Part shown: positions 1 through 64,000 of the stretch, piece by piece
Layout: each line of letters opens with the position of its first letter
How positions within the stretch are numbered: position 1 is the first letter of the stretch
Assembly: GCF_014838715.1 (NCBI RefSeq)
Contig: NZ_CP061947.1
Coordinates: 2,914,001-2,978,000, forward strand
Length of the DNA: 64,000 bases
Origin: Algoriphagus sp. Y33
Lineage (GTDB): Bacteria > Bacteroidota > Bacteroidia > Cytophagales > Cyclobacteriaceae
Direction: 5' to 3'
Notes under the pieces: model-generated
The model's input: only the letters and a program-made list of their open reading frames with translations
Told to the model about the DNA's origin: nothing
Database searches by the model: none
Translations under genes and position numbers: made by a program

Positions 1-1
1 C

Positions 2-781
2 TCATTACTATTCTTTGTCCTCTTCATAAGCCAGGCTTTAGCTCAGGACAAAGCAGACACGGTGATATACACCAAATCCAAAGTCATCAAAGTCTTCGGA
101 AATACATGGTCTTATAATCAAAAGGAAGACGGTAAATGGATTCTCGACATTGAAGAAAATGATGAAGTCAAGATCAAGGACGTTAACCAAAAAAGATTTT
201 CTGCCGGACTGGACACAGAACTGGGGATCAATCAAATAACTCCTACCGGTCGAATGCCAACGGTGAAACCCTGGGGATCGTGGTACTATGCCATCAATGT
301 GATGGGAACCACCAAAATTTCCAAAAACTTTCACCTGTACTCCAGCATCGGGGTCAACTGGTACAATTTCAAATTGGAAGACAGAAATCTAATCGCAGAA
401 AAAACTCCCGATGGAATAGTGTGGGAGGAGTTTGCCGGACCCGGTACAGGGACAAAATCTAAAATCTCAGCCTCCTACCTCAACTTCACATTGGTACCTA
501 CGCTACTTACCAATAACCATAAACTAAGGCTTGGACTAGGAGGATATGCAGGTGTAAGAATCGGTGGCCGGGGCAAATTTGTGTATGATGATGAGGATGG
601 CAAAAAACAAAAGCAGTTCGAAAAGTCCAATATGTATGCGGAGAACTTCCGCTATGGTGCACGCGCTGAAATAGGCGTAAGTGATGTGACGCTATTCTTT
701 AACTATGATTTAAATAACCTTTTCCAAGAAAACTTAGGCCCGGAAGTTCAAGCACTGAGCTTCGGAGTCACTATCCGATAA
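2..781 (+). CDS. Outer-membrane beta-barrel protein, 5' end cut by window edge
   Basis: The reading frame is open from the first bases of the window, so the true start lies outside it. The first visible residues (SLLFFVLFISQALAQDKADT) are the end of a signal peptide with a cleavage site near ALAQ-D, so the protein is exported. The rest has alternating hydrophobic and polar residues with glycine- and aromatic-rich strands (LYSSIGVNWYNF, LRLGLGGYAGVRIGGRG, YGARAEIGVSDVTLFFNYDL) and ends in LSFGVTIR, typical of small outer-membrane barrels. A GTG at 62 would give a shorter protein lacking the signal peptide and is unlikely to be the start. It lies 11 bp upstream of the DUF4097-like gene and is probably co-transcribed. 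Specific function unknown. Confidence 0.75.
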   Translation, partial: SLLFFVLFISQALAQDKADTVIYTKSKVIKVFGNTWSYNQKEDGKWILDIEENDEVKIKDVNQKRFSAGLDTELGINQITPTGRMPTVKPWGSWYYAINVMGTTKISKNFHLYSSIGVNWYNFKLEDRNLIAEKTPDGIVWEEFAGPGTGTKSKISASYLNFTLVPTLLTNNHKLRLGLGGYAGVRIGGRGKFVYDDEDGKKQKQFEKSNMYAENFRYGARAEIGVSDVTLFFNYDLNNLFQENLGPEVQALSFGVTIR

Positions 782-792
782 ACATAAAAACC

Positions 793-1722
793 ATGAAAAA
801 ATTCTTTAAATTATCCAGTTTGGCGATGGCCATGATGCTGATCTCCATTGTCAGCTTTGCGCAAAAAGTATTGGTAGATTCCAATAAAAGTTACTCCAAC
901 ATCAAAGCAATCGAAGTAAGCGGAGGCTGGCTGGATGTGACCTATCAGGGCGGTCCCGATTTTGATGTAAACGTGGAAGCCTATTTGGAATCAAACGATG
1001 AAAACCAAGACATCATTTTCGTGACGCTGGGGAATGTACTGAAGATTTCCTACGAGCAAAGCTCCAGAAGTTCATCTTGGGGGAATAACAGGAACAAAGG
1101 CTATATCAAAATCTCGGGGCCTATGAATATTGATCTGGATATGAAAAACTCTTCAGGAACCCTCACCGTGGACAAAGTAGTGGGAGACAAAACCAACTTG
1201 AGAGTATCCTCCGGTAAAATCACTGCTACAAATATTTCCGGTAATCTTGCTATCAAAGCGAGTTCAGGGTCTCTTATTATTGATAAAGTATCAGGAGACG
1301 TAGTGGCGGGCGTCACATCGGGAAATGCTGATATAAGCAATGTAGGTGGCAGCGTGGATTACCAATCTACCAGTGGATCTTTAGCTGCAGACCGGATAAA
1401 AGGCGAGCTAAGCGTTGCGCTTACCTCTGGAAACGCAAAATTGAGCAACATCGGGTCTCTGGGATCAATGAAGTTTACTTCCGGAAACATTCGTGCTACC
1501 AATGCGGGATTAAGCGGAAACACCAACTTCAACGGAACGTCGGGCAACTTTAAAATCCAAACACCTTCCAATTTGAAGGATTATAATTTCTCCTTGAAAG
1601 CATCATCAGGCAATCTCAAAGTAGGTGGAATCAACACCGGTAAAAATCTGGAAATTGATAATGACGCATCCGCCTGGGTGAAAGGATCCATCTCGTCAGG
1701 CAACATCACTATAGAGAATTAA
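793..1722 (+). CDS. DUF4097-type secreted beta-strand-repeat protein
   Basis: 309 residues with an N-terminal signal peptide (MKKFFKLSSLAMAMM to IVSFAQ). From about residue 110 to the end it is a run of ~20-residue repeats each carrying an S/T-S-G turn (NSSGTLTV, VSSGKITA, ASSGSLII, VTSGNADI, STSGSLAA, LTSGNAKL, FTSGNIRA, GTSGNFKI, ASSGNLKV, ISSGNITI). This is the pattern of the DUF4097 family, expected to form a beta-helix or beta-solenoid. Such proteins in Bacteroidota often sit beside a barrel protein or an anti-sigma factor; here the partner is the barrel gene 11 bp upstream. No enzymatic residues are evident, and a structural or adhesive envelope role is only inferred. Confidence 0.8.
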   Translation: MKKFFKLSSLAMAMMLISIVSFAQKVLVDSNKSYSNIKAIEVSGGWLDVTYQGGPDFDVNVEAYLESNDENQDIIFVTLGNVLKISYEQSSRSSSWGNNRNKGYIKISGPMNIDLDMKNSSGTLTVDKVVGDKTNLRVSSGKITATNISGNLAIKASSGSLIIDKVSGDVVAGVTSGNADISNVGGSVDYQSTSGSLAADRIKGELSVALTSGNAKLSNIGSLGSMKFTSGNIRATNAGLSGNTNFNGTSGNFKIQTPSNLKDYNFSLKASSGNLKVGGINTGKNLEIDNDASAWVKGSISSGNITIEN

Positions 1723-1740
1723 TTAGCTATAATTATCTTA

Positions 1741-1910
1741 AACCCGAATTCTGCATTAGAAAATCTACTACGGCTTCAAACCGCCTCAAAATCAGTCGCT
1801 ATGCTTCACTTTTCGCTCTCACCGTAGCGATGCTACGACTCGATCTCCAAAGTAACTGATTTTCTTGCAGTTTGAACCCTCGCTACGAATCCTAAAGCAT
1901 AGTCCGGGTT
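1741..1910. repeat. Possible MITE-like element with imperfect terminal inverted repeats
   Basis: The ends AACCCGAATTCTGCATT (1741-1757) and AAAGCATAGTCCGGGTT (1894-1910) are imperfect inverted repeats of each other (about 12-13 of 17 positions). The interior has further inverted segments around GTAGCGATGCTACG and no open frame. It lies in the gap after the DUF4097 gene. The non-coding layout fits a small non-autonomous repeat; no second copy is in this window, so the call rests on its ends alone. Confidence 0.35.
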
Positions 1911-1915
1911 AAAAG

Positions 1916-1942
1916 GCCAATCCGTTTGGGTTGGCTTTTTTT
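1916..1942 (+). terminator. Rho-independent terminator
   Basis: Stem GCCAATCC / GGGTTGGC (1916-1935, one G-T pair) with a GTTT loop followed by seven T (1936-1942). It would end transcription of the barrel/DUF4097 unit, although it is about 190 bp past the stop codon with the MITE-like element in between. Confidence 0.6.
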
Positions 1943-2306
1943 GTGCTTTAAAACCACTCAGGGCACAGAGGATTTCGCATAGGACACGACTTAGAATTAA
2001 TTGTACTACCTGCCATAGGGGTAACTCCAAGGTTTGTCAGGCTGGGTAAGAATATATTACGATTCAAAAAATAATAATAACGGTAAGGAATGCCAGTGGC
2101 TGTTTTCTATGCTTTACCGGAGGGAAGACCGAAGTAGCCTTGCTCCAAGTATCTGAAATTTTTGGCTCCGGGTCCTTGATTATTGCTTCTTGGTTCTATC
2201 AATCCCCCCTGCCCGCTTTTAATGAAAATCCTTTTTCAAGATGAATTTCGAAGTCCAAGAGGGAGGCGGCCAACGCTTCCGTTCTACCCTCTTGCTTCTT
2301 CTCCTG

Positions 2307-2462
2307 CGTCATTGCGAGGAGGCACGACAGCCTGTCCCGAACTGGATTCGGGAAAGCAATCTCACCTTGGTAAGTACTGTATCATCTTTTACGGCAAGGG
2401 CAATAAGCTCAAACAAGATTGCTTCCCCGACTCATCGGGGAAGGCTGTGCTTCGCAATGACG
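2307..2462. repeat. Dispersed inverted-repeat element (CGTCATTGCGAGGAGG type)
   Basis: Outer arms CGTCATTGCGAGG (2307-2319) and TTCGCAATGACG (ending 2462) are complementary, and GGCACGACAG / CTGTGCTTCG continues the pairing imperfectly. Inner arms AAGCAATCT (2354) and AGATTGCTT (2417) also pair, and two short palindromes built on TCCCGAA...TTCGGGA (2335-2353) and TCCCCGA...TCGGGGA (2424-2441) are nested inside. This is the layout of the CGTCATTGCGAGG repeat found dispersed in many Bacteroidota genomes. Short open frames across it are accidental. Confidence 0.6.
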
Positions 2463-2548
2463 TTCCGAACTGATCTCTGCTCTTGACTCTAGATTCTTGG
2501 CTCTTAATTCTATTATCTTGATACTAGCTACTTGATACTAGCTACTTA

Positions 2549-3037
2549 TCACTCCGGTCTAGAAGCCAATCGAATCACCTCAGCATCTTCGGTATTGAGT
2601 TTTAGCAATCTTTTGATCCGGTCAGGGGTAGGTTTACTGATAGAAAAAAAGAATAATGTCACTGCAAAAATCGCATTGTAGATAGCCCACCCAAAAAAGA
2701 GCAATCCTGCCGAACAAATCAAAGCTGTCACCAAAAGTATTATATACCGTTCACGGGTTGCACCGGCGTAGATTTTCAATTTCTTCAATAAATTATCAGT
2801 CTGAAAAACATCCTTCACACTTTTTCGAAAACGCAGGTACTGACCCACCAAAAGACCTATTCCTCCCCCTGATAAAATATGTCCCACAAACAAGGGCAAT
2901 TCAGGGAGATCCCAAGTGTCTTCTCCGGAGGATTGGTACAAATAAATCATTCCAAAAACAGGAAGGACTAAAACCAATAAAATCAAAATAAGCTGATCAA
3001 GGTTTTTGTAAACCCTCCTGTATTCTTGAATTTCCAA
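2549..3037 (-). CDS. Small integral membrane protein of unknown function
   Basis: 162 residues with four hydrophobic segments: about residues 16-34 (LILILLVLVLPVFGMIYL), 50-66 (VGHILSGGGIGLLVGQ), 97-115 and 119-131 (IFAVTLFFFS). The loops and the C-terminal ~30 residues are charged (SKPTPDRIKRLLKLNTEDAE). No motif is recognised. It follows the PaaE-type reductase gene on the same strand after 14 bp, so the two are probably co-transcribed; a link to the reductase is inferred from this spacing only. Confidence 0.7.
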   Translation of the reverse strand: MEIQEYRRVYKNLDQLILILLVLVLPVFGMIYLYQSSGEDTWDLPELPLFVGHILSGGGIGLLVGQYLRFRKSVKDVFQTDNLLKKLKIYAGATRERYIILLVTALICSAGLLFFGWAIYNAIFAVTLFFFSISKPTPDRIKRLLKLNTEDAEVIRLASRPE

Positions 3038-3051
3038 AATAGGTATTTAAA

Positions 3052-4152
3052 TTATTCAATTGTGATCTTTACATCATCCGTGAGAGGGTGTCCCACACAG
3101 CACAGCACATAACCTGCTTCAATTTCATTTGGACTCAAGCCGGCATCTTCATCCATTTTGACTTTCCCGCTCAATAAACGGCCTCTACAAGCGGTGCAAA
3201 GACCGCTTTGGCAACTGTAAGGCATATTCAGATCCTGAGAAAGCCCGGCTTCAAGGATAGTTTTGTCCGGAGATACCGTGACATCATATTCCTCCCCTTC
3301 CAAAATCACTTTCACATCCCGTGTCAATAGCCCTCCTGTAATCCCATGAGCAGCATCGTCATGTGCCTTATCAGCAGCAGCGGAGTAAAAACTTTCCCGA
3401 TGTACTTTTTCGGTGGAAACGCCCAATTGTTCCAAAACTGCCACCACATTATCCATAATTCCCTCTGGACCACAGGCAAAATATTCCTTGTCAAAATCAG
3501 GATCTGCTTCGGCTTTTTTAATAAAATCCAAAATACTTTCCTTAGTCAATCTTCCTTTAAGCCCATTCCATTCTCCACTTGGCTGACTCAAATTATGAAT
3601 CACTTCCAGCTTATCGGCATGCTTCTCCACTAACGATTCCAATTCCTTTTTGAAGATGATTTGCTCTTCATTCCGACTACAGTAAAGTAGGGAAATTTTG
3701 GAATTAGGTTCGTTCGCCAGCACTGACTTCAGAATACCCATGATCGGCGTGATTCCGCTACCGGCGGCTACCAAGAAGAAATGCTTTTTGTTTTTGGAGT
3801 GAAAATCAGTGGTAAAATTACCCAAAGGCTTCAGCACATTAATAGTCTTCCCCGGAAAAACACGCTCATTGAGGAAATTGGAAAACTTTCCTTTTGGAAC
3901 ACGCTTTACAGAAATTCCAGGAAATGGATCTACATAAGGAGAAGTACAAAGACTATAAGACCGGCGCTCCTCTTTCCCTTCGAAATCCATCACCAGCGTA
4001 AGAAACTGACCCGGCTTATAATCTAGAAACGGTTCTGGCTGCTCAAAATACAAGGTGACTGTATCTTCTGTCTCCCTCACTACCTCCCTCACTTTCAACG
4101 GTAAAAACTGCAGAGCCTTTACCTCCTTCTTTTTCTTAAATAAATTGAACAT
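3052..4152 (-). CDS. PaaE-like ferredoxin-NAD(P)H reductase (FAD, NAD, 2Fe-2S)
   Basis: 366 residues in the order FAD-binding barrel, NAD(P)-binding domain, C-terminal plant-type ferredoxin. Visible marks are the FAD motif RRSYSL (about residues 63-68), the nucleotide-binding GSGITPIMG (about 131-139), CGPEG before the linker, and a ferredoxin centre with C314, C319, C322 and C352 (CQSGLCTAC, then CCVGHP). This is the architecture of PaaE, the reductase of phenylacetyl-CoA epoxygenase, and of related NADH oxidoreductases that feed electrons to oxygenases or desaturases. No paaABCD genes are in the window, so a general electron-transfer role is safer than a phenylacetate role. The start MFNLFKKKKEVKALQ fits family length. 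Divergent from purB. Confidence 0.85.
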   Translation of the reverse strand: MFNLFKKKKEVKALQFLPLKVREVVRETEDTVTLYFEQPEPFLDYKPGQFLTLVMDFEGKEERRSYSLCTSPYVDPFPGISVKRVPKGKFSNFLNERVFPGKTINVLKPLGNFTTDFHSKNKKHFFLVAAGSGITPIMGILKSVLANEPNSKISLLYCSRNEEQIIFKKELESLVEKHADKLEVIHNLSQPSGEWNGLKGRLTKESILDFIKKAEADPDFDKEYFACGPEGIMDNVVAVLEQLGVSTEKVHRESFYSAAADKAHDDAAHGITGGLLTRDVKVILEGEEYDVTVSPDKTILEAGLSQDLNMPYSCQSGLCTACRGRLLSGKVKMDEDAGLSPNEIEAGYVLCCVGHPLTDDVKITIE

Positions 4153-4332
4153 TCCTGATCTGAGCTTTTATCTGTTTAAACGGTTGCAAAATTAAGCCAC
4201 AAACCCAAATATCCGGTCTTGCAGCTTATTATTTGCACATCTAAACCAGAAAAATGCTTCTCGGGTTCGGATTATTTAAAGGATATTTCCTGAATTAGGC
4301 AGTTTAAAACCGAACTTTTGGCTTCAAAAAAT

Positions 4333-4340
4333 TAACTTTG
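4333..4340 (+). promoter_or_regulatory. Possible Bacteroidota -7 element upstream of purB
   Basis: TAACTTTG matches the TAnnTTTG -7 consensus of Bacteroidota promoters and lies about 30 bp before the purB start. No well-spaced TTG -33 element is seen, so the call is tentative. Confidence 0.35.
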
Positions 4341-4370
4341 CAGCTTCCTTAAACAAAATTTATTTAAGAA

Positions 4371-5714
4371 ATGGAATTAAACGCATTGACCGCTGTGACC
4401 TCTATAGATGGACGCTATGCCGGCAAAACCGCTCCGCTGAGAGACTATTTTTCTGAATTTGCCCTGATTAAGTACCGCGTTCATGTAGAAGTAGAATATT
4501 TCATTGCACTTTGCGAACTTCCGTTGCCGCAATTAAAGGACTTTGACCAAAACCTTTTTGAAAATCTTCGCGCGATTGTATCGGACTTTTCACTCACTGA
4601 TGCAGATACCATCAAGGCGACCGAAAAAATCACAAACCACGATGTGAAGGCGGTGGAATATTTCCTGAAAGAGAAATTCGATGCACTGGAACTGGAAGCA
4701 CACAAGGAATTTATACACTTTGGGCTGACTTCCCAGGACATTAATAATACCGCAACTCCTTTGATGCTTAAGGAGGGCCTAAATGATGTGATTTTACCCC
4801 AACTGAACGCCGTTATCGACAGCCTCTCTGTATTGGCAACTAATTGGAAAGACATCCCAATGTTGGCAAAAACCCATGGACAACCTGCCTCACCTACCCG
4901 ATTGGGAAAGGAAATTGAAGTCTTTGTGGTTAGACTGAAAAAACAACTGGAGTTATTGGATCAAATCCCCTACTCTGCGAAATTTGGCGGAGCCACCGGA
5001 AATATGAATGCGCATCATGTCGCCTACCCTTCCTTTGAGTGGAATGAATTTGCTTTCAAATTTGTGGGAGAATACCTTGGTTTGGAAAGAAGCTATCCTA
5101 CTACCCAGATTGAGCATTATGATAATCTTGCAGCTGTTTTTGATGGATTGAAAAGAATCAATACAATCCTGTTGGATTTTTCTAAGGATGTTTGGCAGTA
5201 TGTGGCAATGAATTACTTCAAGCAGAAAATCAAAGCGGGCGAGATCGGCTCATCGGCCATGCCGCATAAAGTGAATCCGATTGATTTTGAAAATGCCGAG
5301 GGCAATCTGGGCATTGCCAATGCATTGTTGGAGCATCTGGCCGCAAAGCTTCCTGTGTCCCGGTTACAGCGTGATTTGACAGACAGCACTGTGCTTAGAA
5401 TCATAGGCGTGCCGCTTGGACATATGTTGATTTCCTTCGAATCTTTGCTGAAGGGTCTTGGTAAACTTGAACTTAATGAGGCTGCTATTCATGCGGATTT
5501 GGAAGAAAACTGGGCGGTGGTAGCAGAAGCAATCCAAACTGTCTTGAGAAGGGAGGGCTTCCCAAAACCGTATGAAGCACTCAAAGATCTCACTAGAACC
5601 AATACAAAAATCACTGAAAAATCAATTGCTGAGTTCATCTCAAATCTCCCTGTTTCTGAAGAGTTGAAAGCTGAGTTGAGTGTGATTTCTCCTTTCAACT
5701 ATACGGGGATCTAA
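4371..5714 (+). CDS. purB: Adenylosuccinate lyase
   Basis: 447 residues, full family length. The fumarase/aspartase superfamily signature GSSAMPHKVNP lies at about residues 291-301 and carries the mobile-loop serine of the catalytic site. THGQPASPTRLGKE (about 167-180) and TSQDINNTA (about 123-131) are the other conserved regions. The enzyme cleaves fumarate from SAICAR and from adenylosuccinate in purine synthesis, in the cytoplasm as a homotetramer. The start ATGGAATTAAACGC is preceded by an AT-rich leader and a possible -7 element. No other purine genes adjoin it. The REP/RAYT array begins within 60 bp of its stop codon. Confidence 0.95.
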   Translation: MELNALTAVTSIDGRYAGKTAPLRDYFSEFALIKYRVHVEVEYFIALCELPLPQLKDFDQNLFENLRAIVSDFSLTDADTIKATEKITNHDVKAVEYFLKEKFDALELEAHKEFIHFGLTSQDINNTATPLMLKEGLNDVILPQLNAVIDSLSVLATNWKDIPMLAKTHGQPASPTRLGKEIEVFVVRLKKQLELLDQIPYSAKFGGATGNMNAHHVAYPSFEWNEFAFKFVGEYLGLERSYPTTQIEHYDNLAAVFDGLKRINTILLDFSKDVWQYVAMNYFKQKIKAGEIGSSAMPHKVNPIDFENAEGNLGIANALLEHLAAKLPVSRLQRDLTDSTVLRIIGVPLGHMLISFESLLKGLGKLELNEAAIHADLEENWAVVAEAIQTVLRREGFPKPYEALKDLTRTNTKITEKSIAEFISNLPVSEELKAELSVISPFNYTGI

Positions 5715-5771
5715 GCGCTGTCAGATCCGGGATCCGCCGTCGTGTTTGGCGCCGTGCGTGTCATCATTCTG

Positions 5772-6544
5772 AAAACGTGTGTGAAGACACTCAAATCGGC
5801 GAACAGCCATTGCCGCCGTGCGTGTCTTCACGCACGGCAAATAGCACCTCTCACCGTTGTTCGGGTCCCAAACAACAAACACCAATCTTTATCTATCATT
5901 TGAAGTAATGAGTAAGAACACTCACTTGGGTGAACTGCATCTATTCTGAAAACGTGAGTGAAGACACTCACGTTGGCGGACAGCCATTGCCGCCGCGTGT
6001 GTCTTTGCGCACGGCAAACAACACACTTACCGTTGTTCGGGTCCCAAACAACAAACACCAATCTTTATCTATCATTTGAAGTAGTGAGTAAAGACACTCA
6101 CTTCGGTGAGTTGTATATAGTTTTAAAACGTGAGTGATGACACTCACGTTGGCGGACAGCAATTGCCGCCGCGTGTGTCCTCGCGCACGGCAAATAGCAC
6201 CTCTCACCGTCATTCGTCTCCTCACAAACAGCAAACTTTTTGCCGCCGTGCGTGTCCTCACGCACGGCAAACAACACACTTACCGTTGTTCGGGTCCCAA
6301 ACAACAAACACCAATCTTTATCTATCATCTGAAGTAATGAGTAAGAACACTCACTTGGGCAAGTTGTATATAGTCTTAAAACGTGAGTGATGACACTCAC
6401 GTTGGCGAACCACCGTTTCCATTTGAAAACGTAAATGGGGATTCACGTAGGCGAAGCGAACCATCACTCTGTCGCCGTGCGTGTCTTCACGCACGGAAAA
6501 ATTGCTTCTGCGCCACCGTTCGTGTCACGAACGGTAAAATCCCT
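5772..6544. repeat. REP array, left part: ~177-bp units made of stem-loops
   Basis: Head-to-tail units begin at 5772 (177 bp), 5949 (176 bp), 6125 (253 bp, with an internal duplication of the second hairpin) and 6378 (diverged, running to the RAYT gene end). In a typical unit hairpin 1 has arms AACGTGAGTG / CACTCACGTT around AAGA or ATGA. Hairpin 2 has arms GCCGTGCGTG / CACGCACGGC around TCTT. Hairpin 3 is GTTGTTCGGG / CCCAAACAAC. Hairpin 4 is a weaker AGTGAGT / ACTCACT. Between them is the conserved spacer CACCAATCTTTATCTATCAT. There is no consistent reading frame, and open frames here carry translated repeat only. A short remnant of the same type (GCCGTGCGTGTC) precedes 5772. Confidence 0.9.
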
Positions 6545-7066
6545 TTAGAGCCTTCCCCCTATGTGAGTTAAAAACCCAAAGCTGTCATAGTTTGATTCAT
6601 AAAAATTAAATGAAGAGTAAGGATAGCTAATTGGATCTAGAGCCAACATCCATTTCTTTTGACAAGGATTATTATGAATATAATCCAATTTTTGGTAGAC
6701 AACAGATGGGCTATACAGTTCAACAGCCAAGGAATCTCTTTGCCAGAATTCATGTGATTTATTGGTCAACCCAACTTTAAATTTATCCAATAAACCAGGT
6801 GATTCTTCTCTTAGTTTTTTGAGGAAATGGTGACTGGTAAATTTTAAAAAACTGGCATGTGCCAGTTCTTTGCCATTCATCTTAATATTCTCCAGTATCA
6901 AATGGACATGATTCGGCATAATCACAAAGCCGTAAACTTTCAGATACTTTTGATCTACTAAGTACATCAAGCTAGACAGAATAATTTCTTTAAAATCTCT
7001 TCTTTCCAACAAAGGAATCCAATGGTGAATAGTTGCCGTAAGAAAGTAAAGCCTATTTAGTTCCAT
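6545..7066 (-). CDS. REP-associated tyrosine transposase (RAYT, Y1/HUH family)
   Basis: 173 residues, the length of single-domain Y1 transposases. The HUH metal-binding motif is in VIMPNHVHLIL (H53, H55), after an N-terminal YFLTATIHHW strand. FWQRD (107-111) and YIHNNP (129-134) are characteristic RAYT segments, with Y129 the likely nucleophile that cuts single-stranded DNA. RAYTs are domesticated IS200/IS605-like enzymes thought to maintain or spread REP palindromes. This one sits within an array of palindromic units on both sides (5772-6544 and 7151-7635), which supports that relationship. No IS ends or target duplications are evident. Length and motifs are complete, so it may be active. 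Confidence 0.88.
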   Translation of the reverse strand: MELNRLYFLTATIHHWIPLLERRDFKEIILSSLMYLVDQKYLKVYGFVIMPNHVHLILENIKMNGKELAHASFLKFTSHHFLKKLREESPGLLDKFKVGLTNKSHEFWQRDSLAVELYSPSVVYQKLDYIHNNPCQKKWMLALDPISYPYSSFNFYESNYDSFGFLTHIGGRL

Positions 7067-7150
7067 AATATCCAGAAGCTAAAATGAAATTTGAAATCAG
7101 CCTAACAAACAGTGTTAAATTACATATTTATAAGCAATTGAGTCTCGTAT

Positions 7151-7635
7151 GTAATTCAGAATATCTGAGTAAGGACACTCACTTGGGTGAACTGCATCTA
7201 TTCTGAAAACGTGAGTGATGACACTCACGTTGGCGGACAGCCATTGCCGCCGTGCGTGTCCTCGCGCACGGCAAATAACACTCTTACCGTTGTTCGGGTC
7301 CCAAACAACAAACACCAATCTTTATCTATCATCTGAAGTAGTGAGTAAAGACACTCACTTGGGTGAGTTGTATATAGTTTTAAAACGTGAGTGAAGACAC
7401 TCACGTTGGCGAACAGCCATTGCCGCCGTGCGTGTCTTCACGCACGGCAAATAGCACCTCTCACAGTTGTTCGGGTCCCAAACAACAAACACCAATCTTT
7501 ATCTATCATTTGAAGTAGTGAGTAAGAACACTCACTTGGGTGAGTTGTATATAGTTTTAAAACGTGAGTGATGACACTCACGTTGGCGGACAGCCATTGC
7601 CGCCGTGCGTGTCTTCACGCACGGCAAATAGCACC
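7151..7635. repeat. REP array, right part
   Basis: Continuation of the ~177-bp array on the other side of the RAYT gene. There is a partial unit from about 7151, full units at 7206-7381 (176 bp) and 7382-7558 (177 bp), and a partial unit 7559-7635 that stops after hairpin 2. Sequence and order of hairpins match the left part, including CACCAATCTTTATCTATCAT and GAGTTGTATATAG before each new unit. The array ends about 25 bp from the stop codon of the CtlX-like gene. Confidence 0.9.
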
Positions 7636-7659
7636 CCACAAAGTGTTCAAATCACCCCC

Positions 7660-8592
7660 TTACTTTGTCGCCTGCAAAAAGATCTCAGCCATCATACAGC
7701 GGGCACTTCCACCCCCCAGCTTTTCGATGGTCGGGATGGATGGACTTATAATGGTGGAATATTTTTCTATCAGCTGAATCTGCCCGATATTCAAAGAATC
7801 AAGGGCAGTTTCTGACATTACCGTGAATTTTTCACCCCCGTCATTTCCTACTTCCAGCATATTTCCCGCAAAGTGAAATTTCTGTTTTGGAGTGATCGGC
7901 ACCACTTTTTTACCTGCTTGAGTCAGACACTTCTGTAAGTTCTGTTTTTCTGACGCTTTCGAAATACTATCCAAGCAGACCACCGATAAATCAGTCCCTA
8001 TATGCATCATCACATTGGTATGATATATAGGAGTGGACACACCATGGATTTCCTGCGTAGCATGGAACCCAACTACTTTGTAACCAATAAGCTTCCCCAA
8101 GTAATCCAGCGGGATAGGATGCGTCCGTTCCGAATAGCAGGCAAAAATTGTTTTGGACTGATGATCCATCACCATACTTCCTGTTCCTTCCAAATACTGG
8201 TCATCATCTTCGAAAAAACTCAGATCAATAATTTCCTCCACGGTAAACCTGCGCTTTATCAAATTCTCGATTAAGTCCTTTCTTCGCTCCAGTCTTCTGT
8301 TCGGAGAATACATGGGATACAAAATCAGTTTTCCGTCCGGGTGTGTGCTAAACCAGTTATTGGGAAATATCGCATCAGGTTTGGCAGGTGCAAAAGTATC
8401 TTCCTCTACGAGCACGTTGATCCCCTGATCTCTAAGCATAGACACGAAGTCATCAAACTCCTTTTGTGCCAGTGTGTTGATTTCAGTGGACGACCTTGTA
8501 TCCGGGTGTTGGTAAAAGTTATTGTCAGCTGTTTCGGGATTGAAGCCAAAATTCGCCGGTCGGACCATCAGAATAGTAGTGGCAGTTTGCAT
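7660..8592 (-). CDS. ctlX: CtlX-like citrulline/arginine hydrolase (amidinotransferase superfamily)
   Basis: 310 residues of the guanidino-modifying (pentein) superfamily. Marks are the N-terminal MVRPANFGFNPETADNNFYQ, DAIFPNNWFSTHPDGKLILY (substrate-binding and acidic residues), YHTNVMMHIG (catalytic His region) and the C-terminal GGGSARCMMAE with the likely catalytic Cys299. This pattern is that of CtlX, proposed to hydrolyse citrulline or a related ureido/guanidino compound in the cytoplasm. It is the second gene of a likely two-gene unit, 5 bp after the secreted beta-propeller gene. Exact substrate unproven. The REP array ends just beyond its 3' end. Confidence 0.82.
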   Translation of the reverse strand: MQTATTILMVRPANFGFNPETADNNFYQHPDTRSSTEINTLAQKEFDDFVSMLRDQGINVLVEEDTFAPAKPDAIFPNNWFSTHPDGKLILYPMYSPNRRLERRKDLIENLIKRRFTVEEIIDLSFFEDDDQYLEGTGSMVMDHQSKTIFACYSERTHPIPLDYLGKLIGYKVVGFHATQEIHGVSTPIYHTNVMMHIGTDLSVVCLDSISKASEKQNLQKCLTQAGKKVVPITPKQKFHFAGNMLEVGNDGGEKFTVMSETALDSLNIGQIQLIEKYSTIISPSIPTIEKLGGGSARCMMAEIFLQATK

Positions 8593-8597
8593 AAGTG

Positions 8598-9461
8598 CTA
8601 GTTGGCTGTATACTTGTAGAGTACGGGAACCAGATCGAATCGTTTTTCACTTAGTGTATAGTACGCCTTTCCATCGGTCCTAAACCCAATTGCCTCCCCT
8701 TGGGGCTCTGGAGAATAGGGCAGTTCTATAGGCACTCTACCCATGGCTTGCGCTATAGTTTCCCCTACATTTCTTTCCCAATAGTAAATACTAAGGTAAT
8801 TTTTTACTAGAATCTGACTTCCATCAGCAGAAATATCCGCTGCAGTAGCGCTGGTAAACGGCAGTTTGATCAATTCTTCAAGTTCCGCCTCACCATCTTC
8901 GAATCTATCCGCAGGCAACCTGTATAGGGTGTTGAGGCTATCCCGTTTGGAAAGAATAAAGATATCTCCGGTGATAGGATCAACCATAAGGGATTCTGCA
9001 TCCCTAGCTCCACCCGGATAGGTGAGTATTATCTTCTCGGGAATTGCCTGACTTGTGGTATTACCATTTTCCGGCTCCGGAACGCGATAAATAACCACTT
9101 CTTGGTGTACCCCATTATTATCACCTATTTCTCCCACATAAATATAAGATTCGCCATTTGCTCCCGGACCAATCGCAATATCTTCCCAATCTCTGTTTGG
9201 AGTATCCGCCAATTCCATTTCTCCAATAGTGTTTCCCAAGGAGTCCAGTAAATAAACAACAGCTTCCCCCCCGCTGTCGTTGTGAACATATATAATTCCG
9301 GGATTTACCCTACTGCACGCCAAACCGGAGATCTCATCCAATCTAGTATCCGTCAACGTAGCAACAGCAACTCCTTCTCCGAAACCTGTAGCTATATTCT
9401 CCTGGGCATTGACACAGGAAAATGAAAAAAATAGAGTGATGATTCCAACCGGTGTTTTCAT
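8598..9461 (-). CDS. Secreted beta-propeller-like protein
   Basis: 287 residues from the ATG at 9459-9461, which gives a clean signal peptide (MKTPVGIITLFFSFSCVNAQ). The frame stays open upstream to 9677, but that extension is translated repeat DNA and should not be included. The mature part has repeated blade-like segments: DEISGLACSRVNPGIIYVHND, RDWEDIAIGPG, SYIYVGEIGDN, DAESLMVDPITGDIFILSKR, AADISADGSQILVKNY, GEAIGFRTDGKAYYTLSE. These resemble six-bladed propellers of the SdiA-regulated/esterase-like type. No catalytic set is clear. It is followed after 5 bp by the CtlX-like gene. Confidence 0.72.
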   Translation of the reverse strand: MKTPVGIITLFFSFSCVNAQENIATGFGEGVAVATLTDTRLDEISGLACSRVNPGIIYVHNDSGGEAVVYLLDSLGNTIGEMELADTPNRDWEDIAIGPGANGESYIYVGEIGDNNGVHQEVVIYRVPEPENGNTTSQAIPEKIILTYPGGARDAESLMVDPITGDIFILSKRDSLNTLYRLPADRFEDGEAELEELIKLPFTSATAADISADGSQILVKNYLSIYYWERNVGETIAQAMGRVPIELPYSPEPQGEAIGFRTDGKAYYTLSEKRFDLVPVLYKYTAN

Positions 9462-9726
9462 GTGTTTATATTTTTGTCTTTCAAAGGTCACCCCGAATAG
9501 TCGGGGCAGGCTATGGAATCTCGCACGGTTTATAATCATTCCACTGTGTGTCGCCCTCGAAATGCTCGATTTCATGTGTTTATAATTTGTTTTTTTAAAG
9601 GTAATAACCTGTTCCTTGACCAAGGAAACGGAGTAGTCTGTCCCGATCCGCCGAGGCGGATCGGGACAATCTTGCATTGCTTATAATTATCCCGGTGTGT
9701 GACGTTTGAGTCATGCTCTATTTCAT
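9459..9726. repeat. Two tandem copies of the start-codon-proximal ~95-bp repeat, enlarged by nested palindromes
   Basis: Copies run 9459-9575 and 9573-9726; both begin with CATGTGTTTATAAT and end near GCTC(G/T)ATTTCAT. The first carries an inserted CCCCGA/TCGGGG hairpin (9491-9506). The second carries TTCCTTG/CAAGGAA (9612-9627) and a 14-bp-arm hairpin TGTCCCGATCCGCC with its complement (9639-9668). On the minus strand the repeat ends exactly at the ATGAAA start of the beta-propeller gene. Related copies are at 15388, 39279 and 54413. Confidence 0.8.
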
Positions 9727-9800
9727 GTTGGGAAGAAGCTAGCTTTAAGACGATTTTATGCCGGCATTTGTGAGTCTGAAGCTGAGATTACAGATTTGCA

Positions 9801-12086
9801 TTAAACTTGAAAAGGCAATTTATAAATCCGGGTTCCGTTCATTTGATACATGGCGTTGGCCAAAGCAGGAATAAATGGTGGAACCGGCGGCTCCCCCACT
9901 CCCGTTGGTTTGGTCTGGCTTTCTATGATATGCACATGGATGTTTTTCGGAGAAGCCGGCATCCTGATAATCTGATAGGTGTCAAAATTATGCTGCTGTA
10001 CCTGCCCATTTTCAAAAGTGATTTTGGATGTAGTCGCCAAACTCGTTGCAAATTGGGCTCCACCCTCAAACTGGGAGCGGATCCGATCTGTATTGACGGC
10101 TATTCCGCAGTCCAGAGCATAGTAGACATCCGAAATAACAGTCTTGCCATCAGTTCCTTTTTCCAACATTACCACACAAGCTACGTAGGTCAGAAAACTC
10201 TTGTGGGCGGCAAAGCCCATGATTTTTCCGGCAGCCTTATTGGCCGACCAACCTGACTTTTCTTCCACAGTCCGAATGACGTTTTTCATCCTTCCGGTAT
10301 TCCAAGGATAATCCTCTATTTTCTCCCCGTAGTTCCCGTAATCTCCACCAACCATTTCGGACTGGAAAGTGATGTCTCTATCTTCACCCAAAAGTTCTAT
10401 GGCGTTTTCTATTGGATCTTTTCCCCGTGCCTCGGCAATTTCATCCATCATTGCATGCATGGCGAAAGCATGATGGATATTACTTACCGAACGCAGCCAC
10501 CCTACTCTGGTATTTCCGGTAGATTCATGCGATTCTATCCGGATGTTTGGTACCTCAAAAGGAAAATCCACGCAGCCAAGTCCCATCTCACCGTCTGAAG
10601 GATGCAACTCATCTTTACTTCCGGTGGAGCCAATGGCAGGAAACACCGTATGATGGTTCCATCCTGTTAGGTTATTCCCAGAATCCAACGTTGCCTTGAT
10701 CCGCTGGGCACTGTGTGAATGAAAATAGTCAAAATGCAAATCATCCTCTCTTGTCCATTGCACACGGACAGGAGCATTTGTCGCTTTGGAAAGCAAGGCT
10801 GCTTCCACCACGAAATCCGGCTTAGATTTCCTCCCAAATCCTCCGCCTAATAACGTCACATTTATTCTAACATTTGCTACGTCCATCCCTATAGCTGCAG
10901 CCACTGCATCTCTTGCCCACTGCGGATGCTGACATGGTGCCCAGACTTCACAGGAGCCATCTTCTTTCACATGGGCAATTGCCGATGGCGGCTCAATGGT
11001 AGCATGTGCATAGAATGGAGCCTCAAAAGTCCTTTCAAGCGTTTTGGATGCCGATCTCCCGGCTCTGTCAAAATCCCCTCTTTCTCTTCTGATTTTCCCC
11101 TTTCCCTTAGTACTTTGAAGCATTTCAGCTTGTTGCTGGGTAGAATTGTAATTCTGATTTTCTCCCAAATCCCATTCTATCTCCAACGCTTCCCTACCTT
11201 TAATTGCCGACCAGGTATTATCCGCTATCACTGCAACACCCTCCAACGCCTTGTCTAAGCCCGGAGGAAAACCGGAGCCCGCTATTTTAACTACCTGAAC
11301 CACGCCCGGTACTGCCAAAGCCTTTTTATCATTATATGCAATCACTTTGGCCCCAATCACGGGGCTTCTCTTTACCACAGCAATTTTCATGTTTGGCAAA
11401 TCCACATCTGCCCCAAATACCGCTTTGCCACAGGCAATATCTTTGAGGTCATAAATCGGCACATCTTTACCGATCAACTTGTAATTAGGGAAATCCCGTA
11501 ATTTCACATGCTCTGGATCAGGCAAAGAGGCATCTTTTAACCTTCCTACCAGATCCCCAAAGCTTACCTGTTTGCCACTGTCCGCATGAACTACCTGCCC
11601 ATTTTGGGCGTCACACCCCGAAGCTTCCACTCCCCATTCTGAGGCAGCAGCAGCAATAAGCATATGTCTGGCTGTCGCCCCGGCTTTTCTCATCGGCTCA
11701 TAAAACATCCTGACCGAAAAGGATCCATCTGTGTTTTGATTGCCGTATTTTTCCTCATCTCCTTCAGCCTGCACAATTTTGATTTTCGCCCAATCCGCCC
11801 CCAGTTCGTCTGCGACAATCTGTGGAAGGGTAGTTCGGATACCTGTCCCCATCTCGGATCGATGAGCAACCAAAGTCACTTCATTTTCCGAACTGATGCT
11901 GATGTATACATTCGGGGCAAATGTGACTGATTCTCCTTTTGGCCCGGCACATTGGAAATTCACTCCTAGAATGAGTCCCCCCGTAGCCAAAGAGCCAAGT
12001 TTCAAAAAATCCCTACGCGAAGCCACGAAGATCTTACTCTGGTCTTCTCTTTTGCCCTTTTTGAGAAATGGAATAGTTGGAAGCAT
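9801..12086 (-). CDS. Molybdopterin-binding subunit of a Tat-exported aldehyde/N-heterocycle oxidoreductase (IorB/xanthine dehydrogenase family)
   Basis: 761 residues. A Tat signal lies near residue 23 (SRRDFLKLGSLATGGLILG), so the folded cofactor-loaded enzyme is exported to the periplasm. The body has the two-half aldehyde-oxidase layout of the IorB branch: VTLVAHRSEMGTGIRTTLPQ, GGGFGRKSKPDFVVEAALLS (Moco contact) and the C-terminal TGVGEPPVPPFIPALANA. The conserved GVGE glutamate is the expected catalytic base. It is translated 24 bp after its 2Fe-2S partner. No FAD subunit is present, as in isoquinoline 1-oxidoreductase-type two-subunit enzymes that pass electrons to a membrane or periplasmic acceptor. 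Substrate unknown. Confidence 0.88.
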   Translation of the reverse strand: MLPTIPFLKKGKREDQSKIFVASRRDFLKLGSLATGGLILGVNFQCAGPKGESVTFAPNVYISISSENEVTLVAHRSEMGTGIRTTLPQIVADELGADWAKIKIVQAEGDEEKYGNQNTDGSFSVRMFYEPMRKAGATARHMLIAAAASEWGVEASGCDAQNGQVVHADSGKQVSFGDLVGRLKDASLPDPEHVKLRDFPNYKLIGKDVPIYDLKDIACGKAVFGADVDLPNMKIAVVKRSPVIGAKVIAYNDKKALAVPGVVQVVKIAGSGFPPGLDKALEGVAVIADNTWSAIKGREALEIEWDLGENQNYNSTQQQAEMLQSTKGKGKIRRERGDFDRAGRSASKTLERTFEAPFYAHATIEPPSAIAHVKEDGSCEVWAPCQHPQWARDAVAAAIGMDVANVRINVTLLGGGFGRKSKPDFVVEAALLSKATNAPVRVQWTREDDLHFDYFHSHSAQRIKATLDSGNNLTGWNHHTVFPAIGSTGSKDELHPSDGEMGLGCVDFPFEVPNIRIESHESTGNTRVGWLRSVSNIHHAFAMHAMMDEIAEARGKDPIENAIELLGEDRDITFQSEMVGGDYGNYGEKIEDYPWNTGRMKNVIRTVEEKSGWSANKAAGKIMGFAAHKSFLTYVACVVMLEKGTDGKTVISDVYYALDCGIAVNTDRIRSQFEGGAQFATSLATTSKITFENGQVQQHNFDTYQIIRMPASPKNIHVHIIESQTKPTGVGEPPVPPFIPALANAMYQMNGTRIYKLPFQV

Positions 12087-12110
12087 GGATATAGTGTTAG
12101 ATTGGGGAAA

Positions 12111-12569
12111 TTAAAGAGACTTTGAAGCCGTCATGATCGCTTCTTTGATGCGGTTATAAGTACCACACCTACAAAGATTCCCAGCCATAGCCAGCTCAAT
12201 TTCCGCTACACCCGGGCTGGGATTCGAGTTCAGCAAAGCCGCCGCATTCATTATCTGTCCTGATTGACAGTATCCGCATTGGGGCACGATATGTTCTACC
12301 CATGCTTTTTGTACCGGATGATCTCCGTTTTCTGAAAGCCCTTCGATAGTTGTAATCTTACCATCTCCCACTGCGGAAATCTGCAAAGAGCAAGATCTTA
12401 CGGCCACCCCGTCCAGATGCACGGTACAAGCTCCGCAAAGGGATTGTCCGCAGCCAAACTTAGTTCCTTTCATACCCAGAAGGTCTCTGATTACCCACAA
12501 GAGCGGCATATCGGCAACGGTATCCACTTCCTTGTTCTCACTATTAATTGTTAGGTTATATTTTGGCAT
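12111..12569 (-). CDS. 2Fe-2S subunit of molybdenum hydroxylase (IorA-like)
   Basis: 152 residues holding two 2Fe-2S clusters. The N-terminal plant-type cluster uses C40, C45, C48 and C60 ([17 protein letters not shown]); the C-terminal four-helix cluster uses C98, C101, C132 and C134 ([20 protein letters not shown]). It has no signal peptide and presumably crosses the membrane in complex with the Tat-signal-bearing large subunit encoded 24 bp downstream. The small-large order matches iorAB-type operons. The upstream 480 bp (12570-13053) appear to be its promoter region. Confidence 0.9.
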
Positions 12570-13053
12570 TTTGAATTATTATTATAGATAAACTATTAAT
12601 TATCAATCTATTAATCAAATATCATATTTCCCTCAAAGTCTTGAAAAGTAGCCGGTCGGGCTACCTCACTATTTTATTAAAGCTCTTCTTTAACATTTCA
12701 ATTCTTACTTTATCGCTATTGCATTTAATGAATAAAAGCAGGAAAACGAAGTCCGGGTGCCGGAATAGCCCAATGTCTACCCCCTTAGGTCAATCGTATT
12801 GTTCATGGAGAAATGGGCTTGGGTAATGCGAATGAATTAATAAATTACTAAATCAATTTGGCATTTCAAGTCAACTAAGCTCTAAAACATTGTAACCGTG
12901 AAAAAGCAAAAAAATAAGTAACTGAAAGTGAAGCAAAAGCAGTTACAACCCCGCAAAATCACGTTTTTTTTAATAGCTGTGTTTGGAATAGATGGAATAG
13001 CCTACTACATTTGCATCACCAATTCGGAACAAGCTCCGAATAAAACACAAAAT
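12570..13053. other. Intergenic region without recognised gene
   Basis: AT-rich stretch between the divergent molybdenum hydroxylase genes and tRNA-Asn. The open frame at 12641-12826 has no family features or signal peptide and low-complexity composition. Promoters for both sides are expected here, but no convincing TTG/TAnnTTTG pair was found. Confidence 0.5.
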
Positions 13054-13127
13054 TCCTTCTTAGCTCAGCTGGTTAGAGCATCTGACTGTTAATCAGAGGG
13101 TCCTTGGTTCGAGCCCAAGAGAAGGAG
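13054..13127 (+). tRNA. tRNA-Asn (anticodon GTT)
   Basis: 74-nt cloverleaf. The acceptor stem TCCTTCT (13054-13060) pairs with AGAAGGA (13120-13126). The D arm is GCTCAGCTGGTTAGAGC. The anticodon stem TCTGA/TCAGA presents GTT at 13088-13090. The T arm is CTTGG TTCGAGC CCAAG. The discriminator is G at 13127 and CCA is not encoded. It is directly followed by a strong terminator and lies at the edge of the minus-strand RHS region. Confidence 0.95.
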
Positions 13128-13137
13128 CTGAAAATTA

Positions 13138-13172
13138 GCCACTTACAATTAAAAATTGTAAGTGGCTTTTTT
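13138..13172 (+). terminator. Rho-independent terminator of tRNA-Asn
   Basis: Perfect 13-bp stem GCCACTTACAATT / AATTGTAAGTGGC around an AAA loop (13138-13166), then six T (13167-13172) and further T-rich sequence. Confidence 0.9.
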
Positions 13173-13217
13173 ATTTTTCAATGCTCATAACCTGTCCCGT
13201 AAGGAAGGAAACGGGAT

Positions 13218-13448
13218 TCGGTGCCGTCGGGTTGACCGTCGCAACATTCGAGGCAAAGGTATCCCCACTTTTTTGTAAAGTTTCTCCTTCAATCTTACCC
13301 TGACTCCCGGCACAGTTCCGGACGCTGTCTTGAAATAGATCCTAAACTTGTAGTCCCCACCGCAGGAAAGTGCCACATCGTGGAACACCACCCCCGTCCA
13401 GGTCGCCGAAAGCGAGGATATGGACAGGGGTTTGGTCAAATGTGCCTA
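13218..13448 (-). pseudogene. Remnant of an rhs gene (5'-part fragment)
   Basis: On the minus strand this encodes TKPLSISSLSATWTGVVFHD and GGDYKFRIYFKTASGTVPG, then VRLKEKLYKKVG. It closely matches residues about 215-280 of the 2799-aa RHS protein (DNA around 26240-26490). Relative to that gene it has a roughly 35-bp deletion near 13250 and a frame change after KKVG, and no start, signal peptide or downstream RHS domain. It is therefore a decayed duplicate of one internal piece. Together with the RHS-core remnant at 16753-16863 it brackets the tail-fibre-like genes, suggesting that a second rhs gene once lay here. Confidence 0.8.
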
Positions 13449-13514
13449 ATCATAAAAATCTATCAATCGCTCTTAAAAAACTGTTTTGCTGCGCTAAGAG
13501 AAAATATATTCAAA

Positions 13515-14459
13515 TTATTGATTTACTAACAAAGAAAACTCTTTTTGCAGTTGTGCATTTGTGGCTTTAAGTTCCACCATTTCCCTGTTTAAATTAATCA
13601 CGTAAAGTGTTAGCTCTTCAATCTTTTGGAGTAGTTTGGCTTCCATCTTTCCCAGTTCAACCCCGTTTTCAATTACCTCGGCTTCACCGGGGATATCGGG
13701 AAGATGCTTGTTTTCAGTTATGTACTTTTCCACTTCCTCCAGGGTTCGAAGTTTGTACCCATCCCCAAAAACAAAATCCGGCCATCCGGTTAAATCAACT
13801 TTCACTTCTTTGGCATGGACTGTTCCATTCACGCTGAGCCTGGCATCAGGATTTGAAGTACCTATGCCTATATTCCCATTTTGGCCTTTGATAAATAAAG
13901 CAGAGACTATTCCGCTTCCACCAATATTAGACTGAAAATCAAAACCGCCTCCACCGGAAGTATTTTTAAATTCAAATTGGTTGGCTGAATTTAAATTCAT
14001 GTAGAACGTCTCATTTCCATCTGAACGTTTGAATCCAAGTTGATTTGTTCCGTTAGTATAACCTATGCTAAGCAGTGAGTTTGGCGAAGTGGTACGGACT
14101 CCAACATTCCCATCATTGGTCAAAGTAAGAATTTTGCCCTGGTACCAGTCTATTCCCCTGCCAATAATGAATTTATCCCCATCAGAGTTGTCAACTCCTG
14201 TCACCCATCTTTGTACTCCGGTCAGCAAATATTGAATTTTAGCATCTCCTTCGCCTCCCTGTTCAACAGTCAATCCTACATTAGTCGACACATTTTCGTC
14301 ATTGTTGTATATATGGAGCTTGCTCGCGGGGGAAGGCCTGCCAATCCCTACATTTGCATTTGAAGAAGTCCCCACGGTTCCGCCGGGGGTAAAAAGTGTC
14401 TGTGAATGGCCTGGGCTGACCAAGAAACCGACTAAAAGAAAAGCAATCAACTGTTTCAT
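13515..14459 (-). CDS. Secreted tail-fibre-domain-like protein
   Basis: 314 residues with signal peptide MKQLIAFLLVGFLVSPGHSQ. The middle has VGIGRPSPASKLHIYN, VGVRTTSPNSLLSIGYT and IGIGTSNPDARLSVNG, the VGIGT-P-x-L beta-motifs of Bacteroidota tail-fibre-like proteins. The last ~90 residues are a module shared with the two next genes: WPDFVFGDGYKLRTLEEVE, HLPDIPGEAEVIENGVELG, then a predicted coiled coil (KLLQKIEELTLYVINLNREM). This resembles an S74-type chaperone region without its protease residues. A surface fibre or adhesin role, perhaps trimeric, is inferred. First of three paralogues in a row beside the RHS operon. Confidence 0.75.
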   Translation of the reverse strand: MKQLIAFLLVGFLVSPGHSQTLFTPGGTVGTSSNANVGIGRPSPASKLHIYNNDENVSTNVGLTVEQGGEGDAKIQYLLTGVQRWVTGVDNSDGDKFIIGRGIDWYQGKILTLTNDGNVGVRTTSPNSLLSIGYTNGTNQLGFKRSDGNETFYMNLNSANQFEFKNTSGGGGFDFQSNIGGSGIVSALFIKGQNGNIGIGTSNPDARLSVNGTVHAKEVKVDLTGWPDFVFGDGYKLRTLEEVEKYITENKHLPDIPGEAEVIENGVELGKMEAKLLQKIEELTLYVINLNREMVELKATNAQLQKEFSLLVNQ

Positions 14460-14603
14460 TTTTACTGTTTTAAGGTAGAATTTATACTAAAGAACTATTT
14501 TATTACGATTTTATTACGATTTTACTGAATTACAAGCCTTCAATTTCTAAAATCAGATTTCACAGGTAAATTCTCGAACTCCATTTAGCATTAAACTGAT
14601 ATA

Positions 14604-15194
14604 TCATAAGTCCATATCATTCTGCCTAATTATTTTCTCCAGATTTTCAATTCTTTTATTCTGTTCTATAATATACAGGGTCAATTCTTCTATTTTCTGT
14701 AATAGCTTTGAGTCCATTTCACCGAGAAATATGCCATTTTCAGCAACTTCCTCAGCACTGGGAATATCTTTCAAATGGCCCTTCTCTTTGATATGCGCTT
14801 CAACTTCCGCCAGTGTAGGAAGAACATAATTACCGTTAAAAACAAAGTCAGACCATCCTGTTTCGACTTTTATCTCTTTAGCCCTAATTCTCCCATTTAC
14901 GGCAAGCATATAACTGCCAAGGGCTAATGTACCGATGCCAACCGAACCATTATTTTCAACAGTAAATTTCACGCCTTGATTTGCATTGAATATACCGCTT
15001 GACAACCGCAAAATCGGACCTGTGGAAATTTGGTTAATATAAACAGCAGCCACACTCGACGAATTACGAGTGAAATGATGATATTCAGCATTAGCTTGAG
15101 GTGTTCTAAATACGCCAGTGTGAACCTGGGCATTCATTAAAGTAGGGATTATTAAAATAACCCCAAGTATTGGTAGAAATAATTTTTTATTCAT
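14604..15194 (-). CDS. Short secreted tail-fibre-domain-like protein
   Basis: 196 residues with signal peptide MNKKLFLPILGVILIIPTLMNAQ. It has one VGIGTLALGSYMLAVNG motif at about residues 90-106. The same C-terminal module as its neighbours follows: WSDFVFNGNYVLPTLAEVE, HLKDIPSAEEVAENGIFLG and coiled-coil LLQKIEELTLYIIEQNKRI. It is shorter than its paralogues mainly in the repeat region, which suggests loss or gain of beta-motif units. Gaps of ~145 and ~415 bp separate it from its neighbours; the larger holds an orphan copy of the start-codon-proximal repeat. Confidence 0.72.
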   Translation of the reverse strand: MNKKLFLPILGVILIIPTLMNAQVHTGVFRTPQANAEYHHFTRNSSSVAAVYINQISTGPILRLSSGIFNANQGVKFTVENNGSVGIGTLALGSYMLAVNGRIRAKEIKVETGWSDFVFNGNYVLPTLAEVEAHIKEKGHLKDIPSAEEVAENGIFLGEMDSKLLQKIEELTLYIIEQNKRIENLEKIIRQNDMDL

Positions 15195-15610
15195 ATCCTA
15201 CTGTATTAGTTTATTATTTAGTGTGATTTCGTTTGTCACAAAGAGTAGCAGTTCAGAATTCAATGCATATCAACCGAACCCTACATCAAAAACTGTCAGC
15301 CTTATTTAATGAGTGGAATTTATGCATACTATTCCCTGGCAGTGCTCCTAATATATTCAATTCACAACTCAGGAAATATTATCTTTTCATGTGTTTATAA
15401 TTGATTTTTAATGGTCACATGGAATCTCGCGTGCCAGATAATCATCCCAGTGTGTGACTCTTGAGTCATGCTCGATTTCATATCCTTACTGTAAACATTC
15501 TTGATATACTACCGCTTTTTCTCCGGACATGGCATTTTTCCGGACAGCGATGATATTTTGAGTTTTAAAAATTTTCGACTCCCACTATATCCCATTGTTT
15601 TTGCCTGATG
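15195..15610. other. Intergenic region with an orphan dispersed repeat
   Basis: Apart from the repeat copy at 15388-15481, nothing coding is recognised. On the minus strand the repeat's terminal ATGAAA is followed by AGA TAA, so no gene follows this copy. Confidence 0.6.
15388..15481. repeat. Start-codon-proximal ~95-bp repeat, orphan copy
   Basis: 94 bp, from CATGTGTTTATAATTG to GCTCGATTTCAT, aligned along its length with copies at 39279-39372 and 54413-54507. The internal hairpin reads GACT-CTTG-AGTC here, versus GTCG/CGAC and GACG/CGTC in the other copies, so both arms change together. The adjacent ATGAAA leads into a stop after three codons. Confidence 0.8.
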
Positions 15611-16441
15611 TTATTTTATCACAGTTTCCCCGGTCAGCTTTGACTCCACTTCAGAAAGTCTCTCCAATACTTTTTTCAGCAACTCATCCTGTTGAATTGC
15701 ATAAAGCGTCAACTCTTCGATCTTCTCCAGCAATTTTACATTCATTTCCGCCAGATTGACTCCGTTTTCCTTCACCTCCGCTTCTGTCGGGATATTGGGC
15801 AGATGGTTGTTCCTTTTAATAAAAGCCCCTACCTCCGATAAGGGCATCAGCTTATATTCAGGACTGAAAACATAATCCGCCCAGCCCGACATGGTGACAT
15901 TGACTTCTTTGGTTTTTATGACTCCATTGACATTTATCCCACCATTGTTGAACTCTGCCTGTACCCCGTTTGAAGCATACCCCCTGATCAGCCAGCTTTG
16001 TGATGAACCGTCATTTCCGTACTGCCTTATATACTGACCGCTGGGATTCGAAGATATAACGGTTGAACCTGAACCAAACCCATTCCATATTGCACTGCCG
16101 TCACTGTCCAATCGATAGATCTGCTTACTGGCAGAGTTTCTCCATTGGAAATACATTCCGGCCTTGCGCAAATCAAAAAGCAGTCGTTCATGTGTTAAAA
16201 ACATTCGTGCATGACCGGACTTATCAGACGTAGAGAGTGAGATATACCCTCCATTCACAGCATTCTTCCCGACAATGTCAATTATAGAGTAATTACCGGT
16301 ATTTTCAGGAGTAACTGTCCCCACACCCACATTTCCGGTATCGGGGAAATGATTAGTCGTCTGTCCAAAAGTCCAAGTATTCAACGTGACCAAAAGGGTC
16401 AGAATGAATAAAAATTGCTTACTGAGATTCTTATTTTCCAT
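15611..16441 (-). CDS. Secreted tail-fibre-domain-like protein
   Basis: 276 residues with a signal peptide (MENKNLSKQFLFILTLLVTL to WTFGQ). NVGVGTVTPENTGNYSIIDI is the VGIGT-type motif, and INVNGVIKTKEVNVTMSGWA leads into the shared C-terminal module (YVFSPEYKLMPLSEVGAFIK, HLPNIPTEAEVKENGVNLAE, coiled coil LLEKIEELTLYAIQQDELL). Its start overlaps by 11 bp the end of a truncated paralogue (16431-16616), so it was probably once downstream of an intact fourth copy. Confidence 0.75.
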   Translation of the reverse strand: MENKNLSKQFLFILTLLVTLNTWTFGQTTNHFPDTGNVGVGTVTPENTGNYSIIDIVGKNAVNGGYISLSTSDKSGHARMFLTHERLLFDLRKAGMYFQWRNSASKQIYRLDSDGSAIWNGFGSGSTVISSNPSGQYIRQYGNDGSSQSWLIRGYASNGVQAEFNNGGINVNGVIKTKEVNVTMSGWADYVFSPEYKLMPLSEVGAFIKRNNHLPNIPTEAEVKENGVNLAEMNVKLLEKIEELTLYAIQQDELLKKVLERLSEVESKLTGETVIK

Positions 16442-16650
16442 TTTCCAGTTTTTCTATTCTCTTAATCAAATCACTGATTAGTTCCTGTTGTACTTTAATG
16501 CTTTTGTCCTGTGAGATTGTGTACAGTGTTAATTCCTCTACTTTTTCCAAAAGTTTGACATTCATGCCGGCCAGGTTGACTCCCTCTGCTATTACTTCAG
16601 ACTCAGAAGGCAACAAAGGAAGGTGCCCGTATTTTAAAGTATTATATCCG
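16431..16650 (-). pseudogene. C-terminal remnant of a fourth tail-fibre-like gene
   Basis: The frame encodes LPSESEVIAEGVNLAGMN, KLLEKVEELTLYTISQDKSI and a short coiled-coil tail. This is the C-terminal module of the neighbouring proteins without signal peptide or VGIGT repeats. It continues upstream in frame for about a dozen codons (GYNTLKYGHLPL) and then loses similarity. It lies directly next to the decayed RHS-core fragment. An ATG at 16614-16616 could give a 61-aa product, but a remnant is more likely. Confidence 0.65.
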
Positions 16651-16752
16651 TTACAAGCCGCTTTTCCGACTTGTATCCAATCTCCCTTTCCTTCGGATCC
16701 CGAAGGTTTATTACACAGAACACAAAATAATCCGCATTCTTATAATCGCAAA

Positions 16753-16863
16753 CTAATCCCCAAGCCCGTCAACGTCAATATTGGCAATAGGACTGATACT
16801 TGCAAACTGATATGGCGTCAGCATGGGATATGAACCGTTCAACTGATCCACTCTCAAAAACCT
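16753..16863 (-). pseudogene. Remnant of an RHS core C-terminus
   Basis: The minus strand reads RFLRVDQLNGSYPMLTPYQF and then ASISPIANIDVDGLGD before a TAG. It matches the end of the RHS core in the big gene (FLSVDPLTGSYPMLTPYQYA, SNTPIQAIDLDGLEA), but no toxin domain follows and no RHS repeats precede it. Upstream it shares the segment AAACCGTACAGAGGTTTT with the orphan cassette at 17460-18258. It is a degraded displaced tip. Nothing recognisable as toxin or immunity remains in 16864-17126, which holds only a 9-bp inverted repeat (CCGGGTGGT 17078, ACTACCCGG 17109). Confidence 0.8.
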
Positions 16864-17126
16864 CTGTACGGTTTTTTACCCAGGACTCACTTTTCTCTAC
16901 GCGTCTATCCAGTCAAAGAACTATCCCAAAATGCCGTTGCATCTCAGCTCACAAGGATATTGATTTAACCACTTCTTACTTTCAACTGAACGTGTTTTCA
17001 TTTGAAGAAAAAACCCATTCCTTTCAACAGTCATTTCCCCGAAAGAAGAAAAGAAAGCCCGTGTACTAAGTGCATGGCCGGGTGGTCAAGGTTTTTGCAA
17101 TAAAAAATACTACCCGGGGCATTTGT

Positions 17127-17453
17127 CTAAGCATCATTTACTCTATATTCTAAAAGCCGTTTCGCAATTTCCATATCTGATAGCTCATCGTTATATGTTT
17201 TCACATATTCTTCAACCATTTCCTGTGCCATATACAACGGGAATAGGTTTTCATATAGAACACCGTCCAATTCAATTTTCAATTCATTTGGAATTGAGTC
17301 GGCATTAAGAAAAACCACTTCTGAATCTAAGGCCAGTTTATCTTTCACATAAAGCTCAACTAAGTCAAACTCTATATCAGGAAGAAAAACCTGACTAACT
17401 GATTCTGCTTTATGAAGGCTTTTTAAGTACGGGATTAATTCAATAATATTCAT
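17127..17453 (-). CDS. Candidate immunity protein for the orphan WHH nuclease tip
   Basis: 108 residues, acidic (ELVEEYVKTYNDELSDMEI, LPDIEFDLVELYVKDKLALD), without signal peptide, so cytoplasmic. It starts 6 bp after the ancestral TAA of the nuclease cassette (17460-17462), the position typical of immunity genes in polymorphic-toxin loci. An acidic cytoplasmic protein is a sensible inhibitor of a basic nuclease. No family is recognised from sequence. The frame is intact although the toxin gene next to it is interrupted, as expected if protection is kept after the toxin is lost. Function is inferred from context. Confidence 0.6.
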   Translation of the reverse strand: MNIIELIPYLKSLHKAESVSQVFLPDIEFDLVELYVKDKLALDSEVVFLNADSIPNELKIELDGVLYENLFPLYMAQEMVEEYVKTYNDELSDMEIAKRLLEYRVNDA

Positions 17454-17459
17454 TACAAG

Positions 17460-18258
17460 TTATTTATTCCAAATTGACGTTCCTCCTTTTCCATCAGGAT
17501 GCATAGTATTTCAAAATTTTCCACCGGGAATACTGGGGTGCTGGAATTTAGGCACTAATTGCATAACCCCAGCATTCACATCGTGATGCCAAACCCAATT
17601 TCTTGGTGACTTACCTAAAATACTTCCTGTTGATGAACGTGGAACGGAAATCCCTAACTTAGTCACTGAATTTGCAAAAGTAGCATCAGAAGCCAGTGCG
17701 TTGCTTAGTGAAGTATTTGCAGCCTGGAAGTGTGCTCGGTAATTACCACCCGGGTATAAGTTGGTTGGGAGATTACTCTCAAAGGCTACAGAATAAAACT
17801 CACCACTAGGCAATATTTTACTGGGAGAAGTTATCGATGGTATTTTAATTCTGGAAAGTGCCTCAACCCCTCCGTAAATACTCAATGCAGCTACTGTCCC
17901 CAACCTAAACTTGTCCTCAATCGAACCATTTTCGATTGTATAATTGATTCCCCTATAAGCGTCTTTTGCCTCAGAATAAATTGGAATATAATTTGGACCA
18001 ACAGACTCTGTTGCCATCTGGGGGCGAAAAGCGCTGAAGAAGTCATAGACACCTAAAGCAATCCCCCTGTATGCCTGGTATACTTCCTTGACCTCCTGTT
18101 CGGTCGGTTTCTGGAGCATTTCTGTTGTGGTCCCCACACCTGGATACCTCACCGCTTCCAAACCATCCAAATCTATTGCTTGAATTGGAGTATTGCTGGC
18201 ATACTGATAAGGAGTAAGCATCGGATATGAACCGGTCAGCGGATCCACACTCTAAAAC
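17460..18258 (-). pseudogene. Orphan RHS tip: core end plus WHH-type nuclease, interrupted by stops
   Basis: The frame begins in the RHS core end (RF-stop-SVDPLTGSYPMLTPYQYA, SNTPIQAIDLDGLEA) with TAG at 18252-18254 where the big gene has a Leu codon. A different C-terminal domain follows, ending RNWVWHHDVNAGVMQLVPKF and QHPSIPGGKF, then TGA at 17511-17513. Reading on in the same frame gives NTMHPDGKGGTSIWNK and TAA at 17460. WHH...G-MQLVP...H...GG is the active-site pattern of the WHH branch of HNH/Endo VII toxins, and the segment after TGA completes the expected end (probably TGG to TGA). A GTG at 18248 would allow a 245-aa truncated product. It is a silent spare tip, possibly donating its tip by recombination through the shared core. 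Confidence 0.75.
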
Positions 18259-18287
18259 CTCTGTACGGTTTTTCAATCAAAGGACGC

Positions 18288-18713
18288 TCATCTTATCATA
18301 GGTATATCAATTTTGTAATAAGGACGACTGGTATAATCATCCACGTAAAGATTTAGATCACAAAAGTACAAATATCCTTCATGCAATATAAATGGGTGTC
18401 CTCTATTACCTTTTAACCGAAAATGAGCTCCATCAATGAAAAAATGATGGTAATTAGAATTTACGGAACCTAACCAATTATTTGCTACCCCACCTCTTCC
18501 ATAGGTGTATTCTATACTTTTGTCCGTTGAGTAATAGATATCTTTTTGTGAGTTTGCTATACTGTCTATATTGTTGCTTACAAATTGATTCACCTGTGCT
18601 GGTAAGTCTCGAAAAGCAACTTTTTCTGCCTTAGATATGTCAAGGTCATAAACCTTTTCTTTGCACGATACCGTGAATAATAACAAGAGTGCTAAAATTA
18701 AATGGATCTTCAT
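18288..18713 (-). CDS. Candidate lipoprotein immunity protein for the lipase tip
   Basis: 141 residues with a lipoprotein signal: MKIHLILALLLLFTVSC, lipid-accepting C17. It is therefore anchored on the periplasmic side of a membrane. Its ATG overlaps the stop of the 2799-aa RHS gene by 4 bp (18710-18713), indicating translational coupling. Immunity proteins of lipase effectors of the Tle class are often periplasmic lipoproteins, and the adjacent tip is lipase-like, so the match of location and target is good. No family is recognised. The alternative is an unrelated small lipoprotein, but the overlap makes that less likely. Confidence 0.68.
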   Translation of the reverse strand: MKIHLILALLLLFTVSCKEKVYDLDISKAEKVAFRDLPAQVNQFVSNNIDSIANSQKDIYYSTDKSIEYTYGRGGVANNWLGSVNSNYHHFFIDGAHFRLKGNRGHPFILHEGYLYFCDLNLYVDDYTSRPYYKIDIPMIR

Positions 18714-21700
18714 GGGATTTTATTATTTCTTTCTTTTGGCGCAACACGAGTATTGTCTTGACTTGCTGGATCAGGCTTATATTTCAATGGATCAAATGAA
18801 CCTGACCCGAGATTAACTGCATTTTTTAACCTCTCTGAAAATGTACCTGGCCTAGTATGCGTGTCATGGAAATTTGAAATATTGGGAATAAAAGCTCCTT
18901 GAAAACCTCTCGCCTTAATGTTAATAGCATTTTCAAAAATTCTTCCTGATTCACCGATCTCTCCTGAAGGAAAATTTAAACCTCCAAAATAATTTGGCAC
19001 AAAAACATTCCCATTAAAACTGAAACTATCTGGTATCAAAAAATCATTACCCCCATTTGCCTGAACTGGATCACCCAAGTGAAAAACATTGAAATGTCTA
19101 GCACCGACATTGGAATTTAATTGATACTCTCTCACTGGAGTGTTAATTGTTAAAATGTTATCAACACTCAATCCAAAATCATCGTCTAAAATATTAGCTG
19201 CGATTATCGCTACATTCCCTCCATGACTGTGACCTACTAATGTTAAAGGCTGGTTAGGATCTCTGTTTTTTACTACATGCTTTGCTAAGTCTCTAGCAGC
19301 CTTTTGTCTAGCGATGTCAGAATTGTTACCACTCCAAGGAAATCTATCCCCCTCTGTATTACCAAAGATCTCGTTGACTGTAGTTTTGGTTAGTTTAGGA
19401 AAAGTATTCGGATTAGACCAAGTGCCATGTACATAAAATGCCTCAAGCCCATCTAAGTCGATTGCCTGTATCGGCGTATTGCTGGCATACTGATACGGTG
19501 TGAGCATCGGATAAGAACCAGTCAGCGGATCCACACTCAAGAACTTCGCTATCTCGGGGTTATAGATCCTAAACCCGTAGTCGTAGGTGTTTCCACCTCC
19601 GCCCATACCCGGGTTGTCCTTTTCCTTGCCGTTAAAGCCATAACGGTAGCCACTGCTTTCTGTTCTGCCGCCCATCGCCAAGCCAAATGGGTAATAATCA
19701 GATCGTGATACCACGTCAGTCCAGGTACTGTCGGTCTTTATATGGATGCGGTCAGAGACCACTGCCAAAACATTGCCAAGATGGTTGGAAAGCTCGTACT
19801 TTTTTAATCCTACCGTACGATAACCTGCCGCTGATGCGGAATCCAACTGCCCCAAGCGGCTGCTTCCGTAGATGGGACGTTCCAAAAGCAGGTTGTTTTG
19901 GTAAACCGCCATCACATTCCCGCTTGCGTCCCTCACGTATCTCGTTATGTTGGTTCCCTGCTTTTTCTCTACCCTATTGCCGCTTGCATCGTATCGGAAC
20001 TCTATAGGCGAGCCCGAAGACTTGGTCACTTTCCTGACTTTTCCGCTTGGGGTCCATTCTATGTCCGTAATCCCTTCCCCGTTATCACTGATCAGGTTAC
20101 CTATGGCATCGTACTTATACTGCCCGTCGGCAGGGATAGGAACACCCGCCACTTCCTCTATGGACGCACTGAAAGCGGAACCGCTCCGGATATGGGAGCC
20201 CGGCAGAAACACAATCCGGTCGGTTGCTTTGAGTACCGCACTCTGACCCGACGGAAGCACTGCCCCGTCCCCTACCGTAATGTAGCGGTATTGCTGTCCG
20301 TCTGCCACCAAGGGATTGCTGTTATATACCTTGTTTTCCGGGACGGTAGGCTGGTATTCGCCAACCACCTTGCGCAGTTTGTTGGTCCCGGGATAGTATT
20401 CGTAGTCAAAATCATGGAGCAGCGATGCCCCGGAATCGTTGCGCTTCAGCGTCAGCAGGTTTCCGTTCCCATCATAGGTATAGTTGGCATCATAAGCCTT
20501 CGCAGTCGCTGCTGTCCTGGTTGTAAAATTAGTGGTATACTCCCGTAAACTTCTTGCCAGGACGATCCTGTGCAGTTGGTCATATTTGTACAACATCGCC
20601 TGCATGTCATACTGGTCCTGCGAGCCGGCCAGCTCGGTGTTCATCCAGGAGATATTGCCGTTGTACAGTCCCGTGTTTCCGCTCACCGAATTGTTTCTGC
20701 TCCACAGCGCATCCCTGCTGTCGGTAAGTACTGTTCCCGTGGTGATGGGCACATAATCCCCGCTATAATACCCCAGCGCAAAGGACATGGCATCTTTGCC
20801 TGTCCGCATCGAACCCGTACCGTCCCCTCCCGGATCTCCTCCCCCGGGCATGTTCACCCCTTTCAGCCAGCCCTGAAGCGTATAGTAGTAATCCAGCCCC
20901 TGCACCTTATGCTCTCCCAGTTCCACCCGTGCCAAAGGCCCATGCGGATAGTAATAGTAGGTGGCATCGGTGGACCAGAGGTACCCGTCCGTGCTGGTCT
21001 GAACCGTTTCGATCCGGTTATCCGCATCGTAGGTGTAGTGGTGAACCAGCTGCTCTGCCGTTCCCGGCTGGTAGAACACATAGTTCACATTGCCGCTGAT
21101 CTGGTCATACTTGTATGCCGTGATCTTATGGGGAAGTCCGGGAATCTGCTGGAGCAGGCTCTTTACATTGCCGTGCGGGTCATAGCTGTAGGCGGTCAGC
21201 AACGTATCAGTCTTGCCTTTCTCCAGATGGGCGGTATAACTCACCCGGTTGCGCAGGTGTTCCTGTGTGAATTTCAGGTGTAACCCCGGCTTGGGCGTAT
21301 CATATCCCGTGACCGTGATATCCCGGCAGGTATAATCCGGGCGTCGGGGAAAATCAAGGGCTTTAAGCTTCTTTTTTAGACTATCCAGGTTTTCCGTGGT
21401 GACAAGTTCACCCGTCTCGGTGATCCTGCCCAACCGGTCGTATTTGCTGTAGCTGTAGGAATCTTCTGTTGCCTGTTTGGCATTTTGGGAAAGTCTCAGC
21501 TGACCGATGGCGTTGTACCAGAACTGCGAAATCCCCCCATCAGGACTGGATTGCCAGACCAGCCGGTTGTTGCTGTTGTAACGGTACTTGGTAGGCAGTT
21601 CATGGCCGGGATTTACCGAAGCCCCGGATTTTACCTGATTGACCTGCGCCGTGGTCAGCGGCTTCACCCCCTTCGGGGGAACCGTCTGCACCAGGTTATT

Positions 21701-24700
21701 GGCCTGGTCATAATAGTACAGGGTATAGTGATACTCCTTGTTGGTCACCGTCATGTCCAATGTTTCCGTGGCATCTTCCAGACAGGTGGTAGAGGCAGTT
21801 CTGAGATAAGACTCCACCCATTTATCCTCCAGTTTTTCCACCGCGGATTCCCGTATCGCCGCACGCAGCGTGTCACGCTCCGCAAGACAGCGTTCCACCA
21901 CATCTTCCCAGTCGGGCACGTAACTCACCGAAGCAAGCCAGGGATTGAAGGCAGGGTCCAGTTGGTAGGAAGTACAGACGGTTTCGGTTTGCGTTACATA
22001 GCCTTCAATTCTTGCTTCCGGAGTTAAAAGTACAATTGTTGGGTAATCAGGATTGGTGACATCAGCTATATATTGTCCCACACAGCCATAACAATTGCCA
22101 AAATCCGGCGCAGGACAATCTACATAGATAGAATCGTTGGCAGGTGAGGCGCCTGTTACAGCATTTCCTTCCTTATACCATTGATAATTTGAAGGACTGC
22201 CGAGATCCTTGCCCACATCGGTTGATAAATTCACACCACCACTATTATAAACAATATATTTAGTCTGTTCAGAATTTGTACGTTGGGGAGAGTAATAATT
22301 TGGCTGAGGCCAATACTGGGTCTTATTGCCCAGGTCGGTAAAATAATAGTAGTTATGCGATAATCTGAACTGTCCCGGACCATTGGTCAATAAACATAAG
22401 GGGATATCACCTTCCAATTGATTCATTTGGGCATAGAACAAAACCAAATTGGAAAGTGAACAGAGACTTGCCGGTAACTGGCCTGTCAATTCATTGTAAT
22501 CCAGCCTTAGGGTATGCAGATTGGAAAGATTCCCAATCTGGGAAGGTATGTTGCCGCTTAGCTGATTTTCTGACAGGTTTAAATATTGAAGATTTGTCAT
22601 ACTCCCCACTTCCTGTGGAATGGGACCTTCCAGTTGATTTAACAGCAACAATAGGTTGGTTACTTTCTTTAAATTTCCAAAAGAGGCAGGAATTGGGCCC
22701 GATAATTCATTATCATACAAAAAAAGCAATTCCAATTTATCAAGATTGCCAATCTGCGGAGAAATAAGCCCTTCTATCTCATTGTCATGCAGATACAAGG
22801 ATTTAAGTTCGAGTAAATTCCCGATAGAGGATGGAATCACACCCGAAATACGGTTTTGCTGCAAGTGAAGCAACTCAAGGCTTGTCAGGTTTCCTATGGA
22901 AAGCGGAATAGAACCTGACAGATCATTGTTGTACAGGTATAAATTTCTAAGGCTCGAAAGAGTCCCAATTGAATAGGGTATGGTGCCCGTAAGCTGGTTG
23001 TCGTTAAGGATCAGAAATTCCAAAGAGCCAAGATTGTTCAGATAGGCAGGAATAGTTCCCGTCAGAGAATTAAAGGACAGCTGGATTGTCTTCAGTGTTG
23101 ATGAATATCCTATTGACTGGGGGATGGTACCGGTAAGTTGGTTTTGGTCAATATGGATTTCCCTCAAGCTGTCCATTTCGTGGAATATATTCGGCAGCTG
23201 GCCGGTAAGACCGTTTAGGGGTAGCCGTAGTGTCCTCAGGTAATCAAGATCCCTGATACTCTCAGGAAGAGTCCCATTCAGGTTATTGCCGTTTAGATGT
23301 ATATCGGTCACATGCCCGTTTATATCAACCGTCACTCCACTCCATCCCTGGACTGACTGTACCACGTTCGGATTTGCCGAACTCCACCCTGCCTTATTAG
23401 TCCAGTTTGCCCCTCCCGTGGCCTGATAAAAATCCATTAAGGCACTGTACTCTTCCTGACTTGGCAGAGAACCGGAAAAGGCAGACACGTTGGTAGTGCC
23501 CTTAGATGCGGAGCTCTTAGTTTCACTCTGCTTTGAAGAAGGACGTATCTTAACATCCATGCCCAGCCTCTCCTCCAATTCAAGAGCCAAGCGGCTCGCC
23601 AATTGCTCAATTTCAGCCAACTCCCCGTCAGATCCCTCCCACATCAGTGACTTCTGAACAGGCGGATTTGCGGCTCTGCCAAGTATTTGACATTCATTTT
23701 CCCCGGGGATTACCGGACCCGTAACTAGGGTTTGAGCAGTACAAATAAACGGATTTTCCGTAGCGACTGCGGCGAGTGAACAGCCTTTGGATTGCAGCAG
23801 ATTTGCCAACGGAGCCAATAAAGGATCATTTAAATCCTCGGTCAATATCAGGTTGAAAAAATTACCCGCCCTGTCCTGATTGAAATAATTCTTAAGTGAA
23901 TTCCTGATTGTAGCCTGCTGGGCAGCGGTAAAGTCACCCGAACATTTGCTCTGCACCATCGCCACTGACTGGTCAAGCTCCTCTTCGGAAACGGGATCTT
24001 CCAGACCGTTTTGGGCAGCCCATTGCTCCAGTTCATTGATGCTTTTCGGAAGCTCATTGCCTGTCGCAAACCGGGCTTTAAATGACGGACAGGAAACTAT
24101 CTCAGGAATAGTCAGTTTTACTTCATTGCTGGCCTGTGTGTAAAAGGAGGAGTACATCTGCCACCGTGCACTGTCCAAAGCACCCTGTAATTGCTGACCG
24201 GTCAATCCCCGGCTCAATATGTCATAGTAAAGTACATGCTTGCCGTTGGGATCTTTGGTCCCGGAGGCATTCACACGCATGGATACATTCCCGGGATCAA
24301 CCACTGCCGGCAGCGAGCCTCCAAGGCCGTTCCCAAGCGTAATGTTGGACAGTTTGGCATTCAGGGCACCTGTATAGGAGGCACCTATACCTCCGGTCTT
24401 GTAAAAAGGGTCTACATTCTGGATCGGATAATATCCATTGGCTACCGCCTGGGACATGGTCGCAATCTGCACCAGCTCAAGCTCCACCTTTCTGGCTCCG
24501 CTGTTCCGGACCATCAGTTCATAACCGCAGTAGTCCTGATGGTTCCTGATCATAGATGATACCGCCGCCGTGTCCGCCGCGGCTTCCGATCCCAGCTGCA
24601 ACAGTACTTCGCTTCTTATTTGGGCATATGCCCCTGCTATCTCTGCTTCCACCACCCCGTCTATTGCTTCAATGATTGCATCTACGGCTTCCGGAGAAGT

Positions 24701-27109
24701 TTCATCACAGATCTCACAGTCACCCAGATCCTGACCCGCCGCATTCTCCACCGCCAGTTTCTCCTGCTGGAAGATGCTGCTTGAGCGGATCTCCGAGATG
24801 ATCTCGCTGTAGCTCTTCTCTTTTACCTTCAGCTCTTTTATAACCCTGTATTCCCCGAGCTTGGACAGATTCAGCGAAATATTGACTGTGCCCAACTCCG
24901 TCTCTACCTGACAATCCGACGCCGTAAATGTCTTTTTGAATATTTCTGCCAGCGGTTCCTCATCTCCCGATATCGCAGGTAGACTTACCATTAAGCCGTC
25001 AGGATCCACCAGACTCATGCTCAGCGTGAACTCACAGTCTTGGCATCCTACCCGGTCCAGATCACTCCCTATTCCTGCAAGTGAATAGGCAAAGGCATAG
25101 GGGGTATTGGCAGTGGTGTTGACAAAGGAAGCATCGACCAGCTTGCTGCCGCCTTTGGATTTATTGTGGGAGATCAGGTCATACACCACCGAACCCCAGC
25201 CCGCAGTTTCCCTGGCAGCATACTCCGCCAAAGGGGTGACGTTTGAAGGGCTGTTTCCCGCAAGTGCCGTGGCTACCACCTGTCCCTCTTGGTTGATGTA
25301 CTGGATAGACGCCTGGTCGTTGGGATCCACGATGACTTCCTTGCGGTAATGCACTGCATCCCCCACGTTGGCCCCAAACAGGCGGATCAGTTCCTCGGGA
25401 AAGGCTTGTGCGTAAAATTTGCGGGTAGTATTCGCCCCGTCAATCCTGAACCTGCTTCCCGGTTGGCTCTGTTTCTTCACCCGGCCTGTTGGATCGGAGG
25501 TATATTCGGTGAATACGGCACCGTAGCCCTGGGCATTGGGAAGATAAGCTTTGTTGGCCATGTCCATCGTATTGGACGCAGAGTAATATTTCCCCGCTCC
25601 ATAACTGCTTTGGATTGGATTGTTGGCAACAACCCCGTTATCGTAATGGTATTTGTTTTTCGTCTTGTTGGCATAATCGACCTCAGGGGTTATTTGGGCG
25701 ATGCTGTTGTTGAACCTGTTGTACTTTGACCTAAACTTCAGGCTTGTACTTGGATCGGGAGACGGAAGAAACTGTACTGCCTCACGGCCCTCAAAATCAT
25801 ACCAGGTCTCCGATACCAGCGTGTGCTCTCCACCACTTAGGGTGCTGATCTGCTGCCTGGACCGTAAGCTTCCGTCCAGGTAGTTTATGGTTTTCTTATA
25901 CCTTCCCCCCTCTATGAAATCCGTCCTCACCTGCCAGTTGTAAGCGGTCTGCTGGTTGCTGACCGACGTTCCGCCGTTCGGGCCATAGGCCCAGTTTCCG
26001 GGGATTTTCATTTCCGGGAAATCCGGATGGTACCCCACCGACCGCACACGGTAGTACAGTTTGCCCTGTGGATAATAAACCGGGAACGAGTAACTGTTGG
26101 ATGTCAGGCGTACTCCCACTCCCTCCCGGTGCGCAAATGCTCCCACAGCCGTGTTGCCTGTATAATTGTCATGGACGGAGATAAACACCCATTCCAGGTC
26201 ATACTCCCTGAAATCAGAATTCGGAGCAGTCCAGTTGACCGTCGCAACATTCGAGGCATAACCCGCCGTCAATGCGGGAACCTGCGCGGGGTCAAAGGTA
26301 TTCCCCACCTTTTTGTAAAGTTTCTCCGTCAATCTTACCCTGGCTCCCGGGACGGTTCCGGACGCTGTCTTGGAATGGATCTTAAACTTGTAATCCCCCC
26401 CGCAGGAAAGTGCCACGTCATGAAAAACCACTCCTGTCCAGGTACCTGTCCCGGAAGCAATGGAAAGCGGCTTGGTCCATTTGACTGTCCCGTTTTCCAG
26501 AAAGCTGAGCTGCAAGTCTGCCTGCCAGTCCGCCCCGGTGTTAAAGTCCCCCAGGTCATAGTCCAGCTCAAAACCCACATAATACTGTCCCGTCAAGCAG
26601 GGAGGGGTCTGAAACACGTCAAAGGTGTTGCCTGCGGCAAATGTGTTCCAGGGAATCACATGCTCTATCGGGGAAAAAGAAGCAATCCCACCGGGAACCA
26701 TCACCAGTTCGGAGGGGATAAAACTCCTGTTTTCGGGGATTCTGAGGCTGAGCTCACGGGTGGTGGCAGAAAAGACACTACCCTTTTTGGTCTTCACCCG
26801 GTAGGTATAGGTGTTGCCCACCGTCAATCCCGTATTCGTATAAGTGCCCGATGTGCCTGCCACCGTAGCCAGCTGGGTGAAATTCCCGCCGTTTATCTTC
26901 CTTTCCACCACAAATGAATCCGCGGATTCCCCCGAATAGGTCCAAACAAGCTTTATCGAATTGTGTGAGGCAAAGAAGGCCTTAAAAGAGGAAGGGACGG
27001 AAACGGCAATTGGAGCGGCCGTTAACCCGCCAATGCAGGCCCAAACCAACAGCAGCGCAACCAATCCGCCCAATCGGGCTTTTCTTAAATGTATGTGTTT
27101 ACTATCCAT
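18710..27109 (-). CDS. RHS-repeat polymorphic toxin with LRR insert and lipase tip
   Basis: 2799 residues. Order: signal peptide (residues 1-32, LVALLLVWACIGGLTA); fibronectin III-like domain (~35-125); a beta-rich domain with VFHDVALSCGGDYKF (~150-290); a DUF6443-like region from ~400 (ETWYDFEGREAVQFLPSPDP); a long alpha/beta section; a plant-type leucine-rich repeat domain (~1220-1575, LxGxIPxxIGNLxxLxxL); RHS repeats (~1830-2500, SYDPHGNVKSL, YDADNRIETV); core end SVDPLTGSYPMLTPYQYASN and AIDLDGLEA (~2553); and a variable tip of ~244 residues with YVHGTW and the nucleophile elbow GHSHGG (Ser near 2626). The tip is an alpha/beta hydrolase, probably a phospholipase or esterase acting on membranes. 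Last but one gene of a tightly spaced operon. Tip, immunity gene and LRR part are visibly AT-richer than the RHS part. Confidence 0.85.
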   Translation of the reverse strand: MDSKHIHLRKARLGGLVALLLVWACIGGLTAAPIAVSVPSSFKAFFASHNSIKLVWTYSGESADSFVVERKINGGNFTQLATVAGTSGTYTNTGLTVGNTYTYRVKTKKGSVFSATTRELSLRIPENRSFIPSELVMVPGGIASFSPIEHVIPWNTFAAGNTFDVFQTPPCLTGQYYVGFELDYDLGDFNTGADWQADLQLSFLENGTVKWTKPLSIASGTGTWTGVVFHDVALSCGGDYKFKIHSKTASGTVPGARVRLTEKLYKKVGNTFDPAQVPALTAGYASNVATVNWTAPNSDFREYDLEWVFISVHDNYTGNTAVGAFAHREGVGVRLTSNSYSFPVYYPQGKLYYRVRSVGYHPDFPEMKIPGNWAYGPNGGTSVSNQQTAYNWQVRTDFIEGGRYKKTINYLDGSLRSRQQISTLSGGEHTLVSETWYDFEGREAVQFLPSPDPSTSLKFRSKYNRFNNSIAQITPEVDYANKTKNKYHYDNGVVANNPIQSSYGAGKYYSASNTMDMANKAYLPNAQGYGAVFTEYTSDPTGRVKKQSQPGSRFRIDGANTTRKFYAQAFPEELIRLFGANVGDAVHYRKEVIVDPNDQASIQYINQEGQVVATALAGNSPSNVTPLAEYAARETAGWGSVVYDLISHNKSKGGSKLVDASFVNTTANTPYAFAYSLAGIGSDLDRVGCQDCEFTLSMSLVDPDGLMVSLPAISGDEEPLAEIFKKTFTASDCQVETELGTVNISLNLSKLGEYRVIKELKVKEKSYSEIISEIRSSSIFQQEKLAVENAAGQDLGDCEICDETSPEAVDAIIEAIDGVVEAEIAGAYAQIRSEVLLQLGSEAAADTAAVSSMIRNHQDYCGYELMVRNSGARKVELELVQIATMSQAVANGYYPIQNVDPFYKTGGIGASYTGALNAKLSNITLGNGLGGSLPAVVDPGNVSMRVNASGTKDPNGKHVLYYDILSRGLTGQQLQGALDSARWQMYSSFYTQASNEVKLTIPEIVSCPSFKARFATGNELPKSINELEQWAAQNGLEDPVSEEELDQSVAMVQSKCSGDFTAAQQATIRNSLKNYFNQDRAGNFFNLILTEDLNDPLLAPLANLLQSKGCSLAAVATENPFICTAQTLVTGPVIPGENECQILGRAANPPVQKSLMWEGSDGELAEIEQLASRLALELEERLGMDVKIRPSSKQSETKSSASKGTTNVSAFSGSLPSQEEYSALMDFYQATGGANWTNKAGWSSANPNVVQSVQGWSGVTVDINGHVTDIHLNGNNLNGTLPESIRDLDYLRTLRLPLNGLTGQLPNIFHEMDSLREIHIDQNQLTGTIPQSIGYSSTLKTIQLSFNSLTGTIPAYLNNLGSLEFLILNDNQLTGTIPYSIGTLSSLRNLYLYNNDLSGSIPLSIGNLTSLELLHLQQNRISGVIPSSIGNLLELKSLYLHDNEIEGLISPQIGNLDKLELLFLYDNELSGPIPASFGNLKKVTNLLLLLNQLEGPIPQEVGSMTNLQYLNLSENQLSGNIPSQIGNLSNLHTLRLDYNELTGQLPASLCSLSNLVLFYAQMNQLEGDIPLCLLTNGPGQFRLSHNYYYFTDLGNKTQYWPQPNYYSPQRTNSEQTKYIVYNSGGVNLSTDVGKDLGSPSNYQWYKEGNAVTGASPANDSIYVDCPAPDFGNCYGCVGQYIADVTNPDYPTIVLLTPEARIEGYVTQTETVCTSYQLDPAFNPWLASVSYVPDWEDVVERCLAERDTLRAAIRESAVEKLEDKWVESYLRTASTTCLEDATETLDMTVTNKEYHYTLYYYDQANNLVQTVPPKGVKPLTTAQVNQVKSGASVNPGHELPTKYRYNSNNRLVWQSSPDGGISQFWYNAIGQLRLSQNAKQATEDSYSYSKYDRLGRITETGELVTTENLDSLKKKLKALDFPRRPDYTCRDITVTGYDTPKPGLHLKFTQEHLRNRVSYTAHLEKGKTDTLLTAYSYDPHGNVKSLLQQIPGLPHKITAYKYDQISGNVNYVFYQPGTAEQLVHHYTYDADNRIETVQTSTDGYLWSTDATYYYYPHGPLARVELGEHKVQGLDYYYTLQGWLKGVNMPGGGDPGGDGTGSMRTGKDAMSFALGYYSGDYVPITTGTVLTDSRDALWSRNNSVSGNTGLYNGNISWMNTELAGSQDQYDMQAMLYKYDQLHRIVLARSLREYTTNFTTRTAATAKAYDANYTYDGNGNLLTLKRNDSGASLLHDFDYEYYPGTNKLRKVVGEYQPTVPENKVYNSNPLVADGQQYRYITVGDGAVLPSGQSAVLKATDRIVFLPGSHIRSGSAFSASIEEVAGVPIPADGQYKYDAIGNLISDNGEGITDIEWTPSGKVRKVTKSSGSPIEFRYDASGNRVEKKQGTNITRYVRDASGNVMAVYQNNLLLERPIYGSSRLGQLDSASAAGYRTVGLKKYELSNHLGNVLAVVSDRIHIKTDSTWTDVVSRSDYYPFGLAMGGRTESSGYRYGFNGKEKDNPGMGGGGNTYDYGFRIYNPEIAKFLSVDPLTGSYPMLTPYQYASNTPIQAIDLDGLEAFYVHGTWSNPNTFPKLTKTTVNEIFGNTEGDRFPWSGNNSDIARQKAARDLAKHVVKNRDPNQPLTLVGHSHGGNVAIIAANILDDDFGLSVDNILTINTPVREYQLNSNVGARHFNVFHLGDPVQANGGNDFLIPDSFSFNGNVFVPNYFGGLNFPSGEIGESGRIFENAINIKARGFQGAFIPNISNFHDTHTRPGTFSERLKNAVNLGSGSFDPLKYKPDPASQDNTRVAPKERNNKIP

Positions 27110-27118
27110 AAAAATCTG

Positions 27119-30100
27119 TCAATTGGTTCTCAAAAACTGCTCTACTTCGGTAATGGTGACTATACCCGAATCGGTCTCTTTCTTCAGCAATCTTAAATTG
27201 CCTTCCTCATCGTAGGAATAGGTGATCGCAAAATTCTCCTCATCAAGAATTGAGGAAAGACGTAATGTCACCGGATCATACACATAAGATTTCATCATGG
27301 CATCGGATGGCATAATCCTCACATCATCAATCCACATTGCTGAGTTTGCCCCTTTTGAAAATTTTGTTTGGATACGTTTGGTGCCCGGTGGAACCACAAA
27401 ATCCCCTTCGACTTTTCTCCATTTTTCAACGGCATGTGAGGATGGATGGAATCTGGTTGAAGAAATAACCGTCCCCGCCCCATTTTCAAAGATTAACTCA
27501 ATAAACTGATTTGGATCCGAGATAATGGAATTGGAAGACTGACCGTTTGACACCCAACTTGAAAAACTATATTTCTTTGCCGGCTGAAGACTCAGCAGAT
27601 CCTGGGTAATTGACTCGGTAGGATTCACGATCTTCATACTTCTCTTGCCTGTATGGGCAAAATTGGAATCAAAAATCAATGTCTCCGGGGTATTTAGCGT
27701 AACCTTAAAAACAGCACGGGTATATGCCCGACTGAACACATCAGGAAGATAGCCAATGGGTATGACAAGTATTGTTCTATTAGGATCCGTTGGATGCGGT
27801 TGTTTGCAAATTATTGAAGTATTGCTAAAATTCGGAAGTGAACCATAAATGTCCAACGGTGCTTCGATTGACACGGAATTGAATTCACTTATTTCTTCCA
27901 TGGGAATATCAACCACAGCCAAATATGTAGTCAGCCTGATATTTGCCTGAATAGGTTTAAAATCTGAACCCTGAAATAATCTCCAATTTCCAATTACCGG
28001 GCTGGAAATGTCCTCAAAATCGGTGACTAGAATTTCATTTTGCCTGGCATTGGAAGCACTTGCTATTACATTGGCCCCTTTGTAGCCATATAAATTGGAA
28101 CTGTATATCCCCAAGCCATCCACTGATTCATCTGCAAAACCCTCTTCACTATAGGAATTGTTTTTTGCACCCAATACCCATCCGTTTTCTATATCCTGGC
28201 CGGGGTTTATATAAGAAAATCCCTTTAGATCATAGGTTCCATCTGCTGATAGATTCGGCTGGTCAGAATACGACCTTTCGCCATCATAGAAATAGGATGC
28301 CAGTGGATTCCATACCCCTGATTTACCATTCTGAAAGTCACTTAGGCCTGATAAATCGGCATTCTTAAAATTCTTAACCCAACTATCGGCATAGGATTGG
28401 ACGCTGGAATTAATCACCTGTCCACTTGTCGGCACTGTAACTTCATAGGAAACCGTTTCCAGATCATTCTCTGAAATTTCCGCTGCCTGAAAATTAACGG
28501 ACCTCGTATTGGACAGTTCAAAAAGAATGGTGTTGCCACACTTAAAGTTGACTTTCAAAGTGACGGGATATGTTCCATTCGACGCATAAGCATGAACCGG
28601 AGTTCTATCGGCTGAGCTGTTTCCATCACCAAAAGTCCATTCATAGGATAAGGGGGTACACCCTTCTATTAAATTGAGATCCGGCTCAAATGCAGCCGCA
28701 CAGTACACGTTATAGGCATCGAATGCCACTGTTCCCAAAGAAGCCGTGTTTTTGGTGAGGACATGGTTCCTGCTTCTCAATGTCAGCAATGGTGCATTAC
28801 TGTGTGTAATCGTATAATAATATGTCCCATATTCAGGATCGGTCAAATAAGGAGTGGTATACCTATAACCCGATCTTGAGGTTTCAGCCTCCATCGGCAC
28901 TCCGGTTCCATTCACCAGTTTATACCATTTATAGGTAGCATTGGAATAAGGCCATCTAATTTCTCTATCCACCTCAGCAATGAATTTAAATGTGAATCCA
29001 ATTCTTTCAGTGGAATTTTTCTGTACATCAACCAACCCTTGGGGTGAATAGGTAAATTGACTTCCTGAAAATGAGCTGTATACACTCAAAAAATCATTGA
29101 AAGAAAAATTACAATAGGAAATATCCACCAAACCGGTTACTGCGCTCACTTTCTCAGGCAGTTTACCTTTCAGTCCCGGATTGTTGTTTGTCCTGAACTC
29201 CAGTTTATAGGGCCCTTCGCCCATCAATCCCGGAGGAAGCTCCCCTGAGAACCCATTATACCCTATATTAAATGTATTAAGCATCTTCTGCTCCCCCAGC
29301 CAGGCTGGGATTGTTCCGGAAAGGCCACTTCCATAAGCAACAAAAGATTTAAGGCCTGTAAAATTAGCGGTTCCGCCCGGAAGGCTTCCTGAAAATTGAT
29401 TGTCATACAGAAACAGTCCCTCCAGATGAGGCAAACTCAACAAGGTTGCCGGAATAGCTCCGCTCAGCTTATTAGCTCCCAATTGGAGGTAGCTAAGGGA
29501 AGACATTTGATTGATCTGGGAAATAATGGGGCCTGTTAAATTATTTCCTGTCAAATAAAGCGTATGGAGAGAAGTCAAATTGCCGAATGAAGTAGGTATA
29601 CCACCCGTCAGATTCGAATAGGTCAACAAGAGAACCTGAAGCTGGGAGAGATTTCCCAATTGGGCAGGTATGGTGCTAACCAAAAGAGGATTATATGAAA
29701 TATTCAAATAAACAAGATTTGTGATAGAACCAAGCTGTGTCGGGATTGCCCCGGAAAACTCGTTATTACTCAGGAGCAACTGACTTAAACCGGTCATGCT
29801 CCCAAGGGTAGCGGGTATAGCCCCGGTAAGATGGTTGCCATCCACATTCAGTGAGTTCAGGTAAGTCAGTCCACTGATAGCGGTCGGCAAAGTGCCGACT
29901 AAGTTATTGTTTTGCAAATTCAATTCCACTACATGCCCTGCGCCATCTACCGTAATTCCATACCACCCACTCACATCCGGCGGAGAACCTGCCGTGGTCC
30001 ATCCTGTTTTATTAGTCCAACCTGATCCACCCGAACTGTTATAGATCGCCTTAAGTGCATTGAATTCAGCTAATGAAACTGCCGGGCTCGACATAATAGA

Positions 30101-30337
30101 ATATTGACTTGCTCTGTTGGATGGGGTTGACATTTCATCCCCCTGGCTATTTTCCATATCAGAATCATTAAAAGAAAAAGAAGAGACAAATCTTGTCTGA
30201 ATTTCCTCTTGAACCCTTTGCTCCATTTCCATCCTTAGCTGTTCCAAACCCTGGCTTTCAGTTTCCGCTTCGGACTGGGCGGAAATATTCTGTACGAGTG
30301 CTACATACAGAATCAATACGGTATATATCTTTTTCAT
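27119..30337 (-). CDS. Secreted LRR-PKD protein with RHS-associated C-terminus
   Basis: 1072 residues. Signal peptide MKKIYTVLILYVALVQNISA; LRR cap FNALKAIYNSSGGSGWTNKT followed by plant-type LRRs (~85-380); a PKD-like domain (~575-640, SYEWTFGDGNSSADRTPVHA); a long beta-rich region containing a probable carbohydrate-binding-like domain (FANKRSMKIVNP-type motif, ~900-1000); and an RHS-like end (YVYDPVTLRLSSILDEENFA, YSYDEEGNLRLLKKE). The LRR part resembles the insert of the next gene (WTNKTGW/WTNKAGW). Its start codon follows the upstream stop immediately (TAA ATG at 30340-30335) and its stop lies 9 bp before the RHS gene. Probably a partner of the exported RHS complex; exact role unknown. 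Confidence 0.8.
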   Translation of the reverse strand: MKKIYTVLILYVALVQNISAQSEAETESQGLEQLRMEMEQRVQEEIQTRFVSSFSFNDSDMENSQGDEMSTPSNRASQYSIMSSPAVSLAEFNALKAIYNSSGGSGWTNKTGWTTAGSPPDVSGWYGITVDGAGHVVELNLQNNNLVGTLPTAISGLTYLNSLNVDGNHLTGAIPATLGSMTGLSQLLLSNNEFSGAIPTQLGSITNLVYLNISYNPLLVSTIPAQLGNLSQLQVLLLTYSNLTGGIPTSFGNLTSLHTLYLTGNNLTGPIISQINQMSSLSYLQLGANKLSGAIPATLLSLPHLEGLFLYDNQFSGSLPGGTANFTGLKSFVAYGSGLSGTIPAWLGEQKMLNTFNIGYNGFSGELPPGLMGEGPYKLEFRTNNNPGLKGKLPEKVSAVTGLVDISYCNFSFNDFLSVYSSFSGSQFTYSPQGLVDVQKNSTERIGFTFKFIAEVDREIRWPYSNATYKWYKLVNGTGVPMEAETSRSGYRYTTPYLTDPEYGTYYYTITHSNAPLLTLRSRNHVLTKNTASLGTVAFDAYNVYCAAAFEPDLNLIEGCTPLSYEWTFGDGNSSADRTPVHAYASNGTYPVTLKVNFKCGNTILFELSNTRSVNFQAAEISENDLETVSYEVTVPTSGQVINSSVQSYADSWVKNFKNADLSGLSDFQNGKSGVWNPLASYFYDGERSYSDQPNLSADGTYDLKGFSYINPGQDIENGWVLGAKNNSYSEEGFADESVDGLGIYSSNLYGYKGANVIASASNARQNEILVTDFEDISSPVIGNWRLFQGSDFKPIQANIRLTTYLAVVDIPMEEISEFNSVSIEAPLDIYGSLPNFSNTSIICKQPHPTDPNRTILVIPIGYLPDVFSRAYTRAVFKVTLNTPETLIFDSNFAHTGKRSMKIVNPTESITQDLLSLQPAKKYSFSSWVSNGQSSNSIISDPNQFIELIFENGAGTVISSTRFHPSSHAVEKWRKVEGDFVVPPGTKRIQTKFSKGANSAMWIDDVRIMPSDAMMKSYVYDPVTLRLSSILDEENFAITYSYDEEGNLRLLKKETDSGIVTITEVEQFLRTN

Positions 30338-33300
30338 TTATGGTATTGGACGTGGTGTAGGGATTCGATCTCCTCTAGAAGTGGTGAACGTAGAGCCGTT
30401 TTCAGGCTTCTCCAAGCCTGTAATAGACCTGCTGATCGGAGTAAGTATATTTCTGTTTCCTGATCGATACACTTTAGCCTCCAGATCGCTGTAATTACTC
30501 AAGTCCGCATCTGCGGAATAAAAAACATGTTCCCCATTAATACTTCCCTGATATATCCCCCGGGCCACCGGAATCCGTAGATCACCGGAATAGGTGTACA
30601 AGAGCAGTTCATCTCCTTTTATAAGTAAATTGGAATTTGCCCTAGTTGACCCAAACACAAATTCATCCATGGTCTCTTTGTATCTGGCGAGATCGGGAAT
30701 TTTTATAGCATAACCGACAGTGGTTTTTGAAGGCCCCATGCCGGAGTAGGTATGGTAAGCAGGAACTGACAGGGAATATATAGGAGCCTCAAAATTATTG
30801 TTTACTTTTTGTAGTATGGTAGCGCCTGTCAGGGCATCCCAACGTAAGTGCTGCGCAAGGATTTTTGAGCCGAGATTGGATGACTCAACTGACTCAAGGA
30901 TGCCTTGCTGAAAAATGACTTTATTGGTGACTATGGTCCTGAGTTTATTCTGAACCCTCCCCACATTGGGATAAACCGATGGCAGCGGAAAAATAAAAAT
31001 GAAGTCGGCATTAAACGTGGCTCCTCCTGAATAAGCCACATCCGTAATTTCCCTGGCATCTACGATAAAATCGGATTGATAACCATAATATACATTTTTG
31101 TCAGCCGGTCCCTGTTCATCCAAGAGAGAATAGACGTTGTTTCCTCTCGTTGAAAACAAACTGTTAACTTTTGCTGTTTTTTTCCTGTTTAAAACACCTA
31201 CCTCAGCTCTATAATTATACCTTGTCCAAGAAATTGGCTCAGAACCAATTTCGCCCGTATTCCCCTGCGCATATACCTCCTCAGATTTGAGTTTCCCATG
31301 CATATCATTTAACACAATGCCATAGCCCTGGCTCGCCACAAAATCATTCTCCTGAACTTTCAAAAATGGATTTGGAAATGTGGCAATATTGATTTTCTCT
31401 TTTTTCAAGTCTGTTTCAAGGGGAATTACCGGAAAGTCCCTGGCAGTATAGAACTCCATTCTTTTCATACCCGTAGTCCCATAGGTCGCATTGCTGCCTT
31501 CCGGTATCACAAAATCATGAAGTATTTCATAACCTGCTTTTTTGGCTGAAGGCAGACTCAAAATCTTCACCTCCGAATATCCTACAGAAGGCGAGGGGTA
31601 TAAACTTTCGTTTACCGGATATTCAAAATACAGATTGGCATTACTTCTCAATTTTCTGATTTCCTTGTATTGTTTGGATTTCCTAAGTGTATTTTCTTCC
31701 CCACCGACAAAAGGTTCGAATGTGCTTACCCCGCTACTGATCCTGTTCCCCTTTTCCATTTGGGTGTAATCGTACACCTGCCCATAAGTACCCTCAACAT
31801 CATGTTGCCATCCATCATCGATCGTGATTTGCCGGACTCGATGGCCGCCTCCTATTTTATCATAATTAGCACTTAAGAGACGTACGCCGGATTTTTTCAG
31901 GTTTATCTCCCTTCCCCAATTGTTGTTCTTGCAATAGTCATTAAAGCCCTCTATGGTTTGCCGTATTGATCCGGCAATTCCCGAAAGCCCCTTATTCAGA
32001 TTTATCCGCTGTTTTGCCGAGTTTGCGCGGGAGAAACTCTTGGTCAAATTTGCTGCCCAAGGCTGGTCCAATTCTAGGTGTTTCCATGCCATGGCCGCAA
32101 AGGGATGGACTCCATTGATCTTAGCCAGCTCAAACTCTCCCGAGACATAATTCCCCGTGCCATCCTTTATCAGCGTCATAGGAGCATTCAAGTTTATGTT
32201 GAGGTAACCCTCTATAAGTTCAAAATCACTTCCCTGAGGTTTTCTTAGATTAACATCCAGTTTCACAAAAACCTCTTTGGTATCCATATCCAAATACTTC
32301 ATTACCTCTGACTTTTGGTCTATGGAGGACAGGGTTCCGCCAATCGGTTTATCCAGTTTAAACCTTATTTTCGGAGTGGTAGATTCCGGATTAAACCCGT
32401 GCACCAGCCTGTCCCCGCGTTCAGTACCGGAGAGTTCCATTTTCGCCATAGCCCCTGCCTGCCCGCTCTGGACAAAAGCATACCTATCGGCTTCATAGTC
32501 TACCTTAATGGTTCCCTTTGAGGGCAATACTATGGAGGATAAATTCCATGCGCTGGCAAACTGATCCTGTAACCCTTCATTTTCAGCACGCTGATCAACG
32601 TAAGGCCAGTCTATAGTTGATTCCCCGTTGGATAAAGCAGGTTTATAATTTCCCCACCGGTCTTTGGAATATTGGGAGTATGACGGGTTAAAATCAGAAT
32701 AAGTAAACGTGTAAGGATTTTGGCTGCCCTGGGTACCGGCACCGTTTTCGATAGCCACTGATTTCAATGTCAGCTTTCCCGTACCCCCTACCGCATTTGG
32801 CAGATTGGAACAAAGGCTGTTGTCATAGGTGAATTTTACTTTCTTGATGGGATCTGACTCTCCCCCAAAACGGGTAAACAATTTTACTTCCTTTAGACTC
32901 TTCATGCCCATTCCGCCGGACGGGCTGGCATTATCCTGAAAACGGTCTACCGCCCCCCTAGCATCTGCCCGATCCTGAGTATCAAAAACAAACTTGGCAA
33001 TATGGGTTTTCGTCTCCGCCTGTTTGAGGAAATACACCTCTTTCTCCCCATAGGTAAATGCTCCCTGGTCGTCCCTCGCATCAATGGCAAAACCTTTTAA
33101 ATAGTGTGCTTTTAGATACGGGTCGCGCCACTTGTACCTGTTTGCTTCATCAGTGATTTTTTGATAGGAAAACTTAACCCAGTATCCCAAATCATCACTA
33201 CTCACCCCATCTGCTGTGACATCCACGTAATCCGAACCTTGTATGGAGGTGAGCAAGTAACTGTAGGCGTAAGCAGGGATTTCCGTTTTTTTATAGTATT

Positions 33301-35122
33301 CCTTAGTGCCGGGAATTTTATAATTGGGTTTTCCATTGGTTTCGGATACCGTGGTAAACAATCCATCGCCGCGATTGGTGGAAAAATTATGCTCTTCCTG
33401 TACCAAATTATATACCGGCAGACCGAATATGTACCGGAGTCCATTCTGATCCGTAATTATGTAGCCGGCAATATGGTGCTCGGGAAAATTACCCCTGTCC
33501 AGAGAAACAATGTTATTGTTCTTGTCAAAATATTCAATGTTGAGTTCAGGGATTAAACTGAGGTTATTTTTTAGAATATCTGCGTTGATAAGCGGAAGCA
33601 CTTCCCGTTGAGTCTCTGCCTTCATTTTCTCCCCGAAAGGAAGCTGGGGACTTGATGCGTATCCCTGCTTTTCATTTACCATGTGGATCATCCCACCTCC
33701 CTTTTGAATTCTCACGTTAACAGCTTCCAATCCTCCCGTCTTATCATACAGGGACTGGGAAAAACTATTGCGGTCCCCGACAAAACTATAGTCAACCGGT
33801 GCAACTTCTGATGATTCAGCTGTTCTGTTGAAAAAAAACTTTTCTATAAATTCGGCTCCCCATGCCCAGAATCCTGATTTATTTTCAGCATAGCTGGGGG
33901 TGGCATTGATGCCTACATGCTTTCCACCAACTTCCACTCCGGCGGAAAGCCCAATAGAATGGGACTTTACCGTGCTTTCGGGAACCAATCCAAAGTCATT
34001 TCTATACGCTCTGAAAGTCCCCCCAATACCTGCTGCTGAAACACTGAACAGGTCATAGGTATGGTGCGGGATTGCCAGGTTGGGGGAAAAAGAATTGATC
34101 ATCCCGTCCTTTTCCCTGTTTAGATCAATAAGATAATCGCTGTTTGGATTTACTTTGTGAAAGTTGGAGTATCCATAAGCGGGTGTTCCTACCCGTATTC
34201 CATCATCTTTAAATCCACTTTCATTATAATACCCTGTCACATGGCCATTGGGATAGGTCCCAACTACCCCTATCCCAACTTTGACGGTTGCAGAAAAACT
34301 CTTATGCAACATGGGAAAGGGATTTTGTGGAAAATAAGAAGGATGGGCAAAAGAAAAGGACGTAACACTGGTACCTGAACCAATCGTTTCTTTGGTAGAT
34401 TCTGATTCAGCCATTGGAATTATGGAAGTTAATCCAATTGAACTTAAACCGGATTTAGAATTATAAACCCCGTTCATCCCCGCCTGAAAGGATTCAGAGC
34501 CATATGAAAACCCCATGCCGACTGTTCCTCCTTCGTTCGAATCAAAGTTCAGTCCCAGGTTTGCTCCTACCTGCGGGGATTTTGCTACTTCCGAAAGCCC
34601 AAAATCAGCAGAGATTGAATAGCCCGGACCATTTAAATTATTATTATAAATACCCAGACCCAGACTGGGTTTAACTTTAAATATCGGAAATCCTATTACC
34701 TCAAGTCCAAGTCCCGCCTGCACACCTACCGTCACACTTGGAACCATACTCACTGTATTGTGAATTAAATCCCCTGCAAACTCATCCGGATATCCCCTCA
34801 GCTGACGGTTAATCGCCCCTGAGGACAAGATCCAGCCCAATCCTACCCAGGATGCTTCGTCGTCCATTTGGGATCCGGCTGCATAGGATAGGGTAAACGG
34901 ATAGCCTCCATTTGGCCCAGGCAATTCGAAAAGCGGGATATTGTAAGAAAAATCACCGGTAAAGGGATCTACCATTTCATTGGTACCAATAGCCGAAAAA
35001 CCCCTGAATTCAGGAGCGGATGGTCCTGAGGTCAATGCAAAAACCCGGGTTGATCCCATCGGAACCAAAAAAGTCAACAATAAAAAAAGTGCGATACTTT
35101 TCCTTCGCTTGTATAACAACAT
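30338..35122 (-). CDS. SpvB/TcB-like large secreted RHS-partner protein
   Basis: 1594 residues. The N-terminal signal (KRRKSIALFLLLTFLVPMGS to VFA) is followed by a SpvB-like start: GTNEMVDPFTGDFSYNIPLF, GGYPFTLSYAAGSQ, WVGLGWILSSGAINRQLRG. Large SpvB-type proteins normally form part of the shell around RHS cocoons (TcB of Tc toxins). The rest has YD/PxxxV-type beta segments, KVKFTYDNSL and DFNPSYSQYSKDRWGNYKPA, as in Bacteroidota proteins encoded upstream of RHS genes. No T9SS C-terminal domain is evident (ends GDRIPTPRPIP). It is placed 19 bp after the 255-aa gene and directly before the LRR-PKD gene (TAA ATG junction). It probably assembles with the RHS protein; this is inferred from position and family. 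Confidence 0.78.
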   Translation of the reverse strand: MLLYKRRKSIALFLLLTFLVPMGSTRVFALTSGPSAPEFRGFSAIGTNEMVDPFTGDFSYNIPLFELPGPNGGYPFTLSYAAGSQMDDEASWVGLGWILSSGAINRQLRGYPDEFAGDLIHNTVSMVPSVTVGVQAGLGLEVIGFPIFKVKPSLGLGIYNNNLNGPGYSISADFGLSEVAKSPQVGANLGLNFDSNEGGTVGMGFSYGSESFQAGMNGVYNSKSGLSSIGLTSIIPMAESESTKETIGSGTSVTSFSFAHPSYFPQNPFPMLHKSFSATVKVGIGVVGTYPNGHVTGYYNESGFKDDGIRVGTPAYGYSNFHKVNPNSDYLIDLNREKDGMINSFSPNLAIPHHTYDLFSVSAAGIGGTFRAYRNDFGLVPESTVKSHSIGLSAGVEVGGKHVGINATPSYAENKSGFWAWGAEFIEKFFFNRTAESSEVAPVDYSFVGDRNSFSQSLYDKTGGLEAVNVRIQKGGGMIHMVNEKQGYASSPQLPFGEKMKAETQREVLPLINADILKNNLSLIPELNIEYFDKNNNIVSLDRGNFPEHHIAGYIITDQNGLRYIFGLPVYNLVQEEHNFSTNRGDGLFTTVSETNGKPNYKIPGTKEYYKKTEIPAYAYSYLLTSIQGSDYVDVTADGVSSDDLGYWVKFSYQKITDEANRYKWRDPYLKAHYLKGFAIDARDDQGAFTYGEKEVYFLKQAETKTHIAKFVFDTQDRADARGAVDRFQDNASPSGGMGMKSLKEVKLFTRFGGESDPIKKVKFTYDNSLCSNLPNAVGGTGKLTLKSVAIENGAGTQGSQNPYTFTYSDFNPSYSQYSKDRWGNYKPALSNGESTIDWPYVDQRAENEGLQDQFASAWNLSSIVLPSKGTIKVDYEADRYAFVQSGQAGAMAKMELSGTERGDRLVHGFNPESTTPKIRFKLDKPIGGTLSSIDQKSEVMKYLDMDTKEVFVKLDVNLRKPQGSDFELIEGYLNINLNAPMTLIKDGTGNYVSGEFELAKINGVHPFAAMAWKHLELDQPWAANLTKSFSRANSAKQRINLNKGLSGIAGSIRQTIEGFNDYCKNNNWGREINLKKSGVRLLSANYDKIGGGHRVRQITIDDGWQHDVEGTYGQVYDYTQMEKGNRISSGVSTFEPFVGGEENTLRKSKQYKEIRKLRSNANLYFEYPVNESLYPSPSVGYSEVKILSLPSAKKAGYEILHDFVIPEGSNATYGTTGMKRMEFYTARDFPVIPLETDLKKEKINIATFPNPFLKVQENDFVASQGYGIVLNDMHGKLKSEEVYAQGNTGEIGSEPISWTRYNYRAEVGVLNRKKTAKVNSLFSTRGNNVYSLLDEQGPADKNVYYGYQSDFIVDAREITDVAYSGGATFNADFIFIFPLPSVYPNVGRVQNKLRTIVTNKVIFQQGILESVESSNLGSKILAQHLRWDALTGATILQKVNNNFEAPIYSLSVPAYHTYSGMGPSKTTVGYAIKIPDLARYKETMDEFVFGSTRANSNLLIKGDELLLYTYSGDLRIPVARGIYQGSINGEHVFYSADADLSNYSDLEAKVYRSGNRNILTPISRSITGLEKPENGSTFTTSRGDRIPTPRPIP

Positions 35123-35141
35123 AATCTAGCTTAATAAGGGA

Positions 35142-35909
35142 TTACTTTTCTATAATTCGTTTTTTGACCGGATCCATATTGAATAAAATGGAATTGTAAT
35201 TTGGAGCTGAGACATCACAGGCCACATTGACTGTCTGATAGTCAATCATCCCGCAGGAATCCGTGACTTTCAATTCAATCTGATACGGAGGTGGTAAGTC
35301 CACCAAAATCCCGCTGCTGTATCCCTGGATTGGTATCAACTCTTCAAAATCAGCATCTCCCCCGGAAAACTTCCATTCAATCAGGTAAGGGGCTTTTCCT
35401 CCTTTTACATCACTAAAAAACTCAATTAACGTGTTGGACGGAGTCTGACAGTCTATGTTGATGGGAGATTTTACAATGTTTACTTGTATGGGCAACTCAT
35501 CCCGCAGGGGATCTATCAATAAGTTCTTTTTGTATCTTTTCCCCATGTCGTCCACCAGCGAGAGGTCAAAAATCGTGGGTTCCTCCAGCCCTGACAAGTC
35601 TACATTAGCAAGCAAAAAACTGTTATTGCCGAAACTTTTCCGGAAGATGTAGCTATCGGAATTCTGATCTGCTTTATTTTCCAAAACTATCCGGACAGAA
35701 TCCTTCGTTCCGAATTTATCTTCAAAGATCACCCCTATTTTACCCCCATGATACGCTATCTGCTGAAAGTCGCCCTGAACGGCATTGAGATGGACATAAT
35801 AAACCGTGGTATCAGATGTCCTCAAATGATTTTCAAGTTCATCGTACTGTTGGGCAAACACTGATGATGTCCAAAGCAAAATCGTGGATATTAATACAAC
35901 ATATTTCAT
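35142..35909 (-). CDS. Secreted protein of the RHS operon, unknown function
   Basis: 255 residues with signal peptide MKYVVLISTILLWTSSVFAQ. The C-terminal half looks like a PKD/Ig-type beta sandwich (APYLIEWKFSGGDADFEELI, PPPYQIELKVTDSCGMIDYQ). There is a Cys in NIDCQTP and in VNVACDV that may form a disulfide. Its start codon overlaps the stop of the upstream gene (TAATG at 35911-35907), showing translational coupling. No enzymatic motif. Likely a structural accessory of the exported RHS assembly. Confidence 0.72.
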   Translation of the reverse strand: MKYVVLISTILLWTSSVFAQQYDELENHLRTSDTTVYYVHLNAVQGDFQQIAYHGGKIGVIFEDKFGTKDSVRIVLENKADQNSDSYIFRKSFGNNSFLLANVDLSGLEEPTIFDLSLVDDMGKRYKKNLLIDPLRDELPIQVNIVKSPINIDCQTPSNTLIEFFSDVKGGKAPYLIEWKFSGGDADFEELIPIQGYSSGILVDLPPPYQIELKVTDSCGMIDYQTVNVACDVSAPNYNSILFNMDPVKKRIIEK

Positions 35910-37267
35910 TATTTGCGGGATAATTTGGAGATGCCTATTCTAAAATCGACTACATTATTATAGCCACCCTTCAGGGATTGCGGATTCAAAAGTGTTTGGA
36001 TATTAAGTTTCGTCTCCCCGCCGGGCGAAAGATTAAACAATCTCCCTGCACCTAGCTTAAGGTTGGAATAAAGGCCTTCGGCTTCGGTAACAACTTCAGA
36101 AAAATCCGGATTCCTCCTAAATGAATTTTCCACGATTACAAAAAGCTTATCTTCAAAGATTTTTCGTCTGGCAAACAGTCTGGCTCCTATGGCAGAAAAG
36201 TCTTTGCCCGAAACCCCTATTTCAGGTCCAAGCCCCAATTCATAAAATTCGCTTAGCCTAACCCCCAAACTTCCCGAAAAATCAGAAACCGATACGTTAT
36301 CCTTATACTTTTCCATAGAGACAAGCCCCTCAAAAAACAGGTTATCCTTAAGTTTCTTCTTTTCGGAAATCAGATACATACTTAGGGAATCCTGTATTTC
36401 CTCGCTGATTCTATAGAGTTTGTCACTTGCAAGAGAACGAATACTGTCTACTATTTCCCTGTCCTTGACACTTATGACCCGCTTTGCCATGGCTTGCTTT
36501 TGGGTGACACCCTCCAAAGCCATCGCCTCACCGCCTATCTCCCCGGAAAATTGTGATTCAAGCTCTTTTTGAAACTGATCTTTATCCTGCCAAGGCAGAT
36601 CCCGCATTTGGCCACCAAAAAGGGAATCAGCAGAAAATCTTTCCAAAATAGAGGTTGGGATAGAATCAAAACCACCATCTAAATAGTGGGTAAGACCGGC
36701 AGGCTTACCCTCTTGTAGCCGACGGACAGCCTTATCTTCCCACAGTTCGTCGGGGATTAATGAATCCTCATTGAAAGTCGGCTCCCCGCCGGATTCCTGC
36801 GGCATTTTTACAAAACGGAGAATGTTTTTCAATGAATCGGCACTTTGCGGTTTTTGCTCAGAGGCTTTTTGAAAGCTTCCGATATTCTTTAAAAATAAAT
36901 CTGTCTTCTGCCCTTTGATAAGGGTATCGACAGGTAATTTTTCAACAAAACTTCCTGACAGAGAATCAAAATCATCATCAAAATATTGGGTAATGACGGC
37001 AGATTTTCCCTCCTCCATCGGAAAGACCTTGCCGGACACTAAAGAATCATATTTAATGCCCTTCTCCAATTTAGAAGCAGGCAATATCCCGCTATTCCTG
37101 AGAAAGGATTTTGATAAGTCGCCCTTTTTCGGTGTTGACTGTATAGTGTCTAATACGGGAGAAAATATTTCAACACGTTCACCAATTATTTTTTCTACCC
37201 TGCTCTGAGCCGGGCTTTCAAACGTGAAGCAAAAAATCAATACCAAGAAACAATATCCCTTTGCCAT
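35909..37267 (-). CDS. First gene of the RHS operon: exported protein with internal duplication
   Basis: 452 residues with signal peptide MAKGYCFLVLIFCFTFESPA. Residues ~70-134 and ~168-234 are a degenerate direct repeat, e.g. EEGKSAVITQYFDDDFDSLS against QEGKPAGLTHYLDGGFDSIP, both ending SFQK/QFQK. After a helical stretch (~255-310) the last ~130 residues look like an outer-membrane beta sheet or barrel (LSEFYELGLGPEIGVSG, LKLGAGRLFNLSPGGETKLN, NNVVDFRIGISKLSRK). An outer-membrane anchor or platform for the RHS proteins is a reasonable inference; no family is recognised. A 16-bp palindrome lies about 60 bp upstream. Confidence 0.7.
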   Translation of the reverse strand: MAKGYCFLVLIFCFTFESPAQSRVEKIIGERVEIFSPVLDTIQSTPKKGDLSKSFLRNSGILPASKLEKGIKYDSLVSGKVFPMEEGKSAVITQYFDDDFDSLSGSFVEKLPVDTLIKGQKTDLFLKNIGSFQKASEQKPQSADSLKNILRFVKMPQESGGEPTFNEDSLIPDELWEDKAVRRLQEGKPAGLTHYLDGGFDSIPTSILERFSADSLFGGQMRDLPWQDKDQFQKELESQFSGEIGGEAMALEGVTQKQAMAKRVISVKDREIVDSIRSLASDKLYRISEEIQDSLSMYLISEKKKLKDNLFFEGLVSMEKYKDNVSVSDFSGSLGVRLSEFYELGLGPEIGVSGKDFSAIGARLFARRKIFEDKLFVIVENSFRRNPDFSEVVTEAEGLYSNLKLGAGRLFNLSPGGETKLNIQTLLNPQSLKGGYNNVVDFRIGISKLSRK

Positions 37268-37991
37268 TCATCGTTGATTAAAGAATTGGCCGCATGATAC
37301 ATTTTTTATTCTTAAGTAAAAATTACCCTATATAGGGTATTGTTTATATGGAAAAAATTTCTATCAACATACGAAGGGATAATTCTTATATGCAATCAAC
37401 AGAAAACCGCATACATGTCTTGGATCTAACCAAGCCTACCCCCATTCGTAAATGATTGATTTTCAGCAACAAAAAATTAACCCTATTCTTTAAAAAAATA
37501 AAAACAATCCATACCCCAATCCGGTTACACCGACTATTTGAGTAGGATCTTAGCGTTGGCCTCAATCATTTCCGTGGCAACAATAGCTGCTCCTACACCT
37601 AAATCTCAATTGGGATATGCCAAGACAAATTCCCTCCAAGACGGTCTTTGACTAGTCGCTGTGTCAAACTACCGTGACTACCGATGCTGTGATGCAGCTT
37701 TATTTAAGACTTGCTGAAAAAAGGCTCAGGTATGCCAGCTTCGAGGTGGCCGAGTGAAGAGGTATGGGTATATCTGGAATGAGGCCAACGAATCAGATGG
37801 TAGGACTGAGACTAGCTTGAAAATCCCGGTTCCGGAATTTTCTGATGCATGGATTAAGACCTATTGTGCTCAATACCCTTGCACTTGTTGAAAAACCGTT
37901 CGCCTCAAAAATGGGTCAATCATTCAAAAGGATAGCTTTTGATCTATTACTGACATTTTTCATCACGCCCTATTTATTTGATCACGATAAA
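37268..37991. other. Intergenic region upstream of the RHS operon
   Basis: No supported gene. The part near the operon is AT-rich and carries the palindrome at 37324-37339. The rest (about 37540-37990) is more GC-rich with short broken frames on both strands and may be a decayed gene, but I recognise nothing. Confidence 0.5.
37324..37339. promoter_or_regulatory. 16-bp perfect palindrome, possible operator
   Basis: TACCCTATATAGGGTA lies 57-72 bp upstream of the first start codon of the RHS operon, in an AT-rich leader. The position suits an operator or a promoter-overlapping regulator site. No other copy was noticed in the window. Confidence 0.4.
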
Positions 37992-39281
37992 TTAGGTATT
38001 CAAAGCAAATTCGGGCTGTCTTTTTGATTTTCCATGTAGCAAAATCAACGTAATAATACACACAGCCGTCATGATGATTCCGGCAATTTGATTCAGATCT
38101 CCCAGGAAATTTACCCATGTCACCTGCGAGCCACTGAACTCTTTGAACAGCATCACTCCCACACTTCCGCTGTAGCCCAGTGCGTCTGCGGTGTAGAAAA
38201 GAAAACCAACATTCCCACTAAAGCGCAGCATTGCAATGAATCGCTCAAAGATCAGACAATGAAATAAAATGTAGGGCAAATAAAGTCCTACTCCATTGAT
38301 TATCATCCACCAGATAGGTGACATGACGCCCTTTTCAAAAACAAATGTCAACACCACAATCCCTATACAGCATGTCATGCTCAGATAAATCCCATAATCA
38401 AACGCCTTACGGTTGTCCCGTATCAGCACTCCAAAAGCTGCAATCACCAAAACCAACACCGCTACAGGAATCTCGGTCAGCGTGATCAGTTGTGGACTAC
38501 CATGCATACCGAGCTCAGCCCAAAATTCCACCATAAAATTGTCACGGAAATCACGCACAATTGTCAAGAGCACATACACCACCACCAAGCCGCCAAAGAC
38601 CAGCCCATTTTTTCTCAAAAAATCCATCCGTTGCCGTGCATTCATCGGCAGCCGTTCGGACCGAAGCATCAAATCCTCCGTTGAGCGTTGCTGGGAACTG
38701 CTGAGCATTCGTACTGACACCAGAAAAAAAGGAAAGAAAAGTAAACCCGTGAGAAAGGGCATAAAAAATTCACCTATGCCAAAATCCTGCATCAACCACA
38801 ACCCCGCTGATTTCACCAATCCTGTGGAGAAAATAAAAGTAGCACTCAATGCAGCAGCCAAAAGCTCTGTGTTTTTCCTCCCCTCCAGATAGGAAAAAAC
38901 CAACCCAAACACCATTCCCAATGGAAATCCATTCAAAAACAGCGCAAACGGCTTCAAGTTGATAGGCAAAACTGCAAAAGCCAAAAGCATGAGCAAGCCG
39001 AATCCGACCAAAGCAATTAAGGAAATGGCACGTCTATTGGGTGTCATTTCGGACACTAATTTGATGCCCAGAAACTTAGAAAACATATAGCCAAGTACCT
39101 GACTGATCACCAGCACAGTCTTAAGATCCATCCCGTAAAAACCTGCGTCGAGGTATTGCCCGGCTAGAAATGCCTTACGAACCGCATACATACCCGTGTA
39201 GCAGAGAAATGCCCCGGTCATTAGCATATATGTTGATCTTTTAGGAAAAGACATCCTAAATACCGCTGGCATGGTTTTCAT
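37992..39281 (-). CDS. DUF5690 family MFS-like membrane protein
   Basis: 429 residues from ATG at 39279-39281. The frame is open further upstream to 39323, but that part is translated repeat DNA. About twelve membrane segments are visible, beginning RSTYMLMTGAFLCYTGMYAV, with VLVISQVLGYMFSKFLGIKL and NGFPLGMVFGLVFSYLEGRK. This matches the Bacteroidota-specific DUF5690 family, distantly MFS-like. It lies divergent from and next to the phosphonatase-like and FAD oxidoreductase genes. I infer a permease for a phosphonate or a breakdown product; the family has no assigned substrate that I know of. The C-terminus ends in a short basic tail. Confidence 0.8.
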   Translation of the reverse strand: MKTMPAVFRMSFPKRSTYMLMTGAFLCYTGMYAVRKAFLAGQYLDAGFYGMDLKTVLVISQVLGYMFSKFLGIKLVSEMTPNRRAISLIALVGFGLLMLLAFAVLPINLKPFALFLNGFPLGMVFGLVFSYLEGRKNTELLAAALSATFIFSTGLVKSAGLWLMQDFGIGEFFMPFLTGLLFFPFFLVSVRMLSSSQQRSTEDLMLRSERLPMNARQRMDFLRKNGLVFGGLVVVYVLLTIVRDFRDNFMVEFWAELGMHGSPQLITLTEIPVAVLVLVIAAFGVLIRDNRKAFDYGIYLSMTCCIGIVVLTFVFEKGVMSPIWWMIINGVGLYLPYILFHCLIFERFIAMLRFSGNVGFLFYTADALGYSGSVGVMLFKEFSGSQVTWVNFLGDLNQIAGIIMTAVCIITLILLHGKSKRQPEFALNT

Positions 39282-39473
39282 GTGTTTATAATTGTTTTCT
39301 ATTGGCCACATGGAATCTCGCACGGTTTATAATCATCCCACTGTGTGTCGTCTTCGACATGCTCGATTTCATCTGTTTATAATTTGCTTTTAGAGGTCAG
39401 ATGGAATCTTTGACGGTTAAAACAATCATTGGCCTGTGTGTTTTAATGATGATTTCAATCGTGTCGATTTCAT
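39279..39473. repeat. Two tandem copies of the start-codon-proximal ~95-bp repeat
   Basis: First copy 39279-39372 (94 bp, hairpin GTCG-TCTT-CGAC), second 39370-39473 (diverged, hairpin lost). Both end in CGATTTCAT. The first ends exactly at the DUF5690 start codon on the minus strand. The first copy is near-identical to 54413-54507 over its whole length. Confidence 0.85.
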
Positions 39474-40105
39474 ATCATGATTTTTTTAATCAAATTCTGA
39501 CATTAGCCAAAAAATCCAAAAATCTAATTTAGAAGACTCTTTTCCGGGAGATTCCAGTAAAAAACAAAATCTCAAAACTTTATAAGTTAGCTAACTAAAT
39601 ACTGTTTTCTAACTATATAGTAGTATTGTATTTCAAAGATATTGGCATCAATTCAAAAACTTAAAACCTGCATGTTAAGTGTTTATTAACTTTTAACAGC
39701 AATAAATTAATTTTCCAATTAGGAAATTTTTTAAGTTTATTTGTGCCCATCACAAGGGTAGATTTTGGACAGGGAAATCGCTTTTAACTTTCTAGATAGA
39801 AATAATGCCACCCCCCGGGGTTATTATACAACATAAAGACGTTTTAAGCTAAAATCTTATTATCCCCGCCACAGTGCGCAAGCTCTTCGGGATTTAAAAG
39901 CCTGAAATTCTAAGATAGTTATAGAAAATGTTGGATTTTGCTTTCAGTTAAACCCCAAAGAACCTGTCCCGGGAATCGGGAGGTGAAATAAATTTTAAAC
40001 GCGATTTTCCTGAGATTTTGGACTACACCGAGTCAATAGACAGAATTTTCACAGAGGGGAATCACACCAAACTCCTGAGAAAGCCATCTCTATCATTAAA
40101 AACAA
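39474..40105. promoter_or_regulatory. Divergent intergenic region of the phosphonate locus
   Basis: About 630 bp, mostly AT-rich and non-coding, between the DUF5690 gene and the phosphonatase-like gene. It holds a 12-bp palindrome AGTTAGCTAACT (39585-39596) that could bind a regulator. No gene recognised. Confidence 0.45.
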
Positions 40106-40807
40106 ATGAGGAAAAAACACTACATCAAACTTATCGTTTTTGACATGGCAGGAACTACTGTCAATGAAAACAATGTGGTCTACAAGACTCTCCAACTGGC
40201 TATCAATAAGCTAGGTCATGACGTTACGCTTCACGATGTGCTGTTGAATGGCGGGGGAAAAGAAAAACTACAGGCTATCCGTGACATCATGAGACCTGCT
40301 TACAACTCTTCCGATTCGCTTGAAAAAGATGCACAGGCTGCATTCTCTGACTTTCTTATTTTGCTAAAGGATGCTTATGAAAACTTAACGGTGACTACCT
40401 ATGAGGGCACAGTAGCGCTCTTTGAGTATCTCCGAAAAAATGGTGTAAAAACAGCTTTGAACACCGGGTACAACACAAAAACAGCGCTTTCACTCTTGGA
40501 AAAATTGAACTGGGGCGAAGGGCAGACATTTGATGCGTTGGTGACCGCAGACGATGTGGACAGAAGCAGGCCCGCTCCTGATATGATTTTGCTGGCTATG
40601 GAAAAGTGTGGGATATCCAACCCCAAGGAAGTGGCTAAAGTAGGTGACTCGATGGTAGATATCGAAGAAGGAAAAGCAGCCCACTGCGGACTGACATTTG
40701 GCGTGACTACCGGTGCCCAGACAGCAGACCAACTTAATGCAGCTCGCCCGGATTTCATTATCGATTCACTTCCGGAATTGAAAAGTATAATTGCAATAAG
40801 GGGCTAA
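40106..40807 (+). CDS. Phosphonatase-like HAD hydrolase (PhnX-like, TIGR03351 type)
   Basis: 233 residues of the HAD superfamily. Motif I is IVFDMAGTTV with nucleophile D13 and Ala at position 15 in place of the usual second Asp, the hallmark of phosphonatases. A helical cap follows (LLNGGGKEKLQAIRDIM), then motif II NTGYNTKTA and motifs III-IV VAKVGDSMVDIEEGKAA. Phosphonatases break the C-P bond of phosphonoacetaldehyde by a Schiff-base lysine in the cap; which lysine would serve here (K56 or K58 region) is uncertain, and the related class is only called phosphonatase-like. It is followed after 97 bp by the FAD oxidoreductase, the known partner of this family. Confidence 0.85.
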   Translation: MRKKHYIKLIVFDMAGTTVNENNVVYKTLQLAINKLGHDVTLHDVLLNGGGKEKLQAIRDIMRPAYNSSDSLEKDAQAAFSDFLILLKDAYENLTVTTYEGTVALFEYLRKNGVKTALNTGYNTKTALSLLEKLNWGEGQTFDALVTADDVDRSRPAPDMILLAMEKCGISNPKEVAKVGDSMVDIEEGKAAHCGLTFGVTTGAQTADQLNAARPDFIIDSLPELKSIIAIRG

Positions 40808-40904
40808 TTATCAATAGCCATAACAACGTCTCGCCCTGTTCCTATTTCTTCGTATCCGGCAAGCTACCACACACATTTTGAGAATTCTTCTAACATTGTA
40901 ATTC

Positions 40905-42038
40905 ATGAATCCACAACATGCTATCGTAATCGGCGCAGGTATCGTAGGACTATCCGTGACCAGAGCACTACATGCCCAAGGCTGGAAAGTAACTGTTATT
41001 GAGCGTCATCCCCAGGCTCAGGGAGCATCAGTGAGAAATTTCGGTATGATTTGGCCTATAGGTCAAGCGCAGGGCCCAAGCTTCGACCGGGCTGTACGTA
41101 CCCGGGAAATCTGGCTAGAGATGGCTCAAAAAGCCGGATTTTGGGTTGAGCAGACCGGCGCATTGCATTTAGCATATACTGATTTGGAGCTACAGGTGGT
41201 CTCGGAATATGTATCTGCCATGAAAGGCAAAAATTCGGCCCGGCAACTTTCACCGGAAGAAACCCTTGCGAAAAGTCCTGCAACCGTCGGGAAAGGACTT
41301 AAAGGGGCACTTTGGACTACGGAGGAGATGATAGTGGATCCAAGGGAGGCCATCGCCAAAACTGCTAACTATCTTGAAAGCCTCCAAGGCGTAGACTTCG
41401 TCTGGAACAGAGCCATCTCACGCATCGAAGGAAACACGGTTTACAGCGGTCAGAAATCCTGGTCTGCAGACAAAATATTTGTCTGCAGCGGTGCTGACTT
41501 TGAGACCTTATATCCTGAATTGTTTGAGTCCACTCCTATCACCAAGTGTAAGCTACAGATGATGCGCCTGGTACAGCAGCCGCAGAGTTGGCGTATCGGC
41601 CCGCCACTATGTGCAGGACTAAGCTTTATACACTACAAGGGTTTTCAAGTTGCGGCTTCCTTGCCGAAGCTTAAGGAAACCTATACCGGGCAGTACCAAG
41701 AACTGCTTGATCTGGGTATTCACGTAATGGTCTCCCAAAATGGCAAGGGAGAACTGACCATTGGTGACAGCCATGAATATGGGCTTAACTTCACACCCTT
41801 TGACTCCAAACATATCAACCAACTAATCTTGGAAGTGTTACGGACTTTTGCACAATTTAAGGACTGGGAAATCGACAGCTCCTGGCACGGGATTTATCCT
41901 AAAATGACCAATGGTGCGACGGAATTTGTCCATCAAGTCGATGACATCGTTACCATTGTCAATGGAATGGGAGGCGCAGGAATGACACTTTCCTTTGGAC
42001 TCGGTGAAGAGGTGGTAGCGTCCAGCCCAAACCGGTAG
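40905..42038 (+). CDS. FAD-dependent oxidoreductase of phosphonate loci (TIGR03364 type)
   Basis: 377 residues of the D-amino-acid-oxidase (DAO) fold. The dinucleotide motif is VIGAGIVGLSVTRALHAQGW near the N-terminus, with ERHPQAQGASVRNFGMIWPI after it; the C-terminal FAD contact is NGMGGAGMTLSFGLGEEVV. This clade is known for synteny with TIGR03351 phosphonatase-like hydrolases, and related enzymes oxidise aminoalkylphosphonates such as 2-aminoethylphosphonate or its N-methyl form. The expected reaction here would give a phosphonoaldehyde for the enzyme encoded upstream. Cytoplasmic. Substrate is inferred from the family, not from visible residues. Confidence 0.85.
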   Translation: MNPQHAIVIGAGIVGLSVTRALHAQGWKVTVIERHPQAQGASVRNFGMIWPIGQAQGPSFDRAVRTREIWLEMAQKAGFWVEQTGALHLAYTDLELQVVSEYVSAMKGKNSARQLSPEETLAKSPATVGKGLKGALWTTEEMIVDPREAIAKTANYLESLQGVDFVWNRAISRIEGNTVYSGQKSWSADKIFVCSGADFETLYPELFESTPITKCKLQMMRLVQQPQSWRIGPPLCAGLSFIHYKGFQVAASLPKLKETYTGQYQELLDLGIHVMVSQNGKGELTIGDSHEYGLNFTPFDSKHINQLILEVLRTFAQFKDWEIDSSWHGIYPKMTNGATEFVHQVDDIVTIVNGMGGAGMTLSFGLGEEVVASSPNR

Positions 42039-42223
42039 GGAGTTCCTCTGCTGGTTTAGGCGCAATCATTTGACAATTTTATAACATGATAATAAAACTC
42101 TTGAGGCTCAATTTATTTTGAGCTGAGAATGTACAATTCCGAAGATGCTATATTGGATCAGTTGCTTCTCTCAAACTAATGCAAAACAATCCGGCGGGAT
42201 ACCCGGGCGGGCACAAAGGCGTA

Positions 42224-42802
42224 CTATACTTTGTCTTCGAAGAAATAAACTACCAGCATTTGTACGGGAATATTGCCCACATTTACCGGATTATGCTCCA
42301 GCCTTCCGTCAAATAACATAGAATCTCCCGACTCCAGATCAATTTCCTGATCTCTGAAAATGTACCGTACTGAGCCCGAGATAATGAATTTGTACTCAAA
42401 AGCATCAGTCTGCACAAAATCCCGTGTGGATCCCGGCTGGATCTCCAGAAGCACAATATCAATGGTGCTCTGTTTGACTTTCTTAGTGAAAACCCGAAAA
42501 TACTCATAGCCGCTAGCTGCTTCCTTTTCGAATCGCTCATAAGCTGACTTACGCCGGATCAATACAGGGGATTCACGCGCATGCAGGTCCAATTCTGTAA
42601 AAAATGAATCCAAATCAACTTCCAGTGCTTTGATGATCTGAATCAAAACCAGCAAAGATGGAATAGTGCGACTGTTTTCGATCTGCGAAATCAACCCCTT
42701 GGTGACTCCTGCCAGATCGGCAACGTCCTGCAGGGTCATACCTTTTTCCTTGCGAATACTTTTGATTTTGTTACTGATCTGTACGATCACTTCATGCTCC
42801 AT
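42224..42802 (-). CDS. XRE-family regulator with cupin sensor domain
   Basis: 192 residues. An N-terminal Cro/CI helix-turn-helix (about 8-62: SIRKEKGMTLQDVADLAGVT, KGLISQIENSRTIPSLLVLI) is followed by a C-terminal cupin (about 115-188: VLLEIQPGSTRDF, SGDSMLFDGRLEHNPVN). Such regulators sense a small molecule with the cupin and often repress their own promoter. It lies between the catabolic genes and is divergent from the PhnZ-type gene, so it probably controls this locus. An inverted repeat at 42829-42866 just upstream of its start is a candidate autoregulatory operator. Confidence 0.88.
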   Translation of the reverse strand: MEHEVIVQISNKIKSIRKEKGMTLQDVADLAGVTKGLISQIENSRTIPSLLVLIQIIKALEVDLDSFFTELDLHARESPVLIRRKSAYERFEKEAASGYEYFRVFTKKVKQSTIDIVLLEIQPGSTRDFVQTDAFEYKFIISGSVRYIFRDQEIDLESGDSMLFDGRLEHNPVNVGNIPVQMLVVYFFEDKV

Positions 42803-42828
42803 GTCCTGCTATTTTGGGTGTGCTAAGC

Positions 42829-42866
42829 TAACCTACTTATTTATTGAAAAGTAAAAAAGCAGGTTA
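42829..42866. promoter_or_regulatory. Inverted repeat, candidate operator of the XRE-cupin regulator
   Basis: TAACCTACTT (42829-42838) and AAGCAGGTTA (42857-42866) are inverted repeats with one mismatch in ten, 18 bp apart, beginning 27 bp upstream of the regulator start. Spacing of about 2.7 helical turns between centres suits two operator half-sites. Confidence 0.5.
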
Positions 42867-43263
42867 CGTTAGATTTAGGATAATTGAATTACCCTTTGTG
42901 TAATAGCCCGCATCTAACCGCCTCACTTTTGATGGAATAAATTTCCGGTTAAATTGACTAGCAAAAAGGGAGCTTCATGCAAAGCATCCACTCCCTGAAT
43001 TAACAAACCAATTAAATCAATGTTTAGTAAAATTAAACATCAAAACACATCAGAATTCTAAATTCAGATTATTTATATGTTATCTTAAAACCAAAGAACT
43101 ATTATGAATCTCATCCAGTCCAGCAAAAACAATTACCTACTTAATTTAGTCTCATTTTGGTATAGTGATGACAACAACTTCAACAAATCACAAATTCTTA
43201 ACACCATTACTTTGAGAAGTTTGATCCCAATACCTTATTTATGTATATATAAACCTGTTAATT
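42867..43263. promoter_or_regulatory. Rest of the divergent intergenic region upstream of the PhnZ-type gene
   Basis: AT-rich and without a supported gene. TGTTTA (43021-43026) and TAAACA (43034-43039) form a 6-bp-arm palindrome with a 7-bp spacer. A small frame starting at 43104 overlaps the PhnZ-type gene out of frame and is not supported. Confidence 0.4.
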
Positions 43264-43842
43264 ATGGACAAGAAAGCTTCCAAACTCAGTAGCGCCAAGA
43301 GAGTTGACATGGTGTTTGATCTATACAGAAAATTCGGACAGGAGGATTACATAGGAGAGCCTGTATCACAGATTGAGCATATGAGCCAATCTGCCCAAAT
43401 TGCAGAAAAAGAAGGACATGATGACGAAGTGATTTTGGCAGCATTCTTTCATGACATCGGGCACTTATGTGTCAACCAAGGAGACTTTGAAACCATGCAT
43501 GGCTATGGGATACTAAGTCACGAGAAAATCGGAGCTGACTTTTTAAGAGATATTGGGTTTCCTGAACGAATAGCCAAATTGGTTGAAAACCATGTACAGG
43601 CCAAGCGCTACCTGACCTACAGATATCCGGAATATTACGAGAAACTCTCCCAAGCAAGCCGGAAAACACTTGAGTTTCAGGGCGGAAAAATGAATGAAGA
43701 TGAAGCTGTTGCCTTCGAGACTGATCCACTCTTTGAGTTGTCTCTTAAGATGCGTACTTGGGACGAAATGGCAAAAGAAGAAAACATCCCCCTGCCCGAT
43801 CTGGAAAGCTATATACGGATGGCAGAACGATTGATCAATTAG
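43264..43842 (+). CDS. phnZ: PhnZ-type HD-domain diiron oxygenase for phosphonate breakdown
   Basis: 192 residues. The HD-fold ligands of PhnZ can all be placed: H39, H63-D64 (FFHDIGH), H86 (SHEKIG), H110 (ENHVQAK) and D167 (TWDEM), with H67. The PhnZ substrate-gating pair is also present as Y29 and E32 in YIGEPVSQIEH. PhnZ is a mixed-valent diiron oxygenase that cleaves 1-hydroxy-2-aminoethylphosphonate to glycine and phosphate with O2. The usual partner PhnY*, which makes the hydroxylated substrate, is not in the window. The start ATGGACAAGAAAGC gives the family length. A terminator shared with the convergent phosphatase gene follows. Confidence 0.85.
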   Translation: MDKKASKLSSAKRVDMVFDLYRKFGQEDYIGEPVSQIEHMSQSAQIAEKEGHDDEVILAAFFHDIGHLCVNQGDFETMHGYGILSHEKIGADFLRDIGFPERIAKLVENHVQAKRYLTYRYPEYYEKLSQASRKTLEFQGGKMNEDEAVAFETDPLFELSLKMRTWDEMAKEENIPLPDLESYIRMAERLIN

Positions 43843-43943
43843 TGCAAGGTTCTAAATTCTGATTACAGACAGCTCATTTCCGTTTAATTCTTACCCCACA
43901 ATACTTTTTTGAAATCTTGGGTAGATGTTTTACTCAATTGAAA

Positions 43944-43976
43944 AAAACACCCCTCCGAATGCCGGAGAGGTGTTTT
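43944..43976. terminator. Bidirectional terminator
   Basis: Hairpin arms AACACCCCTCCG and CGGAGAGGTGTT (one mismatch) between the convergent PhnZ-type and phosphatase genes. It is flanked by A-rich sequence on the left and TTTT on the right, so it can work in both directions. Confidence 0.65.
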
Positions 43977-44030
43977 GAACAGCTTCAGCTGGGATGGCAA
44001 CTAGAGAAAGCCACCTAAAAAGCAAAAAGT

Positions 44031-45134
44031 CTAGTTGGTTCCTTCCACCATTTCCCTGATGCCCCTGTCGGCTTTCGAATCCGGATATTCCATTCCCAGC
44101 AACTGGAAAATGGTACGGGCAACCATGGAAGAATGCCACTGGCCTTGGGACTTCATTTCGCCACCGGCCGGTGTATCGGGTCCAATAGCCGCCATCCAGA
44201 TCTCTCCCGCTTCAGGCACAGATGAGCCATGACTTCTCCAAGAAGTTTTGCTGATGCCACGACCATGATCGGTGGTAATGATCATCGTAGTCTTGTCTTT
44301 GTACTGAGGGTCTGACTGCACGAAGTCCCAGATCTCCTTGATATAAGCATCCGTCTGCTTAGCTGACCAGATGTACTGATCGTACTGATTTCCGTGTGCC
44401 CAGTCGTCAGTCTCTCCATAAGAAACATACAGCACTCTTGGCTTTTTGTTTTTCAAGGCTGCCATTGCATAGTTCTGTGTAAACACATCCAATCTCACTC
44501 CTCCCCATGGCCCGCGGATTTCGGATTGCATCTTGTTGGTCAAAATCTCTTCAGGGGAAAGATCAGCCCCCTCGGCAATGTCAAATCCGGCATTCACGGG
44601 CACTGCACTTCTCTCCTCATTTATTATATAGGGAAATACATCCCAAGAACCGAAGGCCATCACTTTACCCTTAAACCCAGGTTTCTGATTCAGATACTCC
44701 AGAAAAGTCACATTGGGATTGTTGATTTTATCATTACTGTTGATGTGCCTATCATCTGCAAATCCACTCAGCACTTCATTGTACCCAGGATAGGAAAACC
44801 ACATTTTATTGCTGTTGTCAACCTTATTTCCATAAGCACGATTGCCATAGATTTGACCTTCTTCGGCAATGGTATTCCACAGAAACGGCAGTAGCATCCC
44901 CCTCCTCACAAGAGGATCTATATTCCAGAAATCTTCCAGTAAAGATCCCGGTTCTTTGACCATTCCTGTATCATCCACAAGCAAGGAATCCGCCCCTTTG
45001 AATACCTCCTGCCACCTCAGCCCATCTAATGTGATCAGGATGATGTTTTCAGTCTTGTACTCTTGCCCTTTTACCGTGCCTATCCGGAAAAAACAGAAAG
45101 CGAGAGCCGCATAAATAATTGATTTTTTTAACAT
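44031..45134 (-). CDS. Exported alkaline-phosphatase-superfamily hydrolase
   Basis: 367 residues from the ATG at 45132-45134 (MLKKSIIYAALAFCFFRIGT, signal peptide ending near VKGQ); an ATG at 45161 in the same frame is less likely because it extends the n-region. Metal-site marks are ILITLDGLRWQEVF (D37), SYGETDDWAHG, TTDHGRG and SHGSSVPEAGE. The nucleophile position of the phosphodiesterase/NPP-like branch falls in WFSYPGYNE (S114 likely). It would hydrolyse a phosphate or phosphonate ester in the periplasm. It directly follows a SusD/SusC pair on the same strand, suggesting it processes the substrate that pair imports. Exact substrate not determinable. Confidence 0.78.
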   Translation of the reverse strand: MLKKSIIYAALAFCFFRIGTVKGQEYKTENIILITLDGLRWQEVFKGADSLLVDDTGMVKEPGSLLEDFWNIDPLVRRGMLLPFLWNTIAEEGQIYGNRAYGNKVDNSNKMWFSYPGYNEVLSGFADDRHINSNDKINNPNVTFLEYLNQKPGFKGKVMAFGSWDVFPYIINEERSAVPVNAGFDIAEGADLSPEEILTNKMQSEIRGPWGGVRLDVFTQNYAMAALKNKKPRVLYVSYGETDDWAHGNQYDQYIWSAKQTDAYIKEIWDFVQSDPQYKDKTTMIITTDHGRGISKTSWRSHGSSVPEAGEIWMAAIGPDTPAGGEMKSQGQWHSSMVARTIFQLLGMEYPDSKADRGIREMVEGTN

Positions 45135-45295
45135 TATTTTTATGAGGTTATGAATTAACATGAACTTGTATCAGAGTTCTCTCCACCTACCCTAATGCAA
45201 AATCCGAGTTTGAAAAGTCACCCCTCATTCTACTAAGAAGGGTGACATTTGAGTTAAGTTATACCTTTTGAGGGACTATCCAGTCTGCTATCTAA

Positions 45296-46846
45296 TTAAT
45301 CCATATCCCACCACACGCGTGTGGTAATGGCATCCGGGCCTTGACGCGCTATCGCACTTTCGTAGTTCGCTTTATTGAGCGATTGCACAGAACTAGGATA
45401 CATGAAACGGACAGGAACCGTATTGATGTAAGCTGCAGGCCCCGGAGTGATTTTAGGATAATCCGTTCTTCTCCAGTCATACCAGCCTTCCATTCCTGAG
45501 AAATACAGGGCAAGCCACTTTTGAGTACCGATTTTGGACAGCTTCTCTTCAGTAGAGCCGGTATAAGCTACTTCCGGCTGCGCAAAATACGCATCTCCCA
45601 CTACCAACTTATCTGCTATCTGAGGTAGATTAATGATTTCATATCGGCTTTTGTAATAAGCAAAAGAAGACTCAATCCCATTTTTATAATAATCTTCAGC
45701 TGTGCCGGTAGTGATATACCCTCTTTCTCTAGCTTCTGCCAATACAAACTGAAGTTCTGAATAACTCATTAAGATCGCCTGGGCACCAATAGGATTTGCC
45801 AGCGGGGTACATGCAGAACAAGACCATAGATACCCCACACGGGATATGAAATTAGAACCGCCCTTGGTAGGGTCACCTGAAGGAGAATAAGCCAAAGCCT
45901 CCTCATCCGCCAAGCCGTTTGGCACCCCTTGGTAATCGTCCTTAGTTCCGATCACTCCTGCTCCGGAGTCGTTAGTAGGCTGCGCATAGGCATACAATCT
46001 TGGATCTTCCAGCTCTTTCAAAACGTTTTCCATTCTTTCACTCAACCTATACTCATCAAAAGAACCGGAACGGGTAGTATACAACCCATGCTGGTTTGGT
46101 ACATCCTGAAGGTATTGCAAAGCCGCCTGATCGTCATTGGAAGTGAAGATCGGGTACTGCGTAGGATCAGAAACAATCGCCTGCATGCCTGCCGCCGGAT
46201 TCATCCGGTCAGAAAGCCTCATTAGCATTCGAAGCCTAAGTGAATTCGCATACTTCTTCCATCTCACCACATTCCCATCGAAAAGAATATCTCCTTCTAC
46301 ACTTTCTGCCGTTGATCCCAGTAAGGCATTCGCCTGCTCCAGCTCTGCAAGAATCCCATTATAGATCACTTCCTGCGTATCAAAAACCGGGTAGTTCACA
46401 TCTTCCTTGGCTTTCGTCGCCTCCGAATATGGCAAATCCCCGTAAGCATCCGTCATAAACGAATAAAGACTCGCTCTTAACACAAGGGCAATCCCGACGT
46501 AATTACTTTGCCCTGCTGCCGTAGAGATCTCGATCACATTGTTCAGATCCCGAATAGAATTGTAGAATGTGCTGTATGGGTTTCCTTCGGGCCCCCAGTT
46601 ATACCTGTCTTCATTGGTAAACTGAATCTTGGCAGTCTGCTGCATCACTACGTTCCCGTACCCCCAAGCCTTTCCCGAGATTTCATTCGTAGTATTCCGG
46701 ATGATGTTCGGCAAAAGCAAACTTGAAGAAACCATCTCAGGGCTGTTTGGATTTGTGTTAACTTCATCGAAATCCTTGTCGCAGCTGACCAGAGAAAGCA
46801 TTGCTGCCAACCCAATTCCTGCTATATATTTTGTATTGAAATTCAT
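45296..46846 (-). CDS. SusD/RagB-like nutrient-binding outer-membrane lipoprotein (SusD-like_2 type)
   Basis: 516 residues. The lipoprotein signal MNFNTKYIAGIGLAAMLSLV is followed by C22, so it is anchored and surface-exposed. It starts with DEVNTNPNSP and the TPR-like helices of SusD proteins (SLRLRMLMRLSDRMNPAAGM), and carries the C-terminal WLALYFSGMEGWYDWRRTDY typical of the SusD-like_2 subfamily. It caps the TonB-dependent SusC barrel encoded upstream (gap 64 bp, same strand) and captures the ligand. Placement beside phosphonate genes suggests a phosphonate-containing ligand rather than a glycan; no glycoside hydrolases adjoin it. Confidence 0.9.
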   Translation of the reverse strand: MNFNTKYIAGIGLAAMLSLVSCDKDFDEVNTNPNSPEMVSSSLLLPNIIRNTTNEISGKAWGYGNVVMQQTAKIQFTNEDRYNWGPEGNPYSTFYNSIRDLNNVIEISTAAGQSNYVGIALVLRASLYSFMTDAYGDLPYSEATKAKEDVNYPVFDTQEVIYNGILAELEQANALLGSTAESVEGDILFDGNVVRWKKYANSLRLRMLMRLSDRMNPAAGMQAIVSDPTQYPIFTSNDDQAALQYLQDVPNQHGLYTTRSGSFDEYRLSERMENVLKELEDPRLYAYAQPTNDSGAGVIGTKDDYQGVPNGLADEEALAYSPSGDPTKGGSNFISRVGYLWSCSACTPLANPIGAQAILMSYSELQFVLAEARERGYITTGTAEDYYKNGIESSFAYYKSRYEIINLPQIADKLVVGDAYFAQPEVAYTGSTEEKLSKIGTQKWLALYFSGMEGWYDWRRTDYPKITPGPAAYINTVPVRFMYPSSVQSLNKANYESAIARQGPDAITTRVWWDMD

Positions 46847-46910
46847 ACTATTCTGTTTTTGAGAGTTTTTTAGATTCTAAAGGCATAAAAAGTCTATCAG
46901 CTGCCGATGC

Positions 46911-49900
46911 TTAGAACTTTACGTTAAGATTAAAACCAATACTTCTTGTAGATGGAAAAGACATATCCTCCACACCGGGGATTAGCGTACCGCCACCCAT
47001 TGCCATCGTCTCAGGATCGAAGTGGGGATTCTCTGTCCAAAGCACCAGGTTTCTGCCTACCAAGGAGATTTTCACATCTTCAAAGGGCAATCTGCCCAAA
47101 ATAGATCTTGGGATAGTATAACCCAATGTCACTTCCCTAAGCTTCAAGAAAGTAGCATCATACTTAGCCGCTTCCACATTATCCCGTTCATAGTATCTGT
47201 TGTGCCAGTTTCTGGAAGTAGTTTCGAAAGTATTTGGACTGTAAGAACCGTCCGCATTTGCCACTACACCCTCACTGATGATGCCGTTGCCTTCGCCTTC
47301 TAAATCATAGCCGGTTTCGCGACCGTAAAGGGTTTCTGCAAGCTGACCGGAAGTACTTCCGATAGTCTTGGTTCTTGACACGACTATTCCCCCATATCTA
47401 AAGTCAAACAAGAATCCCAGATTGATTCCCTTGTAGCTGAAGTTGTTTTGCAAGCCAAGCATCCAATCCGGATTGTAATTTCCCTGAAGCTTCAATTCCG
47501 GATCCATAAGTGGCGTTCCTGTGGAATTGTGGATGATCTGGCCAAAATATTCAGAATCTTCATCCTCTACTCTGGCAAAGCCTCTTCCGTAAATATTCCC
47601 CATTCTTTCCCCTACTCTCGCCTGAATATCGGCTCCGTTTCTGCCTGTAAGAGAATAGGTGTCAAGACCTTCCGTCAATTCTAGAACTTTACCCCTGTTT
47701 CGCGTGAAGTTGGCCATCAGATTCCAGCTAAATCCGGAGCTGTTTCTGATTGGATTTGCGCTCATCACGATTTCTATTCCCCTATTTTGAATCTCACCTG
47801 CATTGATTATCCTGGAAGCATAACCGGTAGCTATATCCAGTTCAATTGGAATAATCTGGTTTTTGGTTCTGTTGTCGAAGTAAGTAAAGTCAATGCCCAA
47901 TCTTCCTTCAAAAAAACGCACATCAAGCCCCGTTTCAAATGCACCGGTTCTTTCAGGCTTTAATTCTGAGTTGGAAAGTCTGTTTGATTCAGATTTTGAC
48001 TGAATAGACCCCCAGGCAGTCTGTGAGCTATAGACATTGGAAAGGCTGTATGGATCGGTATCATTTCCCACCTCAGCATAGGCTAATCTTGTTTTTAGAA
48101 ATGAAATAAATCCCGGCATAGTCACCATATCAGAGATCACAGCACCGAATGTAGCAGAAGGATAGAAATAGCTATTATTATCAGCAGGTAACGTACTTGA
48201 CCAGTCATTTCTGCCTGTGAGGTCTAGGAAAAGGATGTTTTTGTAACCAATCTGACCGAAACCATATAAAGAGTTGATGCGCTTCTCCGAATTGTACTGA
48301 GTCACCTGAAGGTTTACTGCTGTATTGGTGAAGTTGTAAATGTTCGGGATCAATAGCTGAGGAGCTACCGTCTGCAAGTACCTGTTTTCCTGACGCATTT
48401 GGTTCCCACCTACCGCAATACTATAAGTAAATACCTCACTGTTAGATTCAGAATAAGTCAATAAGAAATCAGAGTTGATTTCGGAGAAATACAAGTTGTC
48501 TTCCCTGTAATTTCCTTTCGGAAAACGCTGCGTACTAAATGCTCTTTTCCGATCTCTTAATTCATTATAGGTATCCAAACCTGTTCTCAGCATCAAGTTT
48601 AGCTTATCGGTGAACTTGTAGTTTACCGAGATATTACCATAGATTCTATCCTTAGCCTGTCCGTTGGTATTTTCATACACATTGAAATATGGATTATCAT
48701 GATAGTTATAGTTGTAATTATACTGTTGCTGGCCTTCCAATCCCGGCATCCAGTAATCTCTCAGGTTTGCCGTATTGACCTGACGGCCATACCAAATCCA
48801 CAAGTACATCAGGTTTTCCGTACCGTAACTGATATTTGGTCTGTTTCCGCTGTCAGTTCTCTGAAAGTTAACCGTAGAGTTTACTGTGAGTTTATCCGTA
48901 AGGTTAAGCCCCCCATTCATGGAAATGGTATTTCTCTTTAGATCCGTATTTGGCACAATTCCTTTTTGATCCAAGTTGGTCCAGGATAGGCGAATATTTG
49001 CATTCTCATTGGCGGCAGCTAGCGCCACGTTATTTGAAAGCGTCACACCTGTACGGAAAAAGTCATTGATGTTGTCCGGACTCGACACCCAAGGAGTAGG
49101 TAGGATCACACTTCCTTCAGGCGCATTGAGATCCCCACCCCTGAAGCCGTTGACATCTCTTGGAGAATCGAACTGAGGAATCATTAAGCCGGCATCCAGT
49201 CTTGGACCCCAGCTTTCATCCACCCCATCAGCGATACCTGAACCTGCTCCGTTTACAAATTCAAATTGACCGTTATTTCCCTGACCGTACGTATTCTGCC
49301 AATCCGGAAGTCTTAGCGCATTGTCAAAAGTAGTGTTGGAGTTAATAGTGATTCCCAAGCCTTTCTTGCCTTTGCCTGATTTGGTAGTAATCAAAATAGC
49401 CCCATTTGCAGCTCTAGAGCCGTATAGTGCAGCTGCAGCGGGCCCTTTCAAAACAGTCATGGACTCAATATCGTCAGGGTTGATCTCACCCGCGGCATTA
49501 CCGTAATCCACTTCCTGATTGGAAGACCCGGAAGAACCAACTATATTGTTAGATATTGGAACACCGTTCACTACAAACAAGGGTTGGTTTCCATTGATAT
49601 TCAAAGAGGACTCTCCACGGATAGTAACCCGGCTGGATCCTCCGATTCCTGAAGAACTGTTGGTGACCTGAACACCCGCTACTCTTCCGCTCAGGGAGTT
49701 AATTACGTTTGTCTCCCGAGCCTCCGTAAATCTATCCCCCTCAACGGCTTGCACAGCGTAACCCAAGGCTTTGGTCTCCCGCTCCACTCCAAGGGCAGTC
49801 ACCACTACTTCATTGAGTGCAAGACCTTCTGTGAGCGTAACGTTAATTGTAGTTGAATTTCCTACTTCTTGCTCGATAGATTCAAAGCCTACGAAAGAAA

Positions 49901-50126
49901 AGATCAAAATCTCTCCTACGCTAGCTTGTATAACATAGTTTCCATCAATACCGGTTACCGTTCCCCGGTTAGTACCTTTAACCAGTACCGTTGCTCCGGG
50001 TAGAGGCTCATTAGTTGCGTCAATTACCTTCCCCTCAACATTGGTTTGTTGGGCGAAAGAAAAATTGATGATAAACAGCAAGCAAGCCGTTATCACACAT
50101 TGCCAAATGCTTTTTTTAGCAGTCAT
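46911..50126 (-). CDS. SusC/RagA-like TonB-dependent outer-membrane transporter
   Basis: 1071 residues. Signal peptide (to about residue 25, FIINFSFAQQ), then a carboxypeptidase-regulatory-like domain (VEGKVIDATNEPLPGATVLV, ~30-105) and the TonB-dependent start NEVVVTALGVERETKALGYA. The plug follows (~110-240, VTIRGESSLNINGNQPLFVV, SMTVLKGPAAAALYGSRAAN), then a 22-strand barrel ending RSIGFNLNVKF. It imports SusD-bound ligand across the outer membrane using the proton motive force. With the SusD partner and phosphatase it forms one minus-strand unit. Full length with intact ends. Confidence 0.93.
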   Translation of the reverse strand: MTAKKSIWQCVITACLLFIINFSFAQQTNVEGKVIDATNEPLPGATVLVKGTNRGTVTGIDGNYVIQASVGEILIFSFVGFESIEQEVGNSTTINVTLTEGLALNEVVVTALGVERETKALGYAVQAVEGDRFTEARETNVINSLSGRVAGVQVTNSSSGIGGSSRVTIRGESSLNINGNQPLFVVNGVPISNNIVGSSGSSNQEVDYGNAAGEINPDDIESMTVLKGPAAAALYGSRAANGAILITTKSGKGKKGLGITINSNTTFDNALRLPDWQNTYGQGNNGQFEFVNGAGSGIADGVDESWGPRLDAGLMIPQFDSPRDVNGFRGGDLNAPEGSVILPTPWVSSPDNINDFFRTGVTLSNNVALAAANENANIRLSWTNLDQKGIVPNTDLKRNTISMNGGLNLTDKLTVNSTVNFQRTDSGNRPNISYGTENLMYLWIWYGRQVNTANLRDYWMPGLEGQQQYNYNYNYHDNPYFNVYENTNGQAKDRIYGNISVNYKFTDKLNLMLRTGLDTYNELRDRKRAFSTQRFPKGNYREDNLYFSEINSDFLLTYSESNSEVFTYSIAVGGNQMRQENRYLQTVAPQLLIPNIYNFTNTAVNLQVTQYNSEKRINSLYGFGQIGYKNILFLDLTGRNDWSSTLPADNNSYFYPSATFGAVISDMVTMPGFISFLKTRLAYAEVGNDTDPYSLSNVYSSQTAWGSIQSKSESNRLSNSELKPERTGAFETGLDVRFFEGRLGIDFTYFDNRTKNQIIPIELDIATGYASRIINAGEIQNRGIEIVMSANPIRNSSGFSWNLMANFTRNRGKVLELTEGLDTYSLTGRNGADIQARVGERMGNIYGRGFARVEDEDSEYFGQIIHNSTGTPLMDPELKLQGNYNPDWMLGLQNNFSYKGINLGFLFDFRYGGIVVSRTKTIGSTSGQLAETLYGRETGYDLEGEGNGIISEGVVANADGSYSPNTFETTSRNWHNRYYERDNVEAAKYDATFLKLREVTLGYTIPRSILGRLPFEDVKISLVGRNLVLWTENPHFDPETMAMGGGTLIPGVEDMSFPSTRSIGFNLNVKF

Positions 50127-50797
50127 TTTGAAGTAGAGGTTTTGAATAAGTATTATTTTAGTCTCAAAATTTTATTAAAACTATACTTTCCCTATTGGCT
50201 AGTGATTAAATCAGCTTTATCAAAAAATGAATTAATTGTATGTTAATTCGGCAATAAAATGCCCTAAAACCCTAATAATTCGGAAAATAGACATTACTGA
50301 CACTTAACATTCCTATCGGGATTCCTCTTTATTATCCAACTTTTATTCAAAAAAGTATATAAATATTAAACCATTAAGATTTGGCAGCTGATAAAAACCA
50401 TCTTCCAAAGAAGCTAGATGCCTCCCCTACCTCCTGTCCCAAGCCAGCCGTCTGGCAAAACAAAAGGACATGGTCTCCTGCCCAGAGAGCATCGCTTGAA
50501 AATGAGGAATGGTGTAGGAGGTGGGAAGGTGCGTAGGATGTATTTTATCCATCCTTAATCCCCTATTGACCCAAATCATTGAAGTTGAGGCAACTCTCTT
50601 CCTCCATTTACCCTGGCTTTTATATTTCTGTAGTGAGGAAAAAGACCCCAAAAGCCACAAATCACCTGTATGTTACTGAAAAAATCTAAGGGCTAAAAAT
50701 CACCTTACTATTCATTTTGAAAAATTTTCATGAAAAACGGCTTTTTTCTAAGAGCCCTGTATTACCTATTCTAATTTTGAGCTAGCTTTATCATCAA
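50127..50797. other. Intergenic region upstream of susC-like gene
   Basis: AT-rich leader to about 50390, then a mixed-composition stretch. A minus-strand open frame at 50427-50660 has no signal or motif. No gene is supported. Confidence 0.5.
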
Positions 50798-51175
50798 ATG
50801 CAAATTATGAGGGTTTTGGGAATCCTATACTTATTTCTCAATTTGGTTTTTTCGTTGAGCGTTTGGGCAACGGATCTACCCGTGAGCTTGGATTCCCCTA
50901 TTCCATCCTCCAGCGAATCATTCCAATCAGATCTATCCTTTCAGCAAAGCCCGGTCCTGGTCATTGGTGAAGCACTACCCAACTACTTTGTTCCCAGTAG
51001 GACTGTAATCCGTACTGTTACTCATTTTTTTGAATCTCATTCCGTACTTGAAAACTATTCCGGTCTATCGGCCACGTGCCGGTCAATGGGTAGAAATTAT
51101 CGAAAATCAGCATTTGTCATTGATGTTGGCCTGCCCACCCTGTTGCTTATTTTTCCGCACCACTATTTTACCTAG
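50798..51175 (+). CDS. Hypothetical exported protein, doubtful
   Basis: 125 residues. The N-terminus is a credible signal peptide (MRVLGILYLFLNLVFSLSVW, then ATD-L). The remainder has no recognised motif, and similarity to a structured protein is lost after about residue 95, where another frame stays open (to 51275). It could be a short secreted protein or a gene broken by a frameshift. No neighbour on its strand within 390 bp. Low confidence that it is expressed. Confidence 0.35.
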   Translation: MQIMRVLGILYLFLNLVFSLSVWATDLPVSLDSPIPSSSESFQSDLSFQQSPVLVIGEALPNYFVPSRTVIRTVTHFFESHSVLENYSGLSATCRSMGRNYRKSAFVIDVGLPTLLLIFPHHYFT

Positions 51176-51573
51176 CTACAGCAAGAGCTTCTGCTCTACT
51201 GAAAAATCGTTCAGGAAAAGCAGCAAGCTGCTATTGGTTGAAAGGTGTACTGTGACTTCAAAAACGGGTATTTGATCTATACAGGTAATCAGTGAAGAGG
51301 GGATTATCAATCTGTCTCCCGCTCAGCATTATTGGTTGGCTTAAACCCAATCCTTGTATTGATTGTCCGGAAAACAGCCCATCCCCTTGGAAACTGCCCG
51401 GCAACTTGCGTAATAGCCAAATTGAAAAGTGAATTTGGTGTGCAGGTCGCCGATGCCCCAAACTTGTCAGCACATGTTCCTGAATTAACTAATGGGCACT
51501 CATCAGCGATCAAAATTTAAGCATGTTCTTGAATCAATGAGTCCATTTAAGAGAATGGTATAACTAAAAAACT
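51176..51573. other. Intergenic region upstream of the DedA-family gene
   Basis: No gene supported. Short frames on both strands lack motifs and overlap one another. Confidence 0.5.
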
Positions 51574-52206
51574 ATGCATGAAATTCTTCTGTCCATCCCT
51601 GAGCTTTTAAGCCCTGAATTCATTATAAACCGTGGAGGACTCATTCTCCTACTGGCAATTATATTTACCGAAAACGGGGTATTCTTAGGCTTCTTCCTAC
51701 CGGGGGATTCCCTGTTGTTCTTGGCGGGAATGCTCTGCGGTTTACCGGTTTTGAATGTATCCATCTATGCGTTGGTTACCTGTATAGCTTCAGCAGCATT
51801 TTTAGGATATATCGTATCCTATTTTGTGGGTTTAAAGTTGGGTAAGTGGTTGCTTTCCCGTCCTGACTCACTATTCTTCAAATCAAAATATCTGAATATG
51901 GCTGCATCCTATTTTGAAAAGCGACAGCACGGAGCCATCATCATCGGTCGGTTTATTCCTGTCATCCGGACTTTCCTTCCGCTTTGTCTGGGTTTGATCA
52001 AGTCTGATTTTAGGCTCTTCATGATTTACAATCTCCTTGGCGCATTGATCTGGACATCGAGCCTGGTGCTATCGGGATATTTCCTGAAAATCATCTTCCC
52101 TGATCTCATTCACTATATTGAATGGATTATCCTGACATTGCTTGCCATTACCTCCATTCCGTTAATCAGACAATTACTTAAACTAAAAAGAGGGGATGCT
52201 TCCTGA
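51574..52206 (+). CDS. DedA-family membrane protein (VTT domain)
   Basis: 210 residues with several membrane segments and the DedA/VTT signature: GVFLGFFLPGDSLLFLAGML (about 36-55), with the proline-glycine-aspartate PGD before the re-entrant helix, and FIPVIRTFLPLCLG (about 128-141) with the conserved arginine. DedA proteins are inner-membrane proteins linked to lipid (undecaprenyl phosphate or aminophospholipid) translocation and membrane homeostasis. It is followed after 66 bp by a TerC gene on the same strand, so both may be co-transcribed. Confidence 0.9.
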   Translation: MHEILLSIPELLSPEFIINRGGLILLLAIIFTENGVFLGFFLPGDSLLFLAGMLCGLPVLNVSIYALVTCIASAAFLGYIVSYFVGLKLGKWLLSRPDSLFFKSKYLNMAASYFEKRQHGAIIIGRFIPVIRTFLPLCLGLIKSDFRLFMIYNLLGALIWTSSLVLSGYFLKIIFPDLIHYIEWIILTLLAITSIPLIRQLLKLKRGDAS

Positions 52207-52272
52207 TTAAAGTTGAAACACCATCAATCCCTTTGTGAATTCTTCTTCAATCTGTAAACCACCTTCCTACCT

Positions 52273-53211
52273 ATGTCTATCTGGATAATTTTCATACCCT
52301 GCATTTTGTTTTTCCTTTTTCTTGACCTGGCCGTTATCAACAAAAACTCACATGTCATAAAATCGAAAGAAGCTGCGATCTGGACAGGAGTCTGGGTTGC
52401 TATTGCCCTTTCCTTCTCCGGGGTTATCTGGTGGTTATTTTCAGGTGATCATATTCAAAATCCAACTGGCCTGCGCCCGGATCAGGCATTGCTGAAATAC
52501 ATCACCGGATATTTGATCGAGTTATCCTTAAGCGTTGATAATATTTTTGTGATAGCTGTGATTTTCAAGTCATTCAAGATTCCGGACAAATACCAGCACC
52601 GGGTTCTTTTTTGGGGGATTTTGGGAGCTATCTTTTTCCGCGCCTTGATGATAATTTTTGGCGTAGCCTTAATTAACCAATTTGAATGGATCATTTATTT
52701 TTTTGGGGCCTTTCTTCTTTTCACTGCATTTAAAATGTTCAAATCAGATGGGAATGAGTTCAAACCGAAAGAATCTTTTGTGTTTAAAAATCTGAGAAAA
52801 ATACTTCCGTTTACAGCTAATTTAGATGGGGAGAGATTTTTCATCCACAAACTAGGAATCAGGATGGCTACTCCACTTTTTATGGCCTTGGTCATCATAG
52901 AGCTTACAGACATTCTCTTCGCTCTGGACAGCATCCCTGCCATTCTTGCTATTACCGCTGATCCTTTTATCGTTTTCAGCTCAAATATATTTGCCATCAT
53001 GGGATTGAGATCCATGTACTTTTTGATTTCCAGAATGCTGAACAAATTCCGCTTCATTAATTATAGTCTGGTAGCGATCCTTGCCTTCGTCGGATTAAAG
53101 ATGATCTTCTCGCACCATATTGAAATTCCGGAATGGCTCTCCCTTACTGTGATAGCGCTTTCCCTGACAGGCGGAATTTTAGCCTCAATATTGATTTCGC
53201 CAAAGGAATAA
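52273..53211 (+). CDS. TerC/Alx-family integral membrane protein
   Basis: 312 residues with about nine membrane segments. Family marks are IELSLSVDNIFVIAVIFKSF (about 77-96, metal-binding Asp) and IELTDILFALDSIPAILAIT (about 214-233). TerC/Alx proteins export manganese or help load metals into exported proteins; older reports link them to tellurite resistance. No yybP-ykoY riboswitch-like sequence was recognised in the 66-bp upstream gap, so metal control by such an element is not indicated here. Confidence 0.9.
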   Translation: MSIWIIFIPCILFFLFLDLAVINKNSHVIKSKEAAIWTGVWVAIALSFSGVIWWLFSGDHIQNPTGLRPDQALLKYITGYLIELSLSVDNIFVIAVIFKSFKIPDKYQHRVLFWGILGAIFFRALMIIFGVALINQFEWIIYFFGAFLLFTAFKMFKSDGNEFKPKESFVFKNLRKILPFTANLDGERFFIHKLGIRMATPLFMALVIIELTDILFALDSIPAILAITADPFIVFSSNIFAIMGLRSMYFLISRMLNKFRFINYSLVAILAFVGLKMIFSHHIEIPEWLSLTVIALSLTGGILASILISPKE

Positions 53212-53383
53212 AATGCATTTCAGGAATTTCATAACAGTGCCTAAAGCTCATACCCTGGTTGGTTTTACCTTATTCGGTGTGTGGGTATTGATATAATACT
53301 GCCCTCTGCCCAAAAAAGGGGATCTCTACTATCATTTTTTGTCAGGGGAGTCGCTCCAAAATGAGCGTTACAAGGTTCTCTGC

Positions 53384-53444
53384 TATACGCAGGCAGGGAT
53401 TTTCACCACTTAACCTCCTACGAGGTACGCCCCCGCTTGCGTAT
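53384..53444. repeat. Inverted repeat between convergent genes
   Basis: TATACGCAGGCAGGG (53384-53398) and CCCCCGCTTGCGTATA (53429-53444) pair with one mismatch or bulge. A small hairpin CCTCC/CGAGG lies in the loop. It is between the convergent TerC and NmrA-like genes and may act as a terminator, though no T-tract follows. The rest of 53212-53518 shows nothing. Confidence 0.45.
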
Positions 53445-53518
53445 ACGGTAGGCTTCAATTCCAATACATCGTCAGGGTTTAGCAGAATAGGTAAAGAAAA
53501 GGACTATTTGATTTGAAT

Positions 53519-54415
53519 TTATTTTACAAATGACTGTATATATTCGGAACCTGAAGTCCAGGAAAGCCCTTTATACCGCTTATTCGCCAACTCGTTGTTT
53601 TGTGATGTGAACATGGAATACATGTATTGACCTTGTTGGAATTTTGCATACAATTCATTCTCACCCGCCGGATTATCAGCTCTTTGCTTTTTAATGGATG
53701 CAGCAAAATCCTCCATGCTTGATAATTGATGAATTTCAAACGCTTGATCACTAGCTTTATTGACTTCAGCCAAAATCATATTTGGGCTAATTTGAAAACT
53801 TGCAATCTGCAAATCTCTTGGCGCATCATCGTCCAAAGCCACTTCGGCTGCAAAGCCAGCCGTATCGTCCATCGTAGTAAAATCCAATTTCCAGTCAGCT
53901 TTCTCCCCCCAGTAACCAATGCTTCTGTCCTTTAGGTTTAATATCGGAATATTGTATTTGAGTATATCAGCAAAAGCACCATTGAAAACAGAAGATGCTT
54001 TGATGGAAGTACTGTCCAAGTAAGCTTTAAATTCTCTCCTTAGGTCAAAATTTCTGTTTTCACCAGGAACTAAATCATTGTAATCTGTACAAAAGTCGGA
54101 AGGAATAAATCTTGGAACACCAGCTTGAATGGCAGCATCCACTACTTTTTTTTGCAAGTCTACGATTACATCAGCCAAACCTGCCAGTGCAGAAACTACG
54201 GTATTTATCCCTTTGCATGCTTTCGCAATTTCATCGATGTTGTTCATGTCTACCCTGATCACCTTAACATCCATTTTAGTAAGCGCTTCTACTTTTACCG
54301 GGTCTGCAGATGGGCGGACAATGGCACTCACTTCTGCCCTCCTTTTAATTAGTTCCCTACAAATTCTAATTCCCAAATTACCTGTAGCACCTGCTACCAA
54401 TATTGATTTTTTCAT
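53519..54415 (-). CDS. NmrA-like NAD(P)-binding reductase
   Basis: 298 residues from the ATG at 54413-54415. An upstream extension to 54457 is translated repeat and not part of the protein. The Rossmann motif is ILVAGATGNLGIRICRELIK at the N-terminus, then AIVRPSAD and GINTVVSALAG, as in NmrA/isoflavone-reductase-type short-chain proteins. RFIPSDFCTDYNDL is the region before the active-site lysine in that family. It probably acts on a small aromatic or quinone-like molecule or as a redox sensor; no substrate can be read. The ~95-bp repeat lies directly in front of the start. Confidence 0.82.
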   Translation of the reverse strand: MKKSILVAGATGNLGIRICRELIKRRAEVSAIVRPSADPVKVEALTKMDVKVIRVDMNNIDEIAKACKGINTVVSALAGLADVIVDLQKKVVDAAIQAGVPRFIPSDFCTDYNDLVPGENRNFDLRREFKAYLDSTSIKASSVFNGAFADILKYNIPILNLKDRSIGYWGEKADWKLDFTTMDDTAGFAAEVALDDDAPRDLQIASFQISPNMILAEVNKASDQAFEIHQLSSMEDFAASIKKQRADNPAGENELYAKFQQGQYMYSMFTSQNNELANKRYKGLSWTSGSEYIQSFVK

Positions 54416-54507
54416 GTGTTTATAATTGTTTTCTATTGGCCACATGGAATCTCGCATGGCTTATAATCATCCCGGTGTGCGACGTTCTTCGTCATGCTCG
54501 ATTTCAT
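54413..54507. repeat. Start-codon-proximal ~95-bp repeat
   Basis: 95 bp, near-identical to 39279-39372; hairpin GACG-TTCTT-CGTC. On the minus strand it ends exactly at ATGAAAAAA, the start of the NmrA-like gene. Confidence 0.85.
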
Positions 54508-54532
54508 ATTTCTATTTCTTAACCGGTTTAAT

Positions 54533-54821
54533 TTATAGGAGAAAGTGTATAACAGCATCAATTACCTGTTCAGGTTGCTCCTCGTACATATAATGTCCGC
54601 TATCTAATATCCCTATTACACCCAGGTTTTTTGCTATATAATGCAATAGGATGGTAAGAATACCGGTTCTGTGGCCAGCCTGGCAGGCAAATCAACGGTT
54701 TACCAGAACCTCCTTCTACATAGTGAAGTTTTATTCCGTTAACAGTAGCGTATTTATTGGCAAACCCAGGCCATTTTTTTATAAGTTCCTCATCAGAATA
54801 TTGATTCACTGATTTCATCAT
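54533..54821 (-). pseudogene. Alpha/beta hydrolase with internal deletion and frameshift
   Basis: The N-terminal part (MKSVNQYSDEELIKKWPGFA, then NGIKLHYVEGGSGKPLICLP and GWPQNRYSYHPI) is a clear alpha/beta-hydrolase start with the oxyanion-region GWP. The frame then ends in a premature stop after NRDIR. In another frame the immediately following DNA encodes LGVIGILDSGHYMYEEQPEQ and VIDAVIHFLL then TAA at 54533. This is the hydrolase C-terminus with the catalytic His in SGHYMYEE. The ~200 residues between, including the nucleophile elbow, are deleted. Next to the Crp/Fnr gene (upstream) and the NmrA-like gene. Confidence 0.82.
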
Positions 54822-54892
54822 TTGTAGTTTTTTATTTTTACAAATGTAGAGCGGAACCGGCCTCACAAACCTACCAATTGGTAGGTAATGGA

Positions 54893-55456
54893 TTACTTGA
54901 TGTTTTTTCGGATTCTACTGAGTGCGTTGGGGGTAATGCCAAGAATGGTAGCCAACTGTTTGACAGGTATCTTTTTAATAAAATCCGAATTTTTGAGCAA
55001 TTCCAGGTATATTTCTTTTGCTGATAAAGTTTGGTAATTTAGATTTTGATCCACTTGCTTGGCGCACATTTCTTCCCAGATTTTTCTTCCAAACTCTTGC
55101 CATACAGGCAATAGCTTATAGAGATGATCCATTTCAGATTTATTGATTACCAGAAGTTCGGTACCCTCTATGGCTTCAATGTTAAAGCGAGTGGGTACTT
55201 GGGCATGCAGGCTTGAAATCTCAGTGAAAAAATCATTCTCAAAAAATGCCCAAGAAGTATGTTGCTCATCATACTCTCCATAAAAGAGGCGCAGACCACC
55301 GGATTTTACGAAATAATACTGATTAGCCAGTTGTCCTTTTCTCAAAACAAGCGTCCCTTTCTTGATTGTTAATTCTTTGAATTTTGAGAGAACAGTGGTA
55401 AGATCCTGTTCACTTATAGATACACGGGCTTTTATAAAATCTAGAAATTCTTTCAT
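54893..55456 (-). CDS. Crp/Fnr-family transcriptional regulator
   Basis: 187 residues. A cyclic-nucleotide-binding-like beta roll (about 22-110: KKGTLVLRKGQLANQYYFVK, GGLRLFYGEYDEQHTSWAFF) is followed by a C-terminal helix-turn-helix (about 155-187: IPVKQLATILGITPNALSRI). There are no iron-sulfur cysteines. Regulators of this small type in Bacteroidota commonly adjoin oxidoreductase or hydrolase genes that they control. Here the next genes downstream are the broken hydrolase and the NmrA-like reductase, the likely targets. Confidence 0.85.
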   Translation of the reverse strand: MKEFLDFIKARVSISEQDLTTVLSKFKELTIKKGTLVLRKGQLANQYYFVKSGGLRLFYGEYDEQHTSWAFFENDFFTEISSLHAQVPTRFNIEAIEGTELLVINKSEMDHLYKLLPVWQEFGRKIWEEMCAKQVDQNLNYQTLSAKEIYLELLKNSDFIKKIPVKQLATILGITPNALSRIRKNIK

Positions 55457-55683
55457 GTGATTAAGATTATATCATCAAAATTAAAGCCTGCGCCGCAATA
55501 CCCAAAGCCACAATTGGTATGCATATGGATTGGACTAGTACCTGTGATTTCAATACTATTATCGCTTTTTTTTCACTAAAAAAAATGCCGTGTCATGAAA
55601 TTGAACCCGTTAAAAACATACGGGGCTCCGCCGGCTGGCGGTCTTCAATCCGCAAAATGCATTAGAAAAACCAGTAGCGTCTT

Positions 55684-56811
55684 TCACTTTCCGGTTAGCT
55701 TTCCAATAAAAATCTTCCAAAAGTTCTCCCTTTTTTCAAACACAGGTATCTTGTCACCAAGGATGTATGCCAGTGCTCTATAGCTTTCAGATTTTTCCAG
55801 TTTGATTTTGACAATTCCCAATATTGGAATAAAGAGCACCATACCAGACACTCCCCAGAGCCAGCCACCAATCAAAATTGCCAATAAGACGACCAAGGCA
55901 TTAAGCTTGACTTCAGCACCTACTACAATAGGAGTAATGATATTATTTTCTACTAATTGGATTCCCCATAATACTCCCACTGTAATAAGAGGGAGTAAAA
56001 TTGAATCTGTTGTTAAAAAAACATACACCACTGTGAAGAAAGAACTAAACAACACCCCTATATACGGAATAAGATTCATCACTGCGATAAACAAAGCAAA
56101 CAGTACGAAATATTTCAAACCAATACTATAAAAAAATATTCCTGCCAAAATAGCAACAATTGCAGTCACCTTTAGAAGTCCGGTCAGGTAGGATTGGATC
56201 AAAACGGTAGAATCTTCTGTCCACCCCAATATAAAATCCTGATTTCTTGATGTATTGAGCTTTTTGAGAAATTCTCTGAAAAAATCCTTATAGTACAACA
56301 GTAGAAAAATGTATATGGGTATAATTCCGATCAACGCCAAGGTTTTTCCTGTCTGCACAAGAAGGTCATTCAAATTTCCGGGGCTTATCAGTTTACCTAG
56401 GCTGTCAAGCGCCTCCTCTACTCTTATCCCTAGTCCGAACTGATCGTTCATATAACCTAACAAATGGCCCAAATTATCCTGAAAGGATGAACGAATTTCA
56501 GGTAGATCCTTTAACAGACCGGACATCTGATTACTGAATAGGTATACAATTCCTGAAGCAAGAATAAAAACCAATGCAATGCTTATGAGTATAGCGACTC
56601 CACGCGGTATTCGCTTTTCTTCCAACCAACTGGACAGTGGATTTAAGGCAAATGCAAAGAATACCCCCCATAAAAAAGGAACAATCAAAAATGCTCCTTC
56701 TCTTAAAATAACTGTACCTAAAACTATACAAATCAGACTATGGGAAATTTGAAGCAAACTTGACTTTTTCATTTTTAATCGGCTTAAAATAAAAGCATAT
56801 AGACCCTTCAT
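55684..56811 (-). CDS. AI-2E-type (PerM/YhhT) transporter
   Basis: 375 residues with about eight membrane segments and the family signature region NLIPYIGVLFSSFFTVVYVF and GVLWGIQLVENNIITPIVVG. Members export small molecules (AI-2-like signals or Na+/Li+ antiport have been reported), with no substrate evident here. The first ATG is at 56811; an in-frame ATG at 56772 (MKKSSLLQISHSLIC) could be the true start since the preceding residues are not needed for the first helix. The stop of the upstream glycogen enzyme is 23 bp before 56811, so the two may be co-transcribed. Confidence 0.85.
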   Translation of the reverse strand: MKGLYAFILSRLKMKKSSLLQISHSLICIVLGTVILREGAFLIVPFLWGVFFAFALNPLSSWLEEKRIPRGVAILISIALVFILASGIVYLFSNQMSGLLKDLPEIRSSFQDNLGHLLGYMNDQFGLGIRVEEALDSLGKLISPGNLNDLLVQTGKTLALIGIIPIYIFLLLYYKDFFREFLKKLNTSRNQDFILGWTEDSTVLIQSYLTGLLKVTAIVAILAGIFFYSIGLKYFVLFALFIAVMNLIPYIGVLFSSFFTVVYVFLTTDSILLPLITVGVLWGIQLVENNIITPIVVGAEVKLNALVVLLAILIGGWLWGVSGMVLFIPILGIVKIKLEKSESYRALAYILGDKIPVFEKRENFWKIFIGKLTGK

Positions 56812-56834
56812 AGTTTAACCGGCGCGCTAAACTT

Positions 56835-59800
56835 TCAAATCCATTTGACCAAAGGAAAATCACAACGATTTTCAATTTGAACATTTTTTGGAAAAATCCT
56901 GAAACCATATTGATAGTTACCCGGCGAAAGCTCTCCAATTTGCCCGCCAAAAACCTGCCTCCCCCCACCTAACCCTTTAGCTGACAATTCAATTAGTCGG
57001 ATTTTTTCCTCATCCCCCATTGAGTCTAACTTCAACGCAATTAGTTCAACACCTATTTCTTCAGCCTTAAAATCTCCCAAGGTAAGAACCAAGGTCAGTT
57101 CTTCTCCTTTACCCAACTCCGTAAGAAGTTCTGGTGTAATGGATAGGACATCTACATCATTCCAATTTCTCCGTACATGTTTCTTCCATACAACTAACGC
57201 CTTGGCCATGGCAAATCCCTCTGCACTAAGCCTTGCTCCCCTATCCATCAACTTATCGTAATAATTATGTCTATATTCTTTCATTACTCTCCCCATTAAG
57301 TACTGAGGTGCCGCACCTATGGATCTTTTAACCATCCTTATCCAGGCTTCCGGGAGGTCTTGGTCATTTCTATCAAAAAACATCGGGATAATCTCATTTT
57401 CCAACATCTTATATATTTTATCCGAATCCAGGTCATTTTGATAATCAGGACTGTCATACTCTTGCTCTGCTTCCAATCCCCAGCCTATCCTATCACTGTA
57501 AGCTTCTGCCCACCAGCCATCCAGAACACTGAAATTAAGTGTGCCGTTGAGCATAGCCTTCATACCGCTGGTTCCTGAAGCCTCCATCTTTCTCACAGGA
57601 GTGTTAATCCATACATCAACCCCTTGGACTAAAAGTTTTGCCAAATTGATGTCATAGTCCTCCAAAAAGAAAATCTTTTGCTGTAATTCTTTGCAGAGTG
57701 TCATCTGGACTACTTTTTTGATGATTTTGATACTTTCATTGTCATATGGATGGGATTTCCCTGCAAAAAAGACCAAAACCGGTTTTTGCTTATCACTCAG
57801 CATCGCGGATAAGCGATTGATATCAACCAATAAGAGCTCGGGCCGTTTATAAGACACAAATCTTCTGGCATAGCCTATTACCAATGCATCTTCTCTAAGA
57901 AATTCCAGGGTATGCCGTATTTTGCCCGGGCTTTCATGGCGCAAAGCCATTGTATCCGCCAAGCGTTGTTTCACCGCAATCAGCAATTCTTGTTTAAGCT
58001 GCAAATTGGTATTCCAAATTTCCATATCGGGTACTTCCTCAATTTTCTGCCAACCGGAGGAATCTTTAAGATAGTTTTCGCCAAAATATTTTCGATGGAT
58101 TGTTTTCCAACCCGAAGCTGCCCATGTATCATAGTGCACCCCATTTGTAACATATCCGATGGGTATTTCTTCCGCAAAATAGTCCTTCCAAGCCTCTTTG
58201 AAGAGGTTACTACTTACTTTTTGATGGATCTTACTGACTGCATTTATTCCCTGTGACATCCTTAATGCAAGCGTAGTCATCGAAAACAGCTCGTCCGGAT
58301 TGCTTTCGGAAATACGCCCCAGATTCATGAATTTTTCCCAAGAGATATTAAACTGCTTGGCCACATGGGAGAAGTAAGGCCTTAGAAGCTCTTCGCTGTA
58401 TTTGTCAATTGCGGCTGTAACTGAAGTATGGGTGGTAAAAAGCCCCGTGGAACGGACAACCTCTAAGGCCTCATCAAACGACAGGTTATCACCTAGAATC
58501 AGATCTTGAATACGGGAAATCCCTACAAAAGCCGCATGGCCTTCATTACAATGAAATACTTTTGGCTTTATACCAAGTAATTTTAGAGCCTGAACACCTC
58601 CCATTCCAAGGATTAATTCTTGCTTTAAACGATTCTCCTGACTCCCTCCATACAGCTGGGCAGTAATCCATTTATCCTCTTCCTTGTTTTGGTCTACGAA
58701 AGTATCCAACAAATATAGTTTCACCCTACCGACATTCACTTTCCATATCTGGGCATAAACTGTCCTTCCGGGGAAAGGTAAAACGATCCTCAACGCCTGA
58801 TTTTCACCATCCAGTACCAACTCTACCGGTAATTCTGAAAAGTTCATTGTGTCAGCTTCCACCAGCTGGTCTCCGTGGACGGTGAGTCGTTGTTTAAAAT
58901 AGCCGTTTTTGTACAACAAACCCACAGCGACTATAGGTACCAAGTTGTCACTCGCTTCTTTCAGATAATCCCCGGCCAAGATCCCCAATCCCCCCGAGTA
59001 TAGCTTCAAACTGTTATGAATCCCATATTCCATGCAGAAGTAAGCAACCTGTCCTTCATTGGGCAGGTTGCTTTGCACATAATTATCAAACTGACGGCTT
59101 ACTTCGTGCAAACTTTCTTTAAACAGTTTATCAGAAGCTAATTTTCGAATGGTTGTGTAGTGCAAAGACTGTAGGAATTTGACAGGGTTTTGGTGGCTTT
59201 TGAGCCAAAGGATTGCATCCATTGAACTGAAAAGGGATTGAGCAGATTCATTCCAAGACCACCAAAGATTAGTAGCCAGTTCTTTGAGCGCAGTTAATGA
59301 AGGAGGTAACTCAGATTTGATTGTAATTTCTCTCCATATAGGCAGAGATACTATATTCTCAAAAGTCTCCACAGGTAGGGCCTGGGGTTTATCCTTATAG
59401 GACTCTTCCCTTAGGAAACTCTTTTCCAGGGCATTTCCATAGGCTTCTACGTAGAATTTCAATTGATTTTCCCATATAAAATTTTGACTGATACGATGTG
59501 CAGCCAATCTCGCTGACTGAATTTCGCTATCCGTTTGGCTAAGAAAGAGCTCTATCGTATCCGCTATCCTAATGGCAATCAGATGGTTAACCGCTTCTTT
59601 CCTTTCCAATACGAAAAGTCCGTTGGAGTTCTGCTCATTCAAGGCTAAAAACGCTTTGCCGAAACCTGAATTATCGGTCGTTACCGAGGGTATATAGTAT
59701 GCTAAACTTTCAAGAGGAGTATATCCCCACGGCTCATAGTAAGAAGGGAAAATGGCTAAGTCAAAGCCGGTCAACAACTCATAATATCCCATATTAAAAA

Positions 59801-61052
59801 TCCCATCATTCCCATCCAGATAAGTTGGCACAAATATTACCTTAACCTGTTCATTTTTATCTTGGTTTAGACCCAGCTCAGTTATATGGCGTACAATTGG
59901 ATCCTTTTGGGCTCCTTGGAGATAATGGGTTAGCAGTTCAGAAGGCAGTGGATTGCCAAAATCGGGCTTCTGAATGCGATCTGCCAGGTCTTTTCTCGGC
60001 CCGGTTTGATTTCCGGGAACAAAAATTAAAGCTATTACCGTTTTTCCCGTGGTATTTCGTTTTTGCAATTCCTTCAAGGAATCCAAAAAAACATCAATTC
60101 CTTTATTTCTATACTCATATCTTCCACTTTTGATCACCAGCAAACTGTCTGAATCAAAAGACCTGTTAAACAATCCTTCAGCAACTTTTAACACGGTTGC
60201 TCTAGCCAACTCTCTTTTTTTTTCCAATTCTGAAAAAGGTGGAACGATGGAGTTGTCAAATCCATTGGGGGTAATGATATCCGGATACTTTCCTAACATT
60301 TTGGCGCATTCATTGGCCGTAACCCAACTTACCGTGGTAAAACAGTCTGCGTTTTGGGCAGTGATTTTTTCAAGAGAATGCTTGGATAGTACATCAGCTT
60401 CCCTTGCCTGCTGTTCCGGAATATAATTGTCTAAATTCTGATAAACAGCCAGTCCTTTTCCGGCAATTGCCCTGCCTGTGACCGTAGCATGTGTGGTAAA
60501 AACAGTCCCTATTTGTGGGACATGTTCATTTAAATGCAAAAGTCCCGTACCTGTCATCCATTCATGAAAATGAGCTACCACATTGTCTGTTGAATTGACA
60601 TGACTCCTGTAAAAACATTCAATGACTTTTCCTGCTGCAAAACCGAACAAGGCAGGTTCTATATAGTCCCACTGCCCATAGAGCGAGTCCAGTTTATACT
60701 TGATCCAAAAATGCTTGAAGACTTCATTCCGTTGAAAAAAGTAAGGCGTAAAATCCACCAATACTGCTATGGGATTCCCATTGATTTTCCACCTTCCAAT
60801 TTTTGTTTTCAGGCCTTCTTGTTCCATCCGTTGCCTCCATAGCTTGAATAGCATCCTGTCCTCGATAAAGTCGGGATTTGTCCCGGTACCTTTCCAAACA
60901 TCCGGTCCGATCAGAATATACTTTTCTTGGTATTTCCTCTCCAAAAGGGCCGCTTTCGTGGACAACACCGTATAAATACCGCCTACTTTATTACAAACCT
61001 CCCAACTTATTTCGAATAAATAATCAGGTTGTTTGACTAAGGGGTTTTCCAT
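56835..61052 (-). CDS. Glycogen synthase (GT3-like) fused to alpha-glucan phosphorylase (GT35)
   Basis: 1405 residues. Residues ~1-560 are a GT3-like glycogen synthase domain (FEISWEVCNKVGGIYTVLST with the KVGG donor-site motif; HFHEWMTGTGLLHL; PSYYEPWGYTPLESLAYY). Residues ~600-1400 are an alpha-glucan phosphorylase of the TIGR02094 type (AYFCMEYGIHNSLKLYSGGL; HCNEGHAAFVG), with the PLP lysine in EASGTSGMKAMLNG near residue 1163. One half elongates glycogen from a nucleotide sugar and the other shortens it to glucose-1-phosphate. Such fusions occur in Bacteroidota. No branching or debranching enzyme adjoins it. Cytoplasmic. Start MENPLVKQPDYLFEIS fits. Confidence 0.92.
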   Translation of the reverse strand: MENPLVKQPDYLFEISWEVCNKVGGIYTVLSTKAALLERKYQEKYILIGPDVWKGTGTNPDFIEDRMLFKLWRQRMEQEGLKTKIGRWKINGNPIAVLVDFTPYFFQRNEVFKHFWIKYKLDSLYGQWDYIEPALFGFAAGKVIECFYRSHVNSTDNVVAHFHEWMTGTGLLHLNEHVPQIGTVFTTHATVTGRAIAGKGLAVYQNLDNYIPEQQAREADVLSKHSLEKITAQNADCFTTVSWVTANECAKMLGKYPDIITPNGFDNSIVPPFSELEKKRELARATVLKVAEGLFNRSFDSDSLLVIKSGRYEYRNKGIDVFLDSLKELQKRNTTGKTVIALIFVPGNQTGPRKDLADRIQKPDFGNPLPSELLTHYLQGAQKDPIVRHITELGLNQDKNEQVKVIFVPTYLDGNDGIFNMGYYELLTGFDLAIFPSYYEPWGYTPLESLAYYIPSVTTDNSGFGKAFLALNEQNSNGLFVLERKEAVNHLIAIRIADTIELFLSQTDSEIQSARLAAHRISQNFIWENQLKFYVEAYGNALEKSFLREESYKDKPQALPVETFENIVSLPIWREITIKSELPPSLTALKELATNLWWSWNESAQSLFSSMDAILWLKSHQNPVKFLQSLHYTTIRKLASDKLFKESLHEVSRQFDNYVQSNLPNEGQVAYFCMEYGIHNSLKLYSGGLGILAGDYLKEASDNLVPIVAVGLLYKNGYFKQRLTVHGDQLVEADTMNFSELPVELVLDGENQALRIVLPFPGRTVYAQIWKVNVGRVKLYLLDTFVDQNKEEDKWITAQLYGGSQENRLKQELILGMGGVQALKLLGIKPKVFHCNEGHAAFVGISRIQDLILGDNLSFDEALEVVRSTGLFTTHTSVTAAIDKYSEELLRPYFSHVAKQFNISWEKFMNLGRISESNPDELFSMTTLALRMSQGINAVSKIHQKVSSNLFKEAWKDYFAEEIPIGYVTNGVHYDTWAASGWKTIHRKYFGENYLKDSSGWQKIEEVPDMEIWNTNLQLKQELLIAVKQRLADTMALRHESPGKIRHTLEFLREDALVIGYARRFVSYKRPELLLVDINRLSAMLSDKQKPVLVFFAGKSHPYDNESIKIIKKVVQMTLCKELQQKIFFLEDYDINLAKLLVQGVDVWINTPVRKMEASGTSGMKAMLNGTLNFSVLDGWWAEAYSDRIGWGLEAEQEYDSPDYQNDLDSDKIYKMLENEIIPMFFDRNDQDLPEAWIRMVKRSIGAAPQYLMGRVMKEYRHNYYDKLMDRGARLSAEGFAMAKALVVWKKHVRRNWNDVDVLSITPELLTELGKGEELTLVLTLGDFKAEEIGVELIALKLDSMGDEEKIRLIELSAKGLGGGRQVFGGQIGELSPGNYQYGFRIFPKNVQIENRCDFPLVKWI

Positions 61053-61123
61053 TTTTGTACAGCTATTAAAATTTGGATTTTTGAAAAAGACTCATATTCC
61101 GACCAGAAAATACTCCCTTTAGT

Positions 61124-61381
61124 TTAAGTCGTTGTTTTGTGTTGTAATGAATAAATAAAATTATCAATCCAAAGTTGGCCTATAGATGACTTCCCTTTAA
61201 TATTAGTATGATCCTTATCATTTAGACATTGCTCAAAAAACAGGTAATGCACCCTTATTCGGTCATATAAAAAAACATCATAGGATTTGGAAAACACTAG
61301 CGTCATTCGGTCTTCGGCCGCCTGTCTTCCATCCAGTATAACAAAGAGAATATAGGTACCGGCATCATTGCGGGCAATCAT
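61124..61381 (-). CDS. Small hypothetical protein
   Basis: 85 residues, no motif, no membrane segment or signal. It begins 6 bp after the stop of the APH-like kinase gene on the same strand, consistent with an operon. Sequence is moderately amphipathic (VILDGRQAAEDRMTLVFSKS, YDRIRVHYLFFEQC). Coding status is uncertain. Confidence 0.45.
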   Translation of the reverse strand: MIARNDAGTYILFVILDGRQAAEDRMTLVFSKSYDVFLYDRIRVHYLFFEQCLNDKDHTNIKGKSSIGQLWIDNFIYSLQHKTTT

Positions 61382-61387
61382 ATCTCC

Positions 61388-62404
61388 TTAAATCTCTATT
61401 AACCCCACATAATGCTCAAAGAGAGAAAAATAACGTTTAAAAGCTTTGAAGTTTTGGGCTTTAGTGGTCTCAGTTCCGGAATGGATTATTCTCAGTGCAT
61501 ATGTTTTTGCACGAATATTTGCGCGAAGGCATTTAAAATAAAGATAAATCCGATCATCGTCTGATGAAAAGTTGACATGGAGATGTTCCTTATAGGCAGT
61601 ATCCAACAGCTGTGACAGATCACGCCGACCCCAGCTTTCCAAATCCATGCTCATAAAGGCGATATCATATAAAACATCTATTTGCCTATACTCGTCGTTA
61701 AATTCTATACAATCAAAAATCACAGGAGGGATTTCCAGAAATACATTTTCACAATGCAAATCCCCATGAAGGTCCCTTTTAAATCCCAGTTCGATCCTGC
61801 GCTGAAAATACTTTTGGTTTTTCTCCAAAAACACATCGCTGATAGGAACTGCATTCTGTAACGAACGTTTTAATCTATCCACAGTGCACTTTTTATCCAG
61901 CTGCTCACCCACGTTCAGAATATCATTGAACAACATTTTGGCATTTTCAAGATCAAATGGACGGGCTATCCTTCCTGCTTTTCTATGGAAAAGGGCAATA
62001 TGTTTGGCTAATTCGACAACCATAAAATCACTGACTTCACCTGATTCCACCAGGTGATCCATTCTTTTGTGCCCGTCCATTTTCTTCATGACCACAGCAA
62101 AGTCTATAGGTTCTGGGCCTATGCCTCCTATTGTCCACTTACCGTCTTTTAGAAATACCGGTTCGGTCCCTAGATAGATATTAGAAAAACGGCTATTTAG
62201 TAGGACTTCCTTTTCACAGTAAATTTTCCGTTGAGTTTTATCTGAAAAATCCAAAAATGAAAACTTCACCGGTTTTTTGATTTTGAACGCATATTCTTTG
62301 GAAAGAACTATCCAGGAAATATGTGTCTCCAACAACTCTCCCTCCACAGGAATACGCTCAAACGTTCCCTCTCCGCAGAGAAGTTTTATCTCATCAGGTG
62401 TCAT
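61388..62404 (-). CDS. APH-like phosphotransferase (kinase fold)
   Basis: 338 residues. Marks of the aminoglycoside/choline kinase fold are YAFKIKKPVKFSFLDFSDK (ATP-binding lysine), the catalytic loop HGDLHCENVFL near residue 213 and IFDCIEFND (metal Asp). Related proteins in other bacteria occur fused with a P-loop kinase domain. Here the P-loop kinase is the separate gene just upstream and the two frames overlap by 11 bp. Substrate unknown; a sugar-acid or nucleoside-like small molecule is possible. Confidence 0.8.
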   Translation of the reverse strand: MTPDEIKLLCGEGTFERIPVEGELLETHISWIVLSKEYAFKIKKPVKFSFLDFSDKTQRKIYCEKEVLLNSRFSNIYLGTEPVFLKDGKWTIGGIGPEPIDFAVVMKKMDGHKRMDHLVESGEVSDFMVVELAKHIALFHRKAGRIARPFDLENAKMLFNDILNVGEQLDKKCTVDRLKRSLQNAVPISDVFLEKNQKYFQRRIELGFKRDLHGDLHCENVFLEIPPVIFDCIEFNDEYRQIDVLYDIAFMSMDLESWGRRDLSQLLDTAYKEHLHVNFSSDDDRIYLYFKCLRANIRAKTYALRIIHSGTETTKAQNFKAFKRYFSLFEHYVGLIEI

Positions 62405-62903
62405 TCCCTATCTTTAAATAATTAATTGCTTTATGCAGCATCGCCTCAATAGTAGTATCAGTGGAAGTAATGTGAAGAAAAGGATGTAGTACCGGATCAA
62501 AATCCCGCATTATTTTTTGGTAGACTTCGTAATCAGCTTCACTGTGCTTTCTGGGGTTTTCCAACCTTCTCTTTACTGTAATTTCATCCGCTTCAACCAA
62601 TATGGATACTGCTTGAATTTCAAGTTTTGCGGCCATTTGAAAGAATAATTCTCTTAAAATTTCAAGGTGAAATGTCGCATCCACTATGACTGTCTCTCCT
62701 TTTTTCAGCAGCTCCTCCGCCTTCTCACACACATACTGATATACCAGTAGCTTCTCCTCATCCGAGTATTTACCCTTTAAATTCATGTCTTTACGGATTC
62801 TGTCAGTTTGAAGATGGACGGCTGACAGTTGTTCAGCCAACCTAGCGGAAAAATAACTTTTTCCGGAGCCCGGAACTCCCATTACGATAATCAACATATT
62901 CAT
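62394..62903 (-). CDS. Small P-loop (AAA-type) kinase
   Basis: 169 residues. The Walker A motif GVPGSGKS is at residues 9-16. HLQTDRIRKDMN is the nucleotide-monophosphate-kinase-like acceptor region and IVDATFHLEI the Walker B-like strand; RRLENPRKHSE is the lid. It resembles gluconate/zeta-toxin-type small kinases. It overlaps the APH-like kinase by 11 bp, so translation is coupled. A start two codons in (ATG at position 3) is also possible. The 306-bp gap to the BON-domain gene appears to be a promoter region. Confidence 0.82.
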   Translation of the reverse strand: MNMLIIVMGVPGSGKSYFSARLAEQLSAVHLQTDRIRKDMNLKGKYSDEEKLLVYQYVCEKAEELLKKGETVIVDATFHLEILRELFFQMAAKLEIQAVSILVEADEITVKRRLENPRKHSEADYEVYQKIMRDFDPVLHPFLHITSTDTTIEAMLHKAINYLKIGNDT

Positions 62904-63209
62904 GAAAAACCAATTTTCATTTCGTCAATTTTATTTTTTTTTCTCTTCATTACAATGATAAAAACATGCTGTACCTAATGATATAAATCATCCATCTATC
63001 AGACAATCACAACACAATAATTATCTAATTCATCTATGATAGAAGTCACTCCACCAAGAGAAATAACATACTAATTTCAATACATATTAAAAGATCATCA
63101 CGCCTTTTAGAATCCGCTCCCTTGAATAATACTAAGTCATAGAGGAAAACTTAAAAGGAGCCTGATCCTATGATGTACTAATAAAAACATAACTAAAATT
63201 GAAATCATT
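62904..63209. other. Divergent intergenic region
   Basis: AT-rich region between the divergent P-loop kinase gene and the BON-domain gene. No gene, palindrome or clear promoter element was recognised. Confidence 0.5.
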
Positions 63210-63887
63210 ATGAAAACAGACCGAGAACTTCAAAAAGATGTAATGGATGAATTAAACTGGGATCCTAAGTTAATGAACATTGCTTCGCAGATCGGTGTGA
63301 CTGCGGAAAAGGGCATGGTTACGCTTTCCGGTAAAGTTGACTCATACAGCAAAAAAATTGCTGCTGAACAGGCGGCACAGCGGGTTCATGGAGTGAATGT
63401 CGTTGCAGTGGATATCGATGTGCAAACATTCCCCAGATTTTCCAAATCCGACATAGAGATCGCTGAGGCAATCAATAATGTTATTCGATGGAATTCAGAT
63501 ATTCAGAATGAAAAGGTCGAAGTCAAAGTTGAAAATGGATGGGTCACACTGACCGGCACAGTTTCATGGCACTTTGAGAGGAGAGCTACAGAAAATTTAG
63601 TCAAAAAAATCATTGGAGTAAAAGGGATTATCAATAACATCCACCTAAGTCATGCAGAATTGGAACCAAGAACAATTAAAAATAAAATCATCTCTGCATT
63701 TCACAGAAGTGCAACTCTTGATTCTGGTACCATACATGTTGAAATTGACAAAAACAAGGTGATTTTAAGTGGCTCGGTAAGATCATGGGTAGAAAAGAAA
63801 GAAGCTGAAAAAGCTGCATGGTCATCTCCAGGCGTCACTGCAGTAGAGAACCAATTAAAAATTGAGTACTCATCTGAATTAGTTTAG
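63210..63887 (+). CDS. Triple BON-domain protein (OsmY-like)
   Basis: 225 residues with three BON domains at about 3-70, 76-145 and 149-218. Each shows the pattern [31 protein letters not shown] or [16 protein letters not shown], followed by a short helix and [14 protein letters not shown] end strands. BON proteins bind membranes or hydrophobic ligands and are often induced by osmotic or envelope stress. No signal peptide is visible, unlike OsmY, so location is uncertain. A hairpin terminator follows. Confidence 0.88.
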
Positions 63888-63894
63888 AAACAAA

Positions 63895-63918
63895 GGCGGA
63901 GTCCTACCAAGCTCCGCC
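63895..63918 (+). terminator. Hairpin terminator after the BON-domain gene
   Basis: GGCGGAG (63895-63901) pairs with CTCCGCC (63912-63918) around a 10-nt loop, seven base pairs, followed by T-rich ACTATATTTATTC. No long T-tract follows. Confidence 0.5.
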
Positions 63919-64000
63919 ACTATATTTATTCTCACTTGTGGAATGTGCATAAGAGAATATGTAGCATCTCAAGTTAAAAAGACTATAATTCTTCCAGCTA

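Follow-up and report, generated by a model that had tools for sequence, protein, structure and literature searches.

SusCD systems usually serve the uptake of glycans. The Flavobacterium PusCD system resembles the locus described here in pairing SusCD with a phosphatase/phosphodiesterase for phosphorus acquisition, but it acts on phosphate esters, and “phosphonatase,” “phnX,” and “C-P lyase” are absent from the main text of its report (PMC8115612). AepP is a 2-aminoethylphosphonate (AEP) permease of the MFS/organophosphate:phosphate antiporter (OPA) class from Pseudomonas putida BIRD-1; as presented in the text of its report, it is like the DUF5690 protein discussed below in being a single-component, OPA-like inner-membrane carrier of the MFS type that is encoded with AEP catabolism (PMC8316502). 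By that description the two are also set apart, because AepP is recognizably GlpT-like (27.75% identity; PMC8316502), whereas DUF5690 constitutes PF18943 and not MFS_1. Published PbfD-PhnX clusters, like the locus studied here, combine an FAD oxidase with a phosphonatase and lack PhnW (PMC10590968). According to the text of the same paper, PbfD1, which is annotated as TIGR03364, is an oxidase of N-methyl-AEP, and PbfD2, whose use of AEP is just 4-fold poorer, is proposed to substitute for PhnW; the product published for both enzymes is phosphonoacetaldehyde. The accessible text of that paper does not treat SusCD or DUF5690; “bacteroid” does not occur in its main text, and “transporter” appears just in a reference. 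Among solved structures, PhnZ (PDB 4mlm) comes closest to the HD oxygenase encoded in our locus, which, unlike that of PhnZ, has no PhnY* partner beside it.

The window (the whole stretch of 64,000 nucleotides analyzed here) lies in the genome of Algoriphagus sp. Y33, a single contig of 6.38 Mb. A preliminary description had named eight genes as lying together at positions 37992 to 50126, and profile scores recovered all of them. We assign a probability of about 70% to the reading that these genes make up an aminophosphonate utilization locus with a PUL-like build, comprising SusCD uptake, trimming by an AP-superfamily hydrolase, import by DUF5690, two catabolic branches, and control by an XRE-cupin protein. 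Judged from sequence, such a locus appears to be a well-supported new variant, and the functional prediction for DUF5690 is a strong one.

Genome contigs were searched with the oxidase alone, and the best 80 of 502 relatives were retained with at most 10 kb on each side. This sample covers closer relatives only (58 to 91% identity), and several loci cut by contig ends (L042, L053, L055, L062, L077, and L085 among others) were all kept in the counts. Among the matches listed, the closest relatives of the window oxidase come from Algoriphagus. In the best 80 of 502 loci, gene clustering placed DUF5690 in 77, the PhnX-like hydrolase in 61, the XRE-cupin protein in 60, the HD oxygenase in 57, SusD in 48, SusC in 44, and the AP hydrolase in 29, a grouping that exceeds chance. 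An alcohol dehydrogenase cluster, one member of which scored over the TIGR03366 cutoff, was found in 9 of these 80 (best of 502); a tblastn search for a remnant of it in the window gap from 39323 to 40106 gave no match.

The first catabolic branch would begin with the FAD oxidase (40905 to 42038, plus strand; TIGR03364, 458.2 bits against a cutoff of 285.1), which by analogy with PbfD is predicted to turn AEP or N-methyl-AEP into phosphonoacetaldehyde. It would end with the PhnX-like HAD hydrolase (40106 to 40807, plus strand), predicted to cleave phosphonoacetaldehyde to acetaldehyde and phosphate. This protein scored narrowly below the TIGR03351 cutoff (215 versus 218.9 bits) and below that of the PhnX phosphonatase family TIGR01422 (103.5 versus 220). 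Aligned with three annotated phosphonoacetaldehyde hydrolases, it keeps the DxAGT motif, which we take to be the nucleophile motif, and the column of the cap-domain lysine, presumably likewise functional in PhnX. No PhnW over the cutoff was found in the window genome, where the best match reached 43.9 bits against 400.8.

The second branch would rely on the PhnZ-type HD oxygenase (43264 to 43842, plus strand; TIGR03276, 220.8 bits against a cutoff of 214.6). Its closest solved structures are PhnZ (177.3 bits) and TmpB (124), and when aligned to 4mlm it keeps the PhnZ pattern H...HD...H...H...D, residues that we assume to be the metal ligands. Assignments as TmpB itself (NF049941, 159.6 against a cutoff of 300) and as the hydroxymethylphosphonate dioxygenase PhnZ1 (NF052439, 131.4 against 300) were rejected. 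PhnZ converts R-1-hydroxy-AEP to glycine and phosphate. The window enzyme may break down the same 1-hydroxy form, and if R-1-hydroxy-AEP were imported as such, the branch could run without PhnY*. The reported lack of PhnY* stands for the locus, which contains none; it may not extend to the genome, where a single protein of the PhyH family, which we take to be that of PhnY*, lies about 1.25 Mb away (79.1 bits).

The XRE-cupin gene (42224 to 42802, minus strand; HTH_3 and Cupin_2 matches) encodes a protein that may govern the catabolic genes and susC through the operator-like palindrome GTTTA-N7-TAAAC. An exact copy, kept in relatives, occupies 43022 to 43038 in the gap between the XRE and HD genes, and a weaker copy with 1 mismatch lies at 50355 to 50371, about 230 bp upstream of susC, a position like that seen in L013, L014, L028, and L036. 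In relatives the palindrome precedes the susC, PhnX, and HD genes. We counted sites with at most 1 mismatch in divergent and tandem gaps of >20 bp between open reading frames of at least 120 amino acids, with 30 bp added on each side and convergent gaps excluded; this count was preferred to one of the 350 bp upstream of genes, which mixes coding sequence and shared gaps. The 205 core-gene gaps of the best 80 of 502 loci (60 kb) held 161 sites, against 6.7 (standard deviation [SD], 2.3) in a first-order resampled control, and the 461 other gaps of these loci (119 kb) held 31, against 11.5 (SD, 3.3). Spacers of 3 to 6 and 8 to 11 nucleotides instead of 7 yielded 6 to 13 sites each in the same best 80 of 502 loci. 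By gene, and with gaps shared between divergent genes, the palindrome was present in 33/35 SusC, 47/57 PhnX, 31/56 HD, 15/63 XRE, 12/29 DUF5690, 2/21 FAD oxidase, and 0/8 alcohol dehydrogenase gaps (best 80 of 502 loci).

The XRE gene and the motif occurred together in 54 of the best 80 of 502 loci, and 11 had neither, 6 the gene only, and 9 the motif only (P = 9e-5, a value overstated by kinship, since sites and gene pairs of related genomes are not independent). In the 9 motif-only loci the XRE gene is absent from the fetched stretch, and L017 to L019 have a divergent XRE protein and no motif. The window taken alone is less telling, with a modest excess of 6 hits over 2.77 expected that 4 of 100 shuffles equaled. 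In the whole window genome, exact palindrome places number only 7, versus 32 for a reversed control pattern. Nine more distant loci were also searched: in L114 an exact copy sits between XRE and susC, L113 carries a copy with one mismatch between the same two genes, and one-mismatch copies lie near the PhnX-like and XRE genes of L108; L098, L101, and L109 gave a few unplaced hits, and L104, L117, and L118 gave none. A palindrome common to the catabolic genes and susC suggests one regulon, and its co-presence with the XRE gene in the best 80 of 502 loci points to the XRE-cupin protein as its likely binder.

At the cell surface, SusC and SusD would carry the substrate through the outer membrane, be it a conjugate of an aminophosphonate or, at low concentration, small aminophosphonates, and the secreted AP-fold hydrolase, accompanied in many relatives by a phospholipase C, would release the phosphonate. 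The AP-superfamily gene (44031 to 45134, minus strand, with an open reading frame extending to 45161) encodes a protein with a signal-peptide-like N terminus and a PF01663 score of 29.0 bits (gathering cutoff, 23). When the AP protein of L046 was used as the query, the window protein scored 326.2 bits and the sole other match in the window genome 29.3. The protein alone had no match to PDB sequences at an E value of ≤0.01. It carries residues resembling those of a metal site, and this set is invariant. In a fold comparison (VIA), PafA scored 22.7, a sulfatase 21.2, ENPP7 20.7, and a phosphonate monoester hydrolase 20.1. Sulfatases and lipoteichoic acid synthases rank first for the model in Foldseek, which counts against a phosphonate role; release of phosphonate from a conjugate is a predicted activity.

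What the conjugate might be is hinted at by the phospholipase C, found in 47 of the best 80 of 502 oxidase loci and, in 36 of those 47, at most 400 bp downstream of the oxidase; one member reached 832.9 bits against TIGR03396 (cutoff, 580.25). This frequency makes phosphonolipids, through their head groups, a good candidate substrate. Within the same overall reading, the SusCD ligand could instead be a phosphonoglycan or a free aminophosphonate, a tentative option that we take seriously, with glycans being the usual cargo of these transporters. The window locus itself has no phospholipase C (the one TIGR03396 match of the genome is at 4.24 Mb), and TIGR03396 exceeded its cutoff in just 8 of 23 DUF5690 genomes. 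The preliminary description had favored a phosphonate ester or an N-substituted aminophosphonate. The ester was a fair but unproven guess; the N-substituted form agrees with the published activity of PbfD on N-methyl-AEP, but AEP itself would be an equally likely substrate.

The SusD-like_2 outer-membrane lipoprotein (45296 to 46846, minus strand; PF12771, 341.8 bits against a cutoff of 27) and the SusC/RagA TonB-dependent transporter (46911 to 50126, minus strand; TIGR04056, 652.5 bits against 368.25) were both recognized clearly. Querying the window genome with SusC from L038, a Mucilaginibacter phosphonate locus, gave 101 match rows, headed by the window SusC at 378.8 bits; the next gene reached 229.9. 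It could be argued that this SusCD pair works with the AP hydrolase to gather ordinary phosphate esters, as a PUS-type system would, and that both are merely co-located with phosphonate genes. No clustered SusD was found in the fetched stretch of 32 of the best 80 of 502 oxidase loci (some of them cut by contig ends), which counts against a fixed association; in L049 and L063, tblastn gave weak signs of SusD genes that fall outside the SusD cluster. Four loci (L017 to L019 and L037) have the core genes without the SusCD/AP/HD set, so SusCD is not obligatory. Wherever clustered SusD does occur in the best 80 of 502 loci, however, it is alongside an HD oxygenase (48/48), and in relatives susC has the locus-specific palindrome in common with the catabolic genes. 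We therefore regard phosphate-ester scavenging as unlikely, and the claim that SusCD is part of the phosphonate system is supported by synteny, the best-match test, and the operator-like palindrome. The accessible text of PMC8115612, PMC10752948, PMC12366243, PMC9381506, and PMC11892949 does not describe SusCD uptake of phosphonates. In a literature search that left most subscription journals outside, no title or abstract opening among those listed claimed such uptake, and novelty is to that extent unproven.

DUF5690 would carry the phosphonate across the inner membrane as a divergent MFS carrier. The gene (37992 to 39281, minus strand) scored 446.7 bits against PF18943 (gathering cutoff, 25). 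Its open reading frame can run to 39323, but that start falls inside a dispersed repeat; relatives suggest that 39281 is the true start, and the extension is probably not translated. The family profile had no match among PDB sequences at an E value of ≤1, and we therefore used a predicted fold. The AF2 model (pLDDT, 86.2; pTM, 0.87) is a 12-TM MFS fold whose nearest folds are those of SLC37A4/G6PT, which accounts for 13 of the top 20 PDB folds, and the predicted fold class is thus MFS, closest to the OPA class of AepP. By sequence, the case for OPA membership is weak (hhalign probability, 34%), and NorA and DgoT follow closely in fold score, both of which count against that placement. PF07690 (MFS_1), which GlpT, UhpT, and UhpC possess, had no match in the window protein at an E value of ≤0.01; a Novosphingobium relative scored 15.6 bits (cutoff, 33.4) and GlpT 173.6. 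GlpT residues R45, K46, and K80 align with DUF5690 R35, K36, and K69, which are invariant in 30 sequences, while GlpT R269 aligns with L239, and an invariant R243 follows four residues further on; we take these four GlpT residues to be those of the phosphate site. Our literature search, with most subscription journals outside it, found no paper on DUF5690.

We surveyed 247 Bacteroidota genomes that were at least 90% complete, the window genome included. DUF5690 was present in 23 and TIGR03364 over the cutoff in 17, and 16 of these 17 (15 of 16 without the window genome) also encode DUF5690, the exception being G241 (Fisher P = 7e-19, overstated by kinship among the genomes). Measured from match coordinates, 11 of these 16 oxidase-DUF5690 pairs are 37 to 1,110 bp apart and the window's own pair 1.75 kb; the remaining pairs are about 10 kb apart (G044) or on separate contigs (G146, G189, and G027). 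We inspected the DUF5690 neighborhood in each of the 11 genomes where no TIGR03364 protein lies within 2 kb of it. In G153, DUF5690 occurs with another FAD enzyme, PhnW, PhnY, PhnA, HD, AP, SusD, and SusC; G146 has the order PhnW-DUF5690-PbfA; in G041, PhnW is 108 bp away; in G249, PhnW (5.8 kb), a PhnX-like protein, and a sub-cutoff TIGR03364 protein (278.5 bits) are near; and G189 and G044 have PhnX-like and XRE genes nearby. PhnW exceeded its cutoff in 4 of the 23 DUF5690 genomes, and every copy was <6 kb from DUF5690. DUF5690 thus lay at aminophosphonate catabolism genes in 18 of 23 genomes (17 of 22 when the window genome is left out), and not mostly far from such genes, the outcome that the preliminary description had held against itself in proposing a co-occurrence survey. 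Counting against the association, DUF5690 was an orphan, with no phosphonate genes recognized nearby, in 5 of 23 genomes (G027, G107, G142, G149, and G092) and in two further loci of the relatives set (L111 and L112), whose DUF5690 loci other than L001 to L012 were read one by one.

In the best 80 of 502 oxidase loci, DUF5690 was at most 150 bp from the oxidase and on the same strand in 65 of 77; the other 12 are like the window, with intervening genes or divergent orientation (in the window, DUF5690 and the oxidase diverge, with the PhnX-like gene in between). Three of these 80 (best of 502) have no DUF5690 (L023, L053, and L077), but L053 and L077 begin about 320 bp or less from the oxidase, which leaves L023 as the one apparent true absence. 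All 4 DUF5690 matches in a plasmid collection adjoin phosphonate genes. A Novosphingobium (alphaproteobacterial) plasmid has the order DUF5690-TIGR03364-phosphonoacetaldehyde hydrolase, and genes for TonB and a TonB-dependent receptor lie next to it; plasmid collection records of Parabacteroides distasonis and Bacteroides finegoldii have the run DUF5690-phnX-phnW, an order that tblastn also found in an unannotated record of Phocaeicola massiliensis. A phosphate transporter upstream of the Parabacteroides operon (L118) counts against DUF5690 as the importer, as do fucP and a further MFS gene close to the Bacteroides operon (L119).

The enzyme sets beside DUF5690 differ (oxidase plus PhnX-like, PhnW-PhnY-PhnA, PhnW-PbfA, and phnX-phnW), and its constancy while they change suggests a permease. 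With the OPA-like MFS fold, these four routes, spread over two phyla, lend good support, as a prediction, to the permease role given to it in the preliminary description; aminophosphonate as its substrate and import as its direction are both probable. That DUF5690 is an exporter, an OPA-like antiporter sending phosphate out, or a UhpC-like sensor, with another carrier importing the aminophosphonate, strikes us as improbable: the OPA class by annotation includes antiporters and the sensor UhpC, and there are the orphan genes and the other carrier genes within several kilobases of the gut operons, but DUF5690 is the recurring membrane protein beside all four enzyme routes and the sole carrier within the run DUF5690-phnX-phnW, and the whole window genome has 0 matches to PhnD-like TIGR01098, in agreement with the earlier remark that no ABC phosphonate transporter is visible.

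We regard as evenly balanced the broader proposal that DUF5690 is a hitherto unassigned family of aminophosphonate permeases in Bacteroidota, gut members included, and some Alphaproteobacteria, and that it provides the inner-membrane step of a dedicated SusCD system for phosphonolipids or further conjugates of phosphonates in environmental Bacteroidota. The reading that DUF5690 imports aminophosphonates offers a testable function for a Pfam family so far functionless by name and a possible answer to how phosphonates are supplied to catabolism in Bacteroidota without PhnD-type importers. If it is true, nutrition through SusCD would extend to carbon-phosphorus compounds, and this would offer a candidate route by which phosphonolipids turn over in water and soil and by which gut Bacteroidales use AEP.

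The locus is adjoined at 18710-37267 by a series of long minus-strand ORFs (2799, 1072, 1594, 255, and 452 aa). A dispersed repeat of ~105 bp, with 62 matches genome-wide, partial ones included, has copies at 9513-9594, 15384-15481, 39276-39380, 39367-39441, and 54409-54515, and its copies are partly arranged in tandem. The repeat supplies a common N-terminal extension to two ORFs in the window, one at 37992-39323, which is the extended form of the DUF5690 ORF, and the other at 53519-54457.

The gene run DUF5690-phnX-phnW is also present in gut Bacteroidales (L118, Parabacteroides; L119, Bacteroides; and L134), in records deposited as plasmids.

Among loci drawn from the best 80 of 502 oxidase relatives, an alcohol dehydrogenase gene adjoins the DUF5690 and PhnX-like genes in L013-L019, L037, and L065; the L037 member was assigned to TIGR03366, “phosphonate catabolism associated.” The window lacks this neighboring gene.

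Closely related oxidases in these loci are paired with two distinct PhnX-like and DUF5690 protein sets, one in L013-L019 and L037 and the other in L020-L036, with identities to the window proteins of 68 to 86% versus 32 to 45%. It looks as if the PhnX-like and DUF5690 pair had been swapped in place.
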